Made by a program: the position numbers and the translations under genes
Notes under the pieces: generated by a model
What the model was told of the DNA's origin: nothing
The model's database searches: none
The model's input: the letters and a program-made list of their open reading frames with translations, nothing else
In this document: in pieces, positions 1 to 64,000 of the stretch
Numbering within the stretch: position 1 is the first letter of the stretch
How the letters are laid out: each line of letters starts with the position of its first letter
Assembly: GCF_014195655.1 (NCBI RefSeq)
Contig: NZ_JACICD010000006.1
Location: forward strand, 186,001-250,000
Reading direction: 5' to 3'
Source: Ancylobacter tetraedralis
Lineage (GTDB): Bacteria; Pseudomonadota; Alphaproteobacteria; Rhizobiales; Xanthobacteraceae
Length of the DNA: 64,000 nt

Positions 1-265
1 AGATGCGTAACGGGCCGTGACAGACCTACCGAGCCGGCGCGCGGAAGATAATCTTCCATTGGTATGTTCCGCCTCGGCGGACATTCCTTTTTGGAAAGGG
101 CCGTCCGGCGCGTGCGGATCCGGAACGGCGCCTCGGTGAGAGGCGTTTGGATACCGTTCCGAGGAAGATTCCCCCGAGAGGAATTGAACCGAATGATGAC
201 GAAGAGCCGAGAATAGTCGTCAGCCATATGCGAACTTGTCTGACGACACTGGGAGGACAGATGGC

Positions 266-1168
266 ATGCTGCGTGGTGATATTGGCAAGAACATTACCCG
301 ATACGTCGATCCGTTTCGCATCACCAAGGGCGCGGACTTTCGCCTCAAGGATCACGATCCCGGCGAAACCCTGGGCCTCAAGATGGACAAGTCGGAGGCC
401 GCCGAGTTGCTGGCGAGCGGCTCCGAGTGGCTCGCGAAGGAGCAGGAGATGCTCTACGCGCAGGGCAATCGCTCGGTGCTGATCCTGTTCCAGGCCATGG
501 ACGCGGCCGGCAAGGACAGCACGATCAAGCACGTCATGTCGCGGATCAATCCGCAGGGCTGCGACGTCGTCTCGTTCAAGCAGCCCTCGGACGAAGAACT
601 CTCGCATGATTTCATGTGGCGCTACGCGGCGCATGTCCCGGCGCGCGGGCGGATCGGCATCTTCAACCGCTCCTATTACGAGGAAACGCTCGTCGTGCGC
701 GTGCACGAGGCTCTGCTGGAAAAGCAGAAGCTGCCGCCCGAATTCGTCGGCAAGCGCCTCTGGGACGAGCGACTGGCCGATATTGCCCGTTTCGAGGATT
801 ACTGGACGCGGCAGGGCGTTCTCGTCCTCAAGTTCTTCCTCAACCTGTCGCCCACCGAGCAGAAGAAGCGCTTCCTGGAGCGGCTCGACAACCCGGAGAA
901 GAACTGGAAATTCTCTCCCTCCGACATTGCCGAACGCCGCTACTGGGACGATTACATGCACGCCTACGAGGAGGCCATCCGGGCCACGGCCTCCAAGGCG
1001 GCACCGTGGTATGTGGTGCCGGCGGACAATAAATGGTTCACCCGCCTCATCGTCGCCGCGGCCATCGTCGAGGCAATCGACAAGCTGGACCTTGCCTATC
1101 CCGTCGCCCCCGAGCTACTGCAGCAGCAACTCGCCGCGGCACGCGCGGAACTGGCGGCGGAAGACTGA
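266..1168 (+). CDS. ppk2: Polyphosphate kinase 2 (PPK2) family phosphotransferase
   Basis: PPK2 enzymes move phosphate between polyphosphate and nucleoside mono- or diphosphates in the cytoplasm. The 300-residue product is a single P-loop kinase domain of usual length. A Walker A stretch AMDAAGKDSTIK lies at about residues 77-88, the family motif FNRSYYEE follows, and the lid-like RRYWDDYMHAYEEA is near the C-terminus. The frame is open to a TTG at 236, but the ATG at 266 has GGGAGGA five bases upstream and was chosen. The gene stands alone, with no ppk1, ppx or phosphate-transport gene beside it. Whether it prefers AMP, ADP or GDP cannot be read from the sequence. Confidence 0.93.
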   Translation: MLRGDIGKNITRYVDPFRITKGADFRLKDHDPGETLGLKMDKSEAAELLASGSEWLAKEQEMLYAQGNRSVLILFQAMDAAGKDSTIKHVMSRINPQGCDVVSFKQPSDEELSHDFMWRYAAHVPARGRIGIFNRSYYEETLVVRVHEALLEKQKLPPEFVGKRLWDERLADIARFEDYWTRQGVLVLKFFLNLSPTEQKKRFLERLDNPEKNWKFSPSDIAERRYWDDYMHAYEEAIRATASKAAPWYVVPADNKWFTRLIVAAAIVEAIDKLDLAYPVAPELLQQQLAAARAELAAED

Positions 1169-1328
1169 CAGACGCGCGGCCGTGGCAGCAGCCCCATGCC
1201 GGCCGCGGTCGCGCCCGGTTCGGTGCCATGCGACGGCCCGCCCGGACGAAACGTCCCCATGGCGGGCGGTCGCCTGTCGTCTCCAGCGCGGCGGATAGCG
1301 GCGTGCCCCCCCCAGGGCCGACGCGCAA

Positions 1329-2096
1329 CTACCTGCCGACGCGGGCGGCGCTGATCGCCGTCCGGTCGTCGGCGATCAGCCGCAGCGAGCCGTCGGGGTC
1401 GATATCGAACCGCTGCACCTTTGCCAGCGTGGACAGAAATGTCCGCTCGATGGCAGTCTGGGCCTCCTCGCACGCCATCCTCGAGGCCGCCATTCCCGGC
1501 GTGAAGCGCACCCCCTCGCCGCTCAGGGTGAAGGCGCCGAAATAGCGGTTGCATCCCGAGGACCCGGAGACCTGACCCGCGACGGTGTCGAAATCCAGGC
1601 TCACCATCACATCGGGCGGCACCGGCGCATCGCCGATCGCCGTCACCCGCCATTCGCCGCCGGCGAGCAGTTCGGACGGGTTGCCCCCGCACCCGGTCAC
1701 GCGTGCGGCGGCGGTCTGGACCTGTACGCTCATCGGGCTGGGCATCCCCGTCATGGTGTCACGACAGATCTTTCGCGCGACGGTGAGGGTCAACGGCCCC
1801 TGCGGCGCGCGATAGACCCAGGCGCCGTCCTGCATTTCGGGCGCCGGCAGGGGAGCCTCGAGGGTCTCCTCCATCGTGCGGTAGATCATCCTGCCGGCCT
1901 CGAGGTTGAGCACCCAGCTCGGCTCGTTGCCCCGCGCGCTCCAAGGTTGCGGGATCGGCGGCGGGATCGGCGGCAGCGTGGCCGGCCCCGCAACGTCGCT
2001 GGCGGCCGCGGCAGCGGCGGCGGCATGGGCGGTCGTCAAGGCTCCCGGCGGCGACAGCGCGAGGCCAAGGGCCAGGGCGAGTGCGGGGGAACGCAT
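1329..2096 (-). CDS. Exported META-domain (HslJ-like) protein
   Basis: A 255-residue exported protein. The N-terminus (MRSPALALALGLALS, then a proline-rich linker) is a signal peptide. The first half holds GNEPSWVLNLEAG, typical of the small domain that precedes META domains in COG3650-like envelope proteins. The second half is a META/HslJ domain with the conserved SGSSGCNRYFG core and a later cysteine (MACEE). META-domain proteins are envelope-associated and linked to heat or antibiotic stress, but their biochemical role is unknown. The ATG at 2096 puts the signal peptide at the N-terminus; the upstream codon at 2135 would add a non-hydrophobic leader. It lies just downstream of the oxidase operon on the same strand. 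Confidence 0.8.
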   Translation of the reverse strand: MRSPALALALGLALSPPGALTTAHAAAAAAAASDVAGPATLPPIPPPIPQPWSARGNEPSWVLNLEAGRMIYRTMEETLEAPLPAPEMQDGAWVYRAPQGPLTLTVARKICRDTMTGMPSPMSVQVQTAAARVTGCGGNPSELLAGGEWRVTAIGDAPVPPDVMVSLDFDTVAGQVSGSSGCNRYFGAFTLSGEGVRFTPGMAASRMACEEAQTAIERTFLSTLAKVQRFDIDPDGSLRLIADDRTAISAARVGR

Positions 2097-2144
2097 GGTG
2101 CGGGCTCCGGAACAAGTGAACGAATAAACAGCCATCGCGCGCCT

Positions 2145-2543
2145 TCAGGTGCACGCGCTCAGGAACAGCGTCGGCCCGAGGGTAAGCACGATCTTCGCCA
2201 GCGCGGAGACCAGCGTGCCGATGATGACCCAGTGCAGGAAGACGCCGGTATGGCCGAAGGCCGGGTTCGGCCCGCGCAGGGCCTGCACGCGCCACAGAAC
2301 CGCGATCGCCGCGATATGGGCGACAAGCGCGGCGGCAAGGCTGAGGCGGATGGTACCGGCGCTCCAGCCGAAGGCGCACCCCATGGTATGGAGCACGTAG
2401 ACGACCACCAGAGCGCTGAACCAGAGGCAGAAGCCCGGCGCCAGCCACAGGATCTGGCGGGCCGGCGCGCGGCGGGTTCCCGTCTCGCCCCCCACAGGCG
2501 TTTTGCCCTCGGCATATGTCTCGCGCGAAGATCCTGTCGTCAC
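2145..2543 (-). CDS. Small membrane protein of the cytochrome oxidase operon
   Basis: A 132-residue protein with about three hydrophobic segments (residues 35-57, 63-83 and 105-128) and a cytosolic N-terminus. It starts with GTG inside the last codons of the fused oxidase gene (GTGA overlap), so translation is probably coupled. Position and size suggest a subunit IV-like or assembly component of the terminal oxidase, but no residues identify it. The hydrophobic core ALVVVYVLHTMGC resembles conserved hypothetical proteins found in rhizobial cox operons. The function assignment is inferred from context only. Confidence 0.7.
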   Translation of the reverse strand: MTTGSSRETYAEGKTPVGGETGTRRAPARQILWLAPGFCLWFSALVVVYVLHTMGCAFGWSAGTIRLSLAAALVAHIAAIAVLWRVQALRGPNPAFGHTGVFLHWVIIGTLVSALAKIVLTLGPTLFLSACT

Positions 2544-5104
2544 GGCCGCATCCCCAGCATCGTCACCAGCGCCGGCAGCGCCAGCACGAGGCCGATCGCC
2601 ACCGCGCCGGTGATCGCGGTGTAGTCGATCCACAGCCGGGCCAGGCGCAGGTCGATCGCGCGCCGGGGAGAGGCATGGCCGGAGGCCAGCCGCAGGGTGG
2701 CGGTGAGCAGGAAGAGCAGCCCGATTCCGGCGTGAACGACCACGAAGGTCAGCAAGGCCGCCGCCGTCGCGCCCAGCGCATGCGCGCTCGGGTGCGGAAC
2801 GATGCCGGCGATCAGCACCACCGCAAGGCCGATTGCCGCCAGCAGCGCGAGGGTCGCCAGCCCCATCCACAGACGCGGCGTGCGCCTGCCGACGAGCGCA
2901 CGCAGGGCGGCGCGGGCGAACAGCGCCGAGATGCCGAGCGCGGCCATGGCGGCCAGCGCCAGCGCGAGATCGGTATCGGGCACCCCATTGGGTGGCCAGT
3001 TGGGCGCGGAGATCCAGAGAAACAGCAGCCCGAACACCAGCGAGGTGAACAGCGTGGCATCGGCCACCAGCGTGAACACCAGCGCCCACCAGGCCGGCGG
3101 ATGGACGACTTCCGTGTGCACCGGCAGGCTCACGCCCCGGCCGACCGGCATCCGCCCGTAATCCCGATCGAACCCCGCCATGCGGGCGGCGAAGACGAAC
3201 AGGGCGATCGTCACCGCCGCCATGAGGGCGGTCAGCCAATAGAGCTTGGCCAGCATGGACAGCACGGCCGCCGCCGTGGCGAGCGCCGTCCACAGCGGGA
3301 GGTAGGTCGCGCGCGGCAGCACGATGAGCTGTTCCGGCGCACCGGTCGTCATGTGCACGCCCAGCGTCTCCTGCCAGCCATGGCGGGTGAAGCCGAGATA
3401 ACCCTCGCCGCGCGCCAGCGCCGGGGCGATCTCGCCCACCGCCAGGCGGTCGGCGCGGGTCTCGACATGCGGCAGCGAGGCAAAGCCATAGGGCGCGGGT
3501 GGAATCGGCATCGCCCATTCCAGCGTCGCCGCCTTCCAGGGATCGCGGCGCACCCGGCGGCCGAAGCGGATCTGCGCGAGGAGGTCGATCACCGCCAGCG
3601 CGAAGCCGATGGTCATGATGAAGCCGCCCACCGAGGAGAGGAGGTTGAGCCAGGTCCAGCTCTCGACGTCCGGGTAGGTGTAGATGCGCCGGGGCATGCC
3701 GAGCAGGCCGACCAGATGCATCAGGAAGAAGGTCATGTTGAAGCCGACGAAGATCAGCCAGAAGGCCGGCACCGACAGCCGGTAGACCGCCACCCGCCCG
3801 GTGAGCAGCGGCAGCCAGTAATACAGCGCTCCGAACAGCGGGAAGGCGACCGAGCCGGCGATCACGTAATGGAAATGCGCGACGACGAAATAGGTGTCGT
3901 GCGCCTGCCAGTCGAACGGCACGATGGCGAGCATCACCCCGGTGAGCCCGCCCATCACGAAGGTGGAGAAGAAGCCGAAGACATAGAGCATCGGCACGTT
4001 CCAGCGCGGCTTGCCCTGCGCCAGCGTGGCCAGCCAGGCGAAGATCTGCACTGCCGTCGGCACCGCGACAATCGCCGATCCGGTGGAGAAGAAGGCCAGC
4101 GCCAGATGGGGAATGCCCACCGTGAACATGTGGTGCACCCAGATGCCGAAGCTGGCGAAGGCGAGGCCGATGATCGCCACCACGATGGCGCGGTAGCCGA
4201 CCAGAACCGTGCCGGCGAGCACCGGGATCATGGTGGAGAGCAGCCCGGCCATCGGCAGGAAGATGATGTAGACGTCCGGGTGGCCGAACAGCCAGAACAG
4301 GTGCTGCCACAAGAGCGGGTCGCCTCCGCGCGTCGGATCGAAGAACGGAAGGCCGAAGGCCCGCTCGCTCTCCAGCAGGATCGAGCCGAGGATCAGCGGT
4401 GGGAAGGCGAGGATCATCATCAGCGCGGTGACGAGCATGTACCAGCCGAAGATCGGCATCCGGTCCAGCGACATGCCCGGCGCGCGCATGGTGAGGATGG
4501 AGACGACGATCTCCACCGCCAGCGTCAGCGCCGATATCTCGACGAAGGTGACCCCGAGCAGCCAGACATCGGCATTGATGCCGGGCGTGTACACGTTGGA
4601 CGAGAGCGGCGTGTACATGAACCAGCCGCTGTCGGGCGCCACGCCGGCCAGCAGCGAGACGGTGAGGATGGTGCCACCGAACAGGTAGCACCAGTAGCCA
4701 TAGGCCGTGAGGCGCGGAAAGGCGAAGTCGCGCGTGCCGAGGATTTTCGGCGTGAGATAGACCGCGATTCCCTCCAGCATCGGAATGGCGAACAGGAACA
4801 GCATGATCGAGCCATGCATGGTGAAGACCTGATTATAGGTCCCCGGCTCCATGAAGGTCGCCATCGGCGTCGCCAGTTGGACGCGCGTCAGCATGCCGAG
4901 CACGCCGCCAATGCCGAAGAAGACCAGCGCGGTCACCATGAAGCGGATGCCGAGCACCGAATGGTTCACCGCCGCCAGCCGCTGCCATCCGGGGCCGGTC
5001 TTCCAGATCTCGGTGAGCTGGCGGTGCAGGCTCAGCGCCGCGCCGGCCGAGGCGGCGGGCTGCGAGGCGCCGGACGTCGCGGTGTCATCCTGTGAGGAAC
5101 TCAT
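2540..5104 (-). CDS. ctaD: Cytochrome c oxidase subunit I fused to subunit III
   Basis: An 854-residue fusion. Residues 40-560 are the haem-copper subunit I core: H97 and H412 (in VVAHFHYVIAG) as low-spin haem ligands, H410 for the high-spin haem, and H275 plus H324/H325 (WVHHMF) for CuB with Y279. Residues from about 650 onward (HTEVVHPPAWWALVFT) form a shortened subunit III. It is the catalytic core of a proton-translocating oxygen reductase in the inner membrane. Two proton-channel positions differ from the classic A-family enzyme: the GHPEVY glutamate is Asp (GHPDVY, D277), and the K-channel lysine is Gln (VPTAVQIFAW). The start overlaps the ctaC stop (ATGA). Confidence 0.93.
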   Translation of the reverse strand: MSSSQDDTATSGASQPAASAGAALSLHRQLTEIWKTGPGWQRLAAVNHSVLGIRFMVTALVFFGIGGVLGMLTRVQLATPMATFMEPGTYNQVFTMHGSIMLFLFAIPMLEGIAVYLTPKILGTRDFAFPRLTAYGYWCYLFGGTILTVSLLAGVAPDSGWFMYTPLSSNVYTPGINADVWLLGVTFVEISALTLAVEIVVSILTMRAPGMSLDRMPIFGWYMLVTALMMILAFPPLILGSILLESERAFGLPFFDPTRGGDPLLWQHLFWLFGHPDVYIIFLPMAGLLSTMIPVLAGTVLVGYRAIVVAIIGLAFASFGIWVHHMFTVGIPHLALAFFSTGSAIVAVPTAVQIFAWLATLAQGKPRWNVPMLYVFGFFSTFVMGGLTGVMLAIVPFDWQAHDTYFVVAHFHYVIAGSVAFPLFGALYYWLPLLTGRVAVYRLSVPAFWLIFVGFNMTFFLMHLVGLLGMPRRIYTYPDVESWTWLNLLSSVGGFIMTIGFALAVIDLLAQIRFGRRVRRDPWKAATLEWAMPIPPAPYGFASLPHVETRADRLAVGEIAPALARGEGYLGFTRHGWQETLGVHMTTGAPEQLIVLPRATYLPLWTALATAAAVLSMLAKLYWLTALMAAVTIALFVFAARMAGFDRDYGRMPVGRGVSLPVHTEVVHPPAWWALVFTLVADATLFTSLVFGLLFLWISAPNWPPNGVPDTDLALALAAMAALGISALFARAALRALVGRRTPRLWMGLATLALLAAIGLAVVLIAGIVPHPSAHALGATAAALLTFVVVHAGIGLLFLLTATLRLASGHASPRRAIDLRLARLWIDYTAITGAVAIGLVLALPALVTMLGMRP

Positions 5105-5778
5105 GGCTGCACCTTCCCGGCGGCGGCCGCGGCGAGGGAGGCCGGGAACTCCACTGCCGGATGAACGATCACGTCGAAGCGCATGCCGGTATGGCCCACG
5201 CCGCAGAACTCGTTGCACAGGCCCTGATAGGTGCCGGGCCGGTCGGCCTCGATGCGCAGCACATTGGCATGGCCGGGCACGGCGTCGATCTTGCCGGCCA
5301 GCCGGGGTATCCAGAAGGCGTGGATGACATCCGTGCTGGTCACGACCACATCCACCGGCGTGCCGGCCGGCAAATGCAGCACGCCCCGGGTTTCGGCGCC
5401 GCCGGCGGCGGGATAGCGGAAGGTCCATTCCCACTGCCGCGCCTCCGCCTCGATCCGCATCGGGTCGGCCGCGAGGCGCGGGAGCAGCCGCTCGCCGGTC
5501 AGCAGCGCGAAGACGAGAAGCGGCGTCAGCACGATCGCCGGCAGGACCAGGCCGCCCAGCACGATCCAGCGCCCGGGCGATATCCGGCGCGCCCAGTCGG
5601 GGCGCAGCATCACCAGGGCGAACAGCCCCATGACCAGCGCGAACAGCGCGGTGGCACCGGCCAGCATGACCCACCACAGGCTGGCGATGGACCCGGCCGT
5701 CGGACCGGCGGGGGCGAGCGTGGACAGCGGGCCGGTGCAGCCGGCCAGCATTCCCCCCATCGCGAGGGGGATCAGCAT
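5101..5778 (-). CDS. ctaC: Cytochrome c oxidase subunit II, CuA-containing lipoprotein
   Basis: Subunit II takes electrons from cytochrome c through a binuclear CuA centre on the periplasmic face. The 225-residue protein has a lipobox (LAGC, Cys14), two membrane helices (33-57 and 71-93) and a C-terminal cupredoxin domain. All CuA ligands are present: H153 (VIHAFWIP) and CNEFCGVGHTGM, giving C188, E190, C192, H196 and M199. There is no fused cytochrome c domain. The intact CuA site argues for cytochrome c oxidase and against a quinol oxidase. The ATG at 5778 places the lipobox correctly; longer in-frame reading has no plausible start. It is first in a three-gene operon. Confidence 0.93.
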   Translation of the reverse strand: MLIPLAMGGMLAGCTGPLSTLAPAGPTAGSIASLWWVMLAGATALFALVMGLFALVMLRPDWARRISPGRWIVLGGLVLPAIVLTPLLVFALLTGERLLPRLAADPMRIEAEARQWEWTFRYPAAGGAETRGVLHLPAGTPVDVVVTSTDVIHAFWIPRLAGKIDAVPGHANVLRIEADRPGTYQGLCNEFCGVGHTGMRFDVIVHPAVEFPASLAAAAAGKVQP

Positions 5779-5859
5779 CCGGATCCGGACATGGACGGGC
5801 GGGCGCCGCGGGTTATGATCGCTCGGAATGATCGGCCTTGGGTCAGGGGAGCGGGCGGC

Positions 5860-6375
5860 ATGGCAAGGAACCGGAAAAAGCGCGCCGCGCCGCGCAAGAG
5901 CCCCGTCATGCTCGAACTGCTGGAACTCGACACCGGCTCGGCCGTCGCGCTGGTCGGCCACCCGATCCATGTGATGATGGTCCATTTTCCGGTGGCCTTC
6001 GTCATCGCGACCCTGGGCATCGATGTCGTCTACTGGTGGTCGGGGGATGATTTCTGGCTGCGGGCCGGCGTGTGGTCGGCCGGCGTCACCTTCTGGACCG
6101 GCATTGCGGCCAGCCTTGCCGGCACCGGCGAATTGCTGCTGGTGCGGGGCATCCGCGCGCGGGAGGCCAGCTGGTCGCATGCCATCGCGGCCATGACGCT
6201 GGTCGCCATGTCCGGGGCGAACTGGGGCCTGCGGCTGGACTATCCACAATCCGTCCTGCCGCACGGGCTCGCCCTCTCGGCGCTCGCCGCGGCGATGGCG
6301 GGCTTCGCGGGCTGGCATGGCGGCAAGCTGGTGTTCGATCATGGCATCGGAATTCTGGTGTCGGCGAAGAAGTGA
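5860..6375 (+). CDS. DUF2231 family membrane protein
   Basis: A 171-residue integral membrane protein with a basic N-terminus (MARNRKKRAAPRK) and about four hydrophobic helices. The segment VGHPIHVMMVHFPVAFV is characteristic of DUF2231, whose conserved His residues near the start of helix 1 suggest haem or metal binding. Its role is unknown; members often sit beside c-type cytochrome or oxidase genes, as here, and a redox or electron-transport role is an inference. The gene is divergent from ctaC across 81 bases, and its 3' end overlaps the converging CopD-like gene by 37 bases. The ATG follows a purine-rich GGGGAGCGGG at about 5845. Confidence 0.8.
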   Translation: MARNRKKRAAPRKSPVMLELLELDTGSAVALVGHPIHVMMVHFPVAFVIATLGIDVVYWWSGDDFWLRAGVWSAGVTFWTGIAASLAGTGELLLVRGIRAREASWSHAIAAMTLVAMSGANWGLRLDYPQSVLPHGLALSALAAAMAGFAGWHGGKLVFDHGIGILVSAKK

Positions 6376-6839
6376 CCGAGCCCGCCGGGCGTGAACAGTT
6401 CTGTCGCGAACTGGTTGGAATCGATCGGCGGCTTGGCGAGCACCACCCAGAGGATGGCCGTGATCAGCACGAGATAGGAGAGCGTGAGCGACACGAAGGC
6501 GGCGCGCCCGAAGCGCCGGCCCGGCTCGAACAGGTGCCCGAGCACCAGACCGGCGACGACATGCAGCATCGCCATGAGCCCGACCAGCACCATTTTCAGC
6601 GAGAACCACTCCAGGAAGGTGGTCTGCAGGAAGATGAGCGCGGTCCCGGTGCCGATGGCGATGAACGCCGCCGGCGAGGTGATTTCGACATAGATGAAGC
6701 GGGTGAAGCGGTGCAGCCGGTCCAGCTCCGGGCCGGGCTCAAGGCCGCGCCGCTGCCAGAACAGGAAAGGCAGCACGATCAACCCGGCCGACCAGATCGC
6801 GATCGTGGCGAGGTGGATGAACTTGAGCAGCGTGGTCAT
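6339..6839 (-). CDS. CopD-like integral membrane protein
   Basis: A 166-residue protein with four hydrophobic helices. It begins MTTLLKFIHLATIAIWSAG, the pattern of CopD/HemJ-like membrane proteins with a His in helix 1 followed by WSAG, and has another His in LHVVAGLVLGH. Related proteins are proposed to bind haem or copper in the membrane. Its ATG overlaps the stop of the CtaG-like gene (ATGA), so the two are co-translated, which fits copper delivery or assembly for the nearby oxidase. That role is inferred from context. Confidence 0.72.
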   Translation of the reverse strand: MTTLLKFIHLATIAIWSAGLIVLPFLFWQRRGLEPGPELDRLHRFTRFIYVEITSPAAFIAIGTGTALIFLQTTFLEWFSLKMVLVGLMAMLHVVAGLVLGHLFEPGRRFGRAAFVSLTLSYLVLITAILWVVLAKPPIDSNQFATELFTPGGLGHFFADTRIPMP

Positions 6840-7564
6840 GCCGCGGGCTCTGCCGGCCGCAGGCTCGACCATGCCAGCCACAGACCGACACCCAGATAGG
6901 GCAGCGAGGCCGGCACCCACATGAGCAGCCCGGCCAGTTGCTGGTCGGCGAGCGGGCTCATCCCCCAGGCCTGCGTGCTGGCGACATGGACCTCGTAGAG
7001 CGCGCGCGGCGCGAACACGATGAGCGCGGCCAGAAGGCCCATCTGCGCGACGGTCCCCACCAGTGCGACCAGCGCCGGACCCGCCGGTATCGCCGGCGCG
7101 AGAACCGCCCGCCACAGCAGGAAGGCGCTGCCCAGCAGCGAGATCTGCATCAGCCAATAGGTCGGCACGGTGGCGAGCCCCCATTCATAGGGAATCGGCA
7201 TATGCCAGACCCACAGCACCACGCCCTGCAGGCCGACGAGCAGTGAGAGCGGCGGCGACGGCAGGCGGCGCAGCGGGAACGCCAGCGCCAGCAGCGGTGC
7301 CACGGCGGCAATCAGCAGCACATGGTGCAGCACCCGCGCAGAGAACAGCGCCGAGGACAGCGCGCAGAGCGGGGATACGAAGATCACAACCATCAGCGCC
7401 AGCGCGCCCCAGCCGGCCCGCGCATGGGCGCTGCGCCCGCCGGCCAGCGCCACGGCCAGGGCGGCGAGCCCCGCCAGCAGAACGGGATCGAGATTCCACC
7501 GCGCCAGAAGGTCGTCCGGAACGGCGGCGGGCCCGCAATAGGCGATGGAGGTAATGTCTGGCAT
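6836..7564 (-). CDS. ctaG: CtaG-type cytochrome c oxidase assembly protein
   Basis: A 242-residue polytopic protein of the Caa3_CtaG family, needed for maturation of caa3/aa3 oxidases. About seven hydrophobic helices are visible. The conserved VLHHVLLIAAVAPLLAL segment and the later VVLWVWHMPIPYEW carry the paired His and Trp-His residues typical of the family and likely involved in copper handling. The ATG at 7564 gives a normal N-terminus, MPDITSIAYCG; a codon farther upstream adds 38 atypical residues. It is the first gene of a two-gene unit with the CopD-like gene. Confidence 0.82.
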   Translation of the reverse strand: MPDITSIAYCGPAAVPDDLLARWNLDPVLLAGLAALAVALAGGRSAHARAGWGALALMVVIFVSPLCALSSALFSARVLHHVLLIAAVAPLLALAFPLRRLPSPPLSLLVGLQGVVLWVWHMPIPYEWGLATVPTYWLMQISLLGSAFLLWRAVLAPAIPAGPALVALVGTVAQMGLLAALIVFAPRALYEVHVASTQAWGMSPLADQQLAGLLMWVPASLPYLGVGLWLAWSSLRPAEPAA

Positions 7565-7831
7565 GACCGTCCCGCTGCCGGCGTCTGGCTGGAATGTTTC
7601 AATTGAATTGATAGCGGCTTCATCCCCGCGGCGCCAGATGTCGAGCCGGCGTGGCACCGACGCCTTCCCCTCCGGCAATGGCCGTCACCGCGGCGCGCCG
7701 TCCGTCGCACGCGCCCGCACCAATCGGGAATCCGGGAAAAGTGGCTGCCGGGCAGGTATTGCGCGCCGTGCCGGGAACAGGCGCGGCAGGGCGCCATTGG
7801 CGACGAACGGCCAAGTCTTGTCGCAGGCCCA

Positions 7832-7867
7832 GGGCGATAAGGGCGACGGGGGCGACGGGGGCGACGT
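7832..7867. repeat. Four tandem copies of a 9-bp unit
   Basis: Four head-to-tail copies of GGGCGACGG, with slight change in the first (GGGCGATAA) and last (GGGCGACGT). It is too short and G-rich to be a gene and is probably a slippage microsatellite in the ctaG upstream region. Confidence 0.75.
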
Positions 7868-7913
7868 GCGGGTGCCATCTCCGTCGCCTCGGGAGCGGCC
7901 TGCCTCAGCCCCA

Positions 7914-7954
7914 CGCGGAGGGTGGAAAATGCCCCGCGCGGAGGGTGGAAAATG
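7914..7954. repeat. Direct repeat, 18 bp twice with 23-bp period
   Basis: CGCGGAGGGTGGAAAATG occurs at 7914-7931 and again at 7937-7954. It lies immediately beyond the aldehyde dehydrogenase terminator. It could be a small duplication or paired protein-binding sites upstream of ctaG; the sequence does not decide which. Confidence 0.7.
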
Positions 7955-7986
7955 TCAGCCGGCGGCAATCGCGGCCGCCGGCTGAC
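7954..7986 (-). terminator. Hairpin terminator of the aldehyde dehydrogenase gene
   Basis: A perfect 12-bp stem (7954-7965 with 7975-7986) and a 9-base loop lie 14 bases past the stop codon. On the minus strand the stem is followed by ATTTTCC, a short U tract. This fits an intrinsic terminator closing the polyamine locus. Confidence 0.75.
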
Positions 7987-7999
7987 GCAACGGTCTGGA

Positions 8000-9430
8000 T
8001 CAGTCGCCGTAGCCGACGATGCCCTTGATCTCAAGGAAATCGTGCAGGCCGAAATCGGCATATTCGCGCCCGTTGCCGGACTGCTTGTAGCCGCCGAACG
8101 GCGCGAACAGGTCCCAGTCCGGGTAGTTCAGATAGACCGAGCCGGCTCGCAGCTTGCGGGCGACGCGGCGGGCCTCGGCGATATCCGTGCCCTGCACATA
8201 GGCGGCGAGGCCATAGGGCGTGTCATTGGCGATCGCGATGGCCTGATCGACGCTGTCATAGGGAAGGATCGCCAGCACCGGGCCGAAGATTTCCTCGCGC
8301 TCGATGCGCATGCCGGGCTTCACGTCGCCGAACACGGTGGGCTTCACGTAATAGCCGGTCTCCAGCCCTTCGGGCTTGCCCGTGCCGCCGGTCACCAGCG
8401 TCGCGCCCTCGTCGATGCCGGCCTGGATCAGGCCCTGCACCTTGGCGAACTGCACGTCGCTGACCAGCGGGCCGATCTGCGTCTCCACATCGGTGGGGAC
8501 GCCCACGCGCAGCGCCTCGGCGGCGCGGCGGGCGATGGCGAGCGCTTCCGTGTGGCGATCGGCCGGCACCAGCATGCGGGTCGGGGCGTCGCAGGACTGG
8601 CCGGTATTGCCGAAACAGGCGTTCACGCCCTGCGACACCGCGACCTCGAGATCGGCATCGGGGAGCACGATGTTGGCCGACTTGCCGCCGAGTTCCTGCG
8701 CGACGCGCTTGACCGTCGCGGCGGCATTGCGCGCCACGTCGATGCCGGCGCGGGTGGAGCCGGTGAAGGACACCATGTCGATATCGGGATGCGAGGACAG
8801 CGCGGCGCCCACTTCCGGCCCGGTACCGTTGACGAGGTTGAACACGCCCTTCGGCAGGCCGGCCTCATGCAGGATCTCGGCGAAGACGATGCCGGAGACC
8901 GGGGCGATCTCGGACGGCTTCAGCACCATGGTGCAGCCGGCGGCGATGGCCGGCGCCACCTTGCACATGATCTGGTTGAGCGGCCAGTTCCACGGCGTGA
9001 TCAGCCCGACCACGCCGACCGGCTCATGGGTGACGCGAGTGGTGCCGCGCGTCTCGTCGAACTCGAAGCGGCGGAACGCCTCGATGGTCGCCTTCAGATG
9101 GCCGAGCCCGGCATAGGCCTGCGAATCGCGGGCGCGGGCGATGGGCGAGCCCATTTCGCGGCTGATCGCCTGGGCGACATCCTCGTAGCGGCGCTCATAC
9201 ACTTCCAGCAGGCGCTCCAGAAGCGCGAGGCGTTCCTCCTTGGATGTGAACTGGAAGCTCGCGAACGCCGCGCGGGCCGCCGCCACCGCACGGTCGACAT
9301 CGGCCTGCGTGCCGAGCGAAATGGTGGCGAATACCTGTTCCGTCGCGGGATCGACGACGCCGAGCGGCCGATTCTCAATCGGGTCGACGAAGGCGCCGTC
9401 AATGTAGAATTTCTGCATATTGGGGGTCAT
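8000..9430 (-). CDS. NAD(P)-dependent aldehyde dehydrogenase
   Basis: Oxidises an aldehyde to the acid in the cytoplasm. The 476-residue protein has all class-defining residues: N149 in TPWNWPLNQ, general base E246 in QELGGKSAN and nucleophile C280 in NTGQSCDAP, plus EEIFGPVLAI and the C-terminal PFGGYKQSGNGRE. It follows a PuuB-like oxidase and the PotABCD genes, so the likely substrate is an aminoaldehyde from polyamine or gamma-glutamyl-polyamine oxidation. The sequence alone does not fix this. The chosen ATG (MTPNMQKFYID) leaves 35 bases after the oxidase stop; a TTG at 9469 overlapping that stop is possible but less likely. Confidence 0.9.
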   Translation of the reverse strand: MTPNMQKFYIDGAFVDPIENRPLGVVDPATEQVFATISLGTQADVDRAVAAARAAFASFQFTSKEERLALLERLLEVYERRYEDVAQAISREMGSPIARARDSQAYAGLGHLKATIEAFRRFEFDETRGTTRVTHEPVGVVGLITPWNWPLNQIMCKVAPAIAAGCTMVLKPSEIAPVSGIVFAEILHEAGLPKGVFNLVNGTGPEVGAALSSHPDIDMVSFTGSTRAGIDVARNAAATVKRVAQELGGKSANIVLPDADLEVAVSQGVNACFGNTGQSCDAPTRMLVPADRHTEALAIARRAAEALRVGVPTDVETQIGPLVSDVQFAKVQGLIQAGIDEGATLVTGGTGKPEGLETGYYVKPTVFGDVKPGMRIEREEIFGPVLAILPYDSVDQAIAIANDTPYGLAAYVQGTDIAEARRVARKLRAGSVYLNYPDWDLFAPFGGYKQSGNGREYADFGLHDFLEIKGIVGYGD

Positions 9431-9465
9431 GCGAATCTCGTTTCTTGTCGCGAGGAAGGCGTGGG

Positions 9466-10782
9466 TCAAATGCCGAGCGCGTTACGCGCGCGACCATAAC
9501 CGATACGGATGGCCGCGCCGATTGGCCAGAAGCGGTGGAACGGATAGGTCGTGAAGGGGCGCACCGGCATGTCCAGAGCGTGCTCGGGCGTGCCGGTGGC
9601 CCAGCGCGCCAGCTCGCCGCCCATCGCCGTCGCCATGGCGACGCCCCGTCCATTATAGCCGATGCAGGCAACCAGCCCCGGCGCGGGCGCGGCGATGACG
9701 GGATAATGATCCATGGTGATCCCGAGCTGGCCGTTCCAGCCGTGGCTCCACCGGATATCGGCGAGGAACGGCCAGAGCCGCCGGGTATAGCGCTGGAGAT
9801 CGGCAAACGGCGCGGGGCCGTGCAACGGCTGCAGCCGGCTGCGCCCGCCCATGAGCAGCCGGTTGGCCGCATCCAGCCGGTAATAGACGGTGATCGATTC
9901 ATGCTCGTACAGCACATGGCGCCCCGGCAGGATGCGCGCCGCCTCCCGCTCCGCCAGCGGCTCGGAGGCGATGATGCCGCTGAAGACCGGCACCACCGCG
10001 CGCTTCAGGCCCGGCCAGAGGTCATCGGTATAGCCATTGGTGCCGAGGATGACGCGCGCCGCGCGGATCTGCCCGGTGGGGGTGGCGAGCATCCAGCCAT
10101 CCGAAATTCGCGCCAGCGAGAGTGCCGGCGTGTGGCTGAACAGGCGGGCACCCGCGCCCGCCGCCGCGCGGGCGAGCCCCCGGCTATAGGCCAGCGGGTT
10201 GAGCGCGCCGCCGCGCCGGTCTAGCGCCGCCGCCGTGTAGCGCGTGGTGCCGGTGGCCTGCGCCACCGCCTCGCGGTCCAGCCACTCCACCGGCATGCCG
10301 CGCCGCTGCAGCTCCGCCGTGGCCCGCTCCAGAAAGGCCACCGAGCCCGCGCTGAAGGCCGCCCGCAGGGTGCCGGTGCGCCGGGCCTCGCAGGCGATGC
10401 CGGCCTCGCTCACCAGCTGAAACACCTTGTCCGGCGCGGTGAAGGCAAAGGCGACCATGCGCGCGCCCAGTTCGGGCCCGAACGTCCTCTCGATTTCGGC
10501 CGGCTCGTGCTTCAGGCCCGGATTGACCTGCCCGCCATTGCGGCCGGACGCCCCCCAGCCGAAGCCGTGCGCCTCCACCAGCGCGACGCGGACCCCGGCC
10601 TTGGCGAGATGATAGGCGGACGAGAGCCCGGTAATGCCCCCGCCCACCACGGCGACGTCGACCCGCAGGTCGCCGTCCAGCCTCTCGCCCGCCGGTTCCG
10701 CGCCGGCGGTGAGGGCATAGACGGCGTCGGCATTGTGCACAGGGGCAGCGCCGCCGGCCGGGTTCCCGGCATTCAAGGTCAT
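9466..10782 (-). CDS. PuuB/OrdL-like FAD-dependent amine oxidoreductase
   Basis: A 438-residue D-amino-acid-oxidase-fold flavoprotein. Residues 42-60 hold the dinucleotide-binding VDVAVVGGGITGLSSAYHL, followed by GASGRNGGQVNPG, the signature of gamma-glutamylputrescine oxidase PuuB and relatives. The C-terminus has YNGRGVAMATAMGGELA. It would oxidise an amine, giving an aldehyde, ammonia and H2O2, with the aldehyde passed to the dehydrogenase encoded next. No glutamate-putrescine ligase (puuA) gene is present in this window, so the true substrate could be a free polyamine or another amine. The ATG at 10782 was preferred because the upstream extension is low-complexity. Confidence 0.85.
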   Translation of the reverse strand: MTLNAGNPAGGAAPVHNADAVYALTAGAEPAGERLDGDLRVDVAVVGGGITGLSSAYHLAKAGVRVALVEAHGFGWGASGRNGGQVNPGLKHEPAEIERTFGPELGARMVAFAFTAPDKVFQLVSEAGIACEARRTGTLRAAFSAGSVAFLERATAELQRRGMPVEWLDREAVAQATGTTRYTAAALDRRGGALNPLAYSRGLARAAAGAGARLFSHTPALSLARISDGWMLATPTGQIRAARVILGTNGYTDDLWPGLKRAVVPVFSGIIASEPLAEREAARILPGRHVLYEHESITVYYRLDAANRLLMGGRSRLQPLHGPAPFADLQRYTRRLWPFLADIRWSHGWNGQLGITMDHYPVIAAPAPGLVACIGYNGRGVAMATAMGGELARWATGTPEHALDMPVRPFTTYPFHRFWPIGAAIRIGYGRARNALGI

Positions 10783-10926
10783 CGCGGATGGTCTCCAGCT
10801 GAACGTTCGGCGGTGGCGGGGCGCGTCGGCCGCCCCGCAGGATGGTGCGCCCGGTGGATCAAGGGATAATCGCAGGCAGCGGCTCATGCACGGCAGTCCC
10901 TTGGTGGAGGGTTGGCAGCGATGAGG

Positions 10927-12021
10927 TCAGCCGTCGGCCGGCAGCAGCGCGCACGCCGCCCCGGCCCGGACCGAGACGGACAGCCGGTCGCCCGGCCCCA
11001 CCGAGGCGGGAAAGGCGCCGCGCGCGACATCTGCCATGAGAGCGGGGCCGCAGGCGAGGCGCAGGTGAACGCGCAGGCTGCGCCCCTGGAACGAGGTGCC
11101 CTCCACGATGCCGGATGCCGCGCCGGAGGGACCCTCGCCGGGCGCCAGAACCACATCCTCCGGCCGAATGCCGACGAGCATGTCGGACAGGGGCATCACC
11201 CCGGCGCGCCCGGCCAGCGGCACCTGGAAGGTCATGCCCCCGGCGGCAACGGTGGCGCCGGCATCGCCGGTCGCACCGATCCGCGCCGGCAGCAGGTTCA
11301 TCGCGCCGATGAAGCTGGCGACGAAACGGGTGGCCGGCCCGTCATAAAGCGTTGCCGGCGAGGCGACCTGCTCGATGCGGCCGCGATTCATCACCACGAT
11401 ACGGTCCGAGATCGACAGCGCCTCGGTCTGGTCATGCGTGACCATCACGAAGGTGGTGCCAAGCTCGCGCTGCAGCCGCTTCAATTCCAGCTGCATCTGC
11501 TCGCGCAGATTGGCGTCGAGCGCCGACAGCGGCTCGTCGAGCAGCAAGAGCCGCGGCTGGCAGACCAGCGCCCGCGCCAGCGCCACGCGCTGCCTCTGCC
11601 CGCCCGACAGAGCCTGCACGCGTTGCCCGGCCTTGTCCGAGAGGCCGACCATGGCCAGCGCCTCCGCCACGCGCCGCGCCCGCTCCGTGCCGGCTATCGG
11701 GCGCAGCGAGAGGCCGAAGCCGACATTCTCCGCCACGTTCATGTGCGGGAACAGCGCATAGTCCTGGAACACGGTGTTGACCGGCCGGGCGAAGGGGCGC
11801 AGCGCGGTGATGTCGCGGCCGTCGATCCGCAGGCGGCCGGCAGTGGGCGTGTCGAAACCGGCGATCACCCGCAGCGTGGTGGTCTTGCCGCAGCCGGACG
11901 GGCCGAGCAGGCTGAGGAATTCACCCTCGGCGATGTCGAGGCTGATATCGTCCATGCCGACGACCCCGCCGTCAAAGCGCTTGCTCACCCGCTCCAGCCG
12001 CAGCAGTGCCTCATTCGCCAT
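10927..12021 (-). CDS. potA: PotA-type ABC transporter ATP-binding protein
   Basis: Energises polyamine-type uptake. The 364-residue protein has Walker A GPSGCGKTTT (40-49), Q-loop FQDYALFPH, signature LSGGQRQRV, Walker B LLLLDEPLSALD and the switch His (VTHDQ). It continues into a C-terminal TOBE regulatory domain (LVGIRPEDVVLAPG). This is the CUT1/POT organisation. Its start lies 11 bases inside the XRE-cupin regulator gene, so the two are co-translated. Matching permeases and binding protein are encoded upstream on the same strand. About 140 bases with no recognisable gene separate it from the oxidase. Confidence 0.9.
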   Translation of the reverse strand: MANEALLRLERVSKRFDGGVVGMDDISLDIAEGEFLSLLGPSGCGKTTTLRVIAGFDTPTAGRLRIDGRDITALRPFARPVNTVFQDYALFPHMNVAENVGFGLSLRPIAGTERARRVAEALAMVGLSDKAGQRVQALSGGQRQRVALARALVCQPRLLLLDEPLSALDANLREQMQLELKRLQRELGTTFVMVTHDQTEALSISDRIVVMNRGRIEQVASPATLYDGPATRFVASFIGAMNLLPARIGATGDAGATVAAGGMTFQVPLAGRAGVMPLSDMLVGIRPEDVVLAPGEGPSGAASGIVEGTSFQGRSLRVHLRLACGPALMADVARGAFPASVGPGDRLSVSVRAGAACALLPADG

Positions 12022-12625
12022 CGCGCGGCTCCTTCGCCTTCTGGCTGTTCACCCACACGATGCTGCAACGCTCGGGCCGGGTGTTGCGGAACGCGTGCAG
12101 CAGCGTGCTCTTGAAGGCGAAACTGTCGCCGGCCTTCAGCACGTAGCGCGTGGCATCCACCGTCAACTCGATCTCTCCTTCGGCAACGAAACCGAATTCG
12201 TGGCCGGAATGGGAATAGGCATCGGTTCCCCCGCCCGGTTCGACGACCACCATCATCCCGGTGAGCACCGCACCGGGGGGCGACAGAAGATCCTTGGCGA
12301 TGCCTTCCGACTGCACGGGCAGCGGGCGCCGCCTGCCCGCGCGCACGCAGTAGAGATCGTTCTCCGCCTCGTCATCGGCCACGATCAGGGCCGATGGCTC
12401 GACGTCGAGGGCGGCGGCCAGCGGCCACATCACCCGCACCCGCAGCGAGGTCATGCCGCGCTCGATCTGGCTGAGCGCGCCGATGGATATGCCGGCCCGG
12501 GCGGCGAGATCGGCAAGCGGGAGATTGCGGGCGAGCCGCAGTGCCCGCACACGCCGCCCCACGCGGATATCGGCCTCGTCGGGGTCCCGGCCGGCCCGGT
12601 CCGTCACATCTGCAGCGTCACTCAT
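12011..12625 (-). CDS. XRE-cupin transcriptional regulator (PuuR-like)
   Basis: A 204-residue regulator. It has an N-terminal Cro/C1 helix-turn-helix (about residues 26-80, ADLAARAGISIGALSQIERG) and a C-terminal cupin (PGGGTDAYSHSGHEFGFV, then KAGDSFAFKSTLLHAF). This is the architecture of PuuR and related regulators, in which the cupin senses the imported ligand. Placed between potD and potA it most likely controls the whole locus. The ATG at 12625 starts a normal short leader before the HTH domain. The operator was not identified with confidence. Confidence 0.87.
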   Translation of the reverse strand: MSDAADVTDRAGRDPDEADIRVGRRVRALRLARNLPLADLAARAGISIGALSQIERGMTSLRVRVMWPLAAALDVEPSALIVADDEAENDLYCVRAGRRRPLPVQSEGIAKDLLSPPGAVLTGMMVVVEPGGGTDAYSHSGHEFGFVAEGEIELTVDATRYVLKAGDSFAFKSTLLHAFRNTRPERCSIVWVNSQKAKEPRDGE

Positions 12626-12645
12626 CCATCCGTCCCTGTCTGCGG

Positions 12646-12681
12646 CGCGTCTCCCGGCGACCATCATCGCCGGGAGACGCG
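12646..12681 (-). terminator. Strong hairpin between potD and the regulator
   Basis: A perfect 15-bp stem (12646-12660 with 12667-12681) with a 6-base loop CCATCA lies in the 115-base gap after potD. No U tract follows on the minus strand. It may act as a partial terminator, or as an mRNA-stabilising element that keeps the binding protein more abundant than the distal genes. Confidence 0.65.
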
Positions 12682-12740
12682 GGCGCGCCGGCCGCCCGCA
12701 CCAGCCGCCCGTCTCCGTCTCGTCCCGTATCCCGGCAGTA

Positions 12741-13811
12741 TCAGCCGCCCGCCTTCACCTTCTCGAACATCTTGGCAAGATCGTCGGCCTGCTTCATCGG
12801 CCCGGTGAAGATGGTGGTCTTCAGCGCCACATTCGGGTCGGCGGGCAGTTGCAGGGCCTCCAGCGTCTCCTTCGGGACGGCATCGAAGGCGCTCGTGGTC
12901 GAGGCGCCGTAGCCGTAATCCTCGATCAGCTTCTGTCCGGAACTGGCTTCCAGCCGGCTGTTGATGAAGTCATAGGCGAGGTCGGCATGCGGACTACCCT
13001 TGAGCAGGACGAAGCCGCAGGCCCAGGTGAGCATGCCCTCCTTCGGCTTCATGAACGCCACCGGCACGTTCTGCTTCTTCAGCGCCACCGCCGAGGCATT
13101 CCACGTCATCGCCGCCACCAGCTGGCCGCTGGCGAGCGCCTGCTCCACCGAGGTCATGTCGGTGGTGTAGCTCGACAGCAGCGGGCGCTGCTCGCGCAGC
13201 TTGGCGGCCACGATGTCCATCTGCGCCGGGGTCATGTCGAACGGGCTGACCCCGGTCAGCAGGGCCGCGACGACCGGAGTGTCGTGCACCGCATCGATGG
13301 TGGCGAGGCGCCCGCTATAGGCCTTGTCCCACAACAGGTTCCAGCTGGCCTCGGGATCCTTCACCAGATCGGTGCGGTAGAGGATCGAGGTGTTGCCCCA
13401 GTCCCACGGCACCATCCACACCGTGCCCGGGCCGGCCTGCAGGTCCGGCAGGTCGCGGAACACCGGGAAGATCTTGTCCCAGTTCTTGATCCGCGATGTC
13501 TCGATGGGCTCGATCAGCCCCTCCCGGCTCCACCGCGCGACCTTGTCGTAGCAGGGATGCGCCAGATCCGGCCGGAAGCCGGCCTTGACCTTGGTGAAGG
13601 CATCATCGTCGTCGCCAAAGGTCGAGGTGTCGACCCCGTCGGCATGCGCCTTGAGATAGGTGGCGTCGAACTCGGGCAGTTCGTAGCCGGACCAGGTGAA
13701 ATAGGTGAGCTTGTCGCCCGCCGAGGCGGCCATCGGCGAGAGGGCCGTGGCACAGGCGAGCGCGGCGGCGAGGAGGCTGGACAGGATCGGTCTCGGCGTC
13801 TTCTGGGACAT
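12741..13811 (-). CDS. potD: PotD-like periplasmic polyamine-binding protein
   Basis: A solute-binding protein of the spermidine/putrescine type, 356 residues. The signal peptide covers about the first 31 residues (ends SPMAASA). The mature N-terminus is GDKLTYFTWSGYELPEF, where the Trp-Ser-Gly pattern matches the PotD/PotF ligand-cleft strand. Later DWGNTSILYRTD and WNLLWD are also typical of the family. The start has GGAGAA eight bases upstream. It is encoded after the two permeases and before the regulator and ATPase. Ligand preference cannot be read reliably; putrescine, spermidine or a related amine are the candidates. Confidence 0.87.
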   Translation of the reverse strand: MSQKTPRPILSSLLAAALACATALSPMAASAGDKLTYFTWSGYELPEFDATYLKAHADGVDTSTFGDDDDAFTKVKAGFRPDLAHPCYDKVARWSREGLIEPIETSRIKNWDKIFPVFRDLPDLQAGPGTVWMVPWDWGNTSILYRTDLVKDPEASWNLLWDKAYSGRLATIDAVHDTPVVAALLTGVSPFDMTPAQMDIVAAKLREQRPLLSSYTTDMTSVEQALASGQLVAAMTWNASAVALKKQNVPVAFMKPKEGMLTWACGFVLLKGSPHADLAYDFINSRLEASSGQKLIEDYGYGASTTSAFDAVPKETLEALQLPADPNVALKTTIFTGPMKQADDLAKMFEKVKAGG

Positions 13812-13866
13812 GTCGGTTCTCCGTTGATCGACGCTCGATGGCGTTCTTCTGGAAGGATTCGGGAGC

Positions 13867-13898
13867 GCGGGCATTCACGAGGGCGGGCATTCACGAGG
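13867..13898. repeat. Tandem duplication of 16 bp at the potC stop
   Basis: GCGGGCATTCACGAGG is present twice head-to-tail (13867-13882 and 13883-13898). The copies span the potC stop codon and the start of the potC-potD gap. It looks like a recent small duplication with no effect on the potC product beyond its last residues. Confidence 0.8.
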
Positions 13899-14709
13899 GC
13901 AGGCGTCGCAGGCCGCGCCGGCGCAGCAGTTCGGCCGCACCGGCGATGAGGATCGAGGAGACGAGGATCGCCGTGCCAAGCGCCATGACCGTCGGCAGCG
14001 ATTTGGGAAAGCGCAGCTGGCTCCAGATGTAGAGCGGCAGGGTCGGCTGCGTGCCCGCGAGGAAGAAGGCGACGATGAACTCGTCGAAGCTGGTCAGGAA
14101 GGCCAGCATGAAGGCGGAGATGGCGGCGGGCAGCGCCAGCGGCAGCATGACGCGTCGGAACACGATGGCATCGCTGGCGCCCAGGTCCTGCGCCGCCTCG
14201 GGGATGCTGCGCGGCACGGCTTTGAGGCTGCCGCGAATGAGGATGACCGTGGTCGGCAGCGCCACCAGCACATGGCCCAGCACGATCGCCAGCCGGGAGG
14301 GGCCCAGCCCGATGAGATTGACCGCGATGAGCAAGGAAATGCCCACCACCACGCCGGGAATGAGGATCGGCATGCGCGCGAGGCCCGCGATCAGCCGGGA
14401 CAGCCGCGAGCGCAGGGTAAGTTCGGCATAGGCGATGGTCATTCCGCAAAGCGTGGCGAGAAACGCCGCGCAGACCCCGATGCCGAGGCTGGTCATCAGC
14501 GCCGCCTTCAGCGCCTCATTGCCGGCGAGACCGCGATACCAGTCCAGCGTGAAACCCTTCAGCGGAAACGCCGCCTGCACGGAATCGTTGAAGGAGAACA
14601 GCGGGATCAGCACGATCGGCAGATAGAGGAAGACGAGATAGGCCACGATGTAGACGCCGAGCCAGCGCGGCCGGCCGGGCGCCGAGGGAGCGGGAGCGGC
14701 GAGATTCAC
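13891..14709 (-). CDS. potC: PotC-type ABC transporter permease
   Basis: Inner-membrane permease, 272 residues with about six helices. The EAA loop lies near residues 170-185 (IPEAAQDLGASDAIVFRRVMLP), where it contacts the PotA-type ATPase. The N-terminal YIVAYLVFLYLPIVLIPLFSFND is typical of PotC. The start codon overlaps the potB stop (ATGA), showing tight coupling. Confidence 0.9.
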   Translation of the reverse strand: MNLAAPAPSAPGRPRWLGVYIVAYLVFLYLPIVLIPLFSFNDSVQAAFPLKGFTLDWYRGLAGNEALKAALMTSLGIGVCAAFLATLCGMTIAYAELTLRSRLSRLIAGLARMPILIPGVVVGISLLIAVNLIGLGPSRLAIVLGHVLVALPTTVILIRGSLKAVPRSIPEAAQDLGASDAIVFRRVMLPLALPAAISAFMLAFLTSFDEFIVAFFLAGTQPTLPLYIWSQLRFPKSLPTVMALGTAILVSSILIAGAAELLRRRGLRRLPS

Positions 14710-15584
14710 AGACGGCTCCCGAAACGGCGGTCGCCCTGGCGGACGAGGAGGATCACGGCGAGGATCACCAGCATGACGACAAGGGCGAGCGCCGCGCCGA
14801 ACGGCCAGTCCTGCGCCTTGCCGAACTGCGCCTGGATCAGGCTGCCGATCATCGTGCTGCTCGGCCCGCCGACCAGCGCGGGGGTGACATAGTCGCCGAC
14901 CGTCGGCACGAACACGACCACCGCGCCCGCCAGCACGCCCGGCATCGAGTTGGGCAGGATCACCCGCCGGAACACGGTGAACGGGGTCGCCCCGAGATCG
15001 GCCGCCGCCTCGGCCAGCGAGCGGGGAATGGCATCCAGCGACACGAGGATCGGCAGGATGGCGAAGGGCGCGTAGGCATGCGCCAGCGTCAGCACCACGG
15101 CGGCCGGCGTGTTCAGCAGCGCGGTCGACGGCTCGCTCCAGAGGCCGGCGGCGATGAGGCCGGAATTGAGCACCCCATTATAGGCCAGCACGATCTTCCA
15201 GGCGAAGACCCGCAGCAGGTAGCTGGTCCAGAACGGCAGCGTGACGAGAAACAGGATCAGCGCCCGCGACCGCGCATGGAAGGACAGGTAGTACGCCACG
15301 GGATAGGCGGTGACGACCGTCGCAGCCGTCACGAGACCGGCAATCGTCAGCGAGCGCAGGATGACCCGTCCATAGAGCGGCTCGGTGGCGAGGATGCTGA
15401 AATTGCCGAGCGTGAAACCGGCCCCGAACAAGGACCCGTCATTGAAGCGGAACGCGAGGATGGCGAGAAGGCCGAGCGCGAACAGGATCAACCCGAGCGT
15501 GACGACCGATCCCGGCAGCATCAGCGCCGCGCGGAAGGCCGAACCGGGTCGTTGGGGCTGTCCAGAAGTGCCGAGATCGGCCAT
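14706..15584 (-). CDS. potB: PotB-type ABC transporter permease
   Basis: The partner permease, 292 residues. It has a hydrophobic first helix, a periplasmic loop (FTLGNFSILATEPLYGRVI), the TSYLLRVFAWKIVL segment common in PotB proteins and an EAA loop (LAEAAADLGATPFTVFRRVILP). It is the first gene of the transport locus. GTG at 15587 directly precedes the ATG at 15584; the ATG is chosen here. A TTGACA-like promoter element lies about 55 bases upstream. Confidence 0.9.
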   Translation of the reverse strand: MADLGTSGQPQRPGSAFRAALMLPGSVVTLGLILFALGLLAILAFRFNDGSLFGAGFTLGNFSILATEPLYGRVILRSLTIAGLVTAATVVTAYPVAYYLSFHARSRALILFLVTLPFWTSYLLRVFAWKIVLAYNGVLNSGLIAAGLWSEPSTALLNTPAAVVLTLAHAYAPFAILPILVSLDAIPRSLAEAAADLGATPFTVFRRVILPNSMPGVLAGAVVVFVPTVGDYVTPALVGGPSSTMIGSLIQAQFGKAQDWPFGAALALVVMLVILAVILLVRQGDRRFGSRL

Positions 15585-15612
15585 CACCGCCCCATCAGAG
15601 TGAAACAGGCGA

Positions 15613-15641
15613 AGATTTTTTCATTTTTATGAATGTGTCAA
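15613..15641 (-). promoter_or_regulatory. Candidate promoter of the potBCD operon
   Basis: On the minus strand TTGACA (15641-15636) is followed after 17 bases by AAATCT, a poor -10, in an unusually AT-rich pocket just before potB. The -35 match is perfect but the -10 is weak, so this is a tentative call. Confidence 0.35.
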
Positions 15642-16261
15642 GCGCGATCTACACGGCCGGCTGAGCGCCCCCCGAACCGGCGGGAAATGGGCGGACCATG
15701 GGTGACGACATCGCGCGCAGGGTTCACGCAAAGGCGACGCCTGCGCCGCGCATGCATCTAAGCGGGCAGGGTCGGCGTCCATGGCGAGGCCCTAGGTCCA
15801 GGATCCAGCGAAATGAGAGCGCCTTTCTTCATGAAAATGCCACGAGCATTTTCACAGATCGCCCCGCCTCGGAAGATGGCTCTTGCGCCGTCCACGCATC
15901 GCCTTTTTCACCATGGGCGAATGTCAAATCGGCCGTCCCCCCGACCGGGCGAGCAAGCATGCCGCTACGCGATCGGAGCGCCGGCCGGACGAGGCCCCCG
16001 CGCGCGTCCGGCGCCAACCCGCCCGGAATGATCGGCGAGCGGGTTGGGGACAGGGCGGAGCGGGAGGCCCGAAACAGCCGGGCGGCGCCGATGGCCGTGC
16101 AGGCGAGTATCGCCGCACAGGAAGGGGCGCGGGTCGGGCCGAAGAGCCAGGGACGCCACTACGCCCGCGCCCGTTCGGCTCGCGTCGGTTGAAACCCGGG
16201 ACAGGAGGCCGCGCGGTCCACCGACATGGATGAAGGTGACCTCGACAGCCGGCCCCTCGCT
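15642..16261. other. Long intergenic region without a convincing gene
   Basis: Between potB and the 3' end of the lyase gene. Open frames here (for example 15698-16192) are Arg/Pro/Ala-rich, have no start signal and match no recognisable family. The one clear structure is the palindrome at 15832-15854. Confidence 0.55.
15832..15854. promoter_or_regulatory. Palindrome, 9-bp arms, possible operator
   Basis: TGAAAATGC, five bases, then GCATTTTCA is a perfect dyad in a locally AT-rich patch of otherwise GC-rich DNA, about 250 bases upstream of potB. The arms and spacing suit a regulator dimer. The bound protein is unknown; the XRE-cupin regulator is one candidate. Confidence 0.45.
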
Positions 16262-17806
16262 TCAGCCCAGAGAGAACAGTGTCTCGTCCGCCAGTCCAGC
16301 GCGCAGGGTCCGCAGCAGGGGGGCGTCGTGCAGGATCGCGGCGACACGGTCGGCGTCGGGACCATTCTCCCGATCGTCCTCCAGCATCGGAATTTCGGCG
16401 CGGATCGCCTCGTAGAGGGCGCCGGTCGTCGGGGCGAGACGCGGCGCGCCGCGCAGATCCACGGCCTGGGTGGCGACGAGCGCCTCGATCGCGAAGATCA
16501 GCCGCAGCGGCAGGATCTGCTCCTCGAGCTTTCGGATGGCCAGCGGCGTCTGCGGCGCATGATCCTCGACGGATTCCGATACCGGGATCGAATCCGTACT
16601 GGCCGGGAAGGCTTTCAGGCGCACTTCCCCCTGCAGGGCGGATACCGTCTTCTGCATGGAGTTGTAACCGTTCGAGGCCCCCCCGAGCGGGGACAGGTAT
16701 TTGGGCAGGCCCGACAATTGCGCGTTCATCATCTTGATGGTGCGATAGGCCGAGGCGGTGGCGAGTTGCGTATTGGCGATCGCCATCGTGTCGAAGCTGA
16801 GCGCGATGTCGGGCGTGTGGAAATTCGCCGTCGACCGAATCAGGTCGTCGTCAGCCATGACCAGCGGGTTGTCGGCGGCGCCGTTGACCTCCGTCCGGAC
16901 ACTGCCGACTGCCGTTTCGAAGCTCGCGAGAGCCGGGCCGTATATTTGCGACAGCACACGGAAGCACAGCGCATCCTGGATCGAGCGCGCCGCACCCTCG
17001 TCATGGAGATAGCTGCCGCTGAGGGCGGCACGGAAGGCGCGCGCCGCCGTCTCCTGTCCCCGCGCCGGACGGGCTGCCGCGAGGCGGGCGTCGAAAATCC
17101 GGGGATTGGCGGCATAGCCCTCCCCCGCGAGCGCCGCAACCGCCATGGACGCGACCAGCACGTCGGAAAGCTCCGCCAGCACGAGCGAGGCATACCCGCA
17201 CGAGACGGCGCTCGCGTTGAGGATGGCCAGCCCATCCTTGGGGCCGAGCCGCGCCGGCGCCAGGCCAGCGGCGCGAAGCGCCTCGCCGGCAGGCTGGCGT
17301 CTCCCCTGCACGTAGACCTCGCCACGTCCGATCAGCGTCGCGCCGATATGGGCACACAGACCCAGATCCCCACCGCCGATGGAGCCTCGTCCCGGCACCA
17401 CGGGGGTGATACCCGCGTTGAACATGGAGACCATGAGGTCGAGCACCGCGGGCGTGATGCCCGAACCACCCTGCGCCATGCCGATGATACGGCACAACAG
17501 CATCGCCCTGCCCGCCCGCTCCGGGAACGCCTCGCCGACGCCGATGCAGCGCCCGCGAACCATCTTGACCTGGAAAGCCTCGATCTCCTCCGGCGGAATC
17601 CGGTAGCCGACATTCCCGCCGAGGCCGGTGTTGAGCCCGTAGATCGGCTCGTCGCCGCTCGCATAGCGATCCACCACCGCACGCGCGGCCGCCACGCGCG
17701 CGACAGCGGCGGGATCGAGCGCGATCTGGCTCCCCTGTTCGACAAGCGACAGGATGGCGCCGAGACTGACGGTCGTCGAACCCAGTTGAATGAGACTCAC
17801 GCGCAT
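16262..17806 (-). CDS. Histidase-fold lyase lacking the MIO tripeptide
   Basis: A 514-residue member of the histidine/phenylalanine ammonia-lyase superfamily. Conserved active-site features are present: Y56 in IYGLNTGLGG, N197, QDALCFR, NFHTPDIAL and ESVEDHAP. Classic members build the electrophilic MIO cofactor from Ala-Ser-Gly in RGSVGASGDL. Here residues 140-148 read RGSIGGGDL, one residue shorter and without the Ser that becomes dehydroalanine, so MIO cannot form. MIO-free eliminations are known in this fold, as in ergothionase, which expels trimethylamine. The Rieske gene 40 bases upstream resembles quaternary-ammonium oxygenases, which fits such a substrate. It is not a functional histidase by this reading. 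Confidence 0.85.
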   Translation of the reverse strand: MRVSLIQLGSTTVSLGAILSLVEQGSQIALDPAAVARVAAARAVVDRYASGDEPIYGLNTGLGGNVGYRIPPEEIEAFQVKMVRGRCIGVGEAFPERAGRAMLLCRIIGMAQGGSGITPAVLDLMVSMFNAGITPVVPGRGSIGGGDLGLCAHIGATLIGRGEVYVQGRRQPAGEALRAAGLAPARLGPKDGLAILNASAVSCGYASLVLAELSDVLVASMAVAALAGEGYAANPRIFDARLAAARPARGQETAARAFRAALSGSYLHDEGAARSIQDALCFRVLSQIYGPALASFETAVGSVRTEVNGAADNPLVMADDDLIRSTANFHTPDIALSFDTMAIANTQLATASAYRTIKMMNAQLSGLPKYLSPLGGASNGYNSMQKTVSALQGEVRLKAFPASTDSIPVSESVEDHAPQTPLAIRKLEEQILPLRLIFAIEALVATQAVDLRGAPRLAPTTGALYEAIRAEIPMLEDDRENGPDADRVAAILHDAPLLRTLRAGLADETLFSLG

Positions 17807-17846
17807 TTCCTTTTCAGCAATCGAAGCGGCAGGGGGGCTTGCGGCG

Positions 17847-19103
17847 CTATTGGGCGGCGGCGGGACAGGCGGCCGGGCCGGCGAATTCCTGCATCGTGCG
17901 GGCATACCATTCCACGAAGGTCCATACGCCGTGCTCAGAGGCCTCGGCATAGGGGCCGGGGCGATAGCCGACGGAGCGGACGCCGCGCTGATTGCGCTCG
18001 ACAAGCCGTCGGTCCTGTTCGTTGGTCTCGCGCCAGACCTGGACGAGCCGTTCCAGATCGTAGTCCACGCCTTCGACCGCCTCGGAATGAACGACCCAAT
18101 GGCAGGTAACGGTCGTCTCCTCGGCCGATTTCGGCAGCATCTGCACAACGATGGCGTAGTCGGCGTGGATATGGCCGAACATGCTGGGATAATGGGTGAA
18201 GCGCAGCGAGCCGATATCCGGGTCCGGCCTGTCGCCAAGGCGCCTGGCGACAGCCGGCTGCCCATCCATCGTGATCGAGAGATTTCCCTCTTTGAAGGGC
18301 ATGCGGCCGACGCGAAAATCGGCTCCGTCCCGGGTAACGCTCGGCAGGCCGGCGGCTTCGCAGCGCTGCCAGAACGACGCGATGTACGGATCGCTCCAGG
18401 GATCGGCAAAGTCGAAAATCAACAATGTGTTCATCAGTTCAGGGTGGCCGGCCTGGCAATGGTCGCATTCACGGGCGTTCTCCATGACAAGCTTCCAGTT
18501 GCCCCGCTCATGCAGGGTCACCGAATGCACGACCTTGCCATTGGCCAGCGCGTGCGGCGCCGCCGCGGGTGCAAGCACCGCGGCGAGCGGCTCGATATCG
18601 GGCGCCTCGTCCGCGAGGCAGACATAGATCAGCCCGGCAATGTCGCGAATGTGGACGGGGCGCAGGCCAAGCTGGGACTTGTCGGCAGCGGGGTCGAGGT
18701 TCGGCGCACGCACAAGCCGCCCGCCCAGATCATAGGTCCAGTGATGATAGGGGCAGACAAAAGACGATTTGTGCCCGCACGGCTGGTCGACGACAATCGA
18801 ACCGCGATGGCGGCATGTATTGAAGAAGGCGCGTACGTGCCGCTCGCGATCGCGGCAGACGATGACGGAGGTCTCGCCGATCTCGAAGCAGAAGAAATCA
18901 CCGGGCTCGCGAATCTGGCAGGAAAGGCCAGCGAAGATCCAGCGCGCTTCAAAGACGGCCTGCATGTCCAGCCGGAAGAATTCGGGGTCGGTATAGAAAG
19001 ACCTCGGCAGCGAGGTGTGCGGGGACCGCACGCGCAATAGTTGCGCCATCCTCTCCCGAGCACTCGCGCGAGACCCTGCTACTTCAAACAGATCGCCATC
19101 CAT
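17847..19103 (-). CDS. Rieske oxygenase alpha subunit, quaternary-ammonium type
   Basis: A 418-residue Rieske non-haem iron oxygenase. The [2Fe-2S] ligands are C97/H99 (CRHRG) and C117/H120 (CPYHHW). The catalytic iron site is in ENARECDHCQAGHPEL, with H215 and H220 and Glu212 ahead of the Cys. The ECxHCxxxHP pattern resembles glycine betaine and carnitine oxygenases (GbcA, CntA) and differs from ring-hydroxylating dioxygenases. It probably demethylates or cleaves a trimethylammonium compound. No reductase gene is nearby, so electrons must come from elsewhere. It is transcribed with the lyase and divergently from the regulator. The substrate is inferred. Confidence 0.85.
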   Translation of the reverse strand: MDGDLFEVAGSRASARERMAQLLRVRSPHTSLPRSFYTDPEFFRLDMQAVFEARWIFAGLSCQIREPGDFFCFEIGETSVIVCRDRERHVRAFFNTCRHRGSIVVDQPCGHKSSFVCPYHHWTYDLGGRLVRAPNLDPAADKSQLGLRPVHIRDIAGLIYVCLADEAPDIEPLAAVLAPAAAPHALANGKVVHSVTLHERGNWKLVMENARECDHCQAGHPELMNTLLIFDFADPWSDPYIASFWQRCEAAGLPSVTRDGADFRVGRMPFKEGNLSITMDGQPAVARRLGDRPDPDIGSLRFTHYPSMFGHIHADYAIVVQMLPKSAEETTVTCHWVVHSEAVEGVDYDLERLVQVWRETNEQDRRLVERNQRGVRSVGYRPGPYAEASEHGVWTFVEWYARTMQEFAGPAACPAAAQ

Positions 19104-19105
19104 CG

Positions 19106-19155
19106 CCTGTATTTCCCCGGTTTGATCCGGTGATACGCCCGGGGAATATTACAGG
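19106..19155. promoter_or_regulatory. Imperfect dyad in the divergent promoter region
   Basis: CCTGTATTTCCCCGG (19106-19120) is mirrored by CCCGGGGAATATTACAGG (19138-19155), differing by a two-base gap. It sits between the divergent Rieske and XRE-regulator genes, where an autoregulator would bind both promoters. It probably overlaps the Rieske translation start region. Confidence 0.5.
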
Positions 19156-19179
19156 CCAAGGATGCGGATGTTATATTTG

Positions 19180-19208
19180 TTGACATTGGCGGTATCTGGT
19201 TGTCATTT
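19180..19208 (+). promoter_or_regulatory. Candidate promoter of the XRE regulator
   Basis: TTGACA (19180-19185) is followed by 17 bases and TCATTT. The -35 match is exact and the -10 weak. If real, transcription starts near 19215, which rules out a TTG start at 19200 and supports the GTG at 19257. Confidence 0.35.
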
Positions 19209-19256
19209 GATTTGAATAGTAAAAATCGTAAACTGATTGATGCAGCAGGTGCGAAA

Positions 19257-20105
19257 GTGAACGCGATCGATTCTGCAGCCACCTTTCGCCGACGCCTGCA
19301 ATCCCTGATCGACCGCTCGGGACTCAATCAGGCCGCCTTTGCCCGCATGACGACGATCGACCGCTCGACGCTGTCACAGCTTCTCTCGGCGGACGGCGCG
19401 CGAATGCCGCGCGCGGACACGCTCGTCGCGCTCGCCAGCGCCTGTCACGTCTCGGTCGATTGGCTGCTCGGCCTGACCACCCATGAGGAGGTCGGCACGC
19501 AGATCATCGACTCGGTCATGCAGATTCAGGCCCACACGCGCTCCCCTATCGATGAGCGGTTCGTGGAATGGCTGCGCGAGGCGGAGGGTTATCGTGTGCG
19601 TACCGTGCCCGAGAGCTTTCCCGATTTCCTGAAGACCGAGGACGTCCTTCGCTTCGAATATCAGGGATCGGCCTTCAACAAGATCGTGGGCTCGCTCGAT
19701 ATCGTGGAGACGCGCCTCGCCCTGATGCGCCGACCCGAGAGCGAGCTTGAAGTCTGCACGTCCGTCCAGGCCATCACCATGATGGCCAAGGGGGAAGGCA
19801 AGTGGGAAGGCCTCAGCAGGTCCGTGCGCCGCCGGCAGCTTGAGCATTTCGCACAGCTTTATTCGGAACTTTATCCAAGTCTCCGCATATATTTGTACAC
19901 TCTTACGGAGACTTACTCCAACCCCTTCACGGTATTCGGGCCCCAGCGCGTGGCCCTGTTCCTGGGCACCAGCTTCCTTCTGCTCAACAGCATCGAACAT
20001 ATCCGGCTTTTCAGCCGGCGGTTCGATGAGTTGATCAAGCTAGCCGTGGTGCAGCCCAATCAGGTGACGGATACTCTCGCGGACATTCTCAGCGAACTCA
20101 CCTAG
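19257..20105 (+). CDS. XRE-family regulator with large C-terminal domain
   Basis: A 282-residue regulator. Residues about 10-70 form a Cro/C1 helix-turn-helix (LNQAAFARMTTIDRSTLSQL) ending in VSVDWLLGLT. The remaining 200 residues are an unrecognised sensor domain containing YLYTLTETYSNPFTVFG and GTSFLLLNSIEHIRLFSRRF. It lies between the divergent lyase/Rieske pair and the nine-gene uptake operon, so it probably controls both. The frame is open to a TTG at 19200; the GTG at 19257 was favoured because a TTGACA element lies within the longer version. The ligand is unknown. Confidence 0.75.
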   Translation: MNAIDSAATFRRRLQSLIDRSGLNQAAFARMTTIDRSTLSQLLSADGARMPRADTLVALASACHVSVDWLLGLTTHEEVGTQIIDSVMQIQAHTRSPIDERFVEWLREAEGYRVRTVPESFPDFLKTEDVLRFEYQGSAFNKIVGSLDIVETRLALMRRPESELEVCTSVQAITMMAKGEGKWEGLSRSVRRRQLEHFAQLYSELYPSLRIYLYTLTETYSNPFTVFGPQRVALFLGTSFLLLNSIEHIRLFSRRFDELIKLAVVQPNQVTDTLADILSELT

Positions 20106-20449
20106 CGCGCGCTCCGCCGCCGGTGAGGGCCGCCTCGCTCGCCCCCATGGAATGGAGAGGGCACCGTGGCGTGCGCGCGCAGAGGAATCCGGCGCGACAT
20201 CGAGGCGCCCGCCGCGGTCAGGGATCGCGACAAGCCGGTTCGATCGGCACAGGATCGTTTACAATATGAACGATAATATACTCCGCGAACTTTTCAGACC
20301 CGGATATTATCGTTGTATCGCCTTTGCGGCGCACTCTATTTTTTGTCTATACAAATTTCAGCGCCTGACTTTACGCCCCCGGCATTCTGCGAAAGGATCT
20401 CTTTCAAAGACGGGCAAAGTCCCGCGTTTTCCAGAGAACTCAAGGGAAC
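20106..20449. other. Regulatory intergenic region before the Dpp operon
   Basis: 344 bases with no gene. GC-rich at first, it turns AT-rich from about 20250 and holds the inverted repeats listed separately. The operon promoter should lie between 20300 and 20430; a TATACA at 20348-20353 is a possible -10. Confidence 0.55.
20254..20314. promoter_or_regulatory. Nested inverted repeats, likely operator cluster
   Basis: AACGATAATAT (20269-20279) and its exact reverse complement (20304-20314) are separated by 24 bases. An extra ATCGTT at 20254-20259 pairs with the AACGAT of the first arm. Three half-sites at this spacing upstream of the Dpp operon suggest cooperative repressor binding, most simply by the XRE regulator encoded just before. 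Confidence 0.6.
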
Positions 20450-21997
20450 ATGATGGACCATTTCATGTCGCGTCGTGCGTTCGTCGGAGCATCGGCGGCC
20501 GCGCTCACGATAGCCATGAGCGCAAGCTCCTCGGTCTCGGCCCAGCCCAAAAGCAGCATCACCGTCCGGATCGACCGGGACATCACGGCGCTGGACCCGG
20601 CCTTCCGCGGCGGCCCACATGACGCGAATGTCGTACGAGCGGTGTTCCAGAGGCTTGCGGCGCTGAAGGTCGACGGGACCGGCCTCGAACTCGACGCCGC
20701 AGCCGAACTGAAGCAGGTCGATCCGACGCTCATCGAGTTCACCCTCAAGCCCGGCCAGATGTTCACCGACGGCTTCGGCGAGATGACCGCCGAGGACGTC
20801 AAGTTTTCCTTCGAGCGTTTCGCCGTAGCGCCGGTCGACGGCAAGGTATCGCCCTACAAGGCCGATTGGGCGGGGCTGACCGAGGTTGAAGTCACGGGAA
20901 CCTATACGGGTCGCATCAAGCTGTCGGCTCCCAATGCCGGACTGATGACGGTCGCAATCGGCGACTGTTCGGGTTGCATCGTCTCGAAGAAGGCGGTTCT
21001 GGAGCGCGGGACGGAGCACAACACTCATCCGGTCGGCTCGGGGCCCTATCAGGTCGCTTCCGTGGAGAAGCAACGCGGCGCGGTGCTGCGTCGCAACCCG
21101 GACTATAAGGGCGCCAGGCCGGCATTCGAGGAAATCCGCGTCAACTTCATCCAGGATCCCAAGACCACCGAGCTCGCGTTGCGCTCAGGTGAGCTCGACT
21201 TTGCTGTTCTGCCCCCCTCCATCGCCGAGCCGATGCGCGGCGCGAGCGGCCTCAGCGTCGAGAACTATCCCGGCCTCGCCTATATCTGGCTGGGCATCAA
21301 CATGCAGAAGGCGCCCTTCACCGACATGCGCGTGCGCCAGGCCGTGCGGCTCGCGCTCGACGTCGACCAGATGCTGCTTGCCGGCTTCAATGGCAAGGCG
21401 CCGCGCCTCAACGCTCTGGTGATGCCGCCCGTGCTCGGGTACTGGAAGGACGCTCCGGTCTACAAGCGCAACGTTGCGGAAGCCCGCCGCCTGTTGGCTG
21501 AAGCCGGCCAGACCTCGATCAAGACGCGCATCACCATTCTCAATCAGCCGGCTTACCAGAGCATGGCTCTGGTCGCCCGCGCCCTGCTGCAGGAAGTGGG
21601 CATCAGCGCCGAAGTCGATGTCCAGGAGGGCGGCACGTACTGGGACGCCGGAAAGGGCGAAGCCGGCAAGAACATCGACATGTTCCTGATGCGCTTCAAC
21701 GGAAAGCTCGATCCCAGCTTCCTGATGCAATGGTTCACCTCCAGCCAGATCGGCCTGTGGAACTGGCAGCGCTTCGCCAGCCCGGAATATGACCAGCTCG
21801 CCCAGCAGGCGATCCGCGAACTCGACCCCGCCAAGCGCGCCGAGATCGCCATCAAGGCCCAGCAGGAAATGGACAAGTCGGCCGCGTTCGTCTGGCTGAC
21901 CAACGATGTCGCCTATGTCGTGCGTCGCACCAACGTGAAGCCGGCATTCCTGCCGGGGGCGATCGACTGGCAGCTCGATAAATTCACCCCGGCCTGA
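20450..21997 (+). CDS. Dpp-type (family 5) periplasmic solute-binding protein
   Basis: A 515-residue ABC binding protein of the dipeptide/nickel class. The leader MSRRAFVGASAAALTIAMS has a twin-arginine pattern (SRRAF), suggesting export already folded by Tat. The mature protein starts QPKSSITVRIDRDITALDPA and carries DVKFSFERFA and YKGARPAFEEIRVNF, standard for the family. CAAGGGAA lies just upstream of the ATG. The ligand is not predictable; within this locus an amino-acid betaine or modified peptide is plausible. It is the first of nine same-strand genes, most of them overlapping or separated by a few bases. Confidence 0.88.
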   Translation: MMDHFMSRRAFVGASAAALTIAMSASSSVSAQPKSSITVRIDRDITALDPAFRGGPHDANVVRAVFQRLAALKVDGTGLELDAAAELKQVDPTLIEFTLKPGQMFTDGFGEMTAEDVKFSFERFAVAPVDGKVSPYKADWAGLTEVEVTGTYTGRIKLSAPNAGLMTVAIGDCSGCIVSKKAVLERGTEHNTHPVGSGPYQVASVEKQRGAVLRRNPDYKGARPAFEEIRVNFIQDPKTTELALRSGELDFAVLPPSIAEPMRGASGLSVENYPGLAYIWLGINMQKAPFTDMRVRQAVRLALDVDQMLLAGFNGKAPRLNALVMPPVLGYWKDAPVYKRNVAEARRLLAEAGQTSIKTRITILNQPAYQSMALVARALLQEVGISAEVDVQEGGTYWDAGKGEAGKNIDMFLMRFNGKLDPSFLMQWFTSSQIGLWNWQRFASPEYDQLAQQAIRELDPAKRAEIAIKAQQEMDKSAAFVWLTNDVAYVVRRTNVKPAFLPGAIDWQLDKFTPA

Positions 21998-22027
21998 CAC
22001 AGCAGTCCGAAGGGGAGTTGCTGCCGC

Positions 22028-22987
22028 ATGCGCGAAACGCTCCGGTACGTTGCCAGTCGATTGGCGACGACGTTCCTGATTGTCCTGGGTGCGATGATCC
22101 TGCTCTTCGCACTCTCGGCGCTGGTACCCGGCGATCCCGCCACCGCCCTGCTGGGGCCCGCGGCGACGCCCGAATATGTGCAGCGTTTCATTCAGGAGAT
22201 GGGGCTGGACCAGCCGTGGTATCGCCGGCTGTTCAGCTTCATGGGGAACGTGTTCGTCGGAAACCTCGGGACCGACGTTCTGTCGGGGCAGCCCGTCACG
22301 CGGATCATTGCCAATGTGCTGCCCTATACGTTCATCCTCACCTTCAGCTCCATCGGCCTTGCCGTCGCCTTCGGCGTTCCGCTCGGGTGCTATGCCGCCA
22401 CGCATCGCGGCTCGCTGCTCGACCACCTGCTTGCCTTCGTCAGCGTGGCGTTCATCGCCATCCCGTCCTTCGTGATAGCGATCTTTCTTCTGCTCATCTT
22501 CGCGATCTGGCTGGACTGGCTTCCGGTCATGGGAGCGGGCGAGGCGGGAAACTGGTTCGACCAGGCCCAGCGCCTGATCCTGCCGACGATCGCGCTCAGC
22601 GTCGGCTGGATCGGGTTCATCGCCCGGCTGGTCCGCAGTTCCATGCTGGAGACGATGGGGGAGAACTTCATCCGGCTATCGCGAGCCTACGGACTTTCCA
22701 ACCGTCTCATCACCTACAAATACGCGCTCAAGAACGCCTGCATTCCCACCCTCGCGGTGCTCGGCATGGGGGTTGGGCGCCTGCTCGGCGGCGCGGTCCT
22801 GGTCGAGATCGTGTTCTCCCGGCCCGGTCTGGGCCGGCTGATGTTCGATGCGATCTCGACGCGCAACTTCCCCGTTCTGCAGGGCACCGTGCTGGTGGTC
22901 GTTCTCATCTTCGTGCTGACGAACCTGCTGGTCGATCTCAGCTATGCGGCCATCGACCCGCGCATTCGCCGTCAGGGATCCCGATGA
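22028..22987 (+). CDS. DppB-type ABC transporter permease
   Basis: A 319-residue inner-membrane permease. The N-terminal RYVASRLATTFLIVLGAM and the GDPATALLGPAATPEYV segment are typical of the DppB/OppB N-terminal region. About six helices are present, with the conserved IARLVRSSMLETMGENFIRL and RAYGLSNRLITYKYALKNA EAA region. It forms the channel with the next permease, whose ATG overlaps its stop (ATGA). Confidence 0.92.
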   Translation: MRETLRYVASRLATTFLIVLGAMILLFALSALVPGDPATALLGPAATPEYVQRFIQEMGLDQPWYRRLFSFMGNVFVGNLGTDVLSGQPVTRIIANVLPYTFILTFSSIGLAVAFGVPLGCYAATHRGSLLDHLLAFVSVAFIAIPSFVIAIFLLLIFAIWLDWLPVMGAGEAGNWFDQAQRLILPTIALSVGWIGFIARLVRSSMLETMGENFIRLSRAYGLSNRLITYKYALKNACIPTLAVLGMGVGRLLGGAVLVEIVFSRPGLGRLMFDAISTRNFPVLQGTVLVVVLIFVLTNLLVDLSYAAIDPRIRRQGSR

Positions 22988-23841
22988 CAGCCTTTGCCGC
23001 CACAAGGGCGACCATCGCCCGCATTCTGTCCGGTCCCGGCGGCATCGTCGGCACGATCATCATCGTGCTCGTCGTCGGGTCGGCGATCTTCGCGCCTCTG
23101 GTTGTCACGCACGACCCCGATGCGCTGGACATCCTCAATCGCTTCTCCGGCCCTTCCGCGGCGCACTGGCTCGGCACCGACAATCTCGGGCGAGACCTTT
23201 ACAGCCGCCTCGTCTACGGGGCGCGCGTCGCGATGATGGTGGCGCTGTTTGCCATCGGCTCGGCGCTGGTGGTGGGAACACTGCTCGGCATGCTCGCCGC
23301 ATCGCTGAACGCGCGCGGGGAGCGCCTGCTGCTGATCGTCTTCGACATCATCTCGTCCTTTCCCAGCCTCGTGCTGGCGCTTGCCGTGGTCGCCGTGTTC
23401 GGCCCGTCGACCGCACTGGTCACGGCGATCGTGGCGGTGACGCTGATGCCGCATTTCGGGCGGGTTGCCCGCGCGCAGATGCTCACCCTGCGCCACGCCC
23501 CGTTCGTCGAGGCGGAACGGCTCATCGGCGCCTCACCCGTGCGTATCGCGCTGTCGCATATCCTGCCGAACATTGCCGGCCCGCTCGTGGTGCTCGCCAG
23601 CATCGATATTCCGGTCGTCATCACCATTGAGGCCGGTCTGTCCTTCATCGGCCTGGGTGTGCGGCCGCCGCTCGCGAGCTGGGGCACGCTGATCTATGAC
23701 GGCTATGCCTACCTGTCGGATTCCAGGGTTCCGGTCATCGTCGCCAGCGCGGCTCTCGCCATCGCGACGCTGGGCTTCACCCTTTTCGGCGAAGCCTTGC
23801 GCGACGCGGTCGATCCCCGGCTCGATCGAGAGGGACGTTGA
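22984..23841 (+). CDS. DppC-type ABC transporter permease
   Basis: A 285-residue permease. HWLGTDNLGRDLYSRLVYGA is the DppC/OppC hallmark. A coupling-helix region (HAPFVEAERLIGASPVRIALSHI) and GLSFIGLGVRPPLASWGTLI follow. It pairs with the preceding DppB-type protein. One base separates its stop from the next start. Confidence 0.92.
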   Translation: MTAFAATRATIARILSGPGGIVGTIIIVLVVGSAIFAPLVVTHDPDALDILNRFSGPSAAHWLGTDNLGRDLYSRLVYGARVAMMVALFAIGSALVVGTLLGMLAASLNARGERLLLIVFDIISSFPSLVLALAVVAVFGPSTALVTAIVAVTLMPHFGRVARAQMLTLRHAPFVEAERLIGASPVRIALSHILPNIAGPLVVLASIDIPVVITIEAGLSFIGLGVRPPLASWGTLIYDGYAYLSDSRVPVIVASAALAIATLGFTLFGEALRDAVDPRLDREGR

Positions 23842-23842
23842 G

Positions 23843-24826
23843 ATGAACCCCGATCTCCCCATGATCACGATCCGCAACCTCAAGCTCGACGCCCGCACCG
23901 AGCACGGGCCGGCGCACATCCTGCGCGGCATTGATCTCGAATTCGGGCGCGGACGCATTGTCGGCGTGGTGGGCGAGTCCGGGTCGGGAAAGTCGACCCT
24001 CGTGTCCTGCCTGTTGCGGCTGCTGCCGAGCAACATCGAGCGGCTGGAGGGCGAGATCTTGTTCGACGGGATCGACCTCCTCAAGCTCTCCCCATCGGAT
24101 ATGAACGACTGGCGAGGACGCAAGATCGCCATGGTGTTCCAGGACCCGATGACGGCCCTCAACCCGCTCTTCACGATCAACACGCATCTCAGGGACGTAC
24201 TGAAACGGCGATTTCCGCAGATCTCCGCGCGCGAGGCCCGCGAGCGCAGCCTTGCCATGTTGACCAAGGTCGGCATTTCCGACGCTTCCGTCCGGCTTGA
24301 CGCCTATCCTCACCAACTCTCCGGCGGCATGCGCCAGCGTATCGTGATCGCGATGGCACTTCTGGTCGAGCCGGACCTGTTGCTCGCGGACGAGCCCACC
24401 ACGGCTCTGGACGCCACGGTCGAGGCACAGATCGTCGATCTGTTCGATCAGCTCCGGCAGGATTTTTCAGGCTCGATCGTCTTCATCTCGCATCATCTCG
24501 GCCTCGTTGCCGAGCTCTGCGACGACCTTTGCGTCATGTATGGCGGAACGATCGTGGAGACCGGCCCTGTCGCCGAGGTGCTGGCCCGGCCGCGCCATCC
24601 CTATACCCGCGCCCTGCTCGACTGCGAGATAGAAGACGACCATGGGGGGCGGCTCGCCACCATACCGGGCGAGGTGCCGAGCGCGACCTGGGCCATGGAT
24701 GCCTGCATCTTCGCCAGCCGCTGCGCCCATGTCGCCGACATCTGCCGCAGGGGGCCGACCGTACTGGAGACGGTCGCCATTGGCCACAAGGCCGCCTGCA
24801 AGCGCTCGCGGGAGGTTTTGCCGTGA
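23843..24826 (+). CDS. DppD-type ABC transporter ATP-binding protein
   Basis: A 327-residue ATPase. It has Walker [11 protein letters not shown]-loop [15 protein letters not shown], signature LSGGMRQRI, Walker [13 protein letters not shown] and switch His ([11 protein letters not shown]). The C-terminal peptide-transporter extension carries [10 protein letters not shown] and a Cys-containing tail ([14 protein letters not shown]) that may bind an iron-sulfur cluster as in other Opp/Dpp ATPases. The GTG start of the next gene overlaps its stop. Confidence 0.92.
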
Positions 24827-25788
24827 ACGCCGGGCGCACCCCCATCCTGGCCATCGATTCGGTGAGCGTCGCCTTCGGCGACAAGGTGCGCGCGCTTGAC
24901 GATGTCTCCCTGAACATCGCGCGCGGGGAGATTGTCGGTCTCGTCGGCGAATCCGGCTCCGGCAAAAGCACGCTGTGCCGCACGTTGATGGGGCTTGGCG
25001 AGGCCACATCCGGCACGGTCCGCATCGATGGCGAGCCATTGGCGGACCGCTTGGATCGGGACCGGCTCGGGTTCCGCCGCGAAGTGCAGATGCTGCTTCA
25101 GGACGCCGTGGCCTCTCTCTCGCCACGCATGCGCGTGCGCCGGCTCGTGGAGGAGCCCCTCCATGTGCATCGCCTGCCGCTCGCGGCGGGGCGCGCGCGT
25201 ATTCTGACCCTGCTCAAGCGCCTTGGCCTGCCGGAAAGCTCGCTGGAAAAGTTCCCGCACCAGCTTTCCGGCGGGCAGGCCCGCCGCGTCGCCATCCTGC
25301 GTGCCCTGGTGCTGCAGCCGGAGGTCATCGTCGCCGACGAACCTACGGCCGGGCTCGACGTTTCGGTGCAGGGCGAGTTGCTGAACCTGATGATGGACCT
25401 GCACGCCGAGTTCAGGCTCACCTACCTGATCGTCAGTCATAACCTGAACGTCATTCGCCGCATCACGACACGCAGCGTGGTCATGTATCTCGGCCAGATC
25501 GTGGAAGAAGCGCCAACCGCCGCGCTGTTCCGCGCTCCCGCCCATCCCTATACGGCGGCACTACTCTCCACCAACCCGGTGGTCGATCCGGGCAAGCGGC
25601 GCGTGCGCATCGTGCTGCGGGGAGAGATTCCCAGCCCGATCCACGTCCCGAGCGGCTGTCGTTTCCATACGCGCTGCCCCCACGCGCAAGCGCGCTGCAG
25701 GCAGGAAATGCCGGATCTGCGCGCGCTGGGCGATGGCCGCAAGGTGCGCTGCCACTTTCCCCTGGCCGAAACCGCGGGTTTGGCCTGA
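24823..25788 (+). CDS. DppF-type ABC transporter ATP-binding protein
   Basis: A 321-residue second ATPase. It has GESGSGKST, the peptide-transporter Q-loop variant LLQDAVASLSPRMRV, the altered signature LSGGQARRVAILRAL, VIVADEPTAGLD and VSHNLNVIRR. The C-terminal extension ends in CRFHTRCPHAQARC. The GTG start at 24823 is supported by GGAGG eight bases upstream and the GTGA overlap; an ATG far upstream would run through the previous gene. Confidence 0.91.
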   Translation: MNAGRTPILAIDSVSVAFGDKVRALDDVSLNIARGEIVGLVGESGSGKSTLCRTLMGLGEATSGTVRIDGEPLADRLDRDRLGFRREVQMLLQDAVASLSPRMRVRRLVEEPLHVHRLPLAAGRARILTLLKRLGLPESSLEKFPHQLSGGQARRVAILRALVLQPEVIVADEPTAGLDVSVQGELLNLMMDLHAEFRLTYLIVSHNLNVIRRITTRSVVMYLGQIVEEAPTAALFRAPAHPYTAALLSTNPVVDPGKRRVRIVLRGEIPSPIHVPSGCRFHTRCPHAQARCRQEMPDLRALGDGRKVRCHFPLAETAGLA

Positions 25789-26786
25789 TGCCCCTGCTCA
25801 CCCTGGATGAGATCGAGACATTCGCGCGCGACGCGCTGACGGACTGCGGCGCAAGCGCGCCCGTCGCGGCCTCGGTGTCACGCTCGGTACGTCGCGCCGA
25901 GGCCGACGGCATCGGCCGTGTCGGACTTGGCTACCTCGGCACCTATCTCGCCCACCTGAAGAGCGGAAAGGTCGACGGGCGGGCGGAGCCAGGCGTGAAC
26001 CGAGCCCGCGCCGGCACCGTGCTCGCCGATGCACGCCATGGCTTCGCGCATCCGGCCTTCGACCTCGCCCGCCCGGTGCTGGTCGAGGCCGCGCAGGAGG
26101 CCGGCACGGCAACGCTGGCGATCCGACGATCCTACTCCATCGGCGTTGTCGGCCATCCGGTCGAGGATCTCGCGGAAGCGGGGCTCATCGCCCTGGCCTT
26201 TACCAACTCACCGCCGAACATGGCGCCATGGGGTGGCCGAAAGCCGCTTTTCGGAACCAATCCGCTTGCCTTCGCCGCACCGCGCAAGGCGGGCCCACCG
26301 ATCGTCATCGACCTCGCGACGAGCCAGGTGACAAAGGTGTCGCTGGTGGCCGCGGCGAAAGCCGGCACGACTATCCCGGAGGGTTGGGCCCTGGATACCG
26401 AGGGGCAACCGACGACCGACCCCGCCGCCGCACTCTCGGGGTCCATGGCGCCGTTCGGCGGGGCGAAGGGCGCCGCCGTGGCGCTGATCGTCGAAATACT
26501 CGCGGCCGGCCTGACAGGGGCGAACTTCTCGAAGGATGCCTCGGCCTATGCGCGGTCGGATGGACCTCCGCCCGGCGTCGGCCAGTGCATTGTCGCCTTC
26601 GATCCATCGGCCTTTGCAGACGGTTTTGCGGAGCGGATCGAGGACCTGATCTGCGCCATCCATGCCCAGGAAGGCGCCCGGCTACCGGGCGCACGCCGGC
26701 TGGCGGCCCGCGAGGCCTCGCAGGCACGGGGCGTCGAGGTTGATGCCGCCCTGCTCACCCAGATCGAGAAAATCAGATTCGCATGA
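25788..26786 (+). CDS. Ldh2/malate-dehydrogenase-family oxidoreductase, His-less
   Basis: A 332-residue NAD(P)-dependent oxidoreductase of the Ldh2/ComC family, which acts on 2-hydroxy acids, sulfolactate or cyclic imines. Clear family features are AEADGIGRVGLGYLG with SGKVDG behind it, TNSPPNMAPWGGRKPLFGTN and APFGGAKGAAVAL. In characterised members the first motif reads ..SHG.. and supplies the catalytic His. Here that position reads RVG (about residues 46-48), so the acid-base residue is missing or relocated. It overlaps genes on both sides and is part of the uptake operon. A reductase role on an imine or keto acid is plausible but unproven. Confidence 0.82.
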   Translation: MPLLTLDEIETFARDALTDCGASAPVAASVSRSVRRAEADGIGRVGLGYLGTYLAHLKSGKVDGRAEPGVNRARAGTVLADARHGFAHPAFDLARPVLVEAAQEAGTATLAIRRSYSIGVVGHPVEDLAEAGLIALAFTNSPPNMAPWGGRKPLFGTNPLAFAAPRKAGPPIVIDLATSQVTKVSLVAAAKAGTTIPEGWALDTEGQPTTDPAAALSGSMAPFGGAKGAAVALIVEILAAGLTGANFSKDASAYARSDGPPPGVGQCIVAFDPSAFADGFAERIEDLICAIHAQEGARLPGARRLAAREASQARGVEVDAALLTQIEKIRFA

Positions 26787-27967
26787 AGATCGCCGCCATC
26801 CGCGCCACGCCGGTCAATATTCCGCTTGAGGCCCCCTATCTCTGGTCCTACGGCTCCCTGGCGGGGTTTTCGAAGACCATCGTCGAGGTCGAAACCACCG
26901 ACGGGTTGGTGGGACTTGGTGAGGGCCCCTCACCTGCCAATGCCGCCACGATCCTGAACATGTTCGCGCCGCGCCTGATCGGGCAGGATCCGATCGATAT
27001 CGAGGCCTGCGAGCGCCTGTGCCTGCCATCCTGGCGCGGCGTCTATACCGACGTCGATTTCGCCAGCATCCGCGCCTTCGGTGCGGTCGAGATGGCACTT
27101 TGGGACCTGCGGGGGAAGGCCTGGGGTCGCCCGCTCCACGATCTCTTCGGCGGACGGGTGCGCGATACCGTCGCCTTCACCGACTATTTTTCCTTTCGCG
27201 AGCAGAAGGACGGCGTCGGCGGCGAAAGCGACCCGCAGGCCGTTCTCGACTACTGCCTGCGCCAGCGGGAGAATTTCGGCACCACCATGTTCGAGGGCAA
27301 GCTCTCGACCGCGGACCCGGGCCCGTCCATCCGCACGCTGGAACGCTTGCGCGAGGGGCTGGGCGATGAGGCGATACTGCGCATCGATTCGAACAAGGCC
27401 TACTCTCTCAGCGCCGCCATACGCATCGCCAGGGCGATCGATCCCCTCGACATTCGCGCCTGGGAGGACCCGGTCTCCAGCTTCGAGGACATGGCGAAGC
27501 TTCGGCAGCACACCGCGATACGGTTTTCGGTGCACACGCCGGAATTGCGCCGCGCGGTGGCCCTGGGCGTGCCCGACGCGTTCTGCACGGACGTCAACGT
27601 CCATGGCGGCATTGGCCGCGCGCTGAAGTTCATTGCGGCATGCGAGCTGATGGGGCTCGATTTCTGGTGCTATTCCGGCGATTCCGGCATTGCGAGCACG
27701 GTCTACCTGCATCTGGCAGCCGCGCATGAGCACATTCGCGAGCCCTCGCAGTCGCTCTTTCACATGCAGCCTTTCGACGTCATCGAGGAAGGCCCGCTTC
27801 GCCCGCGCGACAATGTCGTGCCCGTGCCGACCGGTCCCGGAATCGGCGTGACCCTGTCGCAGGACAAGCTCGCCTTCTGCCACCGGCATTTCGTCGAGCA
27901 TGGCCCGTTCAACAAGTTCCACGATCCGGACCGGCCGGGCGTGTTCCGGAGATTGCCGCTGTCCTAG
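26783..27967 (+). CDS. Enolase-superfamily enzyme (mandelate racemase type)
   Basis: A 394-residue protein with the enolase-superfamily capping domain followed by a barrel. Metal ligands are suggested by LRIDSNKAYS (Asp), AWEDP (Glu/Asp) and TDVNVHGG (Asp). A candidate base lies in FEGKLST, and a late FWCYSGDSGIASTVYLHLAA fits the mandelate-racemase side of the family. Such enzymes abstract a proton next to a carboxylate, giving epimerisation or dehydration. In betaine pathways a relative acts as an epimerase; whether this one does is unknown. Its ATG overlaps the previous stop. Confidence 0.83.
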   Translation: MKIAAIRATPVNIPLEAPYLWSYGSLAGFSKTIVEVETTDGLVGLGEGPSPANAATILNMFAPRLIGQDPIDIEACERLCLPSWRGVYTDVDFASIRAFGAVEMALWDLRGKAWGRPLHDLFGGRVRDTVAFTDYFSFREQKDGVGGESDPQAVLDYCLRQRENFGTTMFEGKLSTADPGPSIRTLERLREGLGDEAILRIDSNKAYSLSAAIRIARAIDPLDIRAWEDPVSSFEDMAKLRQHTAIRFSVHTPELRRAVALGVPDAFCTDVNVHGGIGRALKFIAACELMGLDFWCYSGDSGIASTVYLHLAAAHEHIREPSQSLFHMQPFDVIEEGPLRPRDNVVPVPTGPGIGVTLSQDKLAFCHRHFVEHGPFNKFHDPDRPGVFRRLPLS

Positions 27968-28132
27968 CGGCACGACGACCTCGCGCGGCTCGGGAAACCG
28001 TGGAGCATCGAGTGCCCGTTCTCCTGCACGGCGCAGATCGCGGCGACACGCCACGCCATGCCACGCCGCGCCGCGCCCGATGCCGCGCGTCACGCAGACC
28101 GGCGCCATGAAGCCAGTTCCAGAGGGAATGCA

Positions 28133-29134
28133 ATGCAACCGATCTATATGGATTACCTCAACCGCCTCGATATCGAGGCTCTCGCCATGACCGATGCCGA
28201 GATCCTGGAGGCGACCGAAACCAGCCTGGCGACGCAGGGGCGTGGCGAGGCCGTGATCGAACCTCGCGTTCATCTGGAGCCCGGCGTGGCGAACGGGCAT
28301 TTCAACGTGCTGCGCGGCGCGCTGAAGGAGCCGATCGACTCAGCCGGTGTGAAGGTGGTCGGCGACTTCGTGGACAATTACAAGCTGGGCCTCCCCTCGG
28401 AACTGGCGAGCCTCCTGCTGTTCGACCCACGCACCGGCGTGCCCAAGGCGTTCCTTGACGCCAGCGCGATCACCGACATGCGCACCGGCGCGGTCACGGC
28501 CATCGGCGCGAAATACCTTGCCCGCAAGGATTCGAAGATCCTCGGCCATGTCGGCGCGCGCGGCACGGCCTACTGGAACGTCCGCCTGCTGAACCATCTC
28601 TTCGATTTCGACGAAATCCGCGTCCATTCCCGCCGGCCCGAAAGCCGCCAGGACTTTGCCGACCGGCTCACTCGCGATCTCGGCAAGCCGGTCGTGGTGA
28701 CAGATGACTGGCAGTCCTGCGTCGAGGGCGCGGACATCGTCGTCGAAGCCTCCCGCCTCGACGCGCCGACGCCGGTCCTGAAGACGAGCTGGATCAAGAA
28801 GGGCGCCTTCGTGGTGCCCTATGGCACGATGAGCGCGATCGAACTCTCGCTCACCGATATCATGGACAAGCTCGTGGTCGACGACTGGGGCCAGTGCAAG
28901 GGTGGCAAGTTCGGCAGCCTGCGCGCCCATGTCGAGAGCGGCAAGCTCTCGGCGGACACGCTGCATGCCGAGCTCGGCCAGATTGTCGCCGGACTGAAGC
29001 CCGGCCGGCAGAGCGAGGCGGAAACCAATCTGTTCTGGCATCGCGGCCTGTCGCTCTCCGACATCGCGCTCGGCCATGCCATGCTGACCAAGGCGCGCAG
29101 GCTGGGGATCGGCCAGCGCCTGCGCTACGCCTGA
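28133..29134 (+). CDS. Ornithine cyclodeaminase / mu-crystallin family protein
   Basis: A 333-residue NAD(P)-binding protein. The family pattern DNYKLGLPSELASLLLFD, then TGVPKAFLDASAITDMRTGA, is followed by the nucleotide-binding stretch LGHVGARGTAYW (Gly-rich, slightly divergent from GxGxQA). Members reduce cyclic imines (pyrroline-2-carboxylate) or deaminate ornithine or related amino acids. It follows the enolase-superfamily gene after 165 GC-rich bases. AGAGGGA at 28121 supports the ATG at 28133. Two possible imine reductases in one operon suggest an amino-acid-derived substrate. Confidence 0.84.
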   Translation: MQPIYMDYLNRLDIEALAMTDAEILEATETSLATQGRGEAVIEPRVHLEPGVANGHFNVLRGALKEPIDSAGVKVVGDFVDNYKLGLPSELASLLLFDPRTGVPKAFLDASAITDMRTGAVTAIGAKYLARKDSKILGHVGARGTAYWNVRLLNHLFDFDEIRVHSRRPESRQDFADRLTRDLGKPVVVTDDWQSCVEGADIVVEASRLDAPTPVLKTSWIKKGAFVVPYGTMSAIELSLTDIMDKLVVDDWGQCKGGKFGSLRAHVESGKLSADTLHAELGQIVAGLKPGRQSEAETNLFWHRGLSLSDIALGHAMLTKARRLGIGQRLRYA

Positions 29135-29148
29135 GGAGACACTCGGCC

Positions 29149-29961
29149 ATGAGCCTCATCGCCAATGCCCGGATGTATGCCGCCACCGCCGATGCCGCGG
29201 CAGCATGGGACGCTTTCTTCGCCTGGCTGTCGCGGGCGAGTGGCGTCGAGCTTCAGGTGATCTCCCATGGCTTTCCCAGGCCCATGGCCGAGCTTTGGCA
29301 GCGCGACGATCTCGGCTGCGTCTTCATGTGTGGCCGGCCATGGCGGCGTGCGGAACCAAAGCCGGTGCCGCTCGCCGCACCGGTTCCCGCGCCGCTGGCC
29401 TATAAGGGACGGCCGCGCTACTGGACCCGCCTTGCCGTCCGGCGCGACGGGCCGATCCAGAGCCTCGCGGACAGTTTCGGCGGACGGTTCGGCTATACGA
29501 TCGAGGAAAGCCAGTCCGGCTTCAACGCACCACGCTTCCATCTGCTTGCGTGGCGCACGCCCGAGCGGCCGCGCCTTTATCGCGAGAGCGTCGGCCCGCT
29601 CCATACTCCGCGCGCCGTGGTGAAGGCGCTCCTCGCCGACGAAATCGATATCGGTCCGCTCGATTCCTACGCGCTCGACCTGATGCTGCAGGATCCCGCC
29701 GACCCGGCCCATGGGCTGCGTGTCGTCGCGGACACCGAGCCGGCGCCCCTGCCTTTCCTCGTCGCGTCGCCCAGGATCGACGCCGACACCGCCCACGCGC
29801 TGCGGGCAGCCCTCCTGGCCAGCGCCGATGACGATGCAGCCCGCCCTCTTCTCGACCGCCTTCTTCTTGAACGGTTCGTCCCGGTCGAGGCCTCGGCCTA
29901 TGATCTCCTCGAAGATTGGGACGCGCAGGCTCTTCGCGCGGGATATGTCGAGCCCGGATGA
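29149..29961 (+). CDS. PhnD-like substrate-binding protein without signal peptide
   Basis: A 270-residue protein resembling PhnD/phosphite-type binding proteins, with MYAATADAAAAWDAFFAWL, LGCVFMCGRPWRR, the ESQSGFNAPRFHL cleft region and the lobe-2 segment LADEIDIGPLDSYALDLM. No signal peptide or lipobox precedes the domain, so it is predicted to be cytoplasmic. It may sense or hold a pathway metabolite and need not serve uptake. GAGGAG lies ten bases before the ATG, directly after the cyclodeaminase stop. It is the last gene of the operon. Confidence 0.72.
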   Translation: MSLIANARMYAATADAAAAWDAFFAWLSRASGVELQVISHGFPRPMAELWQRDDLGCVFMCGRPWRRAEPKPVPLAAPVPAPLAYKGRPRYWTRLAVRRDGPIQSLADSFGGRFGYTIEESQSGFNAPRFHLLAWRTPERPRLYRESVGPLHTPRAVVKALLADEIDIGPLDSYALDLMLQDPADPAHGLRVVADTEPAPLPFLVASPRIDADTAHALRAALLASADDDAARPLLDRLLLERFVPVEASAYDLLEDWDAQALRAGYVEPG

Positions 29962-30384
29962 TAGAGCCCACGGGATTTCGGAGGACGACCTTCGGATGGG
30001 GGCGTATCACGTGAGCACGGTTCACGGATAGGCGTCGGACATTTCCGGCGTGGCCGGAGCTTCGATCCTCGCATCCAGCGGAGCGCCAGGGGCCATTGAC
30101 GGGTCAGACACAGCGCCGGTGCCACGGCGCAATCCTGCCGAGCGACCGCAGCGCACCTGCATCCTAGAAATAGTCTGTACATTATAAATTTGCAGCATAC
30201 GCCTGACTGATTCCTGACCAACTGCACAATTTTCGCTCGATTACTGGATATTTCCAGCCATTTAAGCATTTTCCCGTACGGAACACATTGCAGGTTACAG
30301 TGCATGCGCTATAGATTTGCGGTGTTCAGCCGACCTGCCTAGCCGGTTTTGGCGAATGGGATAAGGAACACCGGCTTGCCCGCC
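29962..30384. other. AT-rich intergenic region
   Basis: No gene seen. From 30160 to 30330 the base composition drops sharply (for example the run TACATTATAAATTTGC), unlike the surrounding operons. It is probably the former promoter region of the decayed monooxygenase that follows. Confidence 0.5.
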
Positions 30385-31066
30385 AATCACCAAAGACAAA
30401 TTCATTTGGTGACTTCCCTCAAGACCGGTCCAACAGCCCGGCAGGATGGTGGATGGCGTCGTCCGCATGTGGCTCTCGACAATACCCACACAGGAGGTCA
30501 CCCCGCTAAAATAGCGCGCACACTCGAACTGGCGACGTGCGGCGGTTACCTCGTCGCCGATCTGCTTGGGCTTGCGGCTGTCTATTGGGGTGACCATGAA
30601 GCCGGGCTCCGCGAGGGTGGAGAGGCCCGTTATCTCGATCCCGCGGTCGTGCTTCGCACGGATGGGCGCTATGATCGCGCCGACAGGGTGATCAAGGCCT
30701 TGCCGCATCATGGGCCGAAGCCATTTTCACGATACGATGGACCAATGTCGACCTTCAGGCCTTCCATGGCGACACCAAGGGGCGATGGCGCGTGCCGGGA
30801 CACGCCGGGACGCGCCCCGGCGGAGCGCGGCAGTCTCGCCGCGTCGCCCCCGTCTCGCCACGGCGACCTTTGTCACCGGCGAGACCGACGAGATCGCCGC
30901 CCCTCTCCAGAAACTCTGCGAATCCAGAGTCTGCGACGGTTTCATTCTCGCACCCGCCCCTTTCTCCGGCAGGTTCGAGCCCTTCTGTCGCGGGGTGGTT
31001 CGCACGTTGCGGCGGCGCGGGCGGTTTCGGAAAGACAATTTCGGCACGACACTCCGACATCACCCC
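30385..31066 (+). pseudogene. Decayed NtaA/SnaA/DszA-type flavin monooxygenase
   Basis: Pieces of a bacterial-luciferase-like FMN monooxygenase lie in two frames. The first (30385-30730) gives QRQIHL, then IARTLELATCGGYLVADLLG and AVYWGDHEAGLREGGEARY, matching the N-terminal barrel strands. The second (30866-31066) gives TGETDEIAAPLQKLCESRVC, DGFILAPAPF and RGRFRKDNFGTTLRHH, matching the C-terminal end. The middle 250 or so residues are missing and the frames do not connect, so the gene is dead. The intact gene at 34608 ends the same way (GLFRSDYTGSTLREHLG), so the remnant is a distant paralogue at the front of the same locus. Confidence 0.75.
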
Positions 31067-31145
31067 TCCTCCCGGGCGGGGCGGATGCGGCGCGGCGGCA
31101 AGGCGGAACAGCAACAAAAACATCTCCAGAGTAGAAGACAGCACC

Positions 31146-32009
31146 ATGAAGCAAATGACAGCACTGCGTGCCCGGCTGACCGGGCTGGCCCTCTTCGGAC
31201 TTGCGGCGATCGGCCTGACCGGCCACGCAAGCGCTCAGAGCGTGGTGGAAGCGGCGCGAACCGCCCTGCCCGAGGCAACGCGGCAATCCGGCGTGCTCAA
31301 GGTGGCCACCTCGTTGCAGTGGGCGCCCTTCGATTATGCATCGGAAAGCGGCGAACCGACAGGCATCGACATCAGCCTCATGAAGCTGCTTGCCGCGAAA
31401 CTGGGGCTCAAGCCGGAATTTGAGGATCTCAAGTTCCCGGCCATCATCCCGGGCGTGCAGGCGGGACGCTACGATGTCGGCGTCAACCAGTTCGGCGTCA
31501 CCGACGAGCGCAAGAAGATCGTCAACCTGCTGCCCTATTTCAACTCCGGCTACGGCCTTCTGGTGCGCAAGGGTGCCACGGGCATCGACGTGAACGATCT
31601 GTGCGGGAAGACCCTGGCCCTGACCCAGGGCAGCGCGCAGATCGCCATTGCCGAGAAGCTGTCCGCCGCCTGCGTCGCGGCGAACAAGCCCAAGATCGAG
31701 ATGACCTTCTACCCCGACAGCGCCGACACCTATCTCGCCGTCGCCAATGGCCGTGGGGATGGCTTCCTGACGGCCCGCGCCGTCGGCGTCTATATCGCCA
31801 AGGGCAATCCGAAGCTGGACGTTGCGCCGGGTGCGCTCGCGAACCTGGATTCGATCTCCGGCATCGTCGTCGGCAAGTCCAATGAAGGGCTTTACAAGGC
31901 CCTGCTGCTGGCCATGGAAAGCGCCGTCGCCGATGGCTCCTATAAGGCTGTCCTCGATACGTTCGGCGTCGCCGACGGCGCGCTGACCCTCGAGCAGATC
32001 AAGAAATAG
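31146..32009 (+). CDS. Family 3 periplasmic amino-acid-type binding protein
   Basis: A 287-residue solute-binding protein. The signal peptide ends around GHASAQ (residue 31). The mature part has the family 3 pattern LKVATSLQWAPFDYASESGE, GIDISLMKLLAAKLG and YDVGVNQFGVTDERKK, with two Cys residues (DLCGKTL, AACVAAN) that may form a disulfide. It would deliver a polar amino-acid-like ligand to the permease encoded after the repeat region. The ATG at 31146 begins the signal peptide. Confidence 0.88.
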   Translation: MKQMTALRARLTGLALFGLAAIGLTGHASAQSVVEAARTALPEATRQSGVLKVATSLQWAPFDYASESGEPTGIDISLMKLLAAKLGLKPEFEDLKFPAIIPGVQAGRYDVGVNQFGVTDERKKIVNLLPYFNSGYGLLVRKGATGIDVNDLCGKTLALTQGSAQIAIAEKLSAACVAANKPKIEMTFYPDSADTYLAVANGRGDGFLTARAVGVYIAKGNPKLDVAPGALANLDSISGIVVGKSNEGLYKALLLAMESAVADGSYKAVLDTFGVADGALTLEQIKK

Positions 32010-32051
32010 CCCTGTCTCTTGACGCTCTTCACGATGAGCCTGGAAGCGCGT

Positions 32052-32222
32052 TGGAGCCCTGTCCGATCCGGTGGGCCTGATCGGACAGGAAATGGCTCCC
32101 GATTCACCAAGCTGGAGCGGTCTCGAATCGCGAAAGTCGATCAGCTTTCGCGCAAGACGCTCCAACGCTCTCCCACCCAATCGGCTTCGGGACTCGTGGT
32201 TCGATCAAGGTGATCGAACCAC
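32052..32222. repeat. Mosaic of three palindromes between binding protein and permease
   Basis: Three stem-loops in a row: CCTGTCCGAT/ATCGGACAGG (32058-32067, 32080-32089), enclosed by GGAGCC/GGCTCC; CGCGAAAG/CTTTCGCG (32129-32136, 32145-32152), enclosed by TGGAGCG/CGCTCCA; and a 12-bp perfect stem GTGGTTCGATCA/TGATCGAACCAC (32196-32207, 32211-32222) with a 3-base loop. CCACCCAAT occurs twice (32172, 32219). The arrangement resembles RIME/BIME-type intergenic mosaic elements. In this position it could also stabilise the upstream mRNA. Confidence 0.7.
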
Positions 32223-32283
32223 CCAATGGCTTCGCCGGTGCGTCGCCGCGCGCGCCGACACCAGCACGACTTCGGGAGCAGTC

Positions 32284-33180
32284 ATGAACGCACATCCCGC
32301 AATGGACACGACGGGAACGTCGAGGGACATGTCGAAGGCGCCGGAGATCATCCATCCGCCCCGCCTCGGACGCTGGATAGGCGTCATCCTGGTCGGCACG
32401 GTGATGGCCTGGATCGTCTATCAGGCCCTGACCAACCCGGGTTTTCAATGGGATGTCGTTGGCCGCTACCTCCTGGATGTCGGCGTTCTGAAAGGCGTCG
32501 CGATGACGCTGCAGCTCACCGCGATCGTCATGATCGTCGGGCTGCTCATCGGCATCGTCGTGGCCGTGATGCGCATGTCGGGCGATCCTCTGCTCATCTT
32601 CTGCGCCCACGCCTTCGTCTGGTTCTTCCGGGGGACACCCGTGCTGGTCCAGCTGGTATTTTGGTACAATCTGGCGGCCCTCTTCCCCGCCATTGAAATC
32701 GGCATTCCGTTCGGCGGGCCGAAATTCTTCGAGATCCCGGCCACCGTCGCCATTTCATCCTTCACCGCGGCCCTGCTCGGCCTCGGCCTGAACGAGGGAG
32801 CCTATATGGCGGAGATCATCCGCGCGGGCCTGATGTCGGTCGACAACGGACAGAGCGAAGCCTCCAAGGCACTCGGCCACAAGCCCTGGCATACCTTCTG
32901 GGTCGTCGTGCTGCCGCAGGCGATGAAGGCGATCGTGCCGCCGACGGGCAACCAGGTGATCGGGATGCTCAAATATACCTCGATCGCCAGCGTGGTTGCG
33001 CTTTACGAACTGATGCATTCGGTCGAGCTGATCTATTCACGGAACTTCGAGATCGTGCCGCTGCTGATCGTTGCCGCCCTCTGGTATCTATTTCTGGTGA
33101 GCATCCTGTCGGTCATCCAGTATTTCATCGAGAAACATTACTCGAAGGGCTGGCAAGGGCAGGATGATCGGGGCGCATGA
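32284..33180 (+). CDS. Polar amino acid ABC transporter permease
   Basis: A 298-residue HisM/GlnP-type permease. Family motifs include WFFRGTPVLVQLVFWYN, GLGLNEGAYMAEIIRAGLMS and the EAA loop with GHKPWHTFWVVVLPQAMKA. It has a long cytosolic N-terminus (about 45 residues) before the first helix. A single permease gene implies a homodimeric channel. The ATPase gene starts inside its stop (ATGA). Confidence 0.91.
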   Translation: MNAHPAMDTTGTSRDMSKAPEIIHPPRLGRWIGVILVGTVMAWIVYQALTNPGFQWDVVGRYLLDVGVLKGVAMTLQLTAIVMIVGLLIGIVVAVMRMSGDPLLIFCAHAFVWFFRGTPVLVQLVFWYNLAALFPAIEIGIPFGGPKFFEIPATVAISSFTAALLGLGLNEGAYMAEIIRAGLMSVDNGQSEASKALGHKPWHTFWVVVLPQAMKAIVPPTGNQVIGMLKYTSIASVVALYELMHSVELIYSRNFEIVPLLIVAALWYLFLVSILSVIQYFIEKHYSKGWQGQDDRGA

Positions 33181-34025
33181 GGCATGAACAGCATCCCCTC
33201 AACGCAGATCGGGCCTCGATCATGACCGCAGCGAAGACCGACGAGCCGCTCGTCCGATGCGAAAACATCTGGAAGACGCGCGGACAGAACCTGGTCCTGA
33301 AGGGCGTCAATCTGCAGGCCCGCAAGGGCGAGGTCGTCTGCCTTCTCGGGCCATCCGGGGCCGGCAAGAGCACGCTGCTCCGCTGTATCAACGCCATCGA
33401 GCTGGCGGATCGCGGGCTCGTCCATGTCGATGGAGTACCGATCGGCTGCGCCCTGCGCAACGGCAGCCATGTCCGTCTGAGCGAAAGCCAGCTGAGCCGT
33501 CAGCGCGCCGACATCGGCATGGTCTTCCAGAACTTCAACCTGTTCCCGCATATGTCGGTGCTCAGCAACATCATCGACGCACCGATGCGCATCCGGAGAG
33601 AAACGCGCGCGGTGGCGACCAATCGCGCGTACGAACTCCTGCGCAAGGTCGGCCTGCTGGACAAGGCCGGCGCCTATCCGCGTCATCTGTCCGGCGGCCA
33701 GCAGCAGCGCATCGCCATCGCCCGCGCGCTGGCCATGCAGCCCAAGCTCATGCTGTTCGACGAGCCGACCTCGGCGCTCGATCCCCACCTGACGGACGAA
33801 GTTCTCGACGTCATCAAGGAGCTCGCCGCAACCGGCATGACGATGATCATCGTCACCCATGAAATCCAGTTCGCCCGCGACGTCGCCGATACCGCCGCGG
33901 TGATGAGCGACGGGGCGATCATTGAAATAGGTCCGGCCCGGGACGTGCTCTCGCGGCCCACCGACCCGCGCACCCGGACCTTCCTGGCGCGCTCCCTCCC
34001 GGACCACCAGCAGCAGGCGGTATAG
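33177..34025 (+). CDS. Polar amino acid ABC transporter ATP-binding protein
   Basis: A 282-residue GlnQ/HisP-type ATPase. It has Walker [13 protein letters not shown]-loop [13 protein letters not shown], signature [15 protein letters not shown], Walker [14 protein letters not shown] and [13 protein letters not shown] second in-frame ATG at 33222 would give the more usual length; the first start overlaps the permease stop and was kept. Four bases separate it from the hydrolase gene, so uptake and catabolism are co-transcribed. Confidence 0.91.
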
Positions 34026-34029
34026 CAGC

Positions 34030-34608
34030 ATGGGCGATCTTCGCCGCAGTTGGCTCATGGTCATCGACCATCAGCCGGCCTTCACCCACCCCGCGAGCGC
34101 CTGGTTCACGCCCGCGGCGGCGCAATCGACGCCGAAAGTGGCCTCGCTGGTACCGCTCTTTGGCGACCGCGTGGTCTTCACGCGCTTCGTGCCGCCGGCG
34201 ACGCCAGCCGGCAGCTGGATTCCCTATTACGACAAGTGGTCCTTCGCCCATGCCGAAGGCTCGGACTGGCTCTGGGACGTCGACGATCCCTGGCGCGATC
34301 GACGCAGCATCTCCAGCGATACCTTCTCGAAATGGACGCCGGAAGCGAGGGCGATCTTCGCTCCGCAGGACGAGATCGTCATGTGCGGCATCTCGACGGA
34401 TTGCTGCGTGCTGGCCACCGCCTTCGCCGCCGTGGATGCGGGGGTCCACGTCCGGATCGTCGCCGATGCCTGCGCGGCCAAAAGCCACGACGTTCACGAG
34501 AACGCGCTGGCGATCATGGCCTCGCGCGCCCCGCAACTGTCGATCGTGACCGCCGCCGAGGAGGCGGAACGCAGACATAAGGCGCTGCTGAGCAGTGGAG
34601 AGAAATAA
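34030..34608 (+). CDS. Isochorismatase-like cysteine hydrolase
   Basis: A 192-residue hydrolase. The catalytic triad is visible: Asp in [10 protein letters not shown], Lys in SSDTFSKW and Cys in [14 protein letters not shown]. Family members hydrolyse amides, carbamoyl groups or vinyl ethers (nicotinamidase, RutB, N-carbamoylsarcosine amidase). It is encoded next to an FMN monooxygenase of the group containing RutA, an arrangement like rutA-rutB. This suggests oxidative ring or amide opening followed by hydrolysis of the product. Its stop overlaps the next ATG (TAATG). Confidence 0.86.
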
Positions 34609-35939
34609 TGGACAGGACCATGCATCTCGGGATGATTCTGCTCGGCGCCGGTAGCCATGTCGCGGGATGGCGAATGCCGGACGCGCAGTTCGGATCGCAG
34701 AACCTGCCTCTCCTCCAGCGCGTGGTGCAGAAGGCGGAAGCGGGCAAGCTCGACTTCGTGTTCTTCGCCGACGCGGTGAATACCGGCCTCGACGCCCATC
34801 CCGGCATGATGCTCCGCTTCGAGCCGCTGACGCTGCTGGCGGCGCTGGCGATGAGCACCTCGCGCATCGGGCTGGTGGCGACCGTCTCGACGACCTATTC
34901 GGAGCCCTACAACATTGCCCGCGCCTTTGCCTCGATCGACCATCTGAGCCAGGGGCGCGCGGGCTGGAACGTCGTCACCGGATCGAGCCCGGACGCGGCG
35001 GCGAATTTCAGCCGGGACAAGCACCCCCCGCATGAGGAGCGCTACGCGATCGCCGAGGAATATGTCGCGATCGCGAAGGGACTGTGGGACAGCTGGCAGG
35101 AAGGCGCGCTCGTCGGCGACAAGGAAAAGGGCGTCTTCGTCGACCCGGCGAAGATGCATGTCCTCGATCACGTGGGTCCCCATTTCAGCGTGAAGGGTCC
35201 CCTCAACATCACGCGCCCGCCGCAGGGCTATCCGGTCATCTTCCAGGCCGGCGCCTCCGATCGCGGCCTCGATTTCGCGGGCGCCACCGCCGAGGTCGTC
35301 TTTGCCGCGCAGCAGATCCAGGAAGAGGCCCTGGCCTTCGCCAACAAGCTGCGCGACAAGGCCGAGGCCGCCGGCCGGGCCCGCGACGCCGTGAAGGTTG
35401 TCTGCGGCGTCTCGCCGGTCATCGGCCGCACCGAGGAGGAGGCGAAGGAGATCGTCGCCGAGCTTGCTTCGATGATGGACACCCAGGCGGCGATGCGGGT
35501 GCTCTCCGACCGCCTGGGCCACGACATGAACGCGTTCCCGCTCGACGAGCCGGTGCCGGATCTTCCCCCCTCCGGGATGATGCAGGGCCACGCCATCCAG
35601 CTGACTTCCATTGCCCGGCGCAAGAAGATGACGCTCCGCCAGTTGCGCGACTATGCTGCGGTGAGCTCGGGGCATCGACTGCTGGTCGGCACCGCCGAGC
35701 AGGTGGCCGACGATCTGGAAGACTGGTTCCGCAGTGGCGCTGCGGACGGTTTCGCCATCATGTCCACCCATCTGCCCGGCCCGGCGGAGCGCTTTGTCGA
35801 CGAGGTTGTCCCGCGTCTCGTCGAGCGCGGCCTGTTCCGCTCGGACTATACCGGCAGCACGCTGCGAGAACATCTCGGCCTCCCCCGGCCGGCGCACCCG
35901 GCGGCTGCAACCGGCAGGACGATGCATATCTCGGGCTAG
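34608..35939 (+). CDS. NtaA/SnaA/DszA-family FMN-dependent monooxygenase
   Basis: A 443-residue luciferase-like monooxygenase using FMNH2 supplied by a separate reductase. N-terminal MHLGMILLGAGSHVAGWRMP, FFADAVNTGLDAHPG, GLVATVSTTYSEPYNIARAF and RAGWNVVTGSSPDAAANF are typical, as is the C-terminal end with GLFRSDYTGSTLREHLG. Characterised relatives cleave C-N or C-S bonds in nitrilotriacetate, EDTA, dibenzothiophene sulfone or pyrimidines. The substrate here is not predictable but is presumably imported by the co-transcribed ABC system. No flavin reductase gene is nearby. Confidence 0.88.
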   Translation: MDRTMHLGMILLGAGSHVAGWRMPDAQFGSQNLPLLQRVVQKAEAGKLDFVFFADAVNTGLDAHPGMMLRFEPLTLLAALAMSTSRIGLVATVSTTYSEPYNIARAFASIDHLSQGRAGWNVVTGSSPDAAANFSRDKHPPHEERYAIAEEYVAIAKGLWDSWQEGALVGDKEKGVFVDPAKMHVLDHVGPHFSVKGPLNITRPPQGYPVIFQAGASDRGLDFAGATAEVVFAAQQIQEEALAFANKLRDKAEAAGRARDAVKVVCGVSPVIGRTEEEAKEIVAELASMMDTQAAMRVLSDRLGHDMNAFPLDEPVPDLPPSGMMQGHAIQLTSIARRKKMTLRQLRDYAAVSSGHRLLVGTAEQVADDLEDWFRSGAADGFAIMSTHLPGPAERFVDEVVPRLVERGLFRSDYTGSTLREHLGLPRPAHPAAATGRTMHISG

Positions 35940-36022
35940 GGGGCGCCGGGGCCGCTCCAACGACATCCGTCAAAGGACCGCCGCCCCGCGTCCCGCGGCG
36001 ACCAGACCCGGAAGACAATATC

Positions 36023-36068
36023 GCGCGACCGGCTCGGCTCCCTTGCGAGGAAGCCGAGCCGGTCGCGC
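36023..36068. terminator. Bidirectional hairpin between converging operons
   Basis: A perfect 17-bp stem (36023-36039 with 36052-36068) and a 12-base loop lie midway between the monooxygenase stop and the kinase stop. No clear U tract follows on either strand. Length and placement between convergent genes make a shared terminator the simplest reading. Confidence 0.75.
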
Positions 36069-36086
36069 CGGCCATCGCCCGGCGGA

Positions 36087-36968
36087 TCAGACGAGCGCAC
36101 CCTTGTGCGAAATGACATGCGTCGCCAGCGCGTGGGCGCCTGCCAGACTTTCTTCCGGCGAGCCTCCCCGGATCCGGCCGAAAAGCCAGCCGGCGTTGAA
36201 GGCGTCCCCGGCACCGGTTGTGTCCACCGGCTCGATCGGCCTCATCGCATGGTGGCTGCATCGGCCTCCCATGGCGACCGCCACATCGCGCCCGCCATTC
36301 TTGACGACGACCTCGCGGCTGCCATCCGCGTCGTAGCGCCGGGCGCAGTCCTCGGGGCTGGCATCGCCGAAATGCTGCGCCTCGTCCTCGAAGCTGGGCA
36401 GGACGATGTCCGCCACCTTCGCCGCGCGCAGGAGGGTGGCGCGCATGATCTCGGCGCTCTCCCAGAGGCGGGGGCGAATATTGGGATCGAAGGCTATCGT
36501 GACGCCGGCTTCACGCGCGACAGCCAGAGCCGCCAGAAGCCGTTCGCGCGCCTCGGGCGCCAGAATGGCGAGCGTGATACCGCTGAGATAGGCCATGTCG
36601 GCCCAGCCGAAGGCCGCCGCCAGCGTCGCCTCGTCATCGGCCAGCAGCTTCGCCGCCGAGTGGTCGCGCCAATAGGTGAAGCTGCGCTCGCCATCGCGCA
36701 GCGAGATGGCGTAGAGACCCGGCCCCCGCGACGCCTCGTGGCGAATGAAGCGGGTGTCGATCCCCGCATCCGCGATGAAACCCTCGATCCGCGCCGAGAA
36801 AGAATCGCTGCCGAGCGCGGTGAAATAGGCGACCTCGGCCGCCTCGCCGGCCAGGCGCTTGAGGTGCCAGGCGGTGTTGAGCGTGTCGCCCGCCACGTTC
36901 ATCGCCCAGAGTGGCGCCTGCTGCTCGGAAAGCTCCAGCATCGCCTCGCCGATGGAAAGAAAGCGCAC
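36087..36968 (-). CDS. kdgK: 2-keto-3-deoxygluconate kinase, PfkB family
   Basis: A 293-residue ribokinase-fold sugar kinase. It begins MRFLSIGEAMLELSEQ, like known KDG kinases, has the substrate-site NVAGDTLNTAWHL and ends with the catalytic DTTGAGDAFNAGWL. It phosphorylates 2-keto-3-deoxygluconate to KDPG, completing the pathway from mannonate. The GTG at 36968 is chosen because GGAGAG sits nearby and the protein then begins as in its homologues; a TTG at 36986 would overlap the upstream reductase gene. Confidence 0.88.
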   Translation of the reverse strand: MRFLSIGEAMLELSEQQAPLWAMNVAGDTLNTAWHLKRLAGEAAEVAYFTALGSDSFSARIEGFIADAGIDTRFIRHEASRGPGLYAISLRDGERSFTYWRDHSAAKLLADDEATLAAAFGWADMAYLSGITLAILAPEARERLLAALAVAREAGVTIAFDPNIRPRLWESAEIMRATLLRAAKVADIVLPSFEDEAQHFGDASPEDCARRYDADGSREVVVKNGGRDVAVAMGGRCSHHAMRPIEPVDTTGAGDAFNAGWLFGRIRGGSPEESLAGAHALATHVISHKGALV

Positions 36969-36972
36969 CGCC

Positions 36973-38442
36973 TTACTCTCCGCCAAGCGCGGCTTCGCGG
37001 GCCAGGACCGCCATCATGCCCTCGCGCAGGATCGCATCGAGAAGCTCCTCCAGCATCGCGCCGAAAGCCCCGGCACGCAGGGCGTCCGGCAGAATGTCGG
37101 GGCACGCGGCGGCAATGGCCGGCAGCAGCGTCGCCGCGTCCGTCCCGCCAGAGACCGCCGCGAAAAGCGCATCGGCACGCGGATCATCGACACGGATCGG
37201 AGCACCGCGTGCATCGCGGCGCGCGAGATAGGCAGCCCAGCTCGCCAGCGCGAAGGCGAAAGGACGAACCGGGGTTCCGGCTTCCAACGCCTCCAGTGCG
37301 GGGGCGGTGATGCGCTGGGGCAGCTTCTGGGTGCCATCCATCGCGATCTGCGCGGTGGCGTGGGCAATCGAGGGATTGGCGAAGCGCTCGGCAAGCGCCG
37401 TGGCATAAGCATCGAGATCGATCGCCAGGCCACGCACGGTGGCAGCGGCGGCTTTGAGGTGGCGACGCACGAGAGAGGCATGGGCGGGGTCGGCCATCAC
37501 ATCCCGCACATAGGCCTTGCCGGAGAGTTGCCCGCTATAGGCGAGCATGGAATGCGCGCCATTGAGCATGCGCAGCTTCATGTGCTCATAGGGGCCAACA
37601 TCCCGCACGAAGAGCGCGCCCGCAAGCTCCCACGCGGGCCGGCCGGCGCTGAAATCGTCCTCGATCACCCATTGACGGAAAGGCTCGGTCTCGACGGCGG
37701 CAAGATCTTCATGGCCGGTCAGCGTGGCGGCGGTGGCAAGAGTTTCCGCTGTCGAGGCCGGGGTGATGCGATCGACCATGGTCGAGGGGAAGCGCACCTG
37801 TTGCCGGATCCAGCCGGCAACGTCCTCGCCATGCGCCTCTGTCGCGAATTCCAGCACCGCACGTTGCAGCTTCTGGCCGTTATGCGAGAGATTGTCGCAA
37901 CTCAGTACCGTGAAGGGCTGGACCCCCATCGCGCGCCGATGCGCCAGCGCCGCCACGATGAGCCCGATGACGCCCGTCGGCGCCTCGGGGCGGGCGAGAT
38001 CGGCGCGGATCGCCGCATGTGCGCGGTCGAGATGGCCCTCGCTGGTGATGCCGTAGCCCTTCTCCGTCACCGTTATGCTGACGATCCGGCAGGTTGGGCG
38101 GGCCATGGCCGTCAGCGCGCAGCGCGCCATGTGCGTGCCGGCAATGACATGTTTCAGCGCCCCGATGACGCGGGCATGCGTCTGCTGCCCGCGAATGATC
38201 AGCGTGTAGCGACCATCCTGCGGGTTCAGCGCCTCGGCGACGGCGGTGCCGCGCAGCGACACGCCGATCGCCCGCCAGTCGCCGCCCTGGGTGGCCAGAA
38301 CCTCATCGGTATAGGCCAGCAGATGCGCCCGGGCGAAATTGCCAAGCCCGAGATGCACGATGCCCGCCCGGTACTCCTCCGGCCGGTAGCGGGGCCATTC
38401 GGCCGTTCCGGCGGGAAAAGCGGTGGCTGAAAGACGGTTCAT
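36973..38442 (-). CDS. uxuB: Fructuronate reductase / mannitol dehydrogenase family
   Basis: A 489-residue long-chain polyol dehydrogenase. The N-terminal VHLGLGNFARAHLLAY binds NAD, and KLRMLNGAHSMLAYSG carries the catalytic Lys, Asn and His of the family. In a locus with uxuA it is best read as D-fructuronate reductase, making D-mannonate. Tagaturonate or mannitol activity cannot be excluded from sequence alone. Its ATG overlaps the uxuA stop (ATGA). Confidence 0.86.
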   Translation of the reverse strand: MNRLSATAFPAGTAEWPRYRPEEYRAGIVHLGLGNFARAHLLAYTDEVLATQGGDWRAIGVSLRGTAVAEALNPQDGRYTLIIRGQQTHARVIGALKHVIAGTHMARCALTAMARPTCRIVSITVTEKGYGITSEGHLDRAHAAIRADLARPEAPTGVIGLIVAALAHRRAMGVQPFTVLSCDNLSHNGQKLQRAVLEFATEAHGEDVAGWIRQQVRFPSTMVDRITPASTAETLATAATLTGHEDLAAVETEPFRQWVIEDDFSAGRPAWELAGALFVRDVGPYEHMKLRMLNGAHSMLAYSGQLSGKAYVRDVMADPAHASLVRRHLKAAAATVRGLAIDLDAYATALAERFANPSIAHATAQIAMDGTQKLPQRITAPALEALEAGTPVRPFAFALASWAAYLARRDARGAPIRVDDPRADALFAAVSGGTDAATLLPAIAAACPDILPDALRAGAFGAMLEELLDAILREGMMAVLAREAALGGE

Positions 38443-39656
38443 TGCGCGGCCCTGGCGAGCGGATGCGAGAGCGCGGTCATGATCCCGCGCAATTCGGCAA
38501 GGCCCTTGAGCCGGCCGATCGAGGGATAACCCGGCTGGCCACCCCGGTTGAGATCGTCGAGGATGTTCTGGCCGTGGTCGGGGCGGAACGGAAGGTTCCA
38601 GTCGGCGCGCCCGGCAGCCTTGCGACGGTTCTCCTCCGCGAGAATGGCGGCAATCATCGCCACCATGTCGGTATTGCCTTCCAGATGTGCCGCCTCATGG
38701 AACGAGCCGCCGAGATGACGCTCTTCCAGGGCGACATTGCGCAGGTGAAGGAAATGGACCCGACCACCGAGGCGATCCATCATGCCCGGCAGATCATTGT
38801 CGGCGCGCGCGCCCAGCGAGCCGGTGCACAGGGTGATGCCGTTGGCGGGAATGTCCACGGCCTCGATCACCGCACGGTAGTCGGCCTCGGTCGACATGAT
38901 GCGCGGCAGGCCGAGCAGCGGGAACGGTGGGTCGTCGGGATGGCAGCACAGCCGCATGCCGATCTCCTCGGCCAGTGGGCTCACCTCGGCGAGGAAGTCG
39001 ACCAGATGCTGGCGCAGCGTGGCCGGCGAAATGCGGTCATAGCGCGCGAGATGGCGCTTCACGTCGTCCATCGACATCGCCTCGGCCGAACCGGGCAGGC
39101 CAAACACGACATTGCCGGCAAGCTCGGCCTTGCGGGCGTCCGACATGCCGGCGAAACGCTCGTGCGCCGTCTCGACGATATCCGGCGAATAGCCCTCCGC
39201 CGCCCCGGCCCGCTCCAGGATGAACAGGTCGAAGGCCGCGAAGTCGACGGCGTCGAAGCGCATGCAGGTCGCGCCACTCGGCAGGCGGTAGGCGAGGTCG
39301 GTACGCGTCCAGTCGAGGATCGGCATGAAATTGTAGCAGATCACCTCGATGCCGGCCGCGCGCAGGTGGCGCATCGAGGTCTTCCAGTTGGCGATATGGT
39401 CGCGCCATTCGCCGCTTTGCCGCTTGATGTCCTCGGAAACCGGAAGGCTCTCGACCACATCCCACGTGAGGGTGGAAGGGGCGCCATCCGTCATGGTGCC
39501 GATCTCGGCCTGACGCCGGCCAATCTCTTCCGGCGTCCACACCGCCCCGGTCGGCACATGATGAAGGGCCGACACCACGCCTTCCACATCCGCCTGCCGC
39601 ATGTCGTCGATGGAGCAGAGGTCCTTGGGGCCGAACCAGCGCCAGGTTTGTCTCAT
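38439..39656 (-). CDS. uxuA: D-mannonate dehydratase UxuA
   Basis: A 405-residue TIM-barrel dehydratase converting D-mannonate to 2-keto-3-deoxygluconate. It has the family's MRQTWRWFGPKD start, EVICYNFMPILDWTRTDL and the metal/substrate segments MRLCCHPDDPPFPLLGLPRI and VHFLHLRNV, plus FRPDHGQNILDDL near the end. The length is normal. It sits between the zinc dehydrogenase and the reductase, in the expected pathway context. Confidence 0.94.
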   Translation of the reverse strand: MRQTWRWFGPKDLCSIDDMRQADVEGVVSALHHVPTGAVWTPEEIGRRQAEIGTMTDGAPSTLTWDVVESLPVSEDIKRQSGEWRDHIANWKTSMRHLRAAGIEVICYNFMPILDWTRTDLAYRLPSGATCMRFDAVDFAAFDLFILERAGAAEGYSPDIVETAHERFAGMSDARKAELAGNVVFGLPGSAEAMSMDDVKRHLARYDRISPATLRQHLVDFLAEVSPLAEEIGMRLCCHPDDPPFPLLGLPRIMSTEADYRAVIEAVDIPANGITLCTGSLGARADNDLPGMMDRLGGRVHFLHLRNVALEERHLGGSFHEAAHLEGNTDMVAMIAAILAEENRRKAAGRADWNLPFRPDHGQNILDDLNRGGQPGYPSIGRLKGLAELRGIMTALSHPLARAAQ

Positions 39657-39691
39657 GAGGTCGTCTTTCGTTTTTCGGATCGAACGTGCCG

Positions 39692-40762
39692 TCAGCTGGC
39701 AGCGAAGGCAAGTTGCACTTTGACCGAGGCCGAGCGGTCGGAGGCCGCGTGGAAGGCCGCCAGCGCCTCGCCGATCGGATAGGTCGAGGTGATGATCGGG
39801 CGCGGATCGATGGCACCGGATCCGATCAGTTCGGCGGCCTCGGCGAACTCGCTGTCGAAGCGCTGCGAGCCGACGAACAGGATTTCCTTGCCCACCATCA
39901 CGTTGAGCGGCAGGGGAGTCGGGCCGGCGACGCCGACCTGTACCAGCGTGCCGAGCGGACGCAGCACGCTGACCGCATCGCGGATCGCCGCCGCCGCCGC
40001 CGAGCACTCGAATACCAGGTCGACCTTGCCCTTGCCCTCCTGCCAGCGGGCAAGGCCTTCCGGCTCGCGGGCGGTGTTGACGATGTGGTCCGCGCCCATC
40101 TGGCGGGCAATGACGAGCGTCGCGTCCTGAATATCGGTGACAAGGATCTCGGCCGCACCACGCTGGCGGGCGACCGCGACGCACAGCGCGCCGATCGGCC
40201 CGGCACCGGTCACCAGCACGGTCTTGCCCTTCAGGCTTCCAGAGACCGCCTCGCCGCGATTGGCGGCGTGCAGGCACACGGCGAGCGGCTCGCTGCACGC
40301 GGCGGCGCCCGCGCAGACCCCCTCCGGCATCGGGAGGCACTGGGCAGCGCCGATGACGAGGTGATCGCGGAACATGCCCTGTTCGTGCGGCAGGTACATG
40401 GCCGAGCCCTTGAAGCGCATGTTCATGCAATGGCGCGGCAGGCCCTTGCGGCAGAACTCGCACTCCCCGCAGGGATGCGAGGGGTTGACCGCCACGAGCT
40501 GGCCGACCTTGAGCCCCTCCACGCCGAACCCCAGCGCTTCGATGCGGCCGGCCACCTCATGGCCGAGAATGATCGGCTCGCGCACGCGGATCGTGCCGAT
40601 ACCGCCCTCGTGCCAGTAATGCAGGTCCGAGCCGCAGATGCCGCCGGCCAGCACGGACACGCGCACCTCGCCGGCCTGAAGTTCGGCGAGCGGCAGGGTT
40701 TCGATCCGCAGGTCGTCCTGCGCATGGAGGCGGACCACGCGGTTGAGAATTTCATCGCTCAT
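39692..40762 (-). CDS. Zinc-dependent L-idonate/L-gulonate 5-dehydrogenase
   Basis: A 356-residue medium-chain zinc alcohol dehydrogenase. The catalytic zinc site is shown by GGICGSDLHYW and GHEVAGRIEA, and the structural zinc by four Cys in CGECEFCRKGLPRHC. GAGPIGALCVAVA binds NAD(P). It is closest in pattern to L-idonate 5-dehydrogenase. Beside uxuA and uxuB, and without a uronate isomerase, it fits oxidation of L-gulonate to D-fructuronate, feeding UxuB. That substrate is an inference. It is encoded directly downstream of the TRAP permease. Confidence 0.86.
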   Translation of the reverse strand: MSDEILNRVVRLHAQDDLRIETLPLAELQAGEVRVSVLAGGICGSDLHYWHEGGIGTIRVREPIILGHEVAGRIEALGFGVEGLKVGQLVAVNPSHPCGECEFCRKGLPRHCMNMRFKGSAMYLPHEQGMFRDHLVIGAAQCLPMPEGVCAGAAACSEPLAVCLHAANRGEAVSGSLKGKTVLVTGAGPIGALCVAVARQRGAAEILVTDIQDATLVIARQMGADHIVNTAREPEGLARWQEGKGKVDLVFECSAAAAAIRDAVSVLRPLGTLVQVGVAGPTPLPLNVMVGKEILFVGSQRFDSEFAEAAELIGSGAIDPRPIITSTYPIGEALAAFHAASDRSASVKVQLAFAAS

Positions 40763-40770
40763 GACAGACC

Positions 40771-42051
40771 TCACGGCATCAGCAGGTTGGGCAGCCAGGT
40801 CGCGAGCGGGGCGAAATAGCTGACCATCAGCAGGACGATGATGTTGGTGAGGATGTAGGGCACGATTGCCTTGATGACCGGAGAGAGCGGCAGCCGCGCG
40901 ATATTGGCCGCCACGAACAGGCATACGCCGACGGGCGGCGTGGTCAGGCCGATCATCAGGTTCAGCACGGCGAAGCAGGCGAAGTGCAGCGGATCGATGC
41001 CGACCGCGGTCGCCAGCGTGAGCAGCGGCACGAACAGGATGATCAGCGCCGCGATCGTCTCCATGAACATGCCGACGAACAGCAGCAGGATGTTGATCAG
41101 CAGGATGACGACGAACTTGTTGTCGGTGATCGACAGCACGGTATCGGCGAGCATCTGCGGAATGCGCTCGGCCACCAGGATCCAGCCGAACACATTGGCC
41201 GTGCCGACCAGCACGAGGATCCCCGCCGAACTGATGGCGCTGTCGATGATGATCTTCGGAATCCGGCTGACGGGCAGTTCGCGATAGACGAAGAGGCCCA
41301 CCACGACCGCATAGAGACAGGCGACGATGGCCGTTTCGGTCGGCGTGGTGATGCCGAGCAGCAGGCCGCCGACGATCAGAACCGTCATCGCGATGGCCCA
41401 GATCGCACCCGCGAAGGAGGTGAACAGTTCGCGCAGGCCCTTGAACGGCTCGCGCGGGAAGGCGTGCTTCTTCGCGAGGAAATAGGTGGTGACCATCATG
41501 GCGAGCCCCATCAGCACGCCGGGCACCGCGCCTGCCAGGAACAGCTTGCCGACCGAAAGACCGGACAGCGAACCGACGATGATCATCGGCACGCTCGGCG
41601 GGATCATCGGGCCGACGGTCGAGGAGGCCGCCGTGACCGCCGCCGAGAAGGCAGCGGAATACCCCGCCTTCTTCATGCCGGGAATCATCATGCCGCCGAC
41701 CGAGGCGACGTCCGCCACCGCGGTACCCGAAATGCCGCCGAACAACATCGAGGCGGCGATATTCGCCTGCGCAAGGCCGCCGCGCATCCAGCCGACCAGC
41801 GCGTTGGCGAAGCGGATGATGCGTTCGGTTATGCCGCCGGAGTTCATGAGATTGCCGGCCAGGATGAAGCCGGGGATGCAGAGCAGCACGAAGCTGTCCA
41901 TGCCGGCATACATCTTCTGCGGAATCACCACGAGGGGGATGTCCGCGAAGACGAGATAGGCCATCGAGGAGATGCCGAGTGTGACCGCGACCGGCAGGCC
42001 AATGGCAAGCCCGACCACGAAGGTGCAAAGCAGCAGTGTGAGGCCCATCAT
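40771..42051 (-). CDS. dctM: TRAP transporter large permease (DctM)
   Basis: A 426-residue, roughly twelve-helix permease. It shows family traits such as GIPGFILAGNLMNSGGITERI-like sequence near residues 55-75, GMMIPGMKKAGYSAAF and the late LLTPPVGVCLF-type region. It carries a sugar acid inward using the sodium gradient together with DctQ and DctP. Two adjacent ATG codons begin the gene and the first overlaps the dctQ stop. Confidence 0.92.
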   Translation of the reverse strand: MMGLTLLLCTFVVGLAIGLPVAVTLGISSMAYLVFADIPLVVIPQKMYAGMDSFVLLCIPGFILAGNLMNSGGITERIIRFANALVGWMRGGLAQANIAASMLFGGISGTAVADVASVGGMMIPGMKKAGYSAAFSAAVTAASSTVGPMIPPSVPMIIVGSLSGLSVGKLFLAGAVPGVLMGLAMMVTTYFLAKKHAFPREPFKGLRELFTSFAGAIWAIAMTVLIVGGLLLGITTPTETAIVACLYAVVVGLFVYRELPVSRIPKIIIDSAISSAGILVLVGTANVFGWILVAERIPQMLADTVLSITDNKFVVILLINILLLFVGMFMETIAALIILFVPLLTLATAVGIDPLHFACFAVLNLMIGLTTPPVGVCLFVAANIARLPLSPVIKAIVPYILTNIIVLLMVSYFAPLATWLPNLLMP

Positions 42052-42548
42052 TCGTCCCCTGACATCGGAATTGGGCGACCGTCATGACGACGGGACAGCA
42101 TCTCGTAGACGCGCATCAGCGCCCACAGCGCGAGGGTGACGAACAGGACCAGCATGGCGGCGTGGATGAAATCCATGCGCCAACCGAGCGAAGGAGCGGT
42201 CTGGCGCATGCCGATCGAGGTGTAGTCCCAGGCCGGGGGGATGAGAACCAGGGCGAAGCCGGCGGTGAGCAGCGCGCAGAGGAGCCGCATTATCCAGGGC
42301 TGACGACCCGGCATGCTCTCGCAGAGAAGGTCGACATTGACCAGGTCACCGCTGCGAAGCGCCAGACCGGCACCGAGGGCGCCGATATAGATCAGGCAGA
42401 AGCGGGTCAGTTCCTCGGTCCACACAGGGGCGGAGGCAAGGAAGGTTCGGGCAAACACCTGCAGCAGCACCGAGCCCGACAGCACGAGGAATGCCGCCAG
42501 GATCAGGAGGCGGCACAGCCCCTCCAGTCCTTTGAACAGACGTGTCAT
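42048..42548 (-). CDS. dctQ: TRAP transporter small permease (DctQ)
   Basis: A 166-residue, four-helix protein. The DctQ signature VLLQVFARTFLASAPVWTEE is followed by RFCLIYIGALGAGLALRSGD. It bridges the binding protein and the large permease. The ATG at 42548 (MTRLFKGLEGL) was chosen; the open frame to 42599 would add a non-membrane leader that covers the upstream hairpin. Confidence 0.9.
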   Translation of the reverse strand: MTRLFKGLEGLCRLLILAAFLVLSGSVLLQVFARTFLASAPVWTEELTRFCLIYIGALGAGLALRSGDLVNVDLLCESMPGRQPWIMRLLCALLTAGFALVLIPPAWDYTSIGMRQTAPSLGWRMDFIHAAMLVLFVTLALWALMRVYEMLSRRHDGRPIPMSGDE

Positions 42549-42567
42549 GAATGCCTCCGCGCGCGGA

Positions 42568-42596
42568 CCGGCCGGCTCACCGGTGGAGCCGGCCGG
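42568..42596 (-). terminator. Hairpin between dctP and dctQ
   Basis: CCGGCCGGCTC (42568-42578) pairs perfectly with GAGCCGGCCGG (42586-42596) around a 7-base loop, just upstream of the dctQ start. It has no U tract. It is likely an attenuating or mRNA-protecting structure that lets the binding protein outnumber the permeases, as is common in TRAP and ABC operons. Confidence 0.6.
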
Positions 42597-42606
42597 CACG
42601 GACGTG

Positions 42607-43581
42607 TCAGTTGCTGTTGAAGATCTGCTCGGCGAGCGGGCGAATGGAGGCGGGTACGGCCTTGATCACGGCATCGCGAGCCTTGGCGGCAAACGCTTCC
42701 TTGTCGACATCGACAAACTTCACGCCGCGACCTTCCAGATCCTTCACCAGCGCCGCCTCGTCGGCGAGAAACAGCGCGCGCTCATAGACCTGCGTACGCT
42801 TGGCGGCTTCCGTTACGGCCGCCTTGTCCTGGTCCGACAGCTTGTTCCAGGTCCTCTCGGAGATGACGAGGTAGATCCAGGAGCGGACATGCTCGGTCTT
42901 GTTGATGACCTTCTGCACCTCGTAGAAGCCGCCCGACTTGAACAGGGCGAGCGGGTTCTCCTGGCCGTTGATGGTCCCGTTCTGCAGCGATGTGAACACT
43001 TCGGAGAAGGCCATCGGCGTGGGGTTGGCGCCCATGGCCTGCCACGCCGCGACGAAGATCGGCACATTCGGGACGCGCAGCTTGAAGCCCTTCAGCTCGT
43101 CCGGCGTCTTGATTTCCTTGTTGGCGGAAAGGTTGCGCGGGCCGCGCGCGAAATAGGTGAGCGGGCGCACACTCGCCTTCTCGATGATCTCGGCCTCGAT
43201 CTGCTTGCCGATCTCGCCGGAGGCGACCTTGTCCATGTGCTCCAGCGAGCGATAACCATAGGGTAGCGCCAGCAGCGACGCCTTGGGCGCCCAGTTCTGC
43301 AGGCTCTCGCCCGTGATCGTCATGTCGGCGGTGCCGAGTTGCATGCCGTTGATGAGGTCCATCTCCTTGCCGAGCGACTCGTTGGGATAGACCTGAACCT
43401 TCACACGGCCATCGGAGAGGGCCTGAACTTCTTCGCCGAACTTCAGCGCGGCCTTGTGCCAAATATTGTCCTCATTGGCGAGGTGGCCGAGCTTGAGGGT
43501 GACATCCGCCATGGCGGCGCTGCCGAGCAGCGTGAGGGCGGCACACGTGGCCGCAAGTCGCGCGATTGTCTTGAACATCAT
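42607..43581 (-). CDS. dctP: TRAP transporter periplasmic binding protein (DctP)
   Basis: A 324-residue binding protein. The signal peptide ends LLGSAAMA (residue 25). Mature VTLKLGHLANEDNIWHKAAL and the conserved carboxylate-binding Arg in GFKLRVPNVPIFVAAW mark it as a DctP-family protein for an organic or sugar acid. GGAGG six bases upstream sets the start. It is the first structural gene after the GntR regulator, so its ligand is probably the pathway substrate, L-gulonate or D-mannonate. Confidence 0.91.
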   Translation of the reverse strand: MMFKTIARLAATCAALTLLGSAAMADVTLKLGHLANEDNIWHKAALKFGEEVQALSDGRVKVQVYPNESLGKEMDLINGMQLGTADMTITGESLQNWAPKASLLALPYGYRSLEHMDKVASGEIGKQIEAEIIEKASVRPLTYFARGPRNLSANKEIKTPDELKGFKLRVPNVPIFVAAWQAMGANPTPMAFSEVFTSLQNGTINGQENPLALFKSGGFYEVQKVINKTEHVRSWIYLVISERTWNKLSDQDKAAVTEAAKRTQVYERALFLADEAALVKDLEGRGVKFVDVDKEAFAAKARDAVIKAVPASIRPLAEQIFNSN

Positions 43582-43624
43582 GGTTTCCTCCTCGTTTCTT
43601 GATTTCCGGCCAGGAGCCGGAGGG

Positions 43625-44314
43625 TCAGCGGAAATACTCGGGGTGCTCCTGCTCAATGATCGGCAGGTCCTGAAGGATGCCCCGCAGGTGAAAGCGGATG
43701 GCCTGCTCGGCGCCAACGGCATCGCCCGCCGCAATCGCATCGACCAGTTGCGTGTGTTGATCGACCAGGCGGGCGACCGAGAAGTGCATGCTGGACAGGA
43801 AGCGCACACGGTCCATCTGCGCCTTCATCTCGACGATCACCCGCCAGGCGTTCTCCTTGCCGGCACCGGCGGCAAGCGTGTGATGAAAGGCCTCGTCAGC
43901 CTCCATGAAGTCCCGGGCCGAGCCGCCGATAATCTGGCGCTGACGGACCAGTTGATCGCGCAGATCCGCGATCAGCGCCGGCTCGGGTGCCTGTGCCAGC
44001 AACTTGACGATGTCGGCTTCGACAGCCTCGCGCACGAAGCGGGCATCCATGACGGCGGGCCGGGAGATTTTCGCGACGAAGGTGCCGCGCTGGGGGCGAA
44101 TTTCGAGGAGCCCCTCATTGGCGAGCTTGATGAACGCTTCGCGAACCGGCTGGCGACTGACGCCGTAATGCTGCGCGATTTCCGTCTCGGAGATCCGCGC
44201 GCCGGGGCTGAGGTCATTATCGATGATGGCGCCGCGCAGGGTCGCATAGAGCTGATCGACGACGCTCACGCGTACCGTCTTGAGCGATGCGGCATCCAAT
44301 CCGGCGAGTTGCAT
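43625..44314 (-). CDS. GntR/FadR-type transcriptional regulator
   Basis: A 229-residue regulator. An N-terminal winged helix (LYATLRGAIIDNDLSPGARI, then VSRQPVREAFIKLANEGLLE) is followed by an all-helical FCD ligand domain with metal-binding residues (DEAFHHTLAAGAG, the late DQHTQLVDAIAAGD and FHLRGIL). It most likely represses the downstream hexonate genes and responds to a pathway acid. A matching dyad lies 30 bases upstream of its start. Confidence 0.88.
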   Translation of the reverse strand: MQLAGLDAASLKTVRVSVVDQLYATLRGAIIDNDLSPGARISETEIAQHYGVSRQPVREAFIKLANEGLLEIRPQRGTFVAKISRPAVMDARFVREAVEADIVKLLAQAPEPALIADLRDQLVRQRQIIGGSARDFMEADEAFHHTLAAGAGKENAWRVIVEMKAQMDRVRFLSSMHFSVARLVDQHTQLVDAIAAGDAVGAEQAIRFHLRGILQDLPIIEQEHPEYFR

Positions 44315-44343
44315 CTGCGTATTCCCTACCCATGCGCACCATC

Positions 44344-44361
44344 TTGCATACTACCATACAA
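44344..44361. promoter_or_regulatory. Candidate GntR operator
   Basis: TTGCATACTACCATACAA is an imperfect palindrome with TTGCAT and ATACAA ends, the half-site form used by FadR-subfamily GntR proteins. Its position just upstream of the gntR gene suggests autoregulation. Confidence 0.5.
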
Positions 44362-44782
44362 GTCAAGAGAGCCTGCTGCCGCGGATGCCCGAGCGACGGG
44401 AGGCGGCTCGTCCATACGTCGTCGACGCGCAGGCTGAACCATGCCCCTTGGCTCGAGGGTAATCGGCCCCTGCCCTGAAGCGCGCGCAGCTGGCCGCTCT
44501 CGGATGACCGCAACCGAAGGGCTTCCTTCGTGGGGATTATGGCGGTCCCGCCCCATTGCTGACGTCCGCCAGGTCCGCTCGCTCATGGTGGCGTGCGCTG
44601 CAGGCCGGCGGACCGATGCCCCGACGAGCCGCCGGAGTAGGAATCGGGCACGCTGCATGCGCCTTGGCGCACCGAAGACGCGTCCGATCTACCGGTTGAT
44701 TGTCGAGCAACGAAACGCCAGTGTGAGCGTTATCTGACGATGGGCAACATGGCACATCGCTCTAGTTTGGGAGGTCTCGTCG
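44362..44782. other. Intergenic region without a gene
   Basis: Nothing gene-like was seen between the gntR operator and the secreted hypothetical protein; open frames are short and lack start signals. The promoters of the two divergent genes should lie at its ends. Confidence 0.5.
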
Positions 44783-45217
44783 ATGAAAGCTTTGTCGGTA
44801 CTAAGGGTCGGGCTCCTCGCCTTGGCAACGCTCATCGGCGCCGTATCGATGGCGAGCGCCGCTGACGGCTCGATCAGCATCCGTATCTTGAAGGCCGGGT
44901 TCGTGGTCGGCGGATCCGCCGGAGACGGCGTACTGACGTTTCAGGGCCGCAAATATCCCCTCTCGGTGGGGGGGCTGAGTTATGGCTTCACCTTCGGCGC
45001 TTCCGAGACGCGACTTCATGGAACGGTCAAGAATATCCGACGTGCGTCGGACGTTTCCGGGGTCTATGCCCAGGGCGGCGCTGGCGCAGCCCTCGGAAAG
45101 GGCGCGCAAGTCGTCGTCCTCACGAACCAGAACGGCGCCATTCTGGAGCTAGCCGGCGAGCAAAAGGGCGTCATCGTCAGCCTTGATTTGAGCGGACTGG
45201 CTTTGTCGCTGAAGTGA
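44783..45217 (+). CDS. Secreted conserved hypothetical protein
   Basis: A 144-residue exported protein. The signal peptide (MKALSVLRVGLLALATLIGA) ends near MASA at residue 26. The mature domain is glycine-rich with alternating hydrophobic residues (ISIRILKAGFVVGGSAGDG, then GVYAQGGAGAALGKGAQVVVL), suggesting a small beta-rich fold. I do not recognise the family with confidence. GGAGG ten bases upstream supports the start. It stands alone between intergenic regions. Confidence 0.7.
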   Translation: MKALSVLRVGLLALATLIGAVSMASAADGSISIRILKAGFVVGGSAGDGVLTFQGRKYPLSVGGLSYGFTFGASETRLHGTVKNIRRASDVSGVYAQGGAGAALGKGAQVVVLTNQNGAILELAGEQKGVIVSLDLSGLALSLK

Positions 45218-45844
45218 GGATTTGCATGGCCTATCGGCGCCCTCGATGAACGCCGCCCACGCCTCATCCGCCCATCGACATCGCCTGCGGTTCAGCGGTT
45301 CCGAGCGCACGCTGGGCACGATGACGAGAACGATTGGCGCATGAAGTGGTTGTCGGTGAGACTATTTTTCTCACCGACAACCACTTCATGGCCGTAAGGG
45401 AGGCCGCGCGTCCATGCCCCATCTGTAAGCGCGGGGACCTCTGGCGCTTGGGTGGCTCCGTTCCCCGACGTTGGATACGAGGAATGACGGGCACGGCCGA
45501 CGGCACCTTGAGGTGTCGCCAAGCCCCCTCGGGCGGACGAGGAGCGGGCGCGAAATAACAGGCATTTTCCGCCAATGCGGCCACCCGACGGGCCCGAGAG
45601 AATGGGGCTGTGACGGGCAAGACGACGAACAAGTTCTCGCCCGAGCTGCGCGGCTGAGATACTGCCGGGGGAATGGATACCGCCCCGCCGGGCTGTCGTC
45701 ATAGACCGTGTCGAGACGGTGGATGAAAACGCCGAGCGAGGCCACGAGCGGCCGTGTTGCGCCAAAGCAACCGTTGAGCATTCAACTGAGACCCGGCATG
45801 CCCCTCGGGCCGCGCCGGCATTGGTCTCCAGTCTTCACCAGATA
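45218..45844. other. Intergenic region containing a long hairpin
   Basis: No convincing gene. Several overlapping short frames arise because the 22-bp inverted repeat lets both strands read similar peptides. No start signal or family match was found. Confidence 0.5.
45340..45390. repeat. Perfect 22-bp inverted repeat with 7-base loop
   Basis: CATGAAGTGGTTGTCGGTGA... (45340-45361) is repeated exactly in reverse complement at 45369-45390, with CTATTTT between. The stem is too long and lacks the T tract of an ordinary terminator. It may be a palindromic scar of a mobile element or a folded RNA element. Confidence 0.85.
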
Positions 45845-46642
45845 TCAGAAATGATAGCCAAGGCTCATGAACACGCCGTGCTGGGTGACGTCGTAGACAA
45901 AGCCGCCGTCCTCGTAATCGGTGTAGATGGCACGGTAACCAAGGGCCGTCGAGACGGCCGGTGTCCACATGTAGCCGAGCGAGGCGAAGCCCTGCGCGGT
46001 GATCTTGGACGAGACCCCGAAGCCGCCGACATCGGCGAGGGCGTTCACGAACCACTTGTCGTTGATCTTGTATTGCAGGAAGAGGCCGACAGTCGGGTCG
46101 ATCCAGTCCTTCGTGCCGCTGACGTCGACACCCAAGGGAGTGAAGGGATTGGATAGGCTGAAATCGCTGCTGAGGTGCTGGTAGCGGAAGCCCACCGTGC
46201 CGCTGAGCGCGACATTGTCGGGCAGGCCGAGCGGCAGCTCATGGGCGGCGACGCCCTGCACGATGACCTGCGTCATGCCCAGACTGGCCGACGTGGCGCT
46301 CAGGGGGCCGAAGGTGGCGCCCTGGGAGAGGTCGGCATAGATGAGGTCGAACAGGAAGCTCCACTTGTCCTTCTGCGCGAAGAACGACCCCATGAGGGCG
46401 CCATCCAGGCTCGTCAAGGCGTCGATCGCCGAAACGTCGACGCTGGCGGGCGGCAGGCCGCGCACGCCGACATTGCCGTTCAGCCCCGTTGCCCAGCCAT
46501 AGATCGTCGCCTGGAAGCGCCAGTCGTCGGCAGGTGGGACGGGGGCCTTCACCACGGGCGAAACCTGCGCCATGTCGGCGGCACCCGCCGTGCTGCCCAT
46601 GAGAACTGCGCCGAGAAGACCGATGATACAGACGTTACGCAT
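45845..46642 (-). CDS. Outer-membrane beta-barrel protein
   Basis: A 265-residue exported protein. It has a signal peptide (ends STAGAADM), then VPPADDWRFQATIYGWATG and a run of alternating strands, ending in SLGYHF with the C-terminal Phe used for outer-membrane insertion. Aromatic belts (ATIYGWATG, YKINDKWFVNAL) fit an eight- to twelve-strand barrel. It is next to the sulfatases and could admit their substrate, but this is inferred only from position. Confidence 0.8.
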   Translation of the reverse strand: MRNVCIIGLLGAVLMGSTAGAADMAQVSPVVKAPVPPADDWRFQATIYGWATGLNGNVGVRGLPPASVDVSAIDALTSLDGALMGSFFAQKDKWSFLFDLIYADLSQGATFGPLSATSASLGMTQVIVQGVAAHELPLGLPDNVALSGTVGFRYQHLSSDFSLSNPFTPLGVDVSGTKDWIDPTVGLFLQYKINDKWFVNALADVGGFGVSSKITAQGFASLGYMWTPAVSTALGYRAIYTDYEDGGFVYDVTQHGVFMSLGYHF

Positions 46643-46722
46643 GCGATTTCCCCCACCGGTATTGAATGCCCCAACGTTTCGCCATCGGGATTACCAGGCT
46701 TCGTTCAAAGCCTGAGGCGAGA

Positions 46723-46763
46723 CGGCGGGTCTCTCTTGACACTTTGCGTCAGGAAACCCGCCG
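46723..46763 (-). terminator. Possible terminator after the first arylsulfatase
   Basis: CGGCGGGT (46723-46730) pairs with ACCCGCCG (46756-46763); an inner TGAC/GTCA pair closes the loop. It lies in the 160-base gap after the sulfatase stop. No U tract is present, so the call is weak. Confidence 0.35.
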
Positions 46764-46801
46764 GTCCCAGCTTCATGGTCGAAAGCGACCCGTCGAGAGC
46801 A

Positions 46802-49327
46802 CTATTCGCTCGACGTGTTGCTCCGCTGCATTCCCTCGAGGAGCTTCTTCGCGTCCGCCGCGCTGAGCTGCGGACGGTCGATATCGACGGTCACCTTGTT
46901 GAGCGTGCCGTTGAAGGCGAAGGGCACCTTGTAATCGGCGTCGTCGACCGGGGTTCCGGTATCGGCGCCGATGTCGAAGGTCTCATCCCATTGCAGGATG
47001 ATCGGGATGGTATGTTCCATCTTCTGGGTGTCGACGACCTTGCCATCGACCGAGAGGGTGGCCGAGGCCGGGCGGCCAATGCCGCTGGTATTGTTGAAGG
47101 CCAGCGTGCCGAAGCCGAGGCCGTCATATTTCAGGTCGAAGACCAGCTGGTGCTTGCCGGGCGTGAGCTTGTCCTTGCCTTCCCAGCGCACCCGCTTGAG
47201 ATCCAGCAGGTTCCACACATAAACGGGCTTGCCGTTGAGGATGTAGAAGCCGTGGCCGCCGAAACGGCCGCCCTGGGTCAGGATCATGCCGTTGCCGCCA
47301 TCCGCCGGCACGTCGACATCGGCGGTGATCCTGTAGGAGGTCGCCAGCAATTGCGGCGCGTCGCCCATCGGAATGCCCGTGAGAGAGCCGCTATAGGTGA
47401 AGCTGGAGCGGCCCGCCGTCACGCTCGGGCGCTGCGTCACCATCCGCGTGGCCAGCGAGTTGTCGAGCGGGAACACCTGGTACTTTGCCGCCTCGACAAG
47501 GAACAGGTCCTGAAGCTCCTTCAGCTTCGCGGGATTGTCCTTGGCGATGTCGTTGGACTGGGTCCAGTCCTTGCCGAGGTCGTAGAGCTCCCATTTATAG
47601 GCATTCACCACATCGGGGTTCGGCGTGGCGCCGAGCAGCCAGGGCGGCGAGATCGGCGTCGTGTTGGCATACCAGCCGTCGTGATAGATGCCGCGATTGC
47701 CGAACATCTCGAAATACTGGGTCTTGTGCGTTGTCGGGGCGTTCGCATTGGCCTTGTCGAAGGTGTAGGCCATGCTGACGCCTTCGATCGGCTTCTGGGC
47801 GACGCCGTCCACCGAGACCGGCGCGGGAATGCCGGTGGCTTCCAGCAAGGTCGGCACGATGTCGATGACATGGTGGAACTGGCTGCGGATGCCGCCCTTG
47901 TCGGTGATACGGCCGGGCCAGGAGATCGCCATGCCCTGCCGCGTGCCGCCAAAATGCGAGGCGACCTGCTTGGTCCACTGGTAGGGCGTATCGAAGGCCC
48001 AGGTCCAGCCCACCGCCATGTGCGGATAGGTCTTCTCGCTGCCCCATGCGTCGTAGAAGTACTTCAGCTGGTCGGCGACCGGCACCTCGACGCTGTTGAA
48101 CTGCGCCACTTCATTCGGCGTGCCGATCGGCGAGCCCTCGGGGCTCGAACCATTGTCGCCCGAGATATAGACGATCAGCGTGTTGTCGAGCTTGCCGGCG
48201 TCCTTCACCGCCTGGATGACGCGGCCGATTTCATGGTCGGTATAGGCGAGATAAGCGGCGTAGACATTGGCCTGGCGGATGAACATCTTCTTCTCGTCGT
48301 CCGACAGAACATCCCATTTCTTGAGATACTGGTCCGGCCACGGGGTCATCTGGGCATCCTGCGGGATGACGCCGAGCTTCTTCTGGTTCGCGAAGATCTG
48401 GTCGCGCAAGGCGTTCCAGCCATTGTCGAACAGATGCATGTCGGTGATCTTGTCCACCCATTCCGGGGTGGGATGGTGCGGGGCATGGGTGCCGCCGGGC
48501 ACGTAATAGACGAAGAACGGCTTTGACGGATCGACCTCGTTCAGCATCTTGATGTGCCCGATCGCCTCATCCGCCATCGCGGTGGTGAGGTTCCATCCGG
48601 GCTTGCCGACATAGGGATAGATCGCCGTGGTGTTGCGGAAGAGGTTCGGCTCCCACTGGCTGGTGTCACCGCCGACAAAACCATAGAAATACTGGAAGCC
48701 CATGCCGCCCGGCCACTGGTCGAAGGGCCCGGCCTGGCTCGCCTGAAAGGCGGGGGTGTTGTGGTTCTTGCCGAACCACGACGTGGCGTAGCCATTGTCC
48801 TGCAGGATGCGGCCGATGGTGGCGGTATTCTTGTCGATGATGCTGTCATAGCCGGGAAAGCCGGTCGACGTCTCCGAGATGACGCCGAACCCGGCTGAAT
48901 GGTGGTTGCGTCCGGTGATGAGTGCGGCGCGGGTGGGCGAGCACAGCGCGGTCGAATGGAATTGCGTGTAGCGCAGGCCGCTATTGGCGATCTCGTCCAG
49001 CGCCGGTGTCGGGATGACGCCGCCGAAGGTGGAAGGTGCGGCGAAACCGACGTCGTCGGTCATGATCAGCAGCACGTTCGGCGCGCCTTTGGGCGGCACC
49101 ACGCGGGCCGGCCAGTAGGGCTTGGAATCGATGGCATTGAGGTTGATCGTGCCGCCGAAAGGCAGCGGCGGGTTCGGCAGATAGCGCCCATCGATGGTGA
49201 CGGTCGCGTCCGGCGAGCCCGGGGTGCCGGTGATGGTCTGGGCGTCTGCCGGAAGCCCCGCGACAAGCACCCCCGCCGCAACGGCGGCCCGAACAAGGCC
49301 CATAAGACTCAGAGACATATGCATCAT
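46802..49327 (-). CDS. Periplasmic arylsulfatase, Cys-type
   Basis: An 841-residue exported sulfatase. The signal peptide ends LPADAQ (residue 30). Metal ligands are in LLIMTDDVGFA. The modification site is C129 in ALCSPTRAALITGR, a C-x-P-x-R motif that must be oxidised to formylglycine. GKNHNTPAF and SGDNGSSPEG follow. About 250 extra C-terminal residues form a beta-rich domain (from RITADVDVPADGG). It hydrolyses sulfate esters for sulfur or carbon supply. No formylglycine-generating enzyme is visible in this window. AAGGGG just before the ATG pair supports the start. Confidence 0.92.
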   Translation of the reverse strand: MMHMSLSLMGLVRAAVAAGVLVAGLPADAQTITGTPGSPDATVTIDGRYLPNPPLPFGGTINLNAIDSKPYWPARVVPPKGAPNVLLIMTDDVGFAAPSTFGGVIPTPALDEIANSGLRYTQFHSTALCSPTRAALITGRNHHSAGFGVISETSTGFPGYDSIIDKNTATIGRILQDNGYATSWFGKNHNTPAFQASQAGPFDQWPGGMGFQYFYGFVGGDTSQWEPNLFRNTTAIYPYVGKPGWNLTTAMADEAIGHIKMLNEVDPSKPFFVYYVPGGTHAPHHPTPEWVDKITDMHLFDNGWNALRDQIFANQKKLGVIPQDAQMTPWPDQYLKKWDVLSDDEKKMFIRQANVYAAYLAYTDHEIGRVIQAVKDAGKLDNTLIVYISGDNGSSPEGSPIGTPNEVAQFNSVEVPVADQLKYFYDAWGSEKTYPHMAVGWTWAFDTPYQWTKQVASHFGGTRQGMAISWPGRITDKGGIRSQFHHVIDIVPTLLEATGIPAPVSVDGVAQKPIEGVSMAYTFDKANANAPTTHKTQYFEMFGNRGIYHDGWYANTTPISPPWLLGATPNPDVVNAYKWELYDLGKDWTQSNDIAKDNPAKLKELQDLFLVEAAKYQVFPLDNSLATRMVTQRPSVTAGRSSFTYSGSLTGIPMGDAPQLLATSYRITADVDVPADGGNGMILTQGGRFGGHGFYILNGKPVYVWNLLDLKRVRWEGKDKLTPGKHQLVFDLKYDGLGFGTLAFNNTSGIGRPASATLSVDGKVVDTQKMEHTIPIILQWDETFDIGADTGTPVDDADYKVPFAFNGTLNKVTVDIDRPQLSAADAKKLLEGMQRSNTSSE

Positions 49328-49570
49328 CGCCCCTTCCTGTTCATGCCGGCATAGCGAGTAATGGCTATCGCGAAATCCTGAAGATCGGCAGTCGTAAGAA
49401 CGCTGATATTCTCTTCTGTGTTGCAGCAAATAAAACCGCGAAACGTATTGCAGTGCACCTTGAATTTTTACGCCCGGCTGGGCGTTCAGAACGAGAATAT
49501 AAGGCTCCACCTCAATGATCTAAAACGATTTATCCGGTCTGAACGCCATGAATTCTGATCGGCATATGTC

Positions 49571-51934
49571 CTAGTGCGCACCAAGCCGCGCGGCGAGGCG
49601 TGCGATATCGGCATTGTCCGGCTGGAGATCCGACAGCCGTCGGGCAAGCGGGGCGGCGCGGGCCTTGTCCCCGGCACGCAGTGCTTCCTGCAGGGCCAGC
49701 GTCACCAGTCCCGCATCATAGGGGTTGCGGGCGAGCGCGTCGGCGATGATGTTTCGGCTATCGCCGGCCCTGCCGGTCGATTGCAGGGCAACGGCATAGA
49801 CATAAGCGTAGCGGGCCTGCGCCGGGTCGAGGCGCGCCGCGCGTCCAAGCTGGTCGACCGCCTCGTCGTAGCGCTTCTGCCGGATCAGCGCGAGACCGAG
49901 GGAATGGCGAGCCGCGCCCGCTTCCGGCGCCATCTCGATCGCCCGGCGCAGCACCTTTTCGGCGTCCGCCTCCCGGCCCTGCGCGCGGTAGAGATCGGCG
50001 AGGTTCACGGCGAGCGGGGCCGCCCCCGGCTCCAGCCTCAAGCCAGCGACCAGCTCGGCTTCCGCCTTGGCCGGCTCCCCGCGCTGGATGAAGAAGCTGC
50101 CGAGGTTCGAGCGGGCTTCCGGCCGGTCCGCATTGAGGCGCTGGGCCGCTTCATACTCTGCGAAGGACGCCTCCAGCCGTGTCCGCTCGGCAGCTGGCAA
50201 GCTGGCGGGAGGCTGATCGGCCAGCCGCAGCGCGGCCTCGATCCGCACCGCCGCGGACGGGTCGGCGAGCAGGGGCGCGGCGCGGCGCCAGCGTGTCTCG
50301 AGCGGTTGCCCGGAAAGCCCCCGCAACGCCGCGACGCGCACCAGCGGATCGGGATCGGACAATGCCTTCCGTATCGCCTCATCCGATGCGACCGAGACAA
50401 ACGCCTGCAATTCGCCAATCATCGTCGCTCGCGCCACGGCGGGCACGTCTGGGTTGGCGGCGAGCTTGATGAGCATCTCCCGCGCGAGCGGATTGCCGGT
50501 GCGGGCGAGATGCATGGCCTGCGTCCATCCCTGGTAGCCCTTGCGGTCGGGCCCGTGCCAGCGCGTGATCGCCTCCGCCGCCCAGCCGGCCGTCTTGTCG
50601 GCGTGGCAGGCATTGCAGGTGTTGGGCGTGCCGAACGCCACCGACAGGTCCGGGCGCGGGATGCGGAACGAATGATCGTGCCGCCGGTCGACGACCATGT
50701 AGGTGCGCTCCGGCATGTGGCAGGAGATGCAGTCCGGCGCCTTCGGCCCGGTCGGGTGGCCGGTATGAGCGGTCGCGGCGAAGCGCTCGGGCGCATGGCA
50801 CTGGCCGCAGACCGCCGCCCCCGGCGCCTTGAGCTGGCCGGAGTGGGGATCGTGGCAGTCGCTGCACACCACGCCTTTCGCGTACATCCTGCTCTGCTTG
50901 AAGGAGTGGTCGTTAAAGACCTCGTCCTTCATCTGCCCGTCATCCTCGAACAGATCGGGCGTGAGGAGGGCCGGCATGTGGGTGTCGGTCAGCGGGCGGC
51001 CGGGATGCCAGTTCTCCGAGAAGGTGCCCCGGCGGGAATGGCAGCGGGCGCAGGTCTCGACCTCGTCGCCGGCGGGACGGCTGACGCCAAGGGCGGGACT
51101 GCCGGTCGCGGGGTCCGGCGCCCAGTCGGGTGCCGGCCGGCTTGCCGCCACCGAGGCGAAGCCGCGCCCGGCCACATCCGGCGAGGCGCCGGCATGGGCC
51201 CACGCCACATGGCCGCCGCCCGCGCCGTGGCAGCTCTCGCATCCGACGCTTATCTCCGAGAATGTCGTGTGAAAGCGGTCGGCGGTTGCGTCGTAGCCTT
51301 TCGTCACCGTCGTCGAATGGCACTCCGCACACATGAAGTTCCAGTTCTGCAGGGAGCGGGTCCAGTGCAGCGGATCGGTGGCCTGCATCGGCTGGTCGGG
51401 ATAGAGGTGGAACCAGCGCTGACCGCCGTCCTGCGCTGGCCGCGTATCCCAGGCCCAGGGCAGCGCCTGCACCCGGCCGTCCGGAAAAGTGACGAGATAT
51501 TGCTGCAGCGGCTCCCAGCCGAAGGTGTTGCTGATCTCGAAAACCGTGTTCTTGCCGTCGCGCCCCTCGGTCTCGATCATGTAGCGCGCACCGTCGCGGA
51601 AGAAGCGGGCAGTGGAACCATGGTTTTCCGCCCGCACATCATTGAAGTCGCCGCGCACGGTCTCGGCTGTCGGCTGCGCCATCGCCTTGGCGTGGTGCGA
51701 GCCGAGCCAGGCGGTCGTCTCCGCCGCATGGCAGGCCGCGCAGGCGCCCGAGCCGACCGTCCCGGTCGGCGCCGAGGGCGACAGAATGCCGACCGCACCG
51801 GGGGCGAGAGGAGGCGGAACAACCTGTCCATGCGCCCAGCCGACAGCCAGCATCATCAGCGAAGCGAATGCGGCACCGGCCACCGCGCCCTGCGTGCCGT
51901 CAAGCCATTGCGCCGCCGCGCGCAGGAGATTCAT
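49571..51934 (-). CDS. Octaheme c-type cytochrome with TPR repeats
   Basis: A 787-residue periplasmic protein. Eight CXXCH haem sites are visible: CAACH, CAECH, CESCH, CARCH, CSDCH, CGQCH, CISCH and CNACH, within residues 60-440. A HEAT/TPR-like region fills the C-terminal 300 residues (ARSNLGSFFIQRGEPAKAEA, ARHSLGLALIRQKRYDEAVD). The N-terminal hydrophobic segment anchors or exports it. The function is unknown; multihaem-TPR proteins often pass electrons to or from partner proteins. It lies between two sulfatase genes on the same strand, which is unusual. Confidence 0.88.
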   Translation of the reverse strand: MNLLRAAAQWLDGTQGAVAGAAFASLMMLAVGWAHGQVVPPPLAPGAVGILSPSAPTGTVGSGACAACHAAETTAWLGSHHAKAMAQPTAETVRGDFNDVRAENHGSTARFFRDGARYMIETEGRDGKNTVFEISNTFGWEPLQQYLVTFPDGRVQALPWAWDTRPAQDGGQRWFHLYPDQPMQATDPLHWTRSLQNWNFMCAECHSTTVTKGYDATADRFHTTFSEISVGCESCHGAGGGHVAWAHAGASPDVAGRGFASVAASRPAPDWAPDPATGSPALGVSRPAGDEVETCARCHSRRGTFSENWHPGRPLTDTHMPALLTPDLFEDDGQMKDEVFNDHSFKQSRMYAKGVVCSDCHDPHSGQLKAPGAAVCGQCHAPERFAATAHTGHPTGPKAPDCISCHMPERTYMVVDRRHDHSFRIPRPDLSVAFGTPNTCNACHADKTAGWAAEAITRWHGPDRKGYQGWTQAMHLARTGNPLAREMLIKLAANPDVPAVARATMIGELQAFVSVASDEAIRKALSDPDPLVRVAALRGLSGQPLETRWRRAAPLLADPSAAVRIEAALRLADQPPASLPAAERTRLEASFAEYEAAQRLNADRPEARSNLGSFFIQRGEPAKAEAELVAGLRLEPGAAPLAVNLADLYRAQGREADAEKVLRRAIEMAPEAGAARHSLGLALIRQKRYDEAVDQLGRAARLDPAQARYAYVYAVALQSTGRAGDSRNIIADALARNPYDAGLVTLALQEALRAGDKARAAPLARRLSDLQPDNADIARLAARLGAH

Positions 51935-52011
51935 TGCGGGATCCCGAAACGGTGCGGAGGAACCATCCCGCGGCGGATGTCTCGCCGCGGGATGGGGCTG
52001 TGACGTCGATG

Positions 52012-53625
52012 CTATTGCTTCTGCACGGCGATTGCGCGCTCGATCTGCTCCTTCACCGCCTGCAGGTTGAAGCTCGCGCCCTTCTGCATGGGCGGGAAAT
52101 CGATGAAGCTCTGAGCGGCCTTGCCGACTTCCTGCTGGACGAAGACAAAGCGCCAGAACTGGTAGACGAACCAGTTGTAGTAGGCGAGCGAACCGGCGGT
52201 GCCACCGTTCGGCATGCCCGTGCGCTCATAGGGGTCGAGCCGGAGATTGACCAGGATCGGCCAGTCCACTTTCACCGTCGCGCCCAGCCAGCCCTGCGGC
52301 TGGTCCGTGAAGCGGTACTTGTAGTCATCGATGCGCACGGCGCTGAGCGTCGACTCGGTGAGATAGAAGATCTCATGCCGCTTCGAGGGCCCCTTGCCGG
52401 TGATGAGGTCCATCTGGTTGTAGCCGTCCAGATGCACCTTGAAGGTGTCGTCGCCGATCTTCTTGCCCTGCAGCAATTCGCCGGTCACATCAGGGTTGCC
52501 GGCGGCGGCCGCGAGGGTGGGGAACCAGTCGAGACCGGAGACGATGCTGTTCTCGATTCTGCCCGCCGGGACTTTTCCGGGCCAGCGGATCATGGCGGGA
52601 ACGCGGAAGCCGCCTTCCAGCGCGGTGCCCTTGCCGCCGGCGAACGGGGTCTGCCCGCCATCGGGCCAGGTGAAGTTCTCCGCGCCATTGTCGGTGGTGA
52701 AGACGACGATGGTGTTCTCGTCGAGACCGTTGTCCTTCAGATATTTCATCACCGAGCCGACGATATCGTCGAGCTGGGCCATGCCGGCTTCCTGCTCGCT
52801 CCAGCCATTCTCGGAATTGCGCATCGCCTCGTACTTGTCGGAGAGATGCGTGACGACATGCATACGCGTCGGGTTCAGCCAGACGAAGAAGGGCTTCCGG
52901 TCGGCCCGGGCCTTGTCGATGAAGGTCAGTGTCTTGGCGAGGATCTCGTCGTCGACCGTCTTCATCCGCTCGGGATAGAGCGTGCCGGCATCCTCGATCT
53001 TCTGCTTGCCGATCTTGCCCCAGCGCGGCTGCTCGGTCGTGTCGTCAACGCTTGTCGCCCAGGAATGCACCATGTTGCGCGGGCCGACCACATCCTTCAG
53101 CGCCTGCGGGTAGTTCGGATGCGCCGGGTCTTCCATCGCGTCGAGGTGGTAGAGATAGCCGAAGAACTCGTCGAAGCCGTGGACCGTCGGCAGGAACTTG
53201 TTGAGGTCGCCGAGATGGTTCTTGCCGAACTGGCCGGTGGCGTAGCCCTCGGCCTTCAGCACCTGCGCGAGGGTGACGGCCTCGGCCGGGATGCCCAGCG
53301 GGGAGCCGGCCTGTCCGACCGTGGTCAGCCCGGTGCGGACGGGAAGCTCGCCGGTGATGAAATTGGCGCGCCCGGCCGTGCAGCTCGCTTCGGCATAGTA
53401 GTCGGTGAAGCGCATGCCCTCATTGGCGAGCTGGTCCAGATTGGGCGTGCGGCCCGCCAGGATGCCCTGATTGTAAACGCCGATATTCGACCAGCCGATA
53501 TCGTCGCCCATGATGACGACGATGTTCGGCTTGGCATCGGCGGCGCGCGCCATCGGCACCGCGCAGAGGCACGCAGCCCCCGTTGCGATCACCGCTAGCG
53601 CGGGAGATAGGAGCCTGTTTCTCAT
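52012..53625 (-). CDS. Periplasmic arylsulfatase, C-x-A-x-R type
   Basis: A 537-residue exported sulfatase. The signal peptide ends VPMARA (residue 28). Metal site IVVIMGDDIGWSNIG is followed by C82 in EASCTAGRANFITGE. Here the motif is C-T-A-G-R (Ala replaces the usual Pro), a form also accepted by the formylglycine-generating enzyme. TTDNGAENFTWPDGG and GGFRVPAMIRWPG are typical. GAGGAG places the start at 53625; a second ATG at 53640 lies just upstream. The broken copy at 54701 is a closer relative of this gene than of the 841-residue sulfatase. Confidence 0.91.
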   Translation of the reverse strand: MRNRLLSPALAVIATGAACLCAVPMARAADAKPNIVVIMGDDIGWSNIGVYNQGILAGRTPNLDQLANEGMRFTDYYAEASCTAGRANFITGELPVRTGLTTVGQAGSPLGIPAEAVTLAQVLKAEGYATGQFGKNHLGDLNKFLPTVHGFDEFFGYLYHLDAMEDPAHPNYPQALKDVVGPRNMVHSWATSVDDTTEQPRWGKIGKQKIEDAGTLYPERMKTVDDEILAKTLTFIDKARADRKPFFVWLNPTRMHVVTHLSDKYEAMRNSENGWSEQEAGMAQLDDIVGSVMKYLKDNGLDENTIVVFTTDNGAENFTWPDGGQTPFAGGKGTALEGGFRVPAMIRWPGKVPAGRIENSIVSGLDWFPTLAAAAGNPDVTGELLQGKKIGDDTFKVHLDGYNQMDLITGKGPSKRHEIFYLTESTLSAVRIDDYKYRFTDQPQGWLGATVKVDWPILVNLRLDPYERTGMPNGGTAGSLAYYNWFVYQFWRFVFVQQEVGKAAQSFIDFPPMQKGASFNLQAVKEQIERAIAVQKQ

Positions 53626-53657
53626 CGTTGTTCTCCTCATGTCGTTTCTCCCCCGCC

Positions 53658-54704
53658 CTATCGCTCGAAGGCGAAGATGCGTTTCCAGTCGTTTTTCATG
53701 CTGACGACGACCCATCCCCGTTTGCCGGCTTCGTCGTAGAGCGCCTGCGGGAAAGTTCCGATCCGGGTGTCCGGCAGTCCCCGCGCCGGGCCATAGGCGA
53801 ATTCGCGCGGACCATCATCGTGCAGGATGAGCATGCCGAGGCGGGCGCCGGGGCCGGCCGTGGTGTATTCGAGCATCTGTCGGTCGCCGGTGGAGTTGCC
53901 GAAGGCCGCCATTGGGCGGCGGCCGATCATCAGGTGGATGCCTTCGGGCTTGCCGGCATTGTTGTCGTTGAGCAGGAGCTTCGGCTCCTTGGTAAGGAAC
54001 GGCGTTCCGTCCGGCCGATAGCCGAACTTGGTGCCGCCGGCGCTGCCCACCACCTGCTCGGGCGGGATGCCATAGACGCGCTCGGAGTAGACGCGCACGA
54101 AATCCTGGCCGCCGCCGGTGACGATGTAGGTCTTGTAGCCATTGGCGCGCAGATAGCCGAGCAGTTCCAGCATCGGCTGGTAGACGAGGTCGGTGTAGAG
54201 CCGGTCGAACCTGGGGTGCTTCGCGCGGGCGATCCAGGCCGCCGCGTCAGCGTTGAAATCCTCCACCGACATGCCCGACAGCGTGGCGGCGAGGATCTTC
54301 TCCAGATCCTTCGTGGACAACCGGGCGATCGCCGCGCGGTCGCCCGACAGCACCGTCTTGAACGGCTCGACGTTCCGGAGTTCCGGCCGTTGCGCCACCA
54401 CCGCCGGCACGCGCTCGAGGCAGTAGACAACCTGCGTATAGATCGGGTGCGAGACCCAAAGCGTGCCGTCCTGGTCGAAGGTGGCGATCCGCTCGGCTGG
54501 CGGCACGAATGTCGGCTTCCCGGCGGTGGTGGTGTCGCGCACGAAGTCGGTGATGGCCTGCTTGGCCGCGCCATCGTTCCACGAGGCCAGCGGATCGGGC
54601 GCCGCGCCGTCCTGCGCCATGACTGGCAGGCTCGACAGGGCAAGCGCGCAGACGGCCCCGAACAGCCCCCCGAAGAACCGGCGTGAGATGGAAGAAGGCT
54701 TCAT
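53658..54704 (-). CDS. Exported HAD-superfamily phosphatase
   Basis: A 348-residue secreted phosphatase. The leader ISRRFFGGLFGAVCALAL has a twin-arginine pattern. The HAD nucleophile motif is FDQDGTLW, with TYIVTGGGQDFVR as motif II and AFGNSTGDRQML as motif IV. It hydrolyses a phosphate ester in the periplasm; the substrate is unknown. It follows the truncated sulfatase and precedes the intact one, a pairing common in sulfatase loci. Confidence 0.86.
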   Translation of the reverse strand: MKPSSISRRFFGGLFGAVCALALSSLPVMAQDGAAPDPLASWNDGAAKQAITDFVRDTTTAGKPTFVPPAERIATFDQDGTLWVSHPIYTQVVYCLERVPAVVAQRPELRNVEPFKTVLSGDRAAIARLSTKDLEKILAATLSGMSVEDFNADAAAWIARAKHPRFDRLYTDLVYQPMLELLGYLRANGYKTYIVTGGGQDFVRVYSERVYGIPPEQVVGSAGGTKFGYRPDGTPFLTKEPKLLLNDNNAGKPEGIHLMIGRRPMAAFGNSTGDRQMLEYTTAGPGARLGMLILHDDGPREFAYGPARGLPDTRIGTFPQALYDEAGKRGWVVVSMKNDWKRIFAFER

Positions 54705-55501
54705 GAACGCCTCGCGTTGGGCTGGCCAACCCATGAAGGGCGCCCTGCCGAACGGGTCGATCGGTCGCTAGGGTGGCCAGCGGACTGCACCTGTCTCAGT
54801 AGGCCGTCGAGGTTCGAGGTTTCCGGCGCCTGCATGGGCGGGAAAGCCTTGTAGGACATCAGTTCCGTGCACCAGAGCTGTTGCCCGATCGGCAGGATGT
54901 TCCAGTCGTAGATATAGGCCGTGAGCGGACTGCCGAGCGCACCACCGATGCCGTTGACCGTCTTCTGGTCAATGCCAACCGCCTGTTCGAACGGATCGCG
55001 CTGGATGTTCTGGACGAGCGTCATGCGAAACGGCACCCGCGGCAGGATCCAGCCGGCGGCGGTTTCCTCCGTCATGTCGTAGTACATCTTCCAATTCTTG
55101 AAGCGCGCGGCCGAGGGAGTCGCGCCCGAGTAGAAGAAGAACGCCTCTCTGGCCGATTTGTCCGATGTGCCGAGCAGCAGCTTCGACGGGTCGAAGCCGT
55201 CCAGCGTGGTCTTGACGATGCCGGGATAGGCGCCCGCCTCGATCTGCTTCTTCATCATCGGCGAGCGGAAGCCGCCTTCCCAGGAGCCGCCCTTCTGGCC
55301 TTTGAACGGCGTCACGCCGCCATCGGGGAAGGTCACCTGCGGCGCGCCGTTGTCGGTGGTGAAGACGACGATGGTGTTGTCGAGCTGGCCCATGTCCTCC
55401 AGCTTTTTGAGGACGAGGCCGACGAGCGCTTGATCGCGCCATGCGGGCTTGAAGAGATGGGCCATGCCGGCCTCCCACGTTCCGTATCGCTCGCATCCCA
55501 T
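54701..55501 (-). pseudogene. Truncated arylsulfatase remnant
   Basis: A 266-codon frame matching only the C-terminal half of the C-x-A-x-R sulfatase: LVGLVLKKLEDMGQLDNTI, VVFTTDNGAPQVTFPDGG, GGSWEGGFRSPMM and the C-terminal WKMYYDMTEETAAGW. The N-terminal metal site and modified Cys are gone. A further internal segment is missing after GGFRSPMM, where the intact paralogue has about 70 more residues before its equivalent DGF/DGY block. The tail runs past the normal end into RSAGRPSW. The gene cannot encode an active sulfatase. Confidence 0.82.
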
Positions 55502-55545
55502 TCTCAGGGCGCAGGCGGCACCATCGCGTGCGGCGATCCGCGCGG

Positions 55546-55944
55546 CTATTGGACCGACGGGCGAACCGGGCTGCCCGAAAGGGCAATGGCCGAGCCAATG
55601 GCCTCCACCAGCGCGGAACGCGAGAACGGCTTTACGAGATAGCCGGCGGCACCGCCGCGATCGGCCCGCGCGCGCAGACCCGGTGTGTCGAAGGCCGTCA
55701 TCAGCACCAGCGGCACCCGTATCTTTCGCTGATGCAGGGTGGCCAGCAGCTCGAGACCCGACATGGCGGGCAGATTCTGATCGCAGACCAGACAGCAGGT
55801 TCGGGGGTCGAGGGTTTCATGCAGCAGGGCCTCCGCCGAGGCGTAGGTAACGCACTCGAAGCCCGCGGCATTGAGCAGGCGCTGCAACGCACGGCGCAGA
55901 CCGTCATCGTCCTCGATGACGATCACCTTCACGGCAGCGCTCAT
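55546..55944 (-). CDS. Stand-alone response regulator receiver
   Basis: A 132-residue single receiver domain with acidic pocket VIVIEDDDG, phosphorylated Asp55 in LVCDQNLPAMSGLE, Thr in LMTAFDTPG and Lys in YLVKPFSRSA. It has no output domain, so it acts through protein contact or as a phosphate sink. The encoded sensor kinase and FixJ-type regulator are close by and the same way round. Confidence 0.9.
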   Translation of the reverse strand: MSAAVKVIVIEDDDGLRRALQRLLNAAGFECVTYASAEALLHETLDPRTCCLVCDQNLPAMSGLELLATLHQRKIRVPLVLMTAFDTPGLRARADRGGAAGYLVKPFSRSALVEAIGSAIALSGSPVRPSVQ

Positions 55945-56018
55945 GGGATCCTCCCGGCGCTACCATCGCGGCTTTGACATTACTGGACCATTGGGCCGGC
56001 GGGCATGGGCGCCTGCCC

Positions 56019-56666
56019 TTAAGGGAACACGTCGCCCGCTCTCGCCGTCTCGTCGCGGCCGTGAAGGATGCGCTCGGCGATACGGCCGAGCTCCGCCGCC
56101 GAGCCGACGCCGAGCTTTTCCATCACATGGGCCCGCTGCGCCTTCACGGTCCGCTCGGCAATGCCAAGCTCGTCGGCAATCTGCTTGTTCAGCTTGCCGG
56201 CGACCACCCGTTCGAATACCTCGCGTTCACGCGGCGACAGCGACGCGAAGAGCAGGCCCAGCTGGTTCTCCTCATCGCGCACGGCACGTTTCTGGAGGTC
56301 GAGAGCGAGGGCCCGGCCTACGGCATCCAGCAGGATTTGAGAGGCGATGGGCTTCTCCAGGAAATCGACCGCTCCGGCCTTCATCGCCCGCACGCAGGAG
56401 GGTACATCCGCATGCCCGCTCATGACGATGACGGGAAGGTCGATACCCTGTCCCGCCAGCGCCTCATGAAGGTCGAGGCCGGACGGTCCGGGCAGGCGGA
56501 CGTCGAGCAGCAGGCAGCCATGGCGGCTGTCCGGCCGGTTCAGCAGAAACTCGCCGGTGGAGGCATAGCCGTGCACGTCGAACCCCGCGGCATTCAGCAG
56601 ACGCCCGAGCGCGATGCGCAACGAGGCATCGTCATCGACGATATGGACCTGCGCGCGGTCGCTCAT
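56019..56666 (-). CDS. FixJ-type LuxR-family response regulator
   Basis: A 215-residue regulator. The receiver has VHIVDDDAS, D55 in CLLLDVRLPGPSG, VMSGHADVP and DFLEKPI. The C-terminal LuxR helix-turn-helix is LSPREREVFERVVAGKLNKQ, then IAERTVKAQRAHVMEKL. It is paired with the sensor kinase encoded directly upstream (ATGA overlap). Its target promoters are unknown; the sulfatase genes are obvious candidates. Confidence 0.92.
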   Translation of the reverse strand: MSDRAQVHIVDDDASLRIALGRLLNAAGFDVHGYASTGEFLLNRPDSRHGCLLLDVRLPGPSGLDLHEALAGQGIDLPVIVMSGHADVPSCVRAMKAGAVDFLEKPIASQILLDAVGRALALDLQKRAVRDEENQLGLLFASLSPREREVFERVVAGKLNKQIADELGIAERTVKAQRAHVMEKLGVGSAAELGRIAERILHGRDETARAGDVFP

Positions 56667-58681
56667 GGTCTCTCTCCCGGCGAGCCGGGGGCGGCGCGTG
56701 CGAGGGGAAACTCAACCTCGAAGGCCGCGCCTCCGCCCGGCTCGTTTCGAGCACTGACCGTGCCGCCCTGCGCCTCGACGAGCGTGCGCACGATGGACAG
56801 GCCCAACCCTATCCCGGTGCGCTTGGTGCTGAAGAAGGAATCGAACAGCCGGGGCATATGCTCGGAGGCGATGCCATGGCCACGGTCGCGAACGGTTATC
56901 GTCGCGACTCCCGCCCGCTCCGCGGCCGAAACCGTGACCGTTCTGCGCTCGACCGCTGCGCCGGTGGCGGCATCTATGGCGTTCAGCGTGAGATTGAGCA
57001 GCACCTGCTGGACCTGAACCCGATCGGCGAGAACCTCAAGCGCCTGCGCCGAAGGGCGAACGACAAGCGCGACGCTCCGGCGCTGTGCCTCGGCCCGCAG
57101 GATTATCGCCATGTCGCCGAGGGATTCGTTGAGGTCGATCAACCTGCGCTCGACGTCGTGCTTGGACAACAGGGCGCGCAAGCGGCGGATCACCTCGCTG
57201 GCGCGGATGGTGTCGCGGTGGATATCGCCGAGGATCTGCCGGATTTCCTCCAGGTCGATGCGATCCGGGCCCGCCTCGAACATGAGCTCGGCCGCGCTGA
57301 CATTGCTCAGGATGGCGCCGAGCGGCTGGTTGATTTCATGGGCGATCGAGGCCGTGAGCTCGCCGGCAGTGGCAAGGCGAGAGGCATGCGCCAGCTCGAA
57401 ACGGTGCTTGTCGACCGCAGCCTCGGCCTTCCGCCTTCGCCGCCGTTCGAACAGCAGCCCGGCTACCAGGAGGGACTGCAGCAGGAACAGCCCGATGGCG
57501 ATCCACGCCTCCGCCCGGTAGGTTTCCCAGAAGGTCGGCGTCCTGAAGCGCACGATCGCATCGCGTGGCACGCGATCCGGATCGATGCCCCACCGCAGAA
57601 TCTGCCGCCAGTCGACATTCAGCGCCACCGGCATGACCTTCGGCAGCTGCAGTGTTCCGGGCGCCGCGCCATCCAGCAGCCGCGCCACCGCCGTTCCCGC
57701 CATACGCCCGATTTCCTCGAAGCTTGGCATGAAGCCACCGACGATACCCGCGCCGATGAAGGTGTTGTAAGGCCCGTAGACCGGCGCCCCCGACACGGAT
57801 GCCAGTTCCGCCGCCGCCTCGCGCGGCGTGAAGCTGCGGCCGGAGCCATCGCGGAAATAGCCGGGCGTGAATACGACCGCGTCGTCGTTGAGTTCACCGA
57901 GGCGTTTGAGCACCACAGCGGTCGGCAGCCCGGCGAGAAACTCGGTCGACACCCGCTGTTGGAATTGCCCCGCGCCGGCCCGCAGCCGCGCCTCCCATTG
58001 CCGATCCGGCTCGGAGGAGCCGGTCACCAGCAGCAGCCGACTGGCCTTGGGGTGCCATTTCAGCGCCTGTTCGATCGTGCCGGTAAAGTCGAACGCGACG
58101 GGCACGCCAACGACGTCGACCGGCAGGGGTTCCCTCCGGCGCAGCGACGCCACGTCGACGCCCATATGCACCAGCGGCACCGACGGGAAGAGCTCCTGGC
58201 GGTTATCGAGCAGGAACCCCAGGGCGCCGTCGCCGGCGGCGACAATGACATCGGGCGGATGCGCCGCGTATTTGGCGCGGAGAAATGTGGTGACGGCCCG
58301 CCTGTAGGGCGCACCGTCGAACTGGGGAGCGTCGAGGAATTCGGCGCTGACAACCGTGCTGTCGTTCGAGGCGGAAATCGCCTGGTTGATGCCCTGATCG
58401 GCCAGCACATTTGCGGGCAGCAGGCGGTTATTGTCATAGAGGACCAGAACACGTTTTGCCGGCTCGGCCGCCGAAGCGCGCGAGCCGACGATGGCCGATG
58501 ACACCGCCAGCAAAGCCAACAGCGTCACCGCGCCGTACTTGGACTTGGCCACGCGGGGATAGGAAAGCCGCTGCCATAGGGCGTTTCCAGCCAACCGGAA
58601 ACACCCTCCCGGCCGGGGCAGAACTCCTTCGCCCACCAGGGGATGGATTATCGGATCACGGAAGGTGCGCGTGGCAATCAT
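56663..58681 (-). CDS. Sensor histidine kinase with ABC-binding-protein-like sensor
   Basis: A 672-residue membrane kinase. Residues 72-381 resemble the ABC_sub_bind sensor family (RVLVLYDNNRLLPANVLADQ, VIVAAGDGALGFLLD, GPYNTFIGAGIVGGFMPSF). A membrane helix (392-411) is followed by the His box with H449 in TASIAHEINQPLGAI and an ATPase domain (LNLTLNAIDA, RDRGHGI, GLGLSIVRTLVEAQGG). An N-terminal hydrophobic segment near 50-65 orients the sensor outward. The frame continues into a transposase remnant; I set the start at the ATG at 58681. A GTG at 58552 is also possible. Confidence 0.83.
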   Translation of the reverse strand: MIATRTFRDPIIHPLVGEGVLPRPGGCFRLAGNALWQRLSYPRVAKSKYGAVTLLALLAVSSAIVGSRASAAEPAKRVLVLYDNNRLLPANVLADQGINQAISASNDSTVVSAEFLDAPQFDGAPYRRAVTTFLRAKYAAHPPDVIVAAGDGALGFLLDNRQELFPSVPLVHMGVDVASLRRREPLPVDVVGVPVAFDFTGTIEQALKWHPKASRLLLVTGSSEPDRQWEARLRAGAGQFQQRVSTEFLAGLPTAVVLKRLGELNDDAVVFTPGYFRDGSGRSFTPREAAAELASVSGAPVYGPYNTFIGAGIVGGFMPSFEEIGRMAGTAVARLLDGAAPGTLQLPKVMPVALNVDWRQILRWGIDPDRVPRDAIVRFRTPTFWETYRAEAWIAIGLFLLQSLLVAGLLFERRRRRKAEAAVDKHRFELAHASRLATAGELTASIAHEINQPLGAILSNVSAAELMFEAGPDRIDLEEIRQILGDIHRDTIRASEVIRRLRALLSKHDVERRLIDLNESLGDMAIILRAEAQRRSVALVVRPSAQALEVLADRVQVQQVLLNLTLNAIDAATGAAVERRTVTVSAAERAGVATITVRDRGHGIASEHMPRLFDSFFSTKRTGIGLGLSIVRTLVEAQGGTVSARNEPGGGAAFEVEFPLARAAPGSPGERP

Positions 58682-58786
58682 GCATTGGCGCCGTTGGTGA
58701 TGCCCGCTCAGGCCGATGCGCACGATAGCAGCTCTCGGACCGACCGACGAACGCCGACAGGCGCTGTCGCCGGGTTCGGCGCCCTC

Positions 58787-59385
58787 GGTGTTCAGTCCCG
58801 GCATTTGATGGATCGGATCGAGGATGAATTTCGAAGGCTCTGAAGTCCAGCGTTTGCAGATGAATTCGTAGGGCGTGAGGCCCCTCGGGATCTTCAGGCG
58901 CCGGCCGAAATTGCAGGCGGCGACGAAGTCGGCGAGATGCGTTTCGAACGGGTGATGATGGTCGTAGTGGAAACGCGTGACGGTCGCTTCCGGGATGGTC
59001 CGGCTCATCCGCTCGACCTGCCATTGGTCCAGGGGGGGCTTCACCTTCGGCAGGCGGTGCTCGGAGCCGTTCTCGCGGCATCGCCTGTCGAACATATGGG
59101 TGATGTGGCGAGCTATCGGCCCGTCGGCATAGCGCGGCGGGAAGGTGAACTGGATACCGTCATCCGTCACAACGGTATGGATCGGGTACGGCACCGCGTG
59201 GATCAAGGCCCTGAGGAAGGCCGACGCCGAGGTCCGGCCTGTTTTCCGGACGACCTGCACGAAGGCGAACTCGCCGAAGCCAACCCGCGCGAAGGTGATG
59301 TGGAACAAGACTTACTCGCCGGGCTGGCTTCTCAACACGGGTCCGCTCGGGCACCAGAAGGCCAGCGGCGTGAGCCGGGACATAT
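58787..59385 (-). pseudogene. IS481-type transposase remnant
   Basis: Inactive DDE transposase piece. VPYPIHTVVTDDGIQFTFPP, HMFDRRCRENGSEHRLPKVK, QVERMSRTIPEATVTRFHYD, LTPYEFICKRWTSEP and a terminal PIHQMPGLNT match the conserved C-terminal domain of this family. An in-frame TAA at 59312-59314 interrupts it after SQPGE, and the N-terminal helix-turn-helix half is absent. No clear terminal inverted repeats were seen. It reads straight into the kinase gene, giving a false fusion frame. Confidence 0.8.
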
Positions 59386-59623
59386 CGCCAACAGCGATAT
59401 ATCGACTTTGGATCCGTGCGCGGGTTTCCCTGCGTCCGGCTGCTGATAGAATCGCACGTTCTTGGACGTCGATGCGAAAGCCCTGAGGCAGTTCACTGAC
59501 TTCGTTGCCGCGACACCGCAGGATCGCCGGCGCGGCTCCCCGCCCTCATGCCTCGGTTGCAGCCCGCGTCCATGCGTTCATCTGTTCACACGGTTCTTGA
59601 CATAGAATGTAGGTCTTTCGTGC
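59386..59623. other. Upstream region of the AspT-type transporter
   Basis: No gene seen. TTGACA at 59597-59602 is a possible -35, but no good -10 lies at the right distance before the ATG at 59624, so the promoter is unresolved. Confidence 0.35.
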
Positions 59624-61306
59624 ATGTGGGATTGGTTTGTAACGACATTGCGGGATCACCCTGCGATTGCGCTGTTTCTGACCGTGGCACTCGCCTATCC
59701 GCTCGGCACCTTCAAATATCGCGGAATTAGCCTGGGAACGGTCGCAACCACCCTGCTGGTGGGCATTCTGGTCGGGCAGTTGCACATCCAGATCTCGCAC
59801 AACGTCGCCATCGTCTTTTTTCTGCTGTTTCTCTTCGCAATAGGCTATCGCGTCGGGCCGCAATTCGTTCGCGGCGTGGCGCAGGACGGCGCGATGCAGG
59901 CGCTGTTCGCCGTGGTCGTTTGCGCGGTCACCCTGGCAACCGCCTATGGCGTGGCACGGCTGGCTGGCTATTCCATCGGCTACGGCGCCGGCCTGTTCGC
60001 CGGTGCGGCCACCGCCTCGTCGGCTCTCGGCCTTTCGACCACGGCGATCCAGGCTCTCGGCATGCCGCCGGACGAGACGCGGTCCATGGTCGGCGCGCTC
60101 TCCACCGCCTTTGCCATGACCTACATCTTTGGCACCATCGGTCCGATCCTGATCATTTCCCAAATCGGACCATGGCTGCTCCGCATCGATCTTGCGGCCG
60201 CCTGTCGGGCCTATGAAAAGCGGATGGGAGGGACGAGCCACGGATCGGGAACGTCCTGGCACCATTATGTCCTGCGCACCTATCGCCTAGGCGAGGCCTC
60301 CTCACTGGTCGGACAGACGGTCGGGGAGATCGAGGCCGGCCCGGGCCGCTCCCGCTGTTTCTTCGATCAGATCCGCCGCGCGGGGCAGGTCATCGACGCG
60401 ACGGAGGCGACGGAATTGAAAACGGGGGATGTGGTGAGTGTCGCCGGCTCCCGCAGCGGCCTCCGCGCCCTCTTTGCCACCGGGACGGAAGAGGTCGAGG
60501 ATCTGGAGCTTCTCGCCGTGCCGGTCGCCGGGGTCGACGTCGTGGTCACCAAGCGTGCCTTCGATGGCAAGACGCTGACGGAACTGGCACATATGGCGCC
60601 GACCCACGGCATCTTCCTCACCCGCATTCGCCGCGGCGCCACGGGGGAGGACATCCCGATCCTGCCCCAGACGACCATTCATCGGGGCGACATTCTGACG
60701 GTCGTCGGTCAGCCGCAGCGGATACGCGCATCGATAGGGGCGATCGGCCGGGCAGATTTTTCCGACGATCAGACCGATGTCAGCGCGATGTTCTTCATGA
60801 TCGCTGCCGGTGCCTTGATCGGCGTGCCCGCCATAATTGTGGGCGGGGTGCCTCTGACCTTGTCGATCGCGGGCGGCGTGCTCTTCGCCGGCATCGCGGC
60901 GGGATGGCAGCGGTCGGTCTTCCCCACATTCGGGAACGTGCCTCCCGCCGTCATCTGGTTCATGAATGTCGTCGGGCTCAACCTGTTCATCGGCGTGATC
61001 GGCATCACTGCCGGACCGAGCTTCGTGGCCGGGGTGCAGCAGGTCGGAGCGAGCCTGTTTCTCTGGGGCATGCTGGTCACGACGGTTCCGACCGTATTCG
61101 CGCTGCTGATAGGGAAATACGTGTTCCGCTTCGATGACGCGCTCGTGCTTGGCTGCTGCGCGGGTGCCGGCACCTCCACCGCGACGCTGGGCCTGCTTGC
61201 CGACCGGGCGGGAAGCCAGGTTCCCGCGCTCGGCTACACAATTCCCTATGCCATCTCCAACACGCTGCTGACCATCGGCGGCATCGTCATCGTGACCCTG
61301 CTGTAG
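59624..61306 (+). CDS. AspT/YidE-type transporter with TrkA-C domains
   Basis: A 560-residue membrane protein. Two hydrophobic blocks of five or six helices (residues 15-195 and 385-560) flank two cytosolic TrkA-C-like regulatory domains (around 215-290 and 295-370, with TGDVVSVAG and RGDILTVVG). GYRVGPQFVRG and the repeated small-residue AGAATASSALGLSTT / CCAGAGTSTATLGLLAD stretches are typical of aspartate:alanine exchangers and YidE-like carriers. The substrate is unknown; exchange of an amino acid or dicarboxylate is likely. Upstream is the transposase scar, and no partner decarboxylase gene is nearby. Confidence 0.85.
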   Translation: MWDWFVTTLRDHPAIALFLTVALAYPLGTFKYRGISLGTVATTLLVGILVGQLHIQISHNVAIVFFLLFLFAIGYRVGPQFVRGVAQDGAMQALFAVVVCAVTLATAYGVARLAGYSIGYGAGLFAGAATASSALGLSTTAIQALGMPPDETRSMVGALSTAFAMTYIFGTIGPILIISQIGPWLLRIDLAAACRAYEKRMGGTSHGSGTSWHHYVLRTYRLGEASSLVGQTVGEIEAGPGRSRCFFDQIRRAGQVIDATEATELKTGDVVSVAGSRSGLRALFATGTEEVEDLELLAVPVAGVDVVVTKRAFDGKTLTELAHMAPTHGIFLTRIRRGATGEDIPILPQTTIHRGDILTVVGQPQRIRASIGAIGRADFSDDQTDVSAMFFMIAAGALIGVPAIIVGGVPLTLSIAGGVLFAGIAAGWQRSVFPTFGNVPPAVIWFMNVVGLNLFIGVIGITAGPSFVAGVQQVGASLFLWGMLVTTVPTVFALLIGKYVFRFDDALVLGCCAGAGTSTATLGLLADRAGSQVPALGYTIPYAISNTLLTIGGIVIVTLL

Positions 61307-61742
61307 AGAGAGGAGCCTCTCGCCGGGTGACCGGTCTCGTCTGGTCTCCTGCCCGGCTCGGTTCAGCCGCACCGCGCACGGCAGGCTTGAAACGCTCGCG
61401 GCAGCCAGATGACAATGAGGAAGGCCGCGAGAGGAACCGCTACGCCCTGCCGCCACGCCCTGCGGATACGCCCTGCCCGGCGCAGCGTCTGGAAGACCCG
61501 GGAACCTTGACGCCGCCGCGCGTCGTCCGGCCTTCATCATGAACACGACGCTCGGATTGGGCCGGATCAAACCGGAAATTGGCACGCGCCTGCCCGCCCC
61601 GCGAACCGCGACAAGCGGCATCACGAGGATCGGTTGGTCAATGGCTGTCTTTGTCTATGTGGTGCGGACCTAGCGGCGGCACGTGGCGCGCCGCGATTAG
61701 CTGGCTGCAGCGCACGCGACGGGTCACGCCCGGCGATCGGCC
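61307..61742. other. Intergenic region between converging genes
   Basis: Nothing gene-like with a start was recognised. One minus-strand stretch around 61400-61500 could encode a short hydrophobic peptide (PLAAFLIVIWLPRAF) but lacks any start codon. Confidence 0.5.
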
Positions 61743-62981
61743 TCAACCGAGGTGGTGGATCCAGACGGCAGCCATCAGCAGGCAGATAATGGATGTCGGC
61801 AGGCCGGCGCGTGCGAATTCGGCGAAACTGAGCGCAATGCCGCGCTTGCGGCATTCCTCGGCGACGATGATGCCGACCAGGCTGCCAAAGATCACCGCGC
61901 TCGACGAGAAGCCCGTGCCGAGCGCGATGGCCGCACCCAGCGCTTCCGGCGCGTGCGAGCCGCCGATAAAGGGGGCGACCAGCATGACGGCCGGGTTGTT
62001 TCCGACAATGTTGCTGAGCACGGCCATGATGATCAGCATCGACGGCGGGTCGTGAAGATTGAGGCCAATGCCCCGCAATCCGGCGAGAACCTGTTCCGGC
62101 AGCCCCGTCGCCGTGAGCGCCGCATTGACGACGAACAGTCCGAACAGCAGGAGGAGGAGATCGCCGTTGACGTGATGCAGCAGATTGCTCGACGCGAAGC
62201 GCCGGCTGACGAGCAGGACACTCGCGCCCATGAGGGCGATCAGCATATGGGGCAAGTCGCTGAAGATGAACGCTGCGACGACGGCACTGGCGACCAGGCA
62301 CGTCTTGACCGTCTCGCCACGATTGAGGGCGACAGGCGCAGTGGCGACACTGGCGGTCGAGGGTTGCGCGTCGCCGGCGAGTTCCCATCGGCCCCGATAG
62401 CAAAGCACGATCACGATCCAGATCACGGGCAGGCCAAGCACGGCCACGGGCGCGGCGGCCGCCATGAAGCCGCCGAAGGAGAGATGCAGCGTCTCGGCGA
62501 CGATCATGTTCTGCGGACTGCCGAGGATCGTTGCCGCGGAGGCGAAGTTGGCCGCGAAGCAGAAGCCGAGCAAAAAGGGCAGCGGGTTGAGCCGTCGCTC
62601 CACGCAGATGGAGCAGAAGATCGGCGCCATCGCGACCGCCACGACATCCTTGTTCAGCAAAGCGGCCATGGCGCCGGATACGGCAATCAGGATCGCCAGC
62701 AGCCCCTTGGGGCCGACATTGAGGTTGCCGACTTTCACGGCCACCCAGTCATAGAAACCCGCAACCACGAAGGCTGCGGAAATCGTCATCAGGCCGAACA
62801 GCAGGCCGATCACGCGATAGTCCACCGCGGCCCACGCCGCCGCCGGCGAAATCTGCCCCAACGCGATGAGCACCATCGCGCCAACCGTGGCAGCACCGGT
62901 TCTGTCGAGGCGAAAGCCCGGCAGATGGCCGACGCCCATGGCGAGGTAAACCAGAACGAAGATCGCGAGCGTCAGGTCCAT
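61743..62981 (-). CDS. SLC13/ArsB-NhaD superfamily permease
   Basis: A 412-residue, about ten-helix carrier of the ion transporter superfamily. AALLNKDVVAVAMAPIFC and ATILGSPQNMIVAETL in the first half, and VLSNIVGNNPAVMLVAPF in the second, are the paired re-entrant hairpins of this family, each with Asn and Pro. It could move dicarboxylates, sulfate, arsenite or act as a sodium/proton antiporter. No arsenic or citrate genes adjoin it. The ATG at 62981 was used; a GTG nine codons upstream is possible. Confidence 0.83.
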   Translation of the reverse strand: MDLTLAIFVLVYLAMGVGHLPGFRLDRTGAATVGAMVLIALGQISPAAAWAAVDYRVIGLLFGLMTISAAFVVAGFYDWVAVKVGNLNVGPKGLLAILIAVSGAMAALLNKDVVAVAMAPIFCSICVERRLNPLPFLLGFCFAANFASAATILGSPQNMIVAETLHLSFGGFMAAAAPVAVLGLPVIWIVIVLCYRGRWELAGDAQPSTASVATAPVALNRGETVKTCLVASAVVAAFIFSDLPHMLIALMGASVLLVSRRFASSNLLHHVNGDLLLLLFGLFVVNAALTATGLPEQVLAGLRGIGLNLHDPPSMLIIMAVLSNIVGNNPAVMLVAPFIGGSHAPEALGAAIALGTGFSSSAVIFGSLVGIIVAEECRKRGIALSFAEFARAGLPTSIICLLMAAVWIHHLG

Positions 62982-63021
62982 GGGGGCAAGGGCATCGGTC
63001 GGTGGCACGGGTAAAACACGG

Positions 63022-63054
63022 GTGCCCGCTCCGGAACGGGTCCAGAGCGGGCAC
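63022..63054 (-). terminator. Intrinsic terminator of the ammonium transporter gene
   Basis: GTGCCCGCTC (63022-63031) pairs with GAGCGGGCAC (63045-63054) across a 13-base loop, 58 bases past the amtB stop. On the minus strand the stem is followed by CCGTGTTTTACC with a four-U run, fitting a rho-independent terminator. Confidence 0.72.
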
Positions 63055-63111
63055 GAGCGATGCCGGGGCACGGTTGAGGAGCAGCACACATGGCCCTCCC
63101 CATGCCGGAGA

Positions 63112-64000
63112 TCATTTCGGGTTGCCGCGATCCATGTTCCAGAAATTGAAGGCGCGCTCGCCATAGAGCGGCCTGTCGAGCCCTTCCTGCTGAATGGTAT
63201 CCGGCACCCGCAGCACGCCCAGCCCATCCAGCACCTTCAGCAGGACATAGGTGACGATGCCGGCATAGGCCGCGACGACCACGACCGCGAGAAACTGGAC
63301 GCCCAGCTGATGAACGCCGGCCGACACCTGGTTGATGTGCGAACTCGCCAGCACGCCGATCAGCAGAGCACCGGTCATGCCGCCAACGCCGTGCGCCCGC
63401 CAGACCTCGAGGGAATCGTCGATCTTCAGCCAGCTCTGGACATGCTTGGCATGATAGCAGGCGGTGGCGCCGATGGCGCCGATGAGCAGGGCGGACATGG
63501 GTTCGACATAACCCGAGGCGGGAGTGATGGTGGCCAGCCCCGCCACGGCGCCGACCAGCACACCGGAGAAAGAAGGCCGGCCGCTCTCCCGCCACTCCCA
63601 GAACATCCACACGAGCATGGCGATGGAACCGGCCAGCATGGTGTTGGTGAAGGCATAGGCCGCCAGCGCATCCGCCGCATAGGCGCCACCCGCATTGAAG
63701 CCGAACCAGCCGAACCACAGCAGGCCCGCGCCCAGCGCCACCAGCGGCAGGCTGGCCGGCTCGGATTCGTTCTCGCCGGGAGCGAGCTTGCGCTTGCCGA
63801 GATAGGCCGCCGTCACCAGCGCGGAGAAGCCCGCCGCCGTGTGGATGACGATGCCGCCGGCGAAATCGACCACACCCAGCGTCGCGAGGAAGCCGCCGCC
63901 CCAGATCCAGTGAGCGGCCGGCAGGTAGACCAGGATGGTCCAGAAGGCGATGAAGAAGAGATAGGCGCCGAAGCGGAACCGCCCGACGAACGCGCCCGTC
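63112..64000 (-). CDS. amtB: Ammonium transporter Amt (3' part; start beyond window)
   Basis: The last 296 codons of an Amt/Rh-type ammonium channel. The conserved FDFAGG-like VVDFAGGIVIHTAAGFSALV, LLWFGWFGFNAGGAYAAD and DDSLEVWRAHGVGGMTGALL (the second pore His) are visible. The upstream residues through the window edge (FGAYLFFIAFWTILVYLPAA) continue in frame, so the gene runs past 64000 and lacks its N-terminus here. A PII gene (glnK) usually lies upstream and would be outside the window. It ends in a clear terminator. Confidence 0.93.
   Translation of the reverse strand, partial: TGAFVGRFRFGAYLFFIAFWTILVYLPAAHWIWGGGFLATLGVVDFAGGIVIHTAAGFSALVTAAYLGKRKLAPGENESEPASLPLVALGAGLLWFGWFGFNAGGAYAADALAAYAFTNTMLAGSIAMLVWMFWEWRESGRPSFSGVLVGAVAGLATITPASGYVEPMSALLIGAIGATACYHAKHVQSWLKIDDSLEVWRAHGVGGMTGALLIGVLASSHINQVSAGVHQLGVQFLAVVVVAAYAGIVTYVLLKVLDGLGVLRVPDTIQQEGLDRPLYGERAFNFWNMDRGNPK

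Follow-up and report, generated by a model that had tools for sequence, protein, structure and literature searches.

Which reaction could be catalyzed by a lyase of the histidase fold whose MIO-forming residues are missing? In ammonia-lyases, MIO turns ammonia into a leaving group. Such a MIO-less protein (P0001) is encoded in the window, that is, the whole stretch of 64 000 nucleotides of Ancylobacter tetraedralis analyzed here, by an open reading frame that starts with ATG, reads from 17806 to 16262 on the minus strand and gives a product of 514 amino acids. The fold was assigned by profile and structure matches: PF00221 matched residues 15–470 with 450 bits (Pfam gathering score, 27.3), the hutH model TIGR01225 gave 386.1 bits, below its cut-off of 539.15, and the top solved relative in a PDB comparison was ergothionase (6s7j, 249 bits), with histidine ammonia-lyases narrowly behind. 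The loop RGSIGGGDL (residues 140–148; 17363–17389, minus strand) replaces the MIO-forming ASG loop. P0001 reads GSIG-GGDL against GSVGASGDL in P. putida HutH and has one residue fewer, Gly145 alone stands between GSIG and GDL, and the loop aligns without a gap to SSIGEGDI of 6s7j. As far as can be judged from the protein sequence, formation of MIO from an Ala-Ser-Gly triad is impossible in P0001. The first-pass annotation had reported this loop and the absence of the MIO tripeptide, and had suggested an alignment to ergothionase; the translated frame and the HutH and ergothionase alignments bear out the former, and the latter shows that the one-residue deletion is common to P0001 and 6s7j. An AlphaFold2 model built with five sequences reached a pLDDT of 52, too poor for use.

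Sequencing error and gene decay were both considered as sources of the loop and both were rejected. Full-length relatives were found in Ancylobacter amanitiformis (97% identity), Bosea (86%) and a Methylobacterium metagenome-assembled genome (MAG; 85%); the A. amanitiformis protein has the same loop as P0001, and the other two have GSIGAGDL. A loop type that recurs across independent genomes is not explained by a sequencing error. The dN/dS ratios of the gene against these three relatives were 0.124, 0.120 and 0.124, respectively, and the gene is under purifying selection; the earlier view that decay was unlikely thus agrees with a ratio of about 0.12 and the recurring loop. At the level of the order, 25 of 397 sampled genomes had a relative (E⩽1e-90), and all 25 relatives lacked the ASG triad. 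The corresponding counts were 6 of 385 in the class sample (E⩽1e-95) and 9 of 398 in the phylum sample (E⩽1e-90), two samples that partly share genomes. Within the genus, the gene was present in 2 of 30 genomes (E⩽1e-120) and is accessory; all these counts include the own genome.

Public records treat such proteins as ammonia-lyases: all ten annotated MIO-less proteins retrieved bear a name of this kind, eight of them HutH or histidine ammonia-lyase, and the remaining two are called 'aromatic amino acid ammonia-lyase'. Together with the conserved overall fold, these names would fit a dead paralog, or an ammonia-lyase in which residues other than ASG build a MIO-like group. We consider this extremely improbable given the single Gly145 in the loop, the score far under the hutH cut-off, the dN/dS of 0.12 and the presence of a proper HutH with ASG in the same genome, which lies on contig C7 near the sole urocanase of the genome, itself scoring as a canonical HutU. 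No HutU or HutG match was found near P0001 (window positions 4001–36000). PAL, TAL and the aromatic aminomutases depend on MIO; they share the PF00221 superfamily with P0001 and scored far lower. In addition, PALs with a disabled MIO are described as inactive in excerpts of two articles: for Rubrobacter PAL S153A a 'practically total loss' of activity is reported (PMC3903478), and PbPAL S154A lost hydroamination (PMC12535398).

To place P0001 among its relatives, we used a tree of 67 rows (22 of an earlier 89 were omitted, namely near-duplicates, L036 and L058_14528), in which no root was inferred. P0001 belonged to a clade of 34 rows (support 100/98), separate from a clade of six rows with the Treponema denticola ergothionase (100/100). 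A branch with support 100/99 parted 41 rows (both clades and L020) from 26 rows on the HutH side. Two of these 26 represent a third MIO-less type, which makes more than one loss or gain of MIO probable. The clade of P0001 is a large overlooked family; in the open-licence literature, no account of it was found in titles and abstract openings among the matches listed.

A comparison of 36 MIO-less rows with 3 MIO rows revealed which parts of the active site were retained (codons on the minus strand). Tyr56 (HutH Tyr53; 17639–17641), Arg283 (HutH Arg283; 16958–16960) and Glu414 (HutH Glu414; 16565–16567) were kept in all 36 MIO-less rows. The first-pass annotation had listed Tyr56, Asn197, EDH and NFH as kept, which was confirmed, with NFH at 328–330 and EDH at 414–416. 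P0001 thus resembles HutH (TIGR01225) in fold, Tyr53, Asn195, Gln277, Arg283, NFH and EDH, and differs from it, apart from the missing ASG/MIO and the score under the family cut-off, by four further active-site changes (HutH numbering): F59>L, H83>R, Y280>L and V386>K. These four had been absent from the earlier annotation. They form part of a coordinated pattern among the MIO-less rows, in which S143 was deleted in 36 of 36, F59>L occurred in 35 and Y280>L in 33, Lys386 (ergothionase chain Lys383; 16649–16651) was found in 34 of 36 vs Val in all three MIO rows, and the position of HutH His83 (Arg86 in P0001; 17549–17551) was Arg in 32 and His in 4. In HutH, His83 and Glu414 presumably contact the imidazole.

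The likeness to ergothionase (6s7j/6s7q) extends from the histidase fold, as recognized by sequence, and the loop deletion to the Tyr, Arg283, Lys386 (383 there), Glu414 (411 there) and Leu280. Tyr53, Lys383 and Glu411 (chain numbering) reportedly form the catalytic frame of ergothionase, according to work of Maurer from 2019, and their aligned counterparts in P0001 are Tyr56, Lys386 and Glu414. On the other hand, P0001 has Arg86 for His83, Asn197 for Ser195 and His330 for Glu330. His83 is kept in all six ergothionase-clade rows and also in at least two members of the clade of P0001 (L031 and L069). As P0001 differs from the characterized enzyme both in clade and in side-chain residues, we do not assign it to the ergothionase family; judged by these alignments, it is not simply an ergothionase, and its function is probably ergothionase-like. 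Positions 195 and 330 further split the clade of P0001 into Asn/His and Val/Asp sub-groups, so substrates may differ even within it.

Ergothionase expels trimethylamine. Compared with ammonia, trimethylamine leaves far more readily, and the electrophilic MIO would be unneeded. As P0001 has the ergothionase frame (Tyr56, Arg283, Lys386 and Glu414), the most economical interpretation is that it eliminates a tertiary amine without a cofactor, and a betaine lyase of some kind appears likely. More specifically, we see about an even chance that P0001 acts as a MIO-independent C–N lyase on an imidazole betaine, either hercynine or an ergothioneine-derived betaine, and releases trimethylamine from it; such histidine-derived betaines are the likeliest class of substrates. 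In such a reaction, the enzyme would bind the alpha-carboxylate of the alpha-trimethylammonium acid, Tyr56 would act as the base, Glu414 and Lys386 would activate the ring, and trimethylamine would leave without the aid of an electrophilic MIO. The resulting urocanate or 2-substituted urocanate would then enter the single canonical hut pathway of the genome. Ergothionase, which works without MIO according to an excerpt of PMC13405746, had already been named as a precedent in the earlier annotation, and its standing as the closest solved relative with the same deletion strengthens that choice. Hercynine, the substrate proposed there, would be possible; it is not singled out, considering Arg86, the sulfur-linked genes and the sets of CoA-transferase, SDR and MaoC genes without urocanase genes described below. 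Since the ergothionase clade keeps His where P0001 has Arg86, the substrate need not be ergothioneine.

The genes around P0001 offered further clues. Directly upstream, with a gap of 40 bp, lies a Rieske oxygenase of the glycine-betaine monooxygenase type (17847–19103, minus strand; PF00355 and PF00848), whose 431.6 bits with the GbcA model NF058607 fall short of the cut-off of 670. All the following genes are on the plus strand: a divergent HTH (XRE-type) regulator (19200–20105, start possibly at 19347; PF01381), a family 5 solute-binding protein of an ABC transporter (20450–21997; PF00496, 223.9 bits), an Opp/Nik-type ABC transporter with two permeases and two ATPases (22028–25788), an LDH2-family dehydrogenase (25788–26786; PF02615, 320.8 bits), an enolase-superfamily enzyme of the mandelate racemase/muconate lactonizing type (26783–27967; PF13378 and PF02746), an ornithine-cyclodeaminase-family protein (OCD; 28133–29134; PF02423, 183.2 bits) and a PhnD/AioX-like binding-fold protein (29149–29961; PF12974, 107.3 bits; AioX, 53 bits). 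Farther away, an NtaA/DmoA-family flavin monooxygenase (LLM; 34620–35939; TIGR03860, 530.3 bits with a cut-off of 279.7) is possibly part of the lyase regulon; relatives of it occur near the lyase in four other loci (L067–L070, at about 5 kb in L069), with no significant difference from 20 control loci (P=0.17). Downstream of the lyase (8000–15587, minus strand) are a polyamine-type ABC transporter, a PuuR-like regulator, a pipecolate-oxidase-like FAD enzyme and an aldehyde dehydrogenase, a set that is apparently separate from the lyase cluster. A pathway through these genes was rejected, because the aldehyde dehydrogenase, FAD oxidase, regulator and binding protein recurred only in A. amanitiformis among 31 loci compared with limited flanks. 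Sulfatase-like reading frames, judged from their first translated residues only, are present at 52012–55465.

We then counted the neighbors of 43 lyase loci and of 20 control loci around HutH matches of lyase-bearing genomes. L169, one of the controls, does not hold a genuine HutH, some of the loci with a lyase were short contigs, and the scan spanned 32 kb in the window, where the OCD is 10.3 kb from the lyase, and at most about 21.5 kb elsewhere. An OCD with at least 60% identity was found in 25 of the 43 lyase loci vs 1 of 20 controls, the PhnD-like protein in 14 vs 0, and YeiH in 8 vs 0 (P=0.047). Here and below, P-values are only indicative, given the relatedness of the loci and the picking of plasmid loci by hand from match lists. 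The OCD is the most conserved partner of the lyase. In 24 other lyase loci it was 68–83% identical to that of the window, and the lyases of the same loci were 32–68% identical to P0001 (most of them 38–53%). Among the 397 genomes of the order sample, both genes were present in 19, the lyase only in 6, the OCD only in 6 and neither in 366 (lyase E⩽1e-90, OCD E⩽1e-135; Fisher P=2e-22, uncorrected for relatedness). Two of the six OCD-only genomes (L172 and L174) carry a sub-threshold lyase of the clade beside the OCD, and no lyase was detected within about 9 kb of the OCD in the other four. A search of 28 lyase genomes for the OCD at a threshold of E⩽1e-80 was positive in 25. This partner resembles the OCD/ketimine-reductase family (PDB 6t3e, 154 bits; 1omo, 142 bits), including Lys74 and Arg117, which are conserved in at least 95% of rows, and differs from it by a Cys196 that is invariant in 39 of 39 rows; it remained under the cut-off of every NCBIfam model that it matched. 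In the PhnD-like protein, Cys61 was found in 18 of 18 rows. No signal peptide was evident by eye at the PhnD-like N-termini, with starts chosen by script near that of the window protein and annotated lengths in agreement where compared.

The link to the Rieske enzyme of the quaternary-ammonium type, to which the first-pass annotation had drawn attention, was found to be weaker than claimed: the gene is indeed upstream of the lyase here, and only four of the 43 loci, those of the window and of its three nearest relatives, have a close relative of it (vs 0 of 20, P=0.3, not significant). A distant Rieske gene also lies beside the OCD–lyase pair in L174. MttB genes were found in 6 of 43 loci vs none of the 20 controls (P=0.16, not significant), and in three loci (L040, L041 and L042) an MttB-family gene immediately precedes the lyase. 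The quaternary-ammonium context as such is better supported, both by these MttB genes and by choline/betaine ABC-type binding proteins, which were present near the lyase in 10 of 43 cases vs 0 of 20; this class was checked on the L050 protein only. In L041 and L042, the MttB-family methyltransferase gene ends with a stop codon that touches the frame of the MIO-less lyase, and in L040 MttB forms a fusion with a homocysteine methyltransferase domain. Rieske or MttB genes directly upstream of the lyase could also mean that the substrate is demethylated first, so that dimethylamine, or some other substituted amine, becomes the leaving group in the lyase reaction. Such a route seems very unlikely to us, considering that 33 of the 43 loci have neither gene, that dimethylamine leaves less readily and that these enzymes could equally process released trimethylamine.

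An alternative is that trimethylamine is eliminated from a non-imidazole betaine, whose acidic or aromatic side chain would be bound by Arg86, and that the enoic acid is then processed through CoA activation, hydration and oxidation. Consistent with this, 32 of 36 rows have Arg at the side-chain position, 40 of 43 loci have no urocanase nearby, the window cluster contains the LDH2 and enolase-family genes, and CoA-transferase, SDR and MaoC genes lie near the lyase in four rhizobial-type loci (L050, L063, L079 and L080), with SDR/MaoC also in L069. However, the four loci with CoA-transferase also have HutC-like repressors, Glu414, which we take to be an imidazole contact in HutH, is invariant, and the same OCD accompanies ergothionase-clade lyases and hut genes. 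On balance, a non-imidazole betaine is a real possibility, though a rather unlikely one.

It is the loci that combine the OCD with histidine or sulfur genes that favor an imidazole betaine. In Polaromonas (L073), the gene order is YeiH, ergothionase-clade lyase, TTT binding protein, OCD and PhnD-like. In Paracoccus (L074/L085), the order reported here is that of Paracoccus saliphilus, where HutC, PhnD-like, OCD and YeiH are followed by hut genes, the last of which is an ergothionase-clade lyase, and Paraburkholderia (L084) has OCD, HutU and an ergothionase-clade lyase in this order. MIO-less lyases are located within hut loci in L058, L074 and L177, and in G247 a lyase of the clade of P0001 follows hutG and faces OCD-CysNC-CysD (CysD is our reading of a PF01507 protein). 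In addition, the OCD immediately follows CysNC in L172 and L177, and the L050 regulator scored 282.6 with the HutC model (cut-off 220). From the OCD, hut, HutC, YeiH and CysNC contexts we infer imidazole betaines and, through YeiH and CysNC, sulfur. It should be noted that the imidazole and sulfur links come from a minority of loci: a HutU-type gene was near only 3 of 43, HutC-like genes near 5 (vs 15 of 20 controls, where they were commoner) and YeiH near 8.

These contexts also bear on whether P0001 could be a true ergothionase that converts ergothioneine to thiourocanate and trimethylamine, after which the OCD would reductively desulfurize thiourocanate to urocanate for the hut enzymes. The known ergothioneine route with thiourocanate hydratase (NF058530; Burkholderia arboris, L078) likewise combines a MIO-less lyase with a urocanase-type enzyme. 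In the B. arboris stretch, which has no OCD, the hydratase scored 1050 bits, over the cut-off of 930, whereas the urocanases near the OCD and ergothionase-clade lyases of Paracoccus saliphilus and Paraburkholderia are canonical (943 and 967 bits; 676 and 688 with the hydratase model). In contrast to the known route, the genome of P0001 has a canonical urocanase only (689 bits with the hydratase model, cut-off 930). Like the canonical urocanases near the OCD, the enrichment of the YeiH-type ('sulfate exporter') genes, the OCD right after CysNC and the reductase homology and invariant Cys of the OCD speak for a true ergothionase combined with the OCD. Nevertheless, a true ergothionase is quite unlikely in view of the separate clade of P0001, its three substitutions (Arg for His83, Asn for Ser195 and His for Glu330) and a YeiH protein (L005) below the curated cut-off. 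An EgtU-type ergothioneine transporter at L050 was considered and rejected, since its OpuC-type binding protein scored 215 bits against choline/nicotine sensor proteins and 168 against EgtU, and the transporter of the window is of the Opp/Nik type; these scores also count against ergothioneine as the substrate.

Moreover, unlike ergothionase, P0001 is linked to the OCD and shows no link to thiourocanate hydratase. Of 34 genomes searched, four had a hydratase over the cut-off. Three of these (L188, L189 and L190) hold, in addition to a lyase of the clade of P0001, a second, His83-type MIO-less lyase (loop GSIGCADIGLMGQI, Ser-Leu for Phe-His) at 4–5 kb from the hydratase; in the fourth, no MIO-less lyase was found in the 14.5 kb around it. 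The second lyases, which are outside the tree, suggest that ergothioneine itself may be served by another enzyme, and in such genomes the clade of P0001 seems to do something other than ergothioneine cleavage.

Returning to elimination from an imidazole betaine, the OCD-family and PhnD-like proteins would be helpers, perhaps, as a guess, in sulfur removal. One could imagine a so far unrecognized pathway, with its genes seen in proteobacteria from plants and soil and in one case on a Streptomyces plasmid, and concealed by ammonia-lyase names where annotated, in which the Arg-type lyase frees trimethylamine from plain or sulfur-bearing histidine betaines, the OCD, as an NADPH enzyme with its invariant Cys, reductively removes the 2-thio group, and the product enters the histidine pathway without thiourocanate hydratase; this full scheme is speculative and, as a whole, fairly unlikely. 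If the proposed reaction is true, cofactor-free C–N elimination on the histidase fold would reach well beyond ergothionase, histidine betaines would be linked to two conserved partner proteins (OCD and PhnD-like), and Arg vs His at the selectivity position, together with three MIO-less lineages, would offer a natural comparison of the MIO-free fold. As MIO-less proteins carry ammonia-lyase names, the use of betaines and the production of trimethylamine in soil and plant bacteria are probably under-read.

The third MIO-less lineage, on the HutH side, has the loop GS[VA]GY followed by [LI][TS]H, with three residues missing. Its members are found in L058 (about 12978–14537, minus strand), L192 (from 9306), L193 (from 9037) and L194 (from 9201); Y280>L and V386>Y with His83 kept were seen in three proteins, and that of L194 is a further, similar one. 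In L058 the gene belongs to a hut operon and has a BCCT-type betaine transporter next to it, and in L193 and L194 a HutC-like gene lies about 4 kb away. Finally, an ergothionase-clade MIO-less lyase on pSymA of Sinorhizobium meliloti (L076, 8866–10506) has Ala at the position of Lys386, and a gene with the annotation dimethylsulfoniopropionate lyase lies 2.7 kb away from it.
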